Shown piece after piece: positions 1 to 22,913 of a DNA stretch of 22,913 nt. This DNA comes from a virus. A model generated the notes under the pieces. The model saw nothing but the letters and a program-made list of their open reading frames with translations, did not search any database and was not told the DNA's origin. Position numbers and translations under genes: made by a program. Position 1 is the first letter of the stretch. Every line of letters starts with the position of its first letter. The stretch spans positions 1-22,913 of the IMG/VR virus record IMGVR_UViG_3300032753_000182, one strand, 5' to 3'.

Positions 1-37
1 GCTGGAGCGGGCCACCGCATTTGTAGCAGGCGCTCAT
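1..37 (-). CDS. N-terminus of a CxxC (zinc-ribbon-like) protein, cut by the window edge
   Basis: Only the first 12 residues are inside the window: MSACYKCGGPLQ. The ATG overlaps the stop of the GroES-like gene in an ATGA arrangement, which is the coupling seen throughout this genome and supports a real start. The Cys-x2-Cys-Gly-Gly pattern right at the N-terminus resembles the first half of a zinc ribbon or rubredoxin knuckle. The second cysteine pair, if present, lies to the left of the window. No function can be assigned; the call rests on the start context and the CxxC pair. Confidence 0.5.
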   Translation of the reverse strand, partial: MSACYKCGGPLQ

Positions 38-339
38 GCCGCCTCCACCGCGTACACCTGCTCCGTCGGAACGATGTCCACGTTCTCGCCGTTCAGGATG
101 AACTTCATGTAGCCGAGTTGCGGCGGGATGTGGACGACCGCCCCCTCGGTGATGCCGAGATGATCCGAGACCTTCGTGCCGACGAGCAGCACCTTGGCGC
201 GGATCAGGCCGGTCATGACGTGGATTTCGGGGATGATGATTCCGTCCGCGATTTTTTCCGCCGCGACGCGCTGGACAACCAGCCGGTCGCCGATGGGGCG
301 GAATTTCGTGAGCTGCGGTTTCAAGGACTTGATGGGCAT
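34..339 (-). CDS. GroES-like co-chaperonin (Cpn10), phage-encoded
   Basis: A 101-aa protein of normal Cpn10 length. Residues 13-22 (FRPIGDRLVV) are the Cpn10 N-terminal signature. Residues 25-37 form the mobile loop ending in ADGIIIP, whose III stands where GroES has the IVL tripeptide that docks on GroEL. The core strands VLLVG (50-54), TEGAVVHIP (64-72) and VDIVPTEQVYAV (87-98) follow in family order. Between VLLVG and TEGAVV there are 9 residues, against 16 in E. coli GroES, so the roof hairpin is shortened. Known phage homologues (T4 gp31, RB49 CocO) replace GroES in folding the major capsid protein with host GroEL; a similar role here is inferred. No groEL is seen. The start overlaps the upstream HTH gene by 19 bp, and the stop overlaps the next gene by ATGA. 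No strong Shine-Dalgarno site precedes the start. Confidence 0.88.
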   Translation of the reverse strand: MPIKSLKPQLTKFRPIGDRLVVQRVAAEKIADGIIIPEIHVMTGLIRAKVLLVGTKVSDHLGITEGAVVHIPPQLGYMKFILNGENVDIVPTEQVYAVEAA

Positions 340-488
340 GGCGTGGATTTGGGTTTCTGCGCGAGCAGGTTGTAAACGTGCGAAAGGGAAATGCCGAAGT
401 CGGCGGCCAGCGCCTTCGGGGTGAGCGGGGAGCGGCGCAGCGCGGCCACCTGCGCCTCCGTCAGCTTGGGTTTGGGTCCGGGCTTCAT
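321..488 (-). CDS. small helix-turn-helix DNA-binding protein
   Basis: A 55-aa protein starting at an internal ATG. The same frame stays open upstream to 614, but that extension would cover the divergent spacer and the start of the rightward operon, so the shorter start is preferred. The sequence MKPGPKPKLTEAQ has the GRPxKLT-type basic arm of resolvase/invertase HTH domains. It is followed by three helices at about residues 10-19, 24-32 (PKALAADFG) and 34-42 (SLSHVYNLL); the last is the likely recognition helix. No catalytic domain is present. It is the first gene of the leftward group and faces the late operon across an 88-bp spacer, so local transcription control is a reasonable inference. 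A DNA-binding packaging factor is the main alternative. The C-terminus overlaps the groES-like start by 19 bp. Confidence 0.6.
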   Translation of the reverse strand: MKPGPKPKLTEAQVAALRRSPLTPKALAADFGISLSHVYNLLAQKPKSTPCPSSP

Positions 489-508
489 GGCGACGCCCCG
501 GAATAAAA

Positions 509-518
509 CCGCTAGCGG
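509..518. promoter_or_regulatory. perfect 10-bp palindrome in the divergent spacer (possible operator)
   Basis: CCGCTAGCGG reads identically on both strands. Matches continue at 506-507 against 520-521 after one mismatch. It lies in the only intergenic spacer of note (489-576), between the leftward HTH/GroES genes and the rightward structural operon, about 20 bp upstream of the HTH start codon. It could be an operator for the HTH protein. No convincing -10/-35 pair was found in the spacer, so promoter positions are not called. Confidence 0.25.
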
Positions 519-567
519 CTTGCGCGTCAACAATTCTTTGTTGCTTTTGCGGGCCAGCTGCTCAATC

Positions 568-573
568 AGGAGA
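568..573 (+). promoter_or_regulatory. ribosome binding site deciding a GTG start
   Basis: AGGAGA lies 3 bases before the GTG at 577. The in-frame ATG at 595 has no comparable site, so GTG is preferred as the start of the first rightward gene. Confidence 0.5.
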
Positions 574-576
574 ACC

Positions 577-900
577 GTGAAAATCAAATCCACGATGATT
601 TCCAACAAGTCCACACAAGGCGGGAATCACTCGACCGAAGGGTCGGACGAATCTATCAAACACGAGGGCGATCAGGAGGAACGCTTCACTCGCCACTCCG
701 TTGCCAAAGGCAACCCCGGCAAGTTCGCGGTCAAACCCGAGTTGCCGTACGACAACAACAAGCTGTCCGATGCCGTCGAGGCCGGAAAAAAGTTTAACGG
801 GCAGGTCAAGTTTGAGCCCCATAACGCACGCAGCACGGCGTACGGCGAGTTCGAGAAGCACCCCTTCAAGAAGTCGGACCCGGCGATGTGCAAGTGCTGA
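577..900 (+). CDS. small hydrophilic protein, first gene of the rightward operon
   Basis: A 107-aa protein from GTG 577, chosen for the AGGAGA upstream; ATG 595 would give 101 aa. It is rich in Lys, Gly, Ser, Asn and acidic residues, with no hydrophobic core until the middle (FAVKPELPYDNN, then KKFNGQVKFEP), and ends in MCKC, giving a C-terminal Cys-x-Cys. Codon third positions are GC-rich in this frame, as in the neighbouring genes. I do not recognise the family. Its place at the head of the late operon before TerL is where small packaging or capsid-related proteins often occur, but nothing in the sequence identifies such a role. Confidence 0.6.
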   Translation: MKIKSTMISNKSTQGGNHSTEGSDESIKHEGDQEERFTRHSVAKGNPGKFAVKPELPYDNNKLSDAVEAGKKFNGQVKFEPHNARSTAYGEFEKHPFKKSDPAMCKC

Positions 901-901
901 C

Positions 902-1219
902 ATGGCCTTTTCGTCGAAAAAAGCCCCCGCCGTCCCGCTGATGACGAGTTCGCATCAGCAGCATTCCGTCCTGCGCGACGGGGGCGCCCTGACGGGTTCC
1001 AACATCGCCGTCCGCCATCCCGGCCTGCCCGGCCCGAACATGATGGCCCCGCGCCCGGATCACGCCGAAATGCCCAGCGGTGCAGTGTTCTCGACGCCCC
1101 CCGGTGGCATCATGGGCGGCCTCGCCCCGTTTCAGAACGCGAAGGGTGCCCAGATGGGCGACTTCGACCCCGGCGTCAGCCCTTCCGCCCGCAACCCGCG
1201 CAAGCCCTACAACCCGTAG
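902..1219 (+). CDS. small Gly/Pro-rich, probably disordered protein
   Basis: A 105-aa protein starting one base after the previous stop. It is rich in Pro, Gly, Met, His and Ser (for example HPGLPGPNMMAP and TPPGGIMGG), with a Lys-containing N-terminus and a C-terminus RNPRKPYNP. It probably has no stable fold. The GC-rich third positions and the tight packing between neighbours support it as a real gene. The antisense frame over 866-1327 is Arg/Gly-rich and looks like a shadow. No family is recognised. A minor structural or linker protein would fit the operon, but this is only inference. Confidence 0.55.
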   Translation: MAFSSKKAPAVPLMTSSHQQHSVLRDGGALTGSNIAVRHPGLPGPNMMAPRPDHAEMPSGAVFSTPPGGIMGGLAPFQNAKGAQMGDFDPGVSPSARNPRKPYNP

Positions 1220-1229
1220 GCGCCGGCCC

Positions 1230-1388
1230 ATGAAGGCCATTCGATCCAACACCGTGACGGTCGCCATCCCGACACGGCCCGAGGTTCCAACTCCGGCGAT
1301 TGTCCGCTCCTCCCGCGGCATCGCCAATAATGTCCAGCAGGGCTACGCCCAGTGGCAGCGCGGCATGAAAAACCGCGCCCGTGGCTAG
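1230..1388 (+). CDS. 52-aa protein of unknown function just before terL
   Basis: A very short basic protein (MKAIRSNTVTVAIPTRPEV at the start, ending MKNRARG). Its stop lies inside the first codons of the terminase gene: GTGGCTAG joins the terL GTG start with this gene's TAG stop, an 8-bp overlap. That arrangement suggests translational coupling and supports both calls. It occupies the slot where a small terminase subunit is often encoded, but it is far too short for a usual TerS and shows no clear helix-turn-helix. Function unknown. Confidence 0.5.
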   Translation: MKAIRSNTVTVAIPTRPEVPTPAIVRSSRGIANNVQQGYAQWQRGMKNRARG

Positions 1389-3126
1389 TCATCCTTCAGG
1401 GAAAATCGAGTGCTACGGCCGGCTGTACCCCAAGGGTACGCTGATGCTTGCGGTCGAGCTAGACTGCTACCGGGTGAACTGGCCGCGGGAGAAGGGCGGA
1501 CTCGGGGCGGAGGGGCATTTTCGCAAGGCGTGGGGGATCATCTGGCCCAAATTCGAGCACAATTGCTGGACGGACCTCATCATTTCGGCGTGGTGCAATC
1601 ACAAGTACATCACGATTATTGGCCACCAGCGCGCCAGCAAAACCTACACCATCGCCCACTGCGTCTATCTCGACTACTGGGCGGACCCGGCGGTGACGCT
1701 CACCTCGATTTCCACGGTCACTTTTGAGGGCCTGCGGCTAAGAATGTGGTCCGACTTGTTGAAAGCCGCGGAGAGCAAAGTTGTGCCCGACCCTTTCATC
1801 ATCCGATCCACAACGAATGAGTGCCGCGTGTTCCCGGCCGAGTTCAAGGGGATGGCCGGCGAGAAATATCAGATTCACGGCATGTCGATCAGCCGCACAT
1901 CGGATGCCGAGGGCCGCATCCGGGGTGGCCACGCCACGCGCCGCCGCATCATTCTCGATGAGGCGCAGGACATGGCCAAGGCCATTTTCGACGCCCTGCC
2001 GAATCCGATGTCCGCGCCGGATGCCAAGGCAGTGTTCCTGTCGAACCCCATTGAGCGCGTGTCCGAGTTCGGCGCGTGGTGCGAACCGAAGGACGGCTGG
2101 AGTTCCGTCAACGAGACCGACCTTCACTGGGAAACGAAAAAGGGCGGCGTCTGCCTCCATCTGGACGGCCAGCAGTCGCCCAACATTCAGGCCGGGTTCA
2201 CGAAATTCCCCTACCTCCTGACCCAGCAGTCCATCGACGAAATCATCACGGCCCACGGCAAGGACAGCGTACAGTATTGGGCGCTCGTCCGCGGCTGGTT
2301 CCCGCCGGACGGCATGGTGGCCCGCGTGTTCCCGTCGTCCGCCATCGAGCGCGGCAAGCAGCCGATGACCTTCGACTTCCAGCCCCAGCAATGCGCGAGC
2401 CTCGACGCCGCCTTCGAGTTCGACAACTGCGTCCTGCATCTGGCCGACCTCGCCATGCCGGTGTATGGGGAAAAACAATACAAGATTTGCGGCAAGGAAA
2501 CGCTCGTGTTCAAGTTTGACGCCTCGCTCAATTCCGAGCCGAAGGACTACCAGATCGCCCACTGGGTCATGGTCGAATGCCGCACCCGCGGCATCCAGCC
2601 GAAGCACTTCATCATGGACACGACGGGCAACGCCCGAGGCGTGTTCGCCATCCTGCAGAAAGAGTGGTCCAAGGACGTGCAGGGGGTGGACTACGGCGGG
2701 GCGGCGACCGACCGCAACCTGCGCGGAGACGACCAGCGGAAATGCTCGGATATTTATAAATGGTATATTTCGGAGCTTTGGTTCCGTGCGAGCGAATGTG
2801 TGAAGGCCGGAATCCTCGGCGGACTCGACAAACTCGACCCGCGCACCATTGAGGATTTGTCGATTCGCCGCTACGAACTGGTGCAGGGCACCAAGACAAA
2901 ACTCATGGTGGTTGAGCCGAAGAAGGAAGTGAAGGGGCGGCTGGGCCGGTCCCCGGACTTTGGAGACGCCTTCGTGCAATTCGGGGAATTGCTCATCCGC
3001 CTCGGCACCGTCCCCGGCGGTGGTCGTTACCTCGCCCGGCAGGCGCAGTCCAAATGGGAGGCGCAGAAGGACCGCGCCAAGCGCGTGAACGCTCGACAGG
3101 CCGAGGCAAAAGAATTTGCGTGGTGA
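1381..3126 (+). CDS. terL: terminase large subunit (packaging ATPase and nuclease)
   Basis: A 581-aa protein of normal TerL length. It pumps DNA into the procapsid through the portal and cuts it. The ATPase half shows a variant Walker A at residues 81-88 (GHQRASKT), Walker B at 190-197 (IILDEAQD, with D193 and E194) and the coupling motif SNP at 221-223. The nuclease half shows the RNase H-like acidic set: D342 in SLDAAFEFD, D413 in IMDTTGNARG, and D526/D529 in SPDFGDA, a strongly conserved TerL ending. The basic, Gln-rich tail after residue 545 could contact the portal. The start is GTG, overlapping the previous stop by 8 bp. An in-frame ATG at 1444 would remove 21 residues, and no clear ribosome site separates the two choices. 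The gene for the Cys-rich protein follows after 3 bp. Confidence 0.95.
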   Translation: MASHPSGKIECYGRLYPKGTLMLAVELDCYRVNWPREKGGLGAEGHFRKAWGIIWPKFEHNCWTDLIISAWCNHKYITIIGHQRASKTYTIAHCVYLDYWADPAVTLTSISTVTFEGLRLRMWSDLLKAAESKVVPDPFIIRSTTNECRVFPAEFKGMAGEKYQIHGMSISRTSDAEGRIRGGHATRRRIILDEAQDMAKAIFDALPNPMSAPDAKAVFLSNPIERVSEFGAWCEPKDGWSSVNETDLHWETKKGGVCLHLDGQQSPNIQAGFTKFPYLLTQQSIDEIITAHGKDSVQYWALVRGWFPPDGMVARVFPSSAIERGKQPMTFDFQPQQCASLDAAFEFDNCVLHLADLAMPVYGEKQYKICGKETLVFKFDASLNSEPKDYQIAHWVMVECRTRGIQPKHFIMDTTGNARGVFAILQKEWSKDVQGVDYGGAATDRNLRGDDQRKCSDIYKWYISELWFRASECVKAGILGGLDKLDPRTIEDLSIRRYELVQGTKTKLMVVEPKKEVKGRLGRSPDFGDAFVQFGELLIRLGTVPGGGRYLARQAQSKWEAQKDRAKRVNARQAEAKEFAW

Positions 3127-3129
3127 CTT

Positions 3130-3744
3130 ATGGCACTACTTGGATCACCCCGGACCACGCCGCCCGACGGCTGGACCTATACGCAGGCCGAGACCCAGAC
3201 GCGCATGGAGGACATCGACGGCCTCGACGCGCTCGGCGCCATCGTCGTCAAGCACCGCCAATATAAGGGACTGCCCCGCGCCACGCAAGAAGAAGCAGAA
3301 TTGGACATCCAGCGCCAGATTTGCGCGCAGATGCCGCCGGGAATATGCCGCGCCGAGCCGGGCGAGGACTACAAGCCCATGCTGGACCAATCGCGCCGGC
3401 TGACCCTCGACAAGATTCAGTCGTTCTCGCAGGCCATCTTTGAATGGGTGCGGACGGGCGGTGACTTCGTGGACGAGGAGGAGGCGCAGCGCCGGGCGAA
3501 AATCTGCCTCGGCTGCCCGTTCAACAAGGCCCCGAACGCCTGCGCCTGCTCGCCGCTCTGGATGCTCATTAAGACCCTCGTGCCGAAAAAACGGCAGATC
3601 GACAACCTGCATGTCTGCGGAATTTGCGGATGCGTGAACTCGGTCGCCGTGCTTATGCCGTTGACTGTAATCAAAGAATCGTTACGCGGGAGAGACCTTA
3701 CTTATCCGAGTCACTGCTGGAAAAAAGTCATAGATGGCCTCTAA
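3130..3744 (+). CDS. Cys-rich, putative zinc-binding phage protein between terL and portal
   Basis: A 204-aa protein. The N-terminal half is acidic and helical. The C-terminal half carries a cysteine array: C126-x2-C129, C138-x-C140, C163-x2-C166-x-C168, and C196 in a terminal CW. That spacing suggests two zinc sites or a compact treble-clef or ribbon fold. Similar Cys-rich proteins with CxxC, CGC and a terminal CW are, from memory, found beside terminase genes in uncultured phages, but their function is not established. It starts 3 bp after terL, and its last 11 bp overlap the portal start. A role in packaging or early head assembly is inferred only from position. Confidence 0.75.
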   Translation: MALLGSPRTTPPDGWTYTQAETQTRMEDIDGLDALGAIVVKHRQYKGLPRATQEEAELDIQRQICAQMPPGICRAEPGEDYKPMLDQSRRLTLDKIQSFSQAIFEWVRTGGDFVDEEEAQRRAKICLGCPFNKAPNACACSPLWMLIKTLVPKKRQIDNLHVCGICGCVNSVAVLMPLTVIKESLRGRDLTYPSHCWKKVIDGL

Positions 3745-5947
3745 GAAAAAATCCTCGCGCCGGAAGCCGGTGCGCCCGAAAGACTGGCTGCCGGTTTCAG
3801 CCGGAGGCACGACATCCATCCCGCAGGACGGCGAACTGCTTTCGGGGGTCGAGGACATGCCTTTTACGGGTCCGACGTGGGCGAACGACCGGCGCATTGC
3901 CGACTGCAGCCAAGCGCGGGAACTGTTCGTGCGGCTCTACCTCGAAAATCAGCTCCGCGCCCAAAGTTTTGCCCAGATCAGGAATCAAATCGAGGGCGGA
4001 CGACCTTTCGATCCTGATGCACTCCACGCAGCCGGGGAGGACTGGAGAACCAACGCCAATTTTAACGACGCCCGTTCTGCCTTCCGCCGCGCCTCGCTGC
4101 CCTACTGGAAAATGGTCCATGAAGTGCCGCAAACCATGTCGATCAAACTCTGGGGGCCGTCGCCGGACTACCTCAAGTATGCGCAGATCATGGCGCAGAA
4201 CGCCGACCGATTCCTGAAGGACTGGGGGCCGGAATACTTCTTTGAGTTCATGGGTCGCACGTCCGATTACGTGATGTACGGGCCGGCGCACGCCATGTTC
4301 GAGGATGAGGACAACCCGCGCTACAAATGGATGCCGTCAATTCAGGCCCTCGTCCCGAAGCGCACGAAATCCAATGTCGAGACATGGGAGTTGTTTTCCT
4401 ACAAGGGTGAATTGACCGCAGCCGAACTCCTGAAGCATATCAAGGGTGGCGCCACGCAGGAGGACGGCGAGGCGACGGCCCGCACCGCCGGCTGGAACCC
4501 CGACATGATTAAGCAGGCGATCAAGATGGCGGCGCCGGGGCCGGCGCAGACTCGCTATTTCGACCCGAACTTCTGGCAGGACATGATCGTGTCGAACGAC
4601 CTTGTGATCGGCGGCGTCTGGCCCCCGGTCGCCGTGGTCCATATGTGGGCGCGGTCCAGCGACGGAAAGAAAATCCGCCACTACATTTTTACAGAAAAGA
4701 GCGACGTGCCGGACTACCTTTATGAAAAGGATGAGGTCGAAAGCGATTTCCGCCGCATCATCCCCACGTCATTCTGCGAGGTCGGGTCGAACGGCCTCTA
4801 TCACGCGGTCAAGGGCTGGGGCGTCCTGAACTACTACTATGCGACGACCATCAACCGGGCGAAGTGCCGCATGATCGACTCGGCGACGATGGCGATGGCG
4901 ATGAACTTCGTCCGCAGCGAGGACACGCCGACCGAATTGCCCCCGGTCGAGAACTATTCGGCGATCAACATTTTTCCGGTGGGGCTGAACCAGCTCCAAT
5001 GGTATCCGCAGGGGTTGCAGGCGGCAAGCGAGCTGGTCGGCATCCTCGCTGAGAACCAAACCGAGAACAATTTCACCTACAACGAGCCGCAGAAGGACAT
5101 CGGCGAGACCAAGACGGCCAAGCAGGCCATCATCCTCTCGAACATCCAAAACGAGATGAGCACGGCGACTTCCGCCATCTTTTTGTCGCAGGAGGGCCGG
5201 CTATTCTCGGAGATGGTGCGTCGGCTGGTGAAGAAGTCCGACAACCCGGATGCGAAGAAGTTCAAGAAGCGGTGCGAGGCGGACGGCGTGCCTGACGCCC
5301 TCTGGAAACTGCTGGAGGACGAGGAAATCGAGATGACCGTCGAGTGCGGTGCCTCGCCCACAATGGCTTCCCCGGTCGCCCGCGAGCAGATCAGCCAAGC
5401 CCTGATGACCGAAATTATGAACCAGCCCGATGCCAACCGCCGGGCGATTCTGGATTTCCGCGTCTCGACCTTGGCCGGGGCCAACGCCACGCAGACCTTT
5501 CTCCTGCCCCCCGGCAGCGATTCCGCCCCCGCGGCCCGACGCGCCGCCATCATGGAGAGCGCGGACATGGCGCAGGGCATCGTGCTGGGCGGGCCGCCGC
5601 TCATGGGTGTTGATCCGTCCGATTCGCACATCGAGCATTGCGACGAGCACCTGAAGCCGCTGGAGGCCATCGTCCAGCAGGTGCAGGCCAAGCAGCCCAT
5701 CGACCACGGCCACATGATTGCGCTGCAACTGACGCTGCCGCATATCCAGCAGCACCTTCAGTTCCTCTCGACCAATCTGGTTGATCGTCCGCAATACAAG
5801 GCCCTCAACGCCCGCTTCATGGCGGTCGGTTCCATCGCGCAGGGCTTGATGAAACGCCTTGCGATGGCGCAGCAACGGGCACAATCCACGGGCCAACCCC
5901 TGCAGCCGCAGGACGTGCAATCCGCGATTAACTCAGGAGGCCAATGA
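3734..5947 (+). CDS. portal protein (head-tail connector)
   Basis: A 737-aa protein, close to P22-type portals and longer than T7 gp8. The portal is the dodecameric ring at one capsid vertex through which DNA enters and leaves. The N-terminus is basic (KKKSSRRKPVRPK). A mixed helical core contains LYHAVKGWGVLNYYYATT (about 355-372). From residue 449, NEPQKDIGETKTAKQAI is followed by a long helix (about 470-500), matching the stem and barrel helix region of podoviral connectors where a TATE-like stretch is conserved. The C-terminal 110 residues are Gln- and His-rich and helical, as expected for a barrel. Gene order (TerL before, scaffold-like after) supports the call. The start overlaps the Cys-rich gene by 11 bp and the stop overlaps the next gene by ATGA. 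The match is by motif and context, not alignment. Confidence 0.85.
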   Translation: MASKKKSSRRKPVRPKDWLPVSAGGTTSIPQDGELLSGVEDMPFTGPTWANDRRIADCSQARELFVRLYLENQLRAQSFAQIRNQIEGGRPFDPDALHAAGEDWRTNANFNDARSAFRRASLPYWKMVHEVPQTMSIKLWGPSPDYLKYAQIMAQNADRFLKDWGPEYFFEFMGRTSDYVMYGPAHAMFEDEDNPRYKWMPSIQALVPKRTKSNVETWELFSYKGELTAAELLKHIKGGATQEDGEATARTAGWNPDMIKQAIKMAAPGPAQTRYFDPNFWQDMIVSNDLVIGGVWPPVAVVHMWARSSDGKKIRHYIFTEKSDVPDYLYEKDEVESDFRRIIPTSFCEVGSNGLYHAVKGWGVLNYYYATTINRAKCRMIDSATMAMAMNFVRSEDTPTELPPVENYSAINIFPVGLNQLQWYPQGLQAASELVGILAENQTENNFTYNEPQKDIGETKTAKQAIILSNIQNEMSTATSAIFLSQEGRLFSEMVRRLVKKSDNPDAKKFKKRCEADGVPDALWKLLEDEEIEMTVECGASPTMASPVAREQISQALMTEIMNQPDANRRAILDFRVSTLAGANATQTFLLPPGSDSAPAARRAAIMESADMAQGIVLGGPPLMGVDPSDSHIEHCDEHLKPLEAIVQQVQAKQPIDHGHMIALQLTLPHIQQHLQFLSTNLVDRPQYKALNARFMAVGSIAQGLMKRLAMAQQRAQSTGQPLQPQDVQSAINSGGQ
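5935..5940 (+). promoter_or_regulatory. strong ribosome binding site inside the portal 3' end
   Basis: AGGAGG lies 3 bases before the ATG at 5944 and is encoded within the last portal codons. It fixes the start of the following gene and is one of the few consensus ribosome sites in the operon; most other genes seem to rely on coupling. Confidence 0.7.
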
Positions 5948-6309
5948 AGAAAGGCGAAAAGAAAACCCCCGAAATTGTGTTCAACCCCTTCGACAAGCTT
6001 TCGCCGAAGGAAAAGGAGGATGCGCGGGCGCTGGTCACGAGCCCGCTTTACATCAAGCTCCTCTCCATGGTGCAGCAGTTCCGCCCGTCTTCCGTCTGCA
6101 AGTTGGGCGGCTCAACCGAGCGGGACGCCTTTTCCAACGAGCGCGCCGCAATCCGTCTGGGCGAGATGCGCGGCTTCGACCTCTATCAGCAAGCCATTTT
6201 TTCGCTCCTCACCGACCGGCCCAAGCCGCCGTCGATTGACCAAGCGACCTATCCCGAGTCCGGCCGGGTGGATGCCAAATTTGGGGAAATCTCCCCTGAA
6301 CAGAAATAA
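5944..6309 (+). CDS. 121-aa protein between portal and scaffold, unknown function
   Basis: A soluble, helical, Lys-rich protein with no signal peptide or membrane segment. It begins MKKGEKKTPEIVFNPFDKL and contains a central stretch SPLYIKLLSMVQQ followed by a region rich in charged residues. The start is set by the AGGAGG site 3 bases upstream and overlaps the portal stop by ATGA. It ends 3 bp before the scaffold-like gene. The family is not recognised. Its position suggests a head-assembly accessory, perhaps a portal-associated or capsid-completion protein, without direct evidence. Confidence 0.75.
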   Translation: MKKGEKKTPEIVFNPFDKLSPKEKEDARALVTSPLYIKLLSMVQQFRPSSVCKLGGSTERDAFSNERAAIRLGEMRGFDLYQQAIFSLLTDRPKPPSIDQATYPESGRVDAKFGEISPEQK

Positions 6310-6312
6310 CCC

Positions 6313-7662
6313 ATGAGTGCCATCGCCGAACCCACCGTCACACCCGCAGCCGCCCCGGCGGCTGCTGCGCCCGTTGTCCCGTCCAAAGGCCCGACCCTCC
6401 CGTCGGGCGTCACCCTCAACAAAAACTACGATGCCGCAGAATTTTTCGAGAAGCACAAGGCCGCGAACACCCCGGCCGCTGCTGCTCCTGCTGCGGAACC
6501 AAAGCCGGCCGACGCTGCCCCAGCACAGCCTGACCCTGCTGCTCCTGCGGTCGCTGCCGCGCCGGAAAAGAAAGCGGACATCGGAGCCCAGCTAACCGAG
6601 CAGTTTTTGCCGGAGGCGGCCAAGCCGAAGGCCGAGCCCAAGCCCGCGGATTCGGCTGCCGCCGCCGCGTCCGAGAATCCCGAGGACAAGGTGCAGCTCG
6701 GCAAGGAATATTCCGCCCCCGCCCATGAGAGCTTCAAGACGATCAAGGGCATCGCCAAGGAACTGCGCAACCAGCTCACCAGCCGCGACCGCGAACTGCA
6801 GGAAACGCGCGCCCAGTTGGAGCAGGTCAGGAAGAACGGCGTCGCCCTCACGGATTCGCCGGAGTTCCAAGCCCTCAAGGCCGAGCACGAGGCCATGTCG
6901 AAGCGCCTGATGGTGCTCGACCTCGAAAGCCACCCGAATTTCCAGAAGGAGTTTGTCGCGCCCAAGAACGCCGCCGAGCAGGAGGCGAAGAACATCCTTG
7001 CCGCCGCCGGAGTGACGGATGTGAACCTCGACGCCATTCTGGCAAAGGACGGCATCGAGTTCCGCAAGGCCGTGAACGACGTGTCGGGCAAACTCAAGAG
7101 TCCGCTGGACGTGACCGACTTTGCGACGGCGATCCGCACGGCGCAGTCCCTCCGGCAGAAGGCGCTCGCCGCCGTGTCGAAGGCCGGCGAAATCAACCAG
7201 ACCCTCAAAGCGCAGACCTTTAATGGCTACAAGACCGCCTTCGACGAGACCTATCAGGAAACGCTGGGTTCCATCAAGGTCGCCGAACTGACGGTCCCGC
7301 CCGGCACCGCCCCCGAGGTCGTGGCCGAGGCCGAGGCGTTCAACGCCGCCGTGCGCGGCCTGCGCACCGAGTCCGAGAGGATTGCGCTCGGCCAATCCAC
7401 CCCGAAGGACATCGCCCGCGCCTCGATCAAGGCCGCCGCCTATGAATTTCAGGTGAAGCACGTCATGCCCCTCGTCCTGAAAACCGTGAAGGCGCGGGAG
7501 GCGCGCATCGCCGAACTGGAGGCCAAGCTGTCGGGCATCGCCGCCCGGAACCCGAACGCGCAGATGCGCGGCAATGCGGGCGATAGCGGCGGGGTTGACC
7601 CGAGCAAGATGAACCACAAGGAGGCGGCGGAATACTTCGCCAGCCGGGGGAGCGGCACCTGA
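6313..7662 (+). CDS. putative scaffolding protein
   Basis: A 449-aa protein. Residues 1 to about 130 are Ala/Pro-rich low complexity (runs of A, P, K and E). Residues about 150-205 form a predicted coiled coil (RNQLTSRDRELQETRAQLE and onward). The rest is highly charged and helical with few aromatics and no Trp, and another short coiled coil lies near 393-406 (KAREARIAELEAKLSG). This composition, together with the slot after the portal, is typical of internal scaffolds that shape the procapsid and then leave. The ending DPSKMNHKEAAEYFASRGSG resembles the short C-terminal helix that contacts the capsid shell in other scaffolds. No protease motif is visible. The stop and the next start overlap by one base (TGATG). 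Oddly, no major capsid gene follows. Confidence 0.7.
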   Translation: MSAIAEPTVTPAAAPAAAAPVVPSKGPTLPSGVTLNKNYDAAEFFEKHKAANTPAAAAPAAEPKPADAAPAQPDPAAPAVAAAPEKKADIGAQLTEQFLPEAAKPKAEPKPADSAAAAASENPEDKVQLGKEYSAPAHESFKTIKGIAKELRNQLTSRDRELQETRAQLEQVRKNGVALTDSPEFQALKAEHEAMSKRLMVLDLESHPNFQKEFVAPKNAAEQEAKNILAAAGVTDVNLDAILAKDGIEFRKAVNDVSGKLKSPLDVTDFATAIRTAQSLRQKALAAVSKAGEINQTLKAQTFNGYKTAFDETYQETLGSIKVAELTVPPGTAPEVVAEAEAFNAAVRGLRTESERIALGQSTPKDIARASIKAAAYEFQVKHVMPLVLKTVKAREARIAELEAKLSGIAARNPNAQMRGNAGDSGGVDPSKMNHKEAAEYFASRGSGT

Positions 7663-7988
7663 TGCAAGGCAGCATGTTCAGGAACGCGGACGGCTGGGTG
7701 AACGATCCCCTCTCGGGGATTTTGCAACCATTTATGAGTTCCCTCATTCCGGCGGTCTTTGGGCCGCAGAATATTCCGTACCTGAACGCGGTCACATCGC
7801 TGACCGGCACCGGAACCAATGCGCTTGCGGCGGTCCCCACTGTCCTCCTGACCACACCCTTCATCGTGAAAATCGCCGTCACGGGCGACCAAGATTACAT
7901 GCTGGTGGCCGGCGTGAAAACCGGCTCCGGCTATCTGGCCCCGAACGACCAAGCTTCCTCCGGCAAAACATGGATGTCCCTGAGCTAA
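7662..7988 (+). CDS. 108-aa small structural protein in the capsid-gene slot
   Basis: The N-terminal half is hydrophobic and helical (SGILQPFMSSLIPAVFG). The C-terminal half is beta-rich (VPTVLLTTPFIVKIAVTGDQ, then YMLVAGVKTGSGYLAPND) and ends in a Trp-containing tail. The beta half recalls the small beta domains of phage head-fibre, decoration or fibre-tip proteins, a resemblance from memory and not confirmed. It sits between scaffold and adaptor, exactly where a major capsid protein is normally encoded, but is far too short for an HK97-fold shell protein. A decoration or head-fibre protein is the best guess. It starts in TGATG with the scaffold stop, and the adaptor gene follows after 1 bp. 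Confidence 0.7.
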   Translation: MQGSMFRNADGWVNDPLSGILQPFMSSLIPAVFGPQNIPYLNAVTSLTGTGTNALAAVPTVLLTTPFIVKIAVTGDQDYMLVAGVKTGSGYLAPNDQASSGKTWMSLS

Positions 7989-7989
7989 G

Positions 7990-9036
7990 ATGAACCGCTT
8001 CACCTACGGAGACTTGCAGCCCGAAATCGCCCGCATTGCCGGCGCGTCCGGGATGCCCGTTTCCGATGCCCGCGTGATGGCCTACACGAATTTGGCGACA
8101 CAGGAATTGATGAACGAATGGGACTGGCCGCAGCTCATCGTGCGGATGAAGTTCAAGGTCACGACCAACCGGATCAACGTCCCGTCGGAATTCGACCGCA
8201 TCATCTCGCTCATGGTGAACGGCGTTCCACTACCCATGCAGTCTCCATGGTTTGAGTTTGTCGGCTACGGCCCCGGATTCCCCAAGGTGTATGGCGCAAC
8301 CGCCGAATATCTGGACCAAACCGAGTTGCAGCAACTGGAAGGGGTGCTCGACAAAGAACAGGTGGCGACCTTCGAGGACATTCCCTCGGACGGCACGGTC
8401 TATTATCCGACCGTGACCTGCGCGGCGAGCGAATTGGTCAACGGAGTGCGCCCCTACATCATCATTCAGGGCTATGACCAAAACGGTCAGTGGATTCGCA
8501 CGCTCGATGCCGCCGGGTCCGGCGCCTATATCGACGGCGTGCAACTGGCCCTGAACGGCGACGCGACGCCGTTTTCGACCTCCTCGACTCAGGCATTCTC
8601 GCAGGTCACGGCCATCCTGAAGCCGGTCACGAACGGGGCGGTCTCGCTCTATGTGACCAATGCGGTGAACAACGTGGTTTTCCTCGGCCAATACGCGCCC
8701 TACGACACGCGGCCCTTCTACCGCCGCTATTCGATCCCGAACCTGACCTACGGCACGACCTACTGCATTCTGGCGCGCCTGCGGAAACGGTACACGCCGA
8801 TTTATTCGACGGGCGACTTTCTCCTGATCCCGAATTTGGCCGCGCTCTCGACAATGGTGCAGGCCGTGTTTTTCCGCGAGGCGCAGAATTTCCAGTTGTA
8901 CGAGCAATACAAGGCTTCGGCGGTGGACATCCTGAAAAAAGAGATGACGGCCTACATCGGCAAGCAGGCGCAGAAGCCGCTCATCACCGTGAACGAGGGC
9001 ATGGGCATCCGGCGCGACGGCAACTATATCCTGTGA
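7990..9036 (+). CDS. putative head-tail adaptor protein (gp11-like)
   Basis: A 348-aa protein. The N-terminus (YGDLQPEIARIAG, then DARVMAYTNLATQELMNE and WDWPQ) has the short-helix pattern of podoviral adaptors that ring the portal. It is followed by a beta-rich insertion with SPWFEFVGYGPG (near residue 85), a middle domain starting ATFEDIP and containing IIIQGYDQNGQWIRT, then RPFYRRYSIPN (about 241-251), and a C-terminal helix bundle (SAVDILKKEMTAY). The same block order is, from memory, a widespread uncharacterised family in environmental phages, always near a nozzle protein. Role: joins portal to tail nozzle. A different virion-structural role cannot be excluded. No signal peptide or catalytic motif is seen. 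Confidence 0.72.
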   Translation: MNRFTYGDLQPEIARIAGASGMPVSDARVMAYTNLATQELMNEWDWPQLIVRMKFKVTTNRINVPSEFDRIISLMVNGVPLPMQSPWFEFVGYGPGFPKVYGATAEYLDQTELQQLEGVLDKEQVATFEDIPSDGTVYYPTVTCAASELVNGVRPYIIIQGYDQNGQWIRTLDAAGSGAYIDGVQLALNGDATPFSTSSTQAFSQVTAILKPVTNGAVSLYVTNAVNNVVFLGQYAPYDTRPFYRRYSIPNLTYGTTYCILARLRKRYTPIYSTGDFLLIPNLAALSTMVQAVFFREAQNFQLYEQYKASAVDILKKEMTAYIGKQAQKPLITVNEGMGIRRDGNYIL

Positions 9037-9042
9037 CCCCCG

Positions 9043-11082
9043 ATGTCCGACCGCGCAAATTGGGCCGCTCTCGCCCCGGTCTCCGGGCTGCAAAACGACG
9101 CCACCAATCAGCCGGCTGACGGCGACGCGCTGGTTTGGAGCGAAGCCGACGGACGGTATGTTCCAAAGGCGATTTCGTCCAGCGGCGGAGGCGGAACGCC
9201 AACCGGGACGGCGGGCGGCGATTTGGCCGGTACTTATCCCAACCCCAGCCTGAAAACGATTGGGTCCGGGGCGTCGGCCGGAAGCGCCACGATGGCACCT
9301 GTCATTACGACCGACGGCAAGGGCCGCGTAATTGCGCTTTCCCAAGTGGCAATCACGCCGACCGGCAGCAGCCCGACGGGCGCGGCCGGTGGCGACCTTG
9401 CGGGAACCTACCCGAATCCTTCGCTGGCCGCAATCGGATCGGCGGTCGGCCCGCTCCCGTCCTCGGCGGCGCGGGTTCCGGTCGTCACGGTTGATACCAA
9501 GGGCCGCGTCACGGCGCTGACGGATGAAGCCATTGCCATTTCCTATTCGCAAATCACGAGCGGAGCCCCGACCTCACTGCCGCCCAACGGAAGCGCGGGC
9601 GGCGGATTGGGGGGCACTTATCCAAACCCCTCCGTCACTCCCGCCGCCAATCTGGATACAACCGCCATTCACACGGGCGCCTCAGCCGGTGGAGACTTGG
9701 GCGGCACTTACCCCAATCCCACGATTGCGGCCAAACTCCCGACGGGTGGAGTCAAGTTTGCGTATCTGCGAAAAAACAGCGGGACGGATTACGATACAGT
9801 CTGGTCCGGGCCGGATGTCCTGAACTTGTGGGAATATGGCGGCGATCCCACGGGAGCGAACCCCACGGCGACGCTCGCCGCGCTGAACGCCATGATTTCG
9901 GACATCATTGCAGCCGGTGGATTCAAGACGCTTTATATCCCCGACGGTAATTTCAAGATCAACGGACAACCGTCAACTTTCAGCGGCGTAACGAATGTAA
10001 CGGTCTGCGGGAATGGCTGGAGTTCGGTCCTGACGAGCACCGTGACCGGGGCCGCCGGGAACACTTTCAATTTCGACAATACGTGCTCGCAGATCACGAT
10101 GCGCGACTTCGCCCTGATCGGCAGCGCGACCATCCGGGGCAGCGGTTGCCATATCCGCATGTATGCCTCGTCCAACGCCGAGATTCGCAATCTCTATATT
10201 TCAGGCTGTTCGGACTTTGGCATCCATCTCTCAAATGCCGCCGGTTCAAGCTCGACCTACTCGACCGGGTTTTCCGTGGTGGGCTGCACGATTTACGCCA
10301 CCCTCGGGGATGGAATCCACGTTGGCAACGTCTCGGATTTCAACATCGAAGACAACAACCTAATTTACACGGGCGACGATTCAATCGCACTCGTGGCCGA
10401 CAATGTTGGTTATGGGCCGATGCGCGGCATCGTGAGCGGGAATGAAATCTATAACGGCCAGATTCGGGGCATCGCCGTGCTCGAATGCACGGACATCACG
10501 GTGGAAGACAATGGAATCAACACCACGGTTGCCGCCGGCATCGAGTTGGGTCGATATACCAGTACGACGGCCTACAATACCCGCTGCAAGGTGCTGGGGA
10601 ATCGCTGCTATAACAACAACACGACGCTTGGGCCTCTCGGGGCGATCAACGCCTATTTCTGTTCGGGGTGCGACGTGGACGACAACAAGGTGGATTCTCC
10701 TTCCACGGGGTCCGGAATCGCCTATCTCGACATCCAGAATACCAGCATCTCGTTCAACACGATCAAGAATTGCCCAGCCTACGGAATCCGCGGTTACACT
10801 TTCAGCGCGTCCAACGTGGCGACCAATTGGGTCGGATGCTTTTTCAAGGACAATATCATCAAGGGCACGACGACAAATGATGGAATGCTCATCACTGGAG
10901 ACGCGGGTAAAACCCTCGTTGACTGTTTCGTGGAAGGAAACATTGGATACAGCCTTGGTTCCGGGGTGTTCATCACCTACCAGCAGATCAACCCGGGCCG
11001 AATCTATAACAACACCAGTGTCTCGGGAACCTATGTGAACGGCGGAAGTTTCACCGGAACCACGGGAAATAACATCTCCTAA
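9043..11082 (+). CDS. tailspike with fibre repeats and a right-handed beta-helix (possible depolymerase)
   Basis: A 679-aa protein. Residues 1-235 are a fibre shaft with four GGDLAGTYPNPSL-type repeats (58-70, 116-128, 186-198, 216-228) and two copies of a second motif, DGKGRVIALSQVAI and DTKGRVTALTDEAI. From about 263 the sequence enters a pectate-lyase-3-like entry motif (GGDPTGANPTATLAALNAMI, then LYIPDGNFKING). It then becomes Asn/Gly/Ser-rich short strands (for example DGIHVGNVSDFNIEDNNLIY), typical of a parallel beta-helix, to about residue 670. Such spikes bind and often cleave host polysaccharide. The candidate acidic pair DD in YTGDDSIAL (a GH28-like position) is visible, but catalysis is unproven. 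The gene lies between the adaptor and nozzle genes. Confidence 0.85.
   Translation: MSDRANWAALAPVSGLQNDATNQPADGDALVWSEADGRYVPKAISSSGGGGTPTGTAGGDLAGTYPNPSLKTIGSGASAGSATMAPVITTDGKGRVIALSQVAITPTGSSPTGAAGGDLAGTYPNPSLAAIGSAVGPLPSSAARVPVVTVDTKGRVTALTDEAIAISYSQITSGAPTSLPPNGSAGGGLGGTYPNPSVTPAANLDTTAIHTGASAGGDLGGTYPNPTIAAKLPTGGVKFAYLRKNSGTDYDTVWSGPDVLNLWEYGGDPTGANPTATLAALNAMISDIIAAGGFKTLYIPDGNFKINGQPSTFSGVTNVTVCGNGWSSVLTSTVTGAAGNTFNFDNTCSQITMRDFALIGSATIRGSGCHIRMYASSNAEIRNLYISGCSDFGIHLSNAAGSSSTYSTGFSVVGCTIYATLGDGIHVGNVSDFNIEDNNLIYTGDDSIALVADNVGYGPMRGIVSGNEIYNGQIRGIAVLECTDITVEDNGINTTVAAGIELGRYTSTTAYNTRCKVLGNRCYNNNTTLGPLGAINAYFCSGCDVDDNKVDSPSTGSGIAYLDIQNTSISFNTIKNCPAYGIRGYTFSASNVATNWVGCFFKDNIIKGTTTNDGMLITGDAGKTLVDCFVEGNIGYSLGSGVFITYQQINPGRIYNNTSVSGTYVNGGSFTGTTGNNIS
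9214..9726 (+). repeat. four GGDLAGTYPNPSL-type coding repeats in the tailspike shaft
   Basis: Copies at about 9214-9252, 9388-9426, 9598-9636 and 9688-9726. The protein motif is conserved (GG-D/G-LxGTYPNP) while codons differ, so selection acts on the protein and this is not a recent DNA duplication. The motif is a common phage fibre shaft unit, probably trimeric. Confidence 0.85.
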
Positions 11083-11083
11083 C

Positions 11084-12907
11084 ATGGCCCCCGATTGGAT
11101 TCCAGCCGACCAAACCGTCCTGAATGACGGCATCAATTCCGCTTTCCGGCCCGACCAAATCGGGCAGGCGCAGGCGGCATGGGCATCAAATATCTCCATC
11201 CGCGACGGGAAGCCGCGCACCCGCGGATTTGGATTGGTGCAGCGGGCGATTTTGCCGAAAGGTCAGGTGCAGGGGGCCGGTTTTTTCAGCGCGGATCAGG
11301 GCATGTTCATCCTTTCTATTTGGGGACAGCTCTGGAGGCTGCTCGTCAACGGGAACAATGTCACCATCGACCAGATACCGCTCGGCTTTGTCAATTCGCC
11401 GATTATCCAGCAGGTCTGGATGTGCGAGACGGCGGGCAGCTTTCTCGTGCAGGACGGCCAATCGGCTTGCATCATTTACGACGGGTCGGTGACGCGCCGG
11501 GCCGATCCGACCATTCCCGAGGTTCCAATTGGGACCATGATGGCCTACGGCAACGGCCGGCTGGCCGTGGTGGTGCAGGGGGCTGGGAATCAGGTGCAGG
11601 TGGGCAACATCACATCGGACATTTTCCAGTCGGAACTCCAGTTCACGGAAACGATCTACCTTTCAGGCGGCGGCTCTTTCCTGTTCCGCACGCCGGTCAA
11701 CGCCCTTTCGTTCCTGCCGGTGAACAACACGGACACGGGCTACGGCAGCCTGATTGTGCTCGGGGACAAATACGTCAACAGCCTTGGGCTGCAGATCACC
11801 GCCCGCGAACTCTGGGACCAGATTCCGGGGTTCGAGCAGGTCTTGTTGCCGAAGATCGGCGCTGCGGGTCAGGACGCCGTGATCGGCGTGAACCAAGACC
11901 TTTACTGGCGCGATCCAAACGGCCAGATTTGGTCCCTGCGGGCGGCGCAGTGGGACGCCCTCAGCCCCGGCAATTCCCCGCTTTCCCGCGAAGTGTCCCG
12001 CGTGGTCGGGTACGAGACAACGAACCAATTGGACGTGAGCGGAGGCATCTTCTTCAACAACCGCATCCTGTTCCTTGCGAGCCCGTTCAACAATCTGTTT
12101 GGCGCCACGTCGTTCAAGTATCTGATTTCCTTGGACACGGCCCCGCTTTCGACGATGCGCGGCAAGTCGCCTCCGTCTTACGACGGCGTGGCCGAAGGGT
12201 TGCAGTTTGTGAAGATTTTTGCCGGCAGCCCGAACGGGGTCGATCGCGCCTTTGCCATTTCGACCGACCCGGACGGCGAAAACCGCTTGTGGGAAATCGT
12301 CACGAACGCCGTGGCCGACGCCTCCATCCTGTCAGGCGGACTAACCCAGAACTCCATCACGAGTTACTACGAGAGCCGCCGTTTCGATTGGGGTTCGCCG
12401 GGGCAGAAAAAGAAGCTCATGCGGCTGGATATTTGGCCCTGCGAACTGCAGGGCGTCACGACCATCACCGCCTACTATCGGGCTGACAACCGCAGCCAGT
12501 GGCAGCCATGGGGGCCTTCCCTCACGGTGGATGCCCAGATGACCAACAATGCGGGCCAGTGGTACGACCTGCAGGCGCAGGAACGGGGCCGCGTGAAGTC
12601 GTTCACGATGGTGGACGGCACCGACGCCATTGACCAATCGCCGCTTAACGTCGGTTACGGGTTTCAGGTCCGCATCGTCTGGGATGGCTACCTCCTGATG
12701 GACCGGATCAAGCTCTGGTCCAAGCCCGTGCCCGAGACCGATTATTCCGAGCAGGGGGACATGGTGGCGAGCGGTCTCCAAAATGTCGTGACAAACAACG
12801 ATATTTCCTACTCCATCCCCGTCGGCGGCCTCGGCAGCGCCTACACTGACCAGAACGGCAACGGATATGTGGACCAAAACGGAATCCCGTATACGAAACA
12901 GCCGTAA
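11084..12907 (+). CDS. putative tail nozzle / tail tubular protein (gp12-like)
   Basis: A 607-aa beta-rich protein. Blade-like blocks recur through residues about 50-450, for example GAGFFSADQGMFILSIWG, VPIGTMMAYGNGRLAVVVQG (from 147) and GGGSFLFRTPVNALSFLP, then IFFNNRILFLASPFNN. This matches the propeller-like plan of podoviral nozzle proteins. Later come SYYESRRFDWGSPGQKKK and IWPCELQGVTTITAYYR, then FQVRIVWDGYLLMDRIKLW (about 527-545). It ends in two YxDQNG units (TDQNGNGYVDQNGIPY). In T7-like particles gp12 forms the tail tip below gp11 and carries the fibres. The role here is assigned from architecture and from its closeness to the adaptor. It starts 1 bp after the tailspike stop. Confidence 0.75.
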   Translation: MAPDWIPADQTVLNDGINSAFRPDQIGQAQAAWASNISIRDGKPRTRGFGLVQRAILPKGQVQGAGFFSADQGMFILSIWGQLWRLLVNGNNVTIDQIPLGFVNSPIIQQVWMCETAGSFLVQDGQSACIIYDGSVTRRADPTIPEVPIGTMMAYGNGRLAVVVQGAGNQVQVGNITSDIFQSELQFTETIYLSGGGSFLFRTPVNALSFLPVNNTDTGYGSLIVLGDKYVNSLGLQITARELWDQIPGFEQVLLPKIGAAGQDAVIGVNQDLYWRDPNGQIWSLRAAQWDALSPGNSPLSREVSRVVGYETTNQLDVSGGIFFNNRILFLASPFNNLFGATSFKYLISLDTAPLSTMRGKSPPSYDGVAEGLQFVKIFAGSPNGVDRAFAISTDPDGENRLWEIVTNAVADASILSGGLTQNSITSYYESRRFDWGSPGQKKKLMRLDIWPCELQGVTTITAYYRADNRSQWQPWGPSLTVDAQMTNNAGQWYDLQAQERGRVKSFTMVDGTDAIDQSPLNVGYGFQVRIVWDGYLLMDRIKLWSKPVPETDYSEQGDMVASGLQNVVTNNDISYSIPVGGLGSAYTDQNGNGYVDQNGIPYTKQP

Positions 12908-12926
12908 ATCGGAGTAGCGCATCCTC

Positions 12927-13502
12927 ATGGCACGTTTTTCAGGAAATCCGCAGAAGTCACCCCTCGCCGGCAATGAGGACATTGCGGCGACCGACCCGTC
13001 CACGGGAAACGACATTGCGATCACGCCGCTTGTCATCACGCAGTTTGTGGCGACGAATATGGCGCTGGCGTCAGGCTCGACCAACGGCCTGATCGACGCA
13101 GCAAGCTATGCGAAGCTCCTTGCGCTGGATACGCAGGCGCAGACCAACGTGCGCGTCGGGCAACTGGCCGAGATGCCCTTCCCGATTTTCTTCTCCACGC
13201 CGGCCAATGGCACTTTTGTCATCTACCAGCACGTCCTCGACATCGCCATCCAGCTTCAGCTCGGCTGGTTCTTCTGCTCGGCCGGTTCCACGAACATCAC
13301 CATCCTGAAGAATGGCGCGGCGATCCCCGGCTTCACGAGCGTGCCGGCGACGACGGTTCCGGCCCAGTATTCCGTGTCGGGCGGCTCGACCAACTGGACC
13401 TTCAACCTTGGGGACATCCTCTCCATCAACTTCGCGGGCACGACGGGCAATTGCGCCAACGTCGGGGCTTCGCTCAGGGCCAATGGACAAATCTCCCCAT
13501 GA
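12927..13502 (+). CDS. short tail-fibre-like protein with C-terminal beta domain
   Basis: A 191-aa protein. The N-terminus (NEDIAATDPSTGNDIAITPL) resembles particle-attachment segments of phage fibres that list a parameter tag. Residues about 50-75 (GLIDAASYAKLLALDTQAQTN) match the widespread fibre motif of the MSAADKTKLDGIAAGA type. The C-terminal 100 residues are beta-rich with two cysteines (FFCSAGSTNITILKNGAAIPG, ending ASLRANGQIS), like a small jelly-roll receptor-binding or C1q-like tip. It follows the nozzle gene after 19 bp, the largest gap in the operon, and overlaps the PKD gene by ATGA. Likely a secondary fibre or adaptor; the receptor is unknown. Confidence 0.65.
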   Translation: MARFSGNPQKSPLAGNEDIAATDPSTGNDIAITPLVITQFVATNMALASGSTNGLIDAASYAKLLALDTQAQTNVRVGQLAEMPFPIFFSTPANGTFVIYQHVLDIAIQLQLGWFFCSAGSTNITILKNGAAIPGFTSVPATTVPAQYSVSGGSTNWTFNLGDILSINFAGTTGNCANVGASLRANGQISP

Positions 13503-13813
13503 TGGCGGCGGCAATCATTGCGGGCGGTGCGCTCTCGGGCGGCGGGGCCGCGCCGGGCGCCCCCGTGGCGGCCATCGCCGTGGACGACCCGTTTTCAAAT
13601 GTCGGGCAAACCTCCCTTTTCACGGACAATTCCACCGGGCATCCGACTTCATGGGTTTGGTCCATGAACGGCTCGCTGTTCTCGACGGCGCAAAACCCGA
13701 CGTTCTATTGGAGCAGCCCCGGCAGTTACATCATCACGATGACCGCAACCAACTCCTTCGGCAGCAGCACGTCGTCGCCGCTCACCGTCACCGTGTATAA
13801 CTACGCCCCGTAA
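13499..13813 (+). CDS. small PKD-domain protein, probably virion-displayed
   Basis: A 104-aa protein starting at ATGATG, overlapping the previous stop. The frame is open further upstream to 13451, but that start would overlap the fibre gene by 52 bp, so 13499 is preferred. The hydrophobic Ala/Gly N-terminus (MMAAAIIAGGALSGGG) could be a short membrane or signal-like segment. Residues about 30-100 form one PKD/Ig-like domain with the hallmark blocks TSLFTDNSTG, TSWVWSMNG, NPTFYWSSPGSYIITMTATN and a final strand TVTVYN. Single Ig-like domains occur on phage tails and capsids and are thought to bind carbohydrate weakly. It lies between two fibre genes, so surface display is inferred. Confidence 0.75.
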   Translation: MMAAAIIAGGALSGGGAAPGAPVAAIAVDDPFSNVGQTSLFTDNSTGHPTSWVWSMNGSLFSTAQNPTFYWSSPGSYIITMTATNSFGSSTSSPLTVTVYNYAP

Positions 13814-13816
13814 ACC

Positions 13817-14602
13817 ATGTCCGGCCTGACCCTATTTCTCTCTCCCGGCACCGTTCCAGCGAATGATCCGCTGCCGTCCAGCGCGCAGGCGTTGGTCAAT
13901 TACATTTCGGCGTACACGAATATCGCGGGCGCGACCGGATTCAATGGGATAAACTTCGGGCCAAATACTCCGGCTCCCCAAAATCGCAGCCTCCCTTGGT
14001 TCAAGACCGACACGAGCGGAAACCCCATCGGGCTTTTCTCGTGGAACGGGACCGCATGGACTACGATTCCGACGCAGGTTTCGACCGGCCCGACCAGTTC
14101 GCGTCCGGCCACCCCCAGCGACGGATCGGAGTATTACGATACGACGATTCGATGCCTCATTATCTGGAACGCGGCGGCCTCCAACTGGACCACGGCCGCG
14201 GGGAGCATCGGCGACCTGAAGGAAGTCACGGCGACAACCTTGGCGGCGGCGCTCACGGCCAATCCCGGCTGGCAGCAGCATACCGCATCGAGCGGGTGCG
14301 TGATCGGCGGGGCCGACGTGAACACGAACGGCCCGGCAAGCGCCCATGCGGCCGGAACGCTGATTGGCGAGGAGAGCCACCTGCAGGCGGTATCCGAACT
14401 GCCGGCGCATACGCATCCCGAAATTTACGGCACGAACACCGGGTCGTTCCAAAACGGCCCGCAGGCGAGCGGCGTTTATCCGGCGGTGACGCCCGGTTCG
14501 ACCTCGATCCCCGTGGCGAGCACCGGCAGCACGGGCAGCGGCACGGCGTTCAATGTGATCCAACCCACGGCGTATTTTTATCGTTTATACAAAGCATATT
14601 GA
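13817..14602 (+). CDS. tail fibre protein with C-terminal collar-type (HTH-motif) domain
   Basis: A 261-aa protein. The first half has SLPWFKTDTSGNPIGLFSWNG and an EYYDTTIRCLIIWNAAASNW segment, short repeated Trp-containing tags common in fibre shafts. The second half contains GEESHLQAVSELPAHTHPE (about 183-201), the AHTH metal-binding motif of phage tail collar or receptor-tip domains, and ends GTAFNVIQPTAYFYRLYKAY, the usual closing motif. In such fibres the histidines bind iron along the trimer axis; here this is inferred from the motif. It is one of three adjacent fibre-type genes after the nozzle and may be the receptor-contacting tip or a spacer. Confidence 0.78.
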   Translation: MSGLTLFLSPGTVPANDPLPSSAQALVNYISAYTNIAGATGFNGINFGPNTPAPQNRSLPWFKTDTSGNPIGLFSWNGTAWTTIPTQVSTGPTSSRPATPSDGSEYYDTTIRCLIIWNAAASNWTTAAGSIGDLKEVTATTLAAALTANPGWQQHTASSGCVIGGADVNTNGPASAHAAGTLIGEESHLQAVSELPAHTHPEIYGTNTGSFQNGPQASGVYPAVTPGSTSIPVASTGSTGSGTAFNVIQPTAYFYRLYKAY

Positions 14603-14603
14603 A

Positions 14604-15110
14604 ATGGTCGCCGAAGAAAACTTTTCCGAAAAGCTGAAGCGCCTCGACGGGGCGGTGGCGCAGCTTCCCCAGCTTACGATGAAGCTCTCGCACAGTTTCA
14701 TCCGCGATTCGGACACGGGGCTTATTCTGTACGTCCGCGAAGTCATGCTGCCGGCATTGCCTTTTCCTGATGCGGCCATTTACACGACGCGGACACATCG
14801 CAAGGAATCGCCCTTCACGATTTTGCGCGGTCGCGTCATCGTGGTGGACGACAAGGGCAACCAGACGGAAATGCGGGCTGGGCATCGCGGGGTAAATCTG
14901 GCCGGCACCAAGCGGGCCATCATCGTCTTGGAGGACACTGTTTGGGCGACCTATCACATCACGCGCCACACAAACGTCGCCGAGATTGAGCGCGAACTTG
15001 CCATTGAGCCCGAAGCCATCCGCGGGCCGGACGGGTCATGCTGCATTCCCGATGAGCAGCCGTTTCTTTTTGTGTCCGATTCCATCACCGCAATCCCGCA
15101 ACTAAAATGA
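14604..15110 (+). CDS. cupin-like beta-barrel protein in the tail-fibre region
   Basis: A 168-aa protein. The central part looks like a small double-stranded beta-helix: GLILYVREVMLPA, THRKESPFTILRGRVIVVDD, AGHRGVNLAGTKRAIIVLED, TVWATYHITRHTN. The block order fits a phage-specific cupin-like family that I recall beside tail-fibre genes. Of the usual cupin metal ligands, one or two histidines are visible (H65, H94), not a full set, so catalysis is doubtful and a structural or chaperone role is more likely. A helical tail (AEIERELAIEPEAIRG) follows the barrel. It starts 1 bp after the fibre stop and overlaps the next gene by ATGA. Confidence 0.55.
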   Translation: MVAEENFSEKLKRLDGAVAQLPQLTMKLSHSFIRDSDTGLILYVREVMLPALPFPDAAIYTTRTHRKESPFTILRGRVIVVDDKGNQTEMRAGHRGVNLAGTKRAIIVLEDTVWATYHITRHTNVAEIERELAIEPEAIRGPDGSCCIPDEQPFLFVSDSITAIPQLK

Positions 15111-16237
15111 GCGAGGAATGGCCACTTCAACAGCAGGAGGAGCAGCAGCAAAAAACGCTGGGGCTGGGCGCGGCGGCGTTTGCCGGCTTGGCTGGAACCG
15201 CCCTGACTGCCGGGGCGAAGGTTTATAGCGCGTCGCAAAACAAGACGCAGGCCCCCGCCACGGTTCCCTACCAAAACGTCGATCCCACGCAGGTCCAGAA
15301 CAATTCGATTCAGGGGGATTTGGGCAGCCTCGCATCGGCCTCGCAGTTGTCGGGGTCGGTGAACACGACGACAGCGCAACAGGCCCTTGCGGCGCGGAAT
15401 ATCACCCAGCCCGGCTACTCGAATCTAGCGGGAGCCCTCAGCTCGCAGGCGACCTCGCTGGCCCAGAATCCCTATCAGGTGCCGCAGAGCGTCGTGGACC
15501 AGCTTTCGCAGTATGCCGCCGAGAACAACATCGGAGAGGGCACCGGGGCGAGCAGCGGGTTCTCGCAGAGCAATCTGCTCCGCAGCCTTGGCATCAACGC
15601 GCTGCAATATGGGCAAACCAATCTAAGCGCCGCGACCTCGGCACTTTCGACCCTTTCAGGCACCGCCCCGAACGTGAACCCCACTTCACCGCTTTCGTTC
15701 CTGCTCACGCCCTCGCAGGCGTTGCAGACCCAGACGACAAACAACACTAACAACCAGCAGATCGGTCAGGGCGCGGCCAACGCCGCTGCAGCGGCCGCGA
15801 ACTCGAATAGCAACAATTTGTGGGACTCGATCACGAGCCAGATCAGCCCGCTTTCAAGCGCGATCCAAAACGCGATTACGCCTAGTGGCGGCGGAAACAG
15901 TGGCGGCGGAAACAGTGGCGGCGGAAACACCGGTCCGGGTTCCACCAATGGAATGCTTGCTGCTGGCGCACCGAACTCCCTTGCGCTCAGGTCTGGAACC
16001 TCATGCTGGGTGGCGCGGGCGGTGTTTGGCGAACGTGACCCACGCTGGCGCCGTTGGCGCAAATGGTTTTTCTCATCGGCGCCGCGTTGGTTCCTTCGTA
16101 TCTATATGCGCTACGGGCGGACTTGGGCTGCGTTTATCAACCGCCACCCTGCTCTGAAGCCGATCCTCGCCGTTTGGATGAATCGCTGCATTGCCACAAT
16201 CAAGTGGAAACCTGATTGCGTGGCCACCCCCGCCTGA
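15107..16237 (+). CDS. internal virion-type protein with a C-terminal CFI-box-like domain
   Basis: A 376-aa protein in three parts. Residues 1-40 contain a Gln-rich start and a small hydrophobic Gly/Ala segment (LGLGAAAFAGLAGTALTAG) that could touch membranes. Residues 45-258 are rich in Gln, Asn, Ser and Ala, helical and low complexity, as in ejection or internal head proteins. A Gly-Asn-Ser linker (260-278) then leads to a distinct basic, Trp-rich domain at 300-362 starting CWVARAVFG and continuing DPRWRRWRKWFF, APRWFLRIYMRYG and HPALKPILAVWMNR. This pattern resembles the C-terminal CFIATAAYG (CFI-box) domain found on assorted bacterial proteins, whose function is unknown. Its Arg/Trp content contrasts sharply with the rest, suggesting a module joined by the linker. 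Confidence 0.65.
   Translation: MSEEWPLQQQEEQQQKTLGLGAAAFAGLAGTALTAGAKVYSASQNKTQAPATVPYQNVDPTQVQNNSIQGDLGSLASASQLSGSVNTTTAQQALAARNITQPGYSNLAGALSSQATSLAQNPYQVPQSVVDQLSQYAAENNIGEGTGASSGFSQSNLLRSLGINALQYGQTNLSAATSALSTLSGTAPNVNPTSPLSFLLTPSQALQTQTTNNTNNQQIGQGAANAAAAAANSNSNNLWDSITSQISPLSSAIQNAITPSGGGNSGGGNSGGGNTGPGSTNGMLAAGAPNSLALRSGTSCWVARAVFGERDPRWRRWRKWFFSSAPRWFLRIYMRYGRTWAAFINRHPALKPILAVWMNRCIATIKWKPDCVATPA
15884..15928 (+). repeat. three perfect 15-bp tandem copies encoding SGGGN
   Basis: The unit AGTGGCGGCGGAAAC occurs three times in a row without change, giving a flexible Ser-Gly-Gly-Gly-Asn linker. The identical codons indicate recent slippage expansion. It separates the low-complexity region from the C-terminal CFI-like domain. 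Confidence 0.95.
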
Positions 16238-16238
16238 C

Positions 16239-17486
16239 ATGCCCGTCCTCTCCCCAGAATTTCAAGACCCGACCGCGCAGGCGCAGACGACCCTTGCCGC
16301 CGAGCAGCAGGGGAACAACAACGTCACGGCGCAGCAGAACTGGATGACGCAGGCGGCGCAGCGGGCGCAGATCGGAGCCAATACCGCCGAAACGCAGCAA
16401 AACACGCAACAACAGGCTGCTCAATTTGCCGCGTTGCTGCCGGTGCTTCAGGCGAAAAGCCAAGCCGATGTGATAACGCAGCAAAATGACCTTGCCGCCG
16501 CAATTGCGATCCAAAATATGCGGGCCAGTTTTCAGTCAATGAAACCGGATGTCGTTAAAGACATCGCTCAGATCAACGATCCGAAGAATGTCCCAAAAGA
16601 GCCCGATGGAACGCCTGATTGGAATGCAATCTCTAACAAATACGAGAATCTGCAGGCCAAATACGCGGGCTTGGCGCTGCTGCCCGAGAGCAAGCAATAT
16701 TACGACATGATCGAGCAGGGGAAGAAGAACGCTTACGATTTGGCGGCGCGTCATACGCAAGCGCAGCTCACGCTCAATCAAATGAAGCTGGGCGCGCAAT
16801 ATCGCGTGCAGGGCCAAGAGGCCGTGCAGGGCAACAAGGCGGCGCTCGACGCCCAAACCAAGCCCGCCGTCGCCCAGACCGAGGCCATCAACAAGGAGCG
16901 CAATCAGGACTTCAATGACATCTCGAACCAGCGTGATGCGCTGGGACAAATGAACTTTTACATTTCCAAGCTGGGCGACGATTTGAAGGCTGAGCAGGCT
17001 TCCCCCGTCGCCGCCGGAGCCTCGCGGATTCTCGGTCCGGGCTTGGTCGGCAAGGTGAGCGATCCTGTGCGCCAAGTGCAGCAGGACATCGGCGACTTCG
17101 CGACGAACATCATGTCGAAGGTGAAGAACATCCGAAACATCAATGAATTTAACGCGGTGACGGCGTCCCTGCCGCATGCGGATGACCAACCCTCCGTCCA
17201 GAACCAGAAACTGGAAAAGCTGCAGCAGGTGAATCAGGTCTTGAGCCAGCGGAACGACTACATGGAAAAGGCGCTGCGCGGCAACCCGAGCATCACCCGC
17301 GACCAAGCGGACCTGCAGGCGACGCAGCAATACCCGTTCCCGAACAAAATCCTTGCGCCGGCCATTTTCGCCAATCCGCCTAAAAGCATGACCGACCAAG
17401 ACCGGACGGCGCTGGAGTATGCGAAAAGCAACCCGAACGACCCGAAGTCGGCCCTCATCATCCAGCATTTGAGCACGCTTCAATGA
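16239..17486 (+). CDS. Gln/Asn-rich internal virion (ejection-type) protein
   Basis: A 415-aa protein from ATG 16239, one base after the previous stop. An in-frame ATG at 16191 would add 16 residues and overlap the upstream gene by 47 bp without a better ribosome site. It is almost wholly helical, with Gln-rich N-terminal repeats (AQTTLAAEQQGNNN, AETQQNTQQQAAQFA), a central coiled-coil-like region, and a C-terminus containing YAKSNPNDPKSALIIQHL, an ending often seen in phage ejection or internal proteins. No enzymatic motif or Cys is seen. Position before the largest membrane-like protein suggests the two work together in DNA ejection, as T7 gp14-16 do; this is inference. Confidence 0.65.
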   Translation: MPVLSPEFQDPTAQAQTTLAAEQQGNNNVTAQQNWMTQAAQRAQIGANTAETQQNTQQQAAQFAALLPVLQAKSQADVITQQNDLAAAIAIQNMRASFQSMKPDVVKDIAQINDPKNVPKEPDGTPDWNAISNKYENLQAKYAGLALLPESKQYYDMIEQGKKNAYDLAARHTQAQLTLNQMKLGAQYRVQGQEAVQGNKAALDAQTKPAVAQTEAINKERNQDFNDISNQRDALGQMNFYISKLGDDLKAEQASPVAAGASRILGPGLVGKVSDPVRQVQQDIGDFATNIMSKVKNIRNINEFNAVTASLPHADDQPSVQNQKLEKLQQVNQVLSQRNDYMEKALRGNPSITRDQADLQATQQYPFPNKILAPAIFANPPKSMTDQDRTALEYAKSNPNDPKSALIIQHLSTLQ

Positions 17487-17487
17487 A

Positions 17488-19560
17488 ATGGCCAACTTTG
17501 ACCCGGATGCCTACCTAGCGAGTGTCCAAGCCCCCGCGCCCGTCCAAGCGCCGGCGGGGGCGGCGGCGCAGCCTTCGGCTCCGACCCAGACCACTTCCAG
17601 CGCACAGGCGCAGCCGGCCTCGGCATCCAGTGGGAATTTCGACCCTGACGCCTACCTTCACGGCGCATTTCAAGCCCAGCAGGCCCAATCGGCGCAGGCC
17701 ATGCCGACCAGCCGTATTCCGACCCTGAGCGCCGTTCCCGAGCAGGGCACTTGGGACAAGATCAAGACCGAGTTGCGGAACGCCATCAGCCCGATCATCG
17801 GAGAAACGGACGATCAGCGGCTTGCCCGCGAGCAAAGTCTGTCCCAATTGCGGGACATCAGCCCGACGCTGGCCGCCGCCGCTGAAAGCGCCATCAGTCC
17901 CGAACAGAAGGAGGTTCAGGCGCACGGCGCAGTCGGAGCCTTCGGCAGGGGTATTGACATGGCCCTGCAGGGCGGGGGCGCCACCGCGGGGGCAACGCTT
18001 GGCGCGGCAACCGGCCCGGCCGCTCCCGTCATGGTTCCGCTTCTCGCGGGTTTGGGCTCGGCGGGCGGCGACTACCTCGCCCAGCGCCGCAGAATCGCGC
18101 AGGATGAGCAGGACAAGGTTCATCCGGGCGAATTGGCGGCCGCTGGCATCGTTGGGGCCATCCCCGGGGGCTCTTTATCGGGAACCAGCACAGCAAGTCG
18201 AGCACTTGAAGAATTTGGCGTGAGTAAAGCCGGAAGTTCATTAATAACGGAAGGTGCGAAACAGGGTTTAGGAGGTCTTGCCGCCGAAACGACCCGCTCC
18301 GTCATTGATGACGACCAGCTTCCGACGATCCGCAATGCCGCATGGTCGGCCATCCTGCCGGCGTTGTTCGGCTCCGTGTCCGAGCACGTCCAGCAGACCA
18401 ATCCCGAAATCATGGCGGCGCGGGCGGCGGCCGAGGGCAAGATTGCATCAAAGGTGGCAACCCTGCAGGCCGGTCAGGATCTCGGCATGGTGGTCCAGCC
18501 CTCGAAGGTCAACCCCTCGATGGCCAACAAGGCGATTGATAGCCTTGCGGGCGGTCCCTCCATCCGGCAGGCGGCCACGCACATCAATCAGGACGTGGCT
18601 AACGACGTAGCGCGGCGCGTCTTGAGCCCCACAAACCCCGACGTGGACCTGACTTCCGACTTGGCCAAGGCGGTGCGCCAGCAGGCATATCAGGCCGGCT
18701 ACGCCCCCGTCGCGGCGGCCGGCACGATCCCGACCGATGCCCAATTTCATACTGCGCTGGACGGCCTCACCGCCAAATATCGAGGTGCGGCCCGGTCGTT
18801 CCCCGGCGCCACCAACCCGCAGGTCGAGTTGTTGGTCAAGGGGGTGGACGTGAACAATTTCGATGCCGGCGACGCCATCAGCCAGATCCAAATTCTGCGC
18901 GACCAGGCATCGGATGCCTTTCAGCAGGGCAATACCAGCGTGGGGCAGGCCGCCCGCGGCGCCGCCAAGGCGATCGAGGATCAGATTGAGCGCCACCTGA
19001 CCAACCAAGCCGGCGAAGGCTACGGCGCTTCGCAAACCCTGCAGGATTTCCGCGACGCCCGCACGCTCATGGCCCAATCGCATGCCATCGAGGATGCCAT
19101 CCGCGAGGGCGGCAGCTCGGTGATCCCGTCCGTGCTCGCCCGGAAAGCCCAGAATCAGGCCCCCTTCACCGGCCCGCTGAAAACCATTGCTGACTTCGCC
19201 AACAATTTTTCGTCCACGACGCGGGAAGGGGCCAAGACGCCCGTTCCGGGCACGACCGTCACGGGCAACGCCGGCCGCGTGGTCATGGGCACGCTTTTGG
19301 GCGGCGCGACTGCCACGACCACGCACAGCCCCGTGGCGGCGACACTGGCGGCGGCGGCTGGAGTCCTACTTCCGAGCGTCCGCGGATTGGTGCGGTCCAT
19401 GGTCCTGTCGAAGCCCTACCAGCGCATCATGGCCAAGCTTCCCGTCAACGTGGAAGCGAATCCTGATTTGGGCTCGCTGATTATCCGGCAGGGCGGTCAG
19501 GCCGCCGCGCTGCAGGGCAATTCTAACGCGGCACCAGCGACTCCAGCTTCAGGCGAATAG
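17488..19560 (+). CDS. large ejection-type protein with Gly/Ala membrane-like segments
   Basis: A 690-aa protein, last gene of the rightward operon. The motif FDPDAYL occurs twice (4-10 and 50-56), separated by a Pro/Ala/Gln linker; this short tag recurs in podoviral internal proteins and may be a docking peptide. Gly/Ala-rich hydrophobic stretches lie near 164-196 (GATLGAATGPAAPVMVPLLAG), 214-230 and 597-637 (VVMGTLLGGATATTTHSP and VAATLAAAAGVLLPSVRG), compatible with insertion into the host envelope during ejection. The middle (about 330-560) is helical and charged. No lysozyme, transglycosylase or protease signature was found, so cell-wall digestion is not claimed. The 3' end overlaps the convergent GT9 gene by 38 bp. 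Confidence 0.68.
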   Translation: MANFDPDAYLASVQAPAPVQAPAGAAAQPSAPTQTTSSAQAQPASASSGNFDPDAYLHGAFQAQQAQSAQAMPTSRIPTLSAVPEQGTWDKIKTELRNAISPIIGETDDQRLAREQSLSQLRDISPTLAAAAESAISPEQKEVQAHGAVGAFGRGIDMALQGGGATAGATLGAATGPAAPVMVPLLAGLGSAGGDYLAQRRRIAQDEQDKVHPGELAAAGIVGAIPGGSLSGTSTASRALEEFGVSKAGSSLITEGAKQGLGGLAAETTRSVIDDDQLPTIRNAAWSAILPALFGSVSEHVQQTNPEIMAARAAAEGKIASKVATLQAGQDLGMVVQPSKVNPSMANKAIDSLAGGPSIRQAATHINQDVANDVARRVLSPTNPDVDLTSDLAKAVRQQAYQAGYAPVAAAGTIPTDAQFHTALDGLTAKYRGAARSFPGATNPQVELLVKGVDVNNFDAGDAISQIQILRDQASDAFQQGNTSVGQAARGAAKAIEDQIERHLTNQAGEGYGASQTLQDFRDARTLMAQSHAIEDAIREGGSSVIPSVLARKAQNQAPFTGPLKTIADFANNFSSTTREGAKTPVPGTTVTGNAGRVVMGTLLGGATATTTHSPVAATLAAAAGVLLPSVRGLVRSMVLSKPYQRIMAKLPVNVEANPDLGSLIIRQGGQAAALQGNSNAAPATPASGE

Positions 19561-20659
19561 TCTCGGGCTTGATCGCGGCCAGTTCCGTGCAGATGCCGGT
19601 CTTGTTGCACGGGCCATCCGGCGGGAAAAGTGGCAGGCCGGTGTGGTGCGTATGGAAGCAGGGTGCCAGCCTGCAGCCGCCCTCCGCAATCAACGCGAAC
19701 ACGCTCTCATAGTAGGCGGTGCGCAGCTTGTAGGGGAATGGTCCGAACAGGGCGACGCAGGGAATATCCAGCGTCCCGGCGGCGTGCATCATCGAACTGT
19801 CGGGGGCCAGCACGGCATCGCAGGTCGTCAGAAAGGCGCAGGTCTGTCGGAACGTCAGGCCGAGCCGCGTCGTGTCGATCATGCCCTTGGGCAATTCGGA
19901 ATCGACGCGGAACTCGCCCGGACTGCCGACAAGGCAGATTTCCCACCCGTCGATAATCATTTCGTTGAGCATCGAGGGACGCTTGCCGTTCACTTTCCCC
20001 TCCCTCGGTGCGGACAACTGCGAGATGGGATAGGATCGGGCGCGCACGCCGGCCTGAACCTGCAGCGCCAACCGGCGGACACCCTTTTCCTTGGTGAAGG
20101 TTTTCTCGGCCCATTCGCGTTCGTCGCCGGACAGGGCCAATTCGGGCTTCTTGTTGTCCGTCCACTCCTCGCCTTTCCGGAAAAGCCCAAGGTGCTGCGC
20201 GAAACGGTCGGTCATGTGCATCGCCCTCGCCATCAGGTTGAACTCGACGGAGTGCTCCAGCGTGAGCACCTGCCCGAAGTCTTGCAGCACTTCAAGGCGC
20301 GGCGGGTAGTCCACGAACCCGTCAACGTAGGGCAGGTTGAAAAACACCTGCCGCGTGGGCTCGAAGCAGGAGAGGTTGATTTCGGCTTTCGGGTTGCGCC
20401 GCTTCATCTCCCGCAGGACCGGGATCAGCATGAAGGCGTCGCCGTAGCCCATCGGGTAGATTATAAGAATGCGCTCGGGAGACCATAATACATCGCTGAT
20501 GGCTTGAGTCCCCTGTTTGTAGGGCGTCACCGTCGGTCGCAACGCCTGAAAGGCCAGCGCCATTTCGTGCGCGTTGGCATCGGTGCAGACGAGACTGCCG
20601 GGCTTAACGCCGCCGTGCGCGGCGACTTCGGGGGAGTCGGGAAAGGTTAGGATGTGCAT
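19523..20659 (-). CDS. glycosyltransferase family 9-like (heptosyltransferase-type)
   Basis: A 378-aa protein. The start at 20659 is chosen because GGAG lies 4 bases upstream and the ATG shares its A with the upstream TAA stop. A frame open to 20860 would only cover the GNAT gene. GT-B layout: the N-terminal nucleotide-fold half starts ILIIYPMGYGDAFMLIPVLREM (65-86), the GT9 opening where heptosyltransferases read GDxxxxxP. The C-terminal donor site is APDSSMMHAAGTLDIPCVALFG (285-306), the hallmark D-S-x-x-M-H-x-A-A motif. A cysteine-rich tail (C329, C334, C351, C357) is unusual. The sugar donor may be an ADP- or other NDP-sugar; specificity cannot be read. It is the last gene of the leftward cassette. 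Confidence 0.82.
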   Translation of the reverse strand: MHILTFPDSPEVAAHGGVKPGSLVCTDANAHEMALAFQALRPTVTPYKQGTQAISDVLWSPERILIIYPMGYGDAFMLIPVLREMKRRNPKAEINLSCFEPTRQVFFNLPYVDGFVDYPPRLEVLQDFGQVLTLEHSVEFNLMARAMHMTDRFAQHLGLFRKGEEWTDNKKPELALSGDEREWAEKTFTKEKGVRRLALQVQAGVRARSYPISQLSAPREGKVNGKRPSMLNEMIIDGWEICLVGSPGEFRVDSELPKGMIDTTRLGLTFRQTCAFLTTCDAVLAPDSSMMHAAGTLDIPCVALFGPFPYKLRTAYYESVFALIAEGGCRLAPCFHTHHTGLPLFPPDGPCNKTGICTELAAIKPETIRLKLESLVPR

Positions 20660-21126
20660 TATTCTCCGGTCTCCGAGGGCAGACGTTTCATGGCGGTAAA
20701 TTCCTTGTAACCGAACTTCCGGTACAAATCGTGGGCGTCCCGCGTGGCCAGCATACAGGCCCGCGGTTTCACGTCGGGATGCTGGTGCAAATGCCACATC
20801 AGGAACTTGCCGAGGCCCTTCCCCTGATGCTCTTTCGCAATCAGCACGTCGCAAATCCACGCGAAGGTCGTGTAGTCGGTGACGACGCGGGCGAAACCAA
20901 CCTGAATGTCCTTCGGCTTCTGTTCATCCTTCTTCTCCCAGACGGCGTGCTTGAACACCCCGGCGCAGATCGAATAGTCCATCGACTTGAGGATGGTCAT
21001 GGGCGTGCGCCAGCTTCCCCAGTAGGAATGCTGGATTTCGCGGATCACAAAGGTTGGGTCGATCAGCGCCTTGTCGAAGCTGATGTAGTAATCTTTTCCG
21101 GGGGGCGTGGCGTCGAAGTCTTTCAT
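20659..21126 (-). CDS. GNAT-family N-acetyltransferase
   Basis: A 155-aa protein of normal length for a single GNAT domain. It transfers acetyl from acetyl-CoA to an amine. Motif order: ISFDKALIDPTFVIREIQ (15-32) and SYWGSWRTP (34-42) at the N-terminus, the beta-strand block QVGFARVVTDYTTFAWICDV (75-94), the CoA pyrophosphate loop QGKGLG (101-106), and motif B DLYRKFGYKEF (133-143). This block order is typical of a common bacterial GNAT subfamily. The substrate is unknown; in a cassette with two glycosyltransferases an amino-sugar is plausible but inferred. The start overlaps the methyltransferase stop by ATGA, and the stop is joined to the GT9 start by TAATG. Confidence 0.9.
   Translation of the reverse strand: MKDFDATPPGKDYYISFDKALIDPTFVIREIQHSYWGSWRTPMTILKSMDYSICAGVFKHAVWEKKDEQKPKDIQVGFARVVTDYTTFAWICDVLIAKEHQGKGLGKFLMWHLHQHPDVKPRACMLATRDAHDLYRKFGYKEFTAMKRLPSETGE
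20664..20667 (-). promoter_or_regulatory. ribosome binding site deciding the GT9 start
   Basis: On the minus strand GGAG is followed by AATA and ATG at 20659. This supports the 378-aa start over the longer open frame. Confidence 0.55.
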
Positions 21127-21695
21127 AGGGAAATTCCGGCCAGTTTCAGGACTTCCGCAACCGTGGGCGTCGGCTCATCGCGGAACTTCCACGCGAAGAA
21201 GGCGCCCAACGCGGCTTCACCAGAGAAGATATGATAGCGGCGATAGACGAGACATTCCCAATTCAACCCGCTGAACTCGCCGGGCATCCATGACGACTTG
21301 TGCGCGTCGGGATGCGTCGCATTCGGCTGCTCGTGGTACGGCCCAAGCGGCGTGAAGATGAACCGCGCCTTGCAGAGCGCGTCCATGTCGGCGAGCAGCC
21401 GCCGCGCCGGCTGCTTCGGCAGGTGCTCGATCACGTCCGACATAATCATCAGGTTGTAGTTGAACTGCGCGAGAATTTTCGGGGCGTCGAGAATGTCGGC
21501 CTTCATCGTCTTGCCCGGCGCCGTCGGGCGCACCACGAGGTCCATGTAAACGCCGTCCCATTCTTTCGTGACGTGCCCCTCGCCGACGCCAAGGTCCACG
21601 ATGGGGTTGCCGCCGGCCATCTTGTAGATCGCGGTCAGGATCGCCTTGTATTCCTCAAAGCAACCGGGGCGGTCGGTATAGACGGGTTCCCTCAT
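21123..21695 (-). CDS. class I SAM-dependent methyltransferase
   Basis: A 190-aa protein with a Rossmann-type methyltransferase core. Motif I is IVDLGVGEG (32-40), which binds S-adenosylmethionine. The acidic strand-2 end is the region VYMDLV (49-54), motif II/III is ADILDAP (66-72), and the motif IV region is MSDVIEHLPK (85-94), the DxxEHL signature of small-molecule and sugar methyltransferases. TPLGPYHEQPNATHPDAHKS (115-134) is a substrate-side block similar to those of phage and polysaccharide-cluster methyltransferases. The target is unknown; the cassette suggests a sugar, but a protein is possible. It overlaps both neighbours by ATGA. Confidence 0.85.
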   Translation of the reverse strand: MREPVYTDRPGCFEEYKAILTAIYKMAGGNPIVDLGVGEGHVTKEWDGVYMDLVVRPTAPGKTMKADILDAPKILAQFNYNLMIMSDVIEHLPKQPARRLLADMDALCKARFIFTPLGPYHEQPNATHPDAHKSSWMPGEFSGLNWECLVYRRYHIFSGEAALGAFFAWKFRDEPTPTVAEVLKLAGISL

Positions 21696-21853
21696 TTGAT
21701 GAAGCGGCCCTTGGAATCCCGAAGCCGGAGGCGTCCATCCTTGACCCCCAGTTCATAATTCATGTCCAGCATAGCACGATGGGTTTCCTTCGTTTGTATC
21801 ACGAGGTCAGACTTCGGCTTGAGCCAAAGGATGATGTTGTCGCGGAGTTTCAT
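21692..21853 (-). CDS. 53-aa basic protein inside the sugar-modification cassette
   Basis: MKLRDNIILWLKPKSDLVIQ begins the protein, and its basic ending is LRLRDSKGRFIK. Both ends are coupled: ATG 21853 overlaps the GT2 stop by ATGA, and its stop overlaps the methyltransferase start by ATGA. That double coupling is strong support for a real gene of this size. The frame is open up to 22021, but that would overlap the GT2 gene extensively. No family is recognised. The C-terminal KDGRLRLRDSKGRFIK recalls short phage DNA-binding or nucleic-acid tails (xGRFxK), yet no function is claimed. Confidence 0.6.
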   Translation of the reverse strand: MKLRDNIILWLKPKSDLVIQTKETHRAMLDMNYELGVKDGRLRLRDSKGRFIK

Positions 21854-22674
21854 GGATTCAGCGTATGCCTGCGCTCCGTCAGCCACTCGTTGACGTAGGG
21901 CGCGAATTTTCGGTTGCAGGGGATCAGGGGTTTGCCCTCGGGGAATGGTGAGAGTGCGACCCACGATTCGCCAGTCTGCTCGGCTTGGCGCAGGCGGGAG
22001 TCGTATGTATTCATGAGCCACCCCTGCATAACTCGGGACTTTTTCAGGAACTCCGGCTGCTTCCGTAGGAACCCCAGATGGATAATCGCCATGTTGTCGC
22101 CGTTGACCGCGGTGCGCCGAATCTCCGGCTCACCTTCGGGCCGCGGTTCGTCGCTGCACATTTCCATGCGGGTAGGCGCCAGCCGGACAACACGCTCGCC
22201 GCATACGGTCCCATGCGGGGCTTCCGATTGCGGCGATTTCCAGAGGTTCACGCGGTTCATCCAGCAGGGATAGCCGTACTCAATGGCCGGCTTGATGTAG
22301 GGATAAGAGCCCTCATCCAGCACTTCGTCACCGTCGAGGGTGATTTGCCACGAGTAGCGGCACGCCTTTCGGCCCGCTTCGAGCCATGGAATAAGCATGA
22401 CGGGGTTGCCGGGAGGCCGTGTGAGATCATCGCGCTCGACTTCCTCCGGCGTCGGCAAACGCGGAATCTCGTAATGAACGATGCGCAGCTTCGGCTCCCA
22501 TTGCGCCCATTCCTCGAAGAACGGCAGCGTGTTGTCAGTCGATCCGCCGTCAACGATGATGACCTCGTTGCAGATGGGCAGGAGCGAGCGGACACTGAGC
22601 TGCGCGCAGTAGTCTAGCTCGAAGTTGTTTTTGATCGGGATGTAACCCGAGAGCCCCGGCAGAAGATCACTCAT
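21850..22674 (-). CDS. glycosyltransferase family 2 (GT-A fold)
   Basis: A 274-aa protein. NDP-sugar binding is shown by ICNEVIIVDGGSTDNT (34-49), the canonical GT2 block, and the metal-binding DxD by ITLDGDEVLDE (111-121), with D114 and D116. Before it, GRKACRYSWQ fits the usual upstream helix. After residue 130 the acceptor half has Trp/Met-rich segments (YPCWMNRVNLWKS) and IIHLGFLRKQPEFLKKS. No membrane segment is present, so it is probably cytosolic, and acceptor and sugar are unknown. The start overlaps the upstream 67-aa gene by 8 bp and the stop overlaps the 53-aa gene by ATGA. Confidence 0.88.
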   Translation of the reverse strand: MSDLLPGLSGYIPIKNNFELDYCAQLSVRSLLPICNEVIIVDGGSTDNTLPFFEEWAQWEPKLRIVHYEIPRLPTPEEVERDDLTRPPGNPVMLIPWLEAGRKACRYSWQITLDGDEVLDEGSYPYIKPAIEYGYPCWMNRVNLWKSPQSEAPHGTVCGERVVRLAPTRMEMCSDEPRPEGEPEIRRTAVNGDNMAIIHLGFLRKQPEFLKKSRVMQGWLMNTYDSRLRQAEQTGESWVALSPFPEGKPLIPCNRKFAPYVNEWLTERRHTLNP

Positions 22675-22870
22675 AGTAGTTGGCCCCGAGCGGGTCGGCG
22701 CGTTTCGTGAATTGGGTTGGCGGACGGCAGAGTGCCATCGTGCCGAAAATGGCGACGGGGATTAGGCCGCATTCCTCGACAGCCTGAACGACGAGATACG
22801 GCACGGTCAGCGCAAGATACTTCGACGACTCGCTCTTGTGGAATGCTCCGTTTAGGCGGGGGTCTTGCAT
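22667..22870 (-). CDS. 67-aa protein with a hydrophobic middle, unknown function
   Basis: The start is well supported: on the minus strand AAGGAGG lies 4 bases before the ATG. The protein has a polar N-terminus (MQDPRLNGAFHKSESSKYL), a hydrophobic stretch from ALTVPYLVVQ to VAIFGTMAL that could form a single membrane helix or a buried core, and a tail ADPLGANYYE. The length and the downstream glycosyltransferase resemble small phage proteins of unknown role. It overlaps the end of the gene before it by 19 bp and the GT2 start by 8 bp. Confidence 0.65.
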   Translation of the reverse strand: MQDPRLNGAFHKSESSKYLALTVPYLVVQAVEECGLIPVAIFGTMALCRPPTQFTKRADPLGANYYE

Positions 22871-22913
22871 AGAACCTCCTTCAGTTGGGCGATGACCGCA
22901 TCAACGCTGATAT
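22852..22913 (-). CDS. C-terminus of a gene running off the right edge
   Basis: Reading leftward from the window edge, the frame gives ISVDAVIAQLKEVLCKTPA followed by TAA at 22852-22854. The helical ending and the position of the next gene's ribosome site inside it fit the tightly packed cassette. Only 19 residues are visible, so identity is unknown. Confidence 0.4.
   Translation of the reverse strand, partial: ISVDAVIAQLKEVLCKTPA
22875..22881 (-). promoter_or_regulatory. strong ribosome binding site nested in an upstream coding end
   Basis: AAGGAGG on the minus strand, 4 bases before ATG 22870, is the best Shine-Dalgarno match in the leftward cassette. It lies within the last codons of the partial upstream frame. 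Confidence 0.7.

What the first reader, a model, noticed from the sequence alone, without database searches (positions are those of the whole stretch)
19523..22913. Compact leftward cassette: two glycosyltransferases, a methyltransferase and an acetyltransferase
Seven frames are chained by ATGA or TAATG overlaps or short overlaps. They encode GT2, GT9-like, a SAM methyltransferase, GNAT and two small unknown proteins. This looks like a dedicated system that builds and caps a decorated sugar. It could modify virion proteins, change the host surface to block superinfection, or alter nucleobases, and its genes converge on the structural operon.
Basis: partly seen in the sequence, partly recalled or inferred. 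Interest (0 to 1): 0.62.

Follow-up and report, generated by a model that had tools for sequence, protein, structure and literature searches.

The report
Phage sugar-decorating gene cassette
A metagenomic phage and at least three related phages carry, next to or inside their particle-building genes, a movable set of enzymes that build and cap a sugar; it most likely coats a phage protein with sugar, or else alters the host surface, and similar phage systems are known.

Summary
Six complete minus-strand frames and one cut by the window edge are chained by ATGA, TAATG or short overlaps. They encode a GT9, a GNAT, a probable SAM methyltransferase, a 53-aa protein, a GT-A-fold GT2 and a 67-aa protein. 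The cut gene ends like the GT2-GT9 fusion that stands in the same place in a relative, so the missing part is probably a third glycosyltransferase gene.

The cassette is phage-borne. Phage G001 (46.8 kb, TerL 65% identical) keeps GT2-GNAT-GT9 in the same order, converging on the same structural operon, without the methyltransferase. The same GT2 subfamily occurs in G003/L011, inside the head operon between terminase and portal, and in G004, divergent from terminase. A scan of 84,980 species genomes found it only on a phage contig.

No protein has a transmembrane segment. No GtrA, Tet/JBP or thymidylate-synthase/hydroxymethylase gene was found in these records. That argues against Gtr seroconversion and DNA hypermodification. 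Soluble enzymes beside late head genes favour decoration of a virion protein (about 0.45). LPS-type GT9 similarity, plus an integrase and an OafA-like acetylase in G001, keep host-surface change close (about 0.35). It is a new variant of a known kind, of moderate interest.

The parts
19523..20659 (-). GT9 (heptosyltransferase-family) glycosyltransferase, 378 aa, ATG start; keeps the catalytic-Asp loop (YGDA, D74) and the signature D287-S-S-M-M-H292; four C-terminal cysteines in C-x4-C-x16-C-x5-C spacing shared with G001
   Evidence: Pfam PF01075 34 bits, cut-off 22; PDB 1psw heptosyltransferase II E 3e-8; 42-45% identical to G001 GT9; motif scan
20659..21126 (-). GNAT N-acetyltransferase, 155 aa, acyl-CoA loop QGKGLG
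   Evidence: PF13508 41 bits; profile matches PDB 2ozh (XCC2953) E 2.6e-24; 43-46% identical in G001
21123..21695 (-). Probable SAM-dependent methyltransferase, 190 aa; absent from the G001 cassette
   Evidence: PF13489 E 0.027, below cut-off; motif I VDLGVGEG and motif IV MSDVIEHL read from the sequence; structure model unusable
21692..21853 (-). 53-aa protein, unknown, coupled by ATGA to both neighbours; absent from the G001 cassette
   Evidence: no family match above cut-off
21850..22674 (-). GT2-type glycosyltransferase of GT-A fold, 274 aa, with the phage-subfamily block SDEPRPEGEPEIR and an acidic LDGDE motif
   Evidence: PF00535 25.7 bits; AlphaFold pLDDT 79.8; Foldseek matches GT-A enzymes in PDB, best E 3.4e-9; relatives in G001, G004, L011, G003
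22667..22870 (-). 67-aa protein, unknown, strong Shine-Dalgarno AAGGAGGT before its ATG
   Evidence: no family match
22852..22913 (-). 3' end of a gene cut by the window edge; its last residues (ISVDAVIAQLKEVLCKTPA) match best the C-terminus of the GT2-GT9 fusion that precedes GT2 in G001
   Evidence: rank 1 of 213 protein C-termini, score 33 against 25 for the next; 0.0008 of shuffles reach it
17488..19560 (+). Last structural-operon gene (690 aa, N-terminal FDP motifs as in the 1335-aa protein at the same place in G001); overlaps the GT9 tail to tail by 38 bp
   Evidence: position matched in G001
3130..3744 (+). Cys-rich protein between terminase and portal; its C-terminal domain is fused to GT9 and GT2 domains in relatives G003 and L011
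   Evidence: 28% over 123 aa, E 5e-9 to L011; conserved CxxCPxN...CxxCGC...P..CW pattern

Best explanation
This is a phage-borne, soluble glycan-assembly cassette. In the cytoplasm, the GT2, the GT9 and a third enzyme just outside the window (predicted GT2-GT9 fusion) add sugars one after another to an acceptor. The GNAT N-acetylates an amino sugar of that glycan and the methyltransferase puts a cap on it. The acceptor is most likely a phage protein, a head or tail component made at the same time, so that virions leave the cell glycosylated. Shown here: the enzyme families (methyltransferase by motifs only), the operon structure, its conservation and its changing place beside or inside the structural genes of related phages, and the lack of membrane segments. 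Inferred: sugar donors, order of addition, late expression, and the acceptor.
For: GT2, GNAT and GT9 are kept in order and place in G001 while homologues have diverged to 42-58% identity. The GT2 subfamily recurs in G003/L011 (38-39%) and G004 (40%) with other GT9-GT2 fusions, methyltransferases and, in G003/L011, a polysaccharide pyruvyl transferase. In G003 and L011 the cassette lies beside the portal on its strand, in G003 between terminase and portal, so it should be made with late head proteins. In the more distant G005 a GT9/GT2/methyltransferase/sulfotransferase/epimerase cluster lies between the major capsid gene (PHROG match) and the genes downstream of it. The Cys-rich protein encoded between terminase and portal (window 3130-3744) is fused to GT9-GT2 in G003/L011. 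No cassette protein has a clear transmembrane segment and no GtrA flippase was found. GT9-like heptosyltransferases with protein acceptors exist (TibC, PMC4358343), and capsid glycosylation is reported for mycobacteriophages Che8 and Rita (cited in PMC11256854).
Against: No acceptor protein or glycan is identified. The GT9 is closest to LPS heptosyltransferases. G001 carries an integrase and an OafA-like acyltransferase, a typical host-surface modifier. In the window, G001 and G004 the cassette is on the strand opposite to the terminase operon, so it need not be late. Benler et al. (PMC8008677) read a glycosyltransferase encoded next to head genes of gut phages as host-surface modification.
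Confidence: 0.45

Rival explanations
1. Host-surface remodelling: the enzymes extend or cap the LPS core (or another lipid-linked glycan assembled in the cytoplasm) so that lysogens or infected cells no longer adsorb related phages, or so that new virions do not stick to debris.
For: GT9 resembles LPS heptosyltransferases II and III and has a heptosyltransferase-type motif DSSxxH (compare WahD D(T/S)(S/A)XXH in PMC3559599). LPS core is built in the cytoplasm, so no flippase is needed. G001 encodes an integrase (PHROG E 1.4e-17) with a tRNA-Phe-like attP candidate (read by eye) and an OafA-like acyltransferase (PF01757 83 bits); G003 has an integrase match.
Against: GT9 scores are far below the LPS equivalog cut-offs (36.6 bits against 134.6). 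In G003 the cassette sits inside the head operon. One relative was binned with an Actinomycetota MAG, a group without LPS, although binning of phage contigs is unreliable. The acyltransferase is not part of the cassette and is missing from the other four records.
Confidence: 0.35
2. DNA hypermodification: the glycosyltransferases decorate a hydroxylated base of phage DNA.
For: Phage glycosyltransferases can act on DNA (general knowledge, T4).
Against: No Tet/JBP and no thymidylate-synthase/hydroxymethylase family gene in five records. G001 is near full length by gene content. The GT families are not those of T4.
Confidence: 0.04
3. Accessory enzymes that act on a small molecule or free sugar nucleotide and change host metabolism, without a fixed macromolecular acceptor.
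For: The closest solved GNAT relatives include hypothetical proteins and plant serotonin acetyltransferases, so its substrate is not fixed by sequence.
Against: GNAT is kept beside the same GT2 and GT9 in G001, and several glycosyltransferases in one operon point to an oligosaccharide.
Confidence: 0.1

Closest known systems
Mycobacteriophage virion glycosylation (Che8 and relatives; Freeman et al. 2023, known here through PMC11256854 and PMC13313380)
   Same: Phage-encoded glycosyltransferases, in some phages with methyltransferases, proposed or shown to decorate virion proteins
   Different: Glycosyltransferases lie near the 3' end of the Maravista genome, not beside head genes; no GT9 or GNAT is mentioned in the text read; no sequence match to any cultured phage for GT2, GNAT or methyltransferase
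Gratiaviridae GT/AAA ATPase/HipA-kinase locus beside portal and capsid genes (PMC8008677)
   Same: Glycosyltransferase gene next to head genes in a metagenomic phage family, predicted to be late
   Different: One glycosyltransferase with a kinase and an ATPase; no GT9, methyltransferase or acetyltransferase set in the passages read
gtrABC seroconversion operons (P22-like phages; PMC7380047)
   Same: Phage-borne glycosyltransferases of temperate phages
   Different: gtr operons need membrane proteins GtrA and GtrB; neither clear transmembrane segments nor GtrA are found here
TibC/Aah autotransporter heptosyltransferases (PMC4358343)
   Same: Heptosyltransferases that act on protein; four-cysteine metal site in the C-terminal lobe
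   Different: Cysteine spacing differs (TibC 339/342/358/370; window GT9 329/334/351/357); the window GT9 gives no TIGR04414 match
WaaF/WaaQ LPS heptosyltransferases
   Same: GT9 fold family; best PDB and NCBIfam matches
   Different: Scores roughly 4- to 18-fold below the equivalog cut-offs

Membership tests
Gtr seroconversion operon | GtrA membrane flippase | tested here: not met
   No PF04138 match in G000, G001, G003, G004, G005
Gtr seroconversion operon | Polytopic membrane glycosyltransferase and membrane-anchored GtrB | tested here: not met
   Highest 19-residue Kyte-Doolittle mean in the window cassette proteins 1.68; 2.07 in one relative's GT9
GT9 glycosyltransferase family | Profile match above the curated cut-off and GT9 motif D-S/T-x-x-x-H | tested here: met
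   34 bits against 22; D287SSMMH
ADP-heptose LPS heptosyltransferase (WaaC/F/Q equivalog) | NCBIfam equivalog cut-off | tested here: not met
   37.6/569, 36.6/134.6, 31.6/170.2, 25.4/467 and 15.5/185.3 bits
ADP-heptose LPS heptosyltransferase (WaaC/F/Q equivalog) | Uses ADP-heptose on LPS | not testable with these tools
   Needs enzyme assay
GT2 / GT-A fold glycosyltransferase | GT-A fold with an acidic (DXD-type) metal motif | tested here: met
   Model pLDDT 79.8; PDB GT-A matches, TM about 0.4-0.5; LDGDE, with LDADE or similar in relatives
SAM methyltransferase | Curated profile match | tested here: inconclusive
   PF13489 14.6 bits against 27; motifs present by eye; structure model failed
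DNA base glucosylation system | Base hydroxylase or hydroxymethylase in the same phage | tested here: not met
   PF12851 and PF00303 absent from five records, some of them fragments
Virion glycosylation system | Sugar covalently bound to a structural protein | not testable with these tools
   Needs mass spectrometry of virions
Virion glycosylation system | Glycosyltransferases linked to structural genes | tested here: met
   Adjacent in window and G001; inside the head operon in G003

The most novel reading that the evidence does not exclude
Glycosylation is coupled to head assembly in this phage group: the Cys-rich protein made between terminase and portal (window 3130-3744) is an acceptor or adaptor that brings the glycosyltransferases to a head protein. 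In G003/L011 it is fused to them; in the window and G001 it works with a separate, movable cassette.
Probability: 0.12. Interest if true: 0.7.

Novelty: new variant of a known kind. Interest (0 to 1): 0.38.

Why it matters
Phage-encoded glycosyltransferases are common in metagenomes but few have a known target. Here one GT2 subfamily with a near-invariant signature recurs in several related uncultured phages, always near structural genes, with exchangeable capping enzymes (acetyl, methyl, pyruvyl; sulfo in the more distant G005). That gives a small, testable set for the question whether such cassettes coat virions or change the host surface.

Tried and rejected
Bacterial locus beside a prophage: rejected, because relatives have phage genes on both sides and GC3 is uniform.

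DNA hypermodification: no hydroxylase or hydroxymethylase.

Gtr seroconversion: no flippase, no clear membrane segments.

Defence system: no PADLOC match.

Methyltransferase structure from a single sequence: model unusable (pLDDT 39.7). Profile comparison with the methyltransferases of relatives: no relation seen.

Viral-contig scans with the methyltransferase, GNAT and single GT9 found nothing. Cultured phage records hold no relative of the terminase, GT2, GNAT or methyltransferase, and only a 23%-identical GT9 in two Campylobacter phages.

L016 and L017 matched the DNA pattern by chance: neither has a tblastn match to any window protein.

Foldseek's best match to peptide S-glycosyltransferases SunS/ThuS was not used as evidence for cysteine glycosylation: TM about 0.5, many other GT-A enzymes score alike.

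Full report
What is there. The window is a complete 22,913-bp virus record. Plus-strand genes from 1381 to 19560 are a structural operon: terminase large subunit by PHROG match; a portal-type protein and a proline-rich scaffold-type protein by position and by collinearity with relatives; a beta-helix protein, probably a tail spike. On the minus strand, from the right edge to 19523, lie the genes of the finding. The GT9 gene and the last structural gene overlap by 38 bp tail to tail.

What the proteins are. GT9 and GNAT pass the Pfam cut-offs; GT2 passes on a short stretch. A model of GT2 built on six phage sequences has mean pLDDT 79.8 and matches GT-A glycosyltransferases in the PDB. The GT9 profile matches heptosyltransferase II, 1psw, and the protein keeps the YGDA loop and a DSSMMH motif; the published heptosyltransferase consensus is D(T/S)(G/A)XXH, with the WahD variant D(T/S)(S/A)XXH (PMC3559599). 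Its NCBIfam scores against LPS heptosyltransferases are far below the equivalog cut-offs, so donor and acceptor cannot be named. GNAT is nearest to PDB 2ozh. The methyltransferase is called on motifs alone; its Pfam score is below cut-off and a single-sequence structure model failed.

Relatives. One GT2 relative came from IMG/VR with the single sequence: contig IMGVR_UViG_3300044680_000172 (G001, 46,765 bp). Its structural genes are collinear with the window, terminase 65%, portal 62%. It has GT2 (58%), GNAT (43%) and GT9 (42%) in the same order, converging on a large structural gene. It lacks the methyltransferase and the 53-aa gene and has a 515-aa GT2-GT9 fusion directly upstream of GT2. 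The last 19 residues of the gene cut at the window's right edge match the C-terminus of that fusion better than any of 212 other protein ends (score 33 against 25; 0.0008 of shuffles). The missing part is therefore probably this fusion.

Wider distribution. A scan of one genome per species (84,980) with the GT2 core found one hit, on a phage contig binned in an Actinomycetota MAG (L011). A DNA pattern for DEPxxEGEPE found G003 (61.9 kb, close to L011) and G004 (18.5 kb) in IMG/VR; two further pattern hits, L016 and L017, showed no similarity to any window protein. G001, G003 and G004 have terminases related to the window's (26-65%). In G003 the order is terminase, fusion of a Cys-rich domain with GT9 and GT2, polysaccharide pyruvyl transferase, methyltransferase, small protein, GT2, portal, all on one strand; L011 is nearly the same and has an extra GT2-methyltransferase fusion before the GT2. 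L011 itself starts near the fusion gene, and its terminase relative is on another contig of the same MAG. In G004 a GT2-GT9 fusion, GT2 and two methyltransferases lie divergent from terminase. A GT9 profile also found G005, whose larger cluster with sulfotransferase and epimerases follows the major capsid gene; it has no relative of this GT2. So the cassette is a phage property, it changes place, it stays near structural genes, and the capping enzymes are exchanged.

A possible link to head assembly. The protein between terminase and portal in the window (3130-3744) shares a CxxCPxN / CxxCGC / PxxCW domain with the N-terminus of the G003/L011 GT9-GT2 fusion (E 5e-9 to L011). Fusion of the same domain to glycosyltransferases suggests, but does not show, a common function.

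Mechanism. All cassette proteins look soluble, so the acceptor must be reached in the cytoplasm: a protein, or lipid A-core. A place inside the head operon in G003 and after the capsid gene in G005 implies late synthesis (inference) and favours a virion protein. Benler et al. (PMC8008677) made the opposite choice, surface modification, for a glycosyltransferase beside head genes of another family. G001 has an integrase, a tRNA-Phe-like fragment beside it (read by eye) and an OafA-like acyltransferase, the kind of gene that alters O-antigen in prophages (PMC7380047). G003 also has an integrase match. I therefore keep the two readings close: 0.45 virion protein, 0.35 host surface. DNA modification is at 0.04: neither Tet/JBP nor thymidylate-synthase family genes occur.

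Comparison with the known. It is not a gtrABC operon. It may work like the phage glycosylation genes reported for mycobacteriophages (PMC11256854, PMC13313380), but shares no detected sequence with cultured phages beyond a 23%-identical GT9 in two Campylobacter phages, and the acceptor is untested. No paper found in the library describes this gene set; the library lacks most subscription papers.

Limits. Several records may be fragments. The host is unknown. The major capsid gene was not recognised in the window or G001; a 394-aa protein beside the G001 cassette is a candidate by position only. The number of phages with this GT2 is small, so the statement about changing position rests on four arrangements (window/G001, G003/L011, G004, and the more distant G005).

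Noticed in passing
L005:7730-9943 (G001 27730-29943): A SNF2-type helicase fused to an N6/N4 DNA methylase domain in G001.
   Followed up: partly
L005:1674-2945 (G001 21674-22945): Integrase gene with a tRNA-Phe-like 3' fragment just upstream, a likely attP, plus a whole tRNA-Met gene at L005:1567-1641.
   Followed up: partly
L008:7099-15800 (G005): Large glycan cluster with a GT9-GT2-GT9 protein, sulfotransferase, cupin and two epimerases between the major capsid gene and downstream structural genes of a lower-GC phage.
   Followed up: partly
window 22667-22870: The 67-aa protein shares a 13-residue stretch (SESSKYLALTVPY) with the N-terminus of the L011 methyltransferase; not clearly above background.
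   Followed up: partly
L013:934-1764 (G004 4940-5770): A 276-aa protein of unknown family, glycosyltransferase-like by eye, stands between terminase and portal, where the window has the Cys-rich protein.
   Followed up: no
L016:7063-8052: A glycosyltransferase-like protein (by eye, GT4 type) lies upstream of portal-like genes in an unrelated phage contig.
   Followed up: no
L002:6849-8033 (G001 37218-38402): A 394-aa protein without family match lies just beyond the start of the G001 cassette, on the opposite strand; candidate capsid gene by position, predicted also to lie right of the window.
   Followed up: partly
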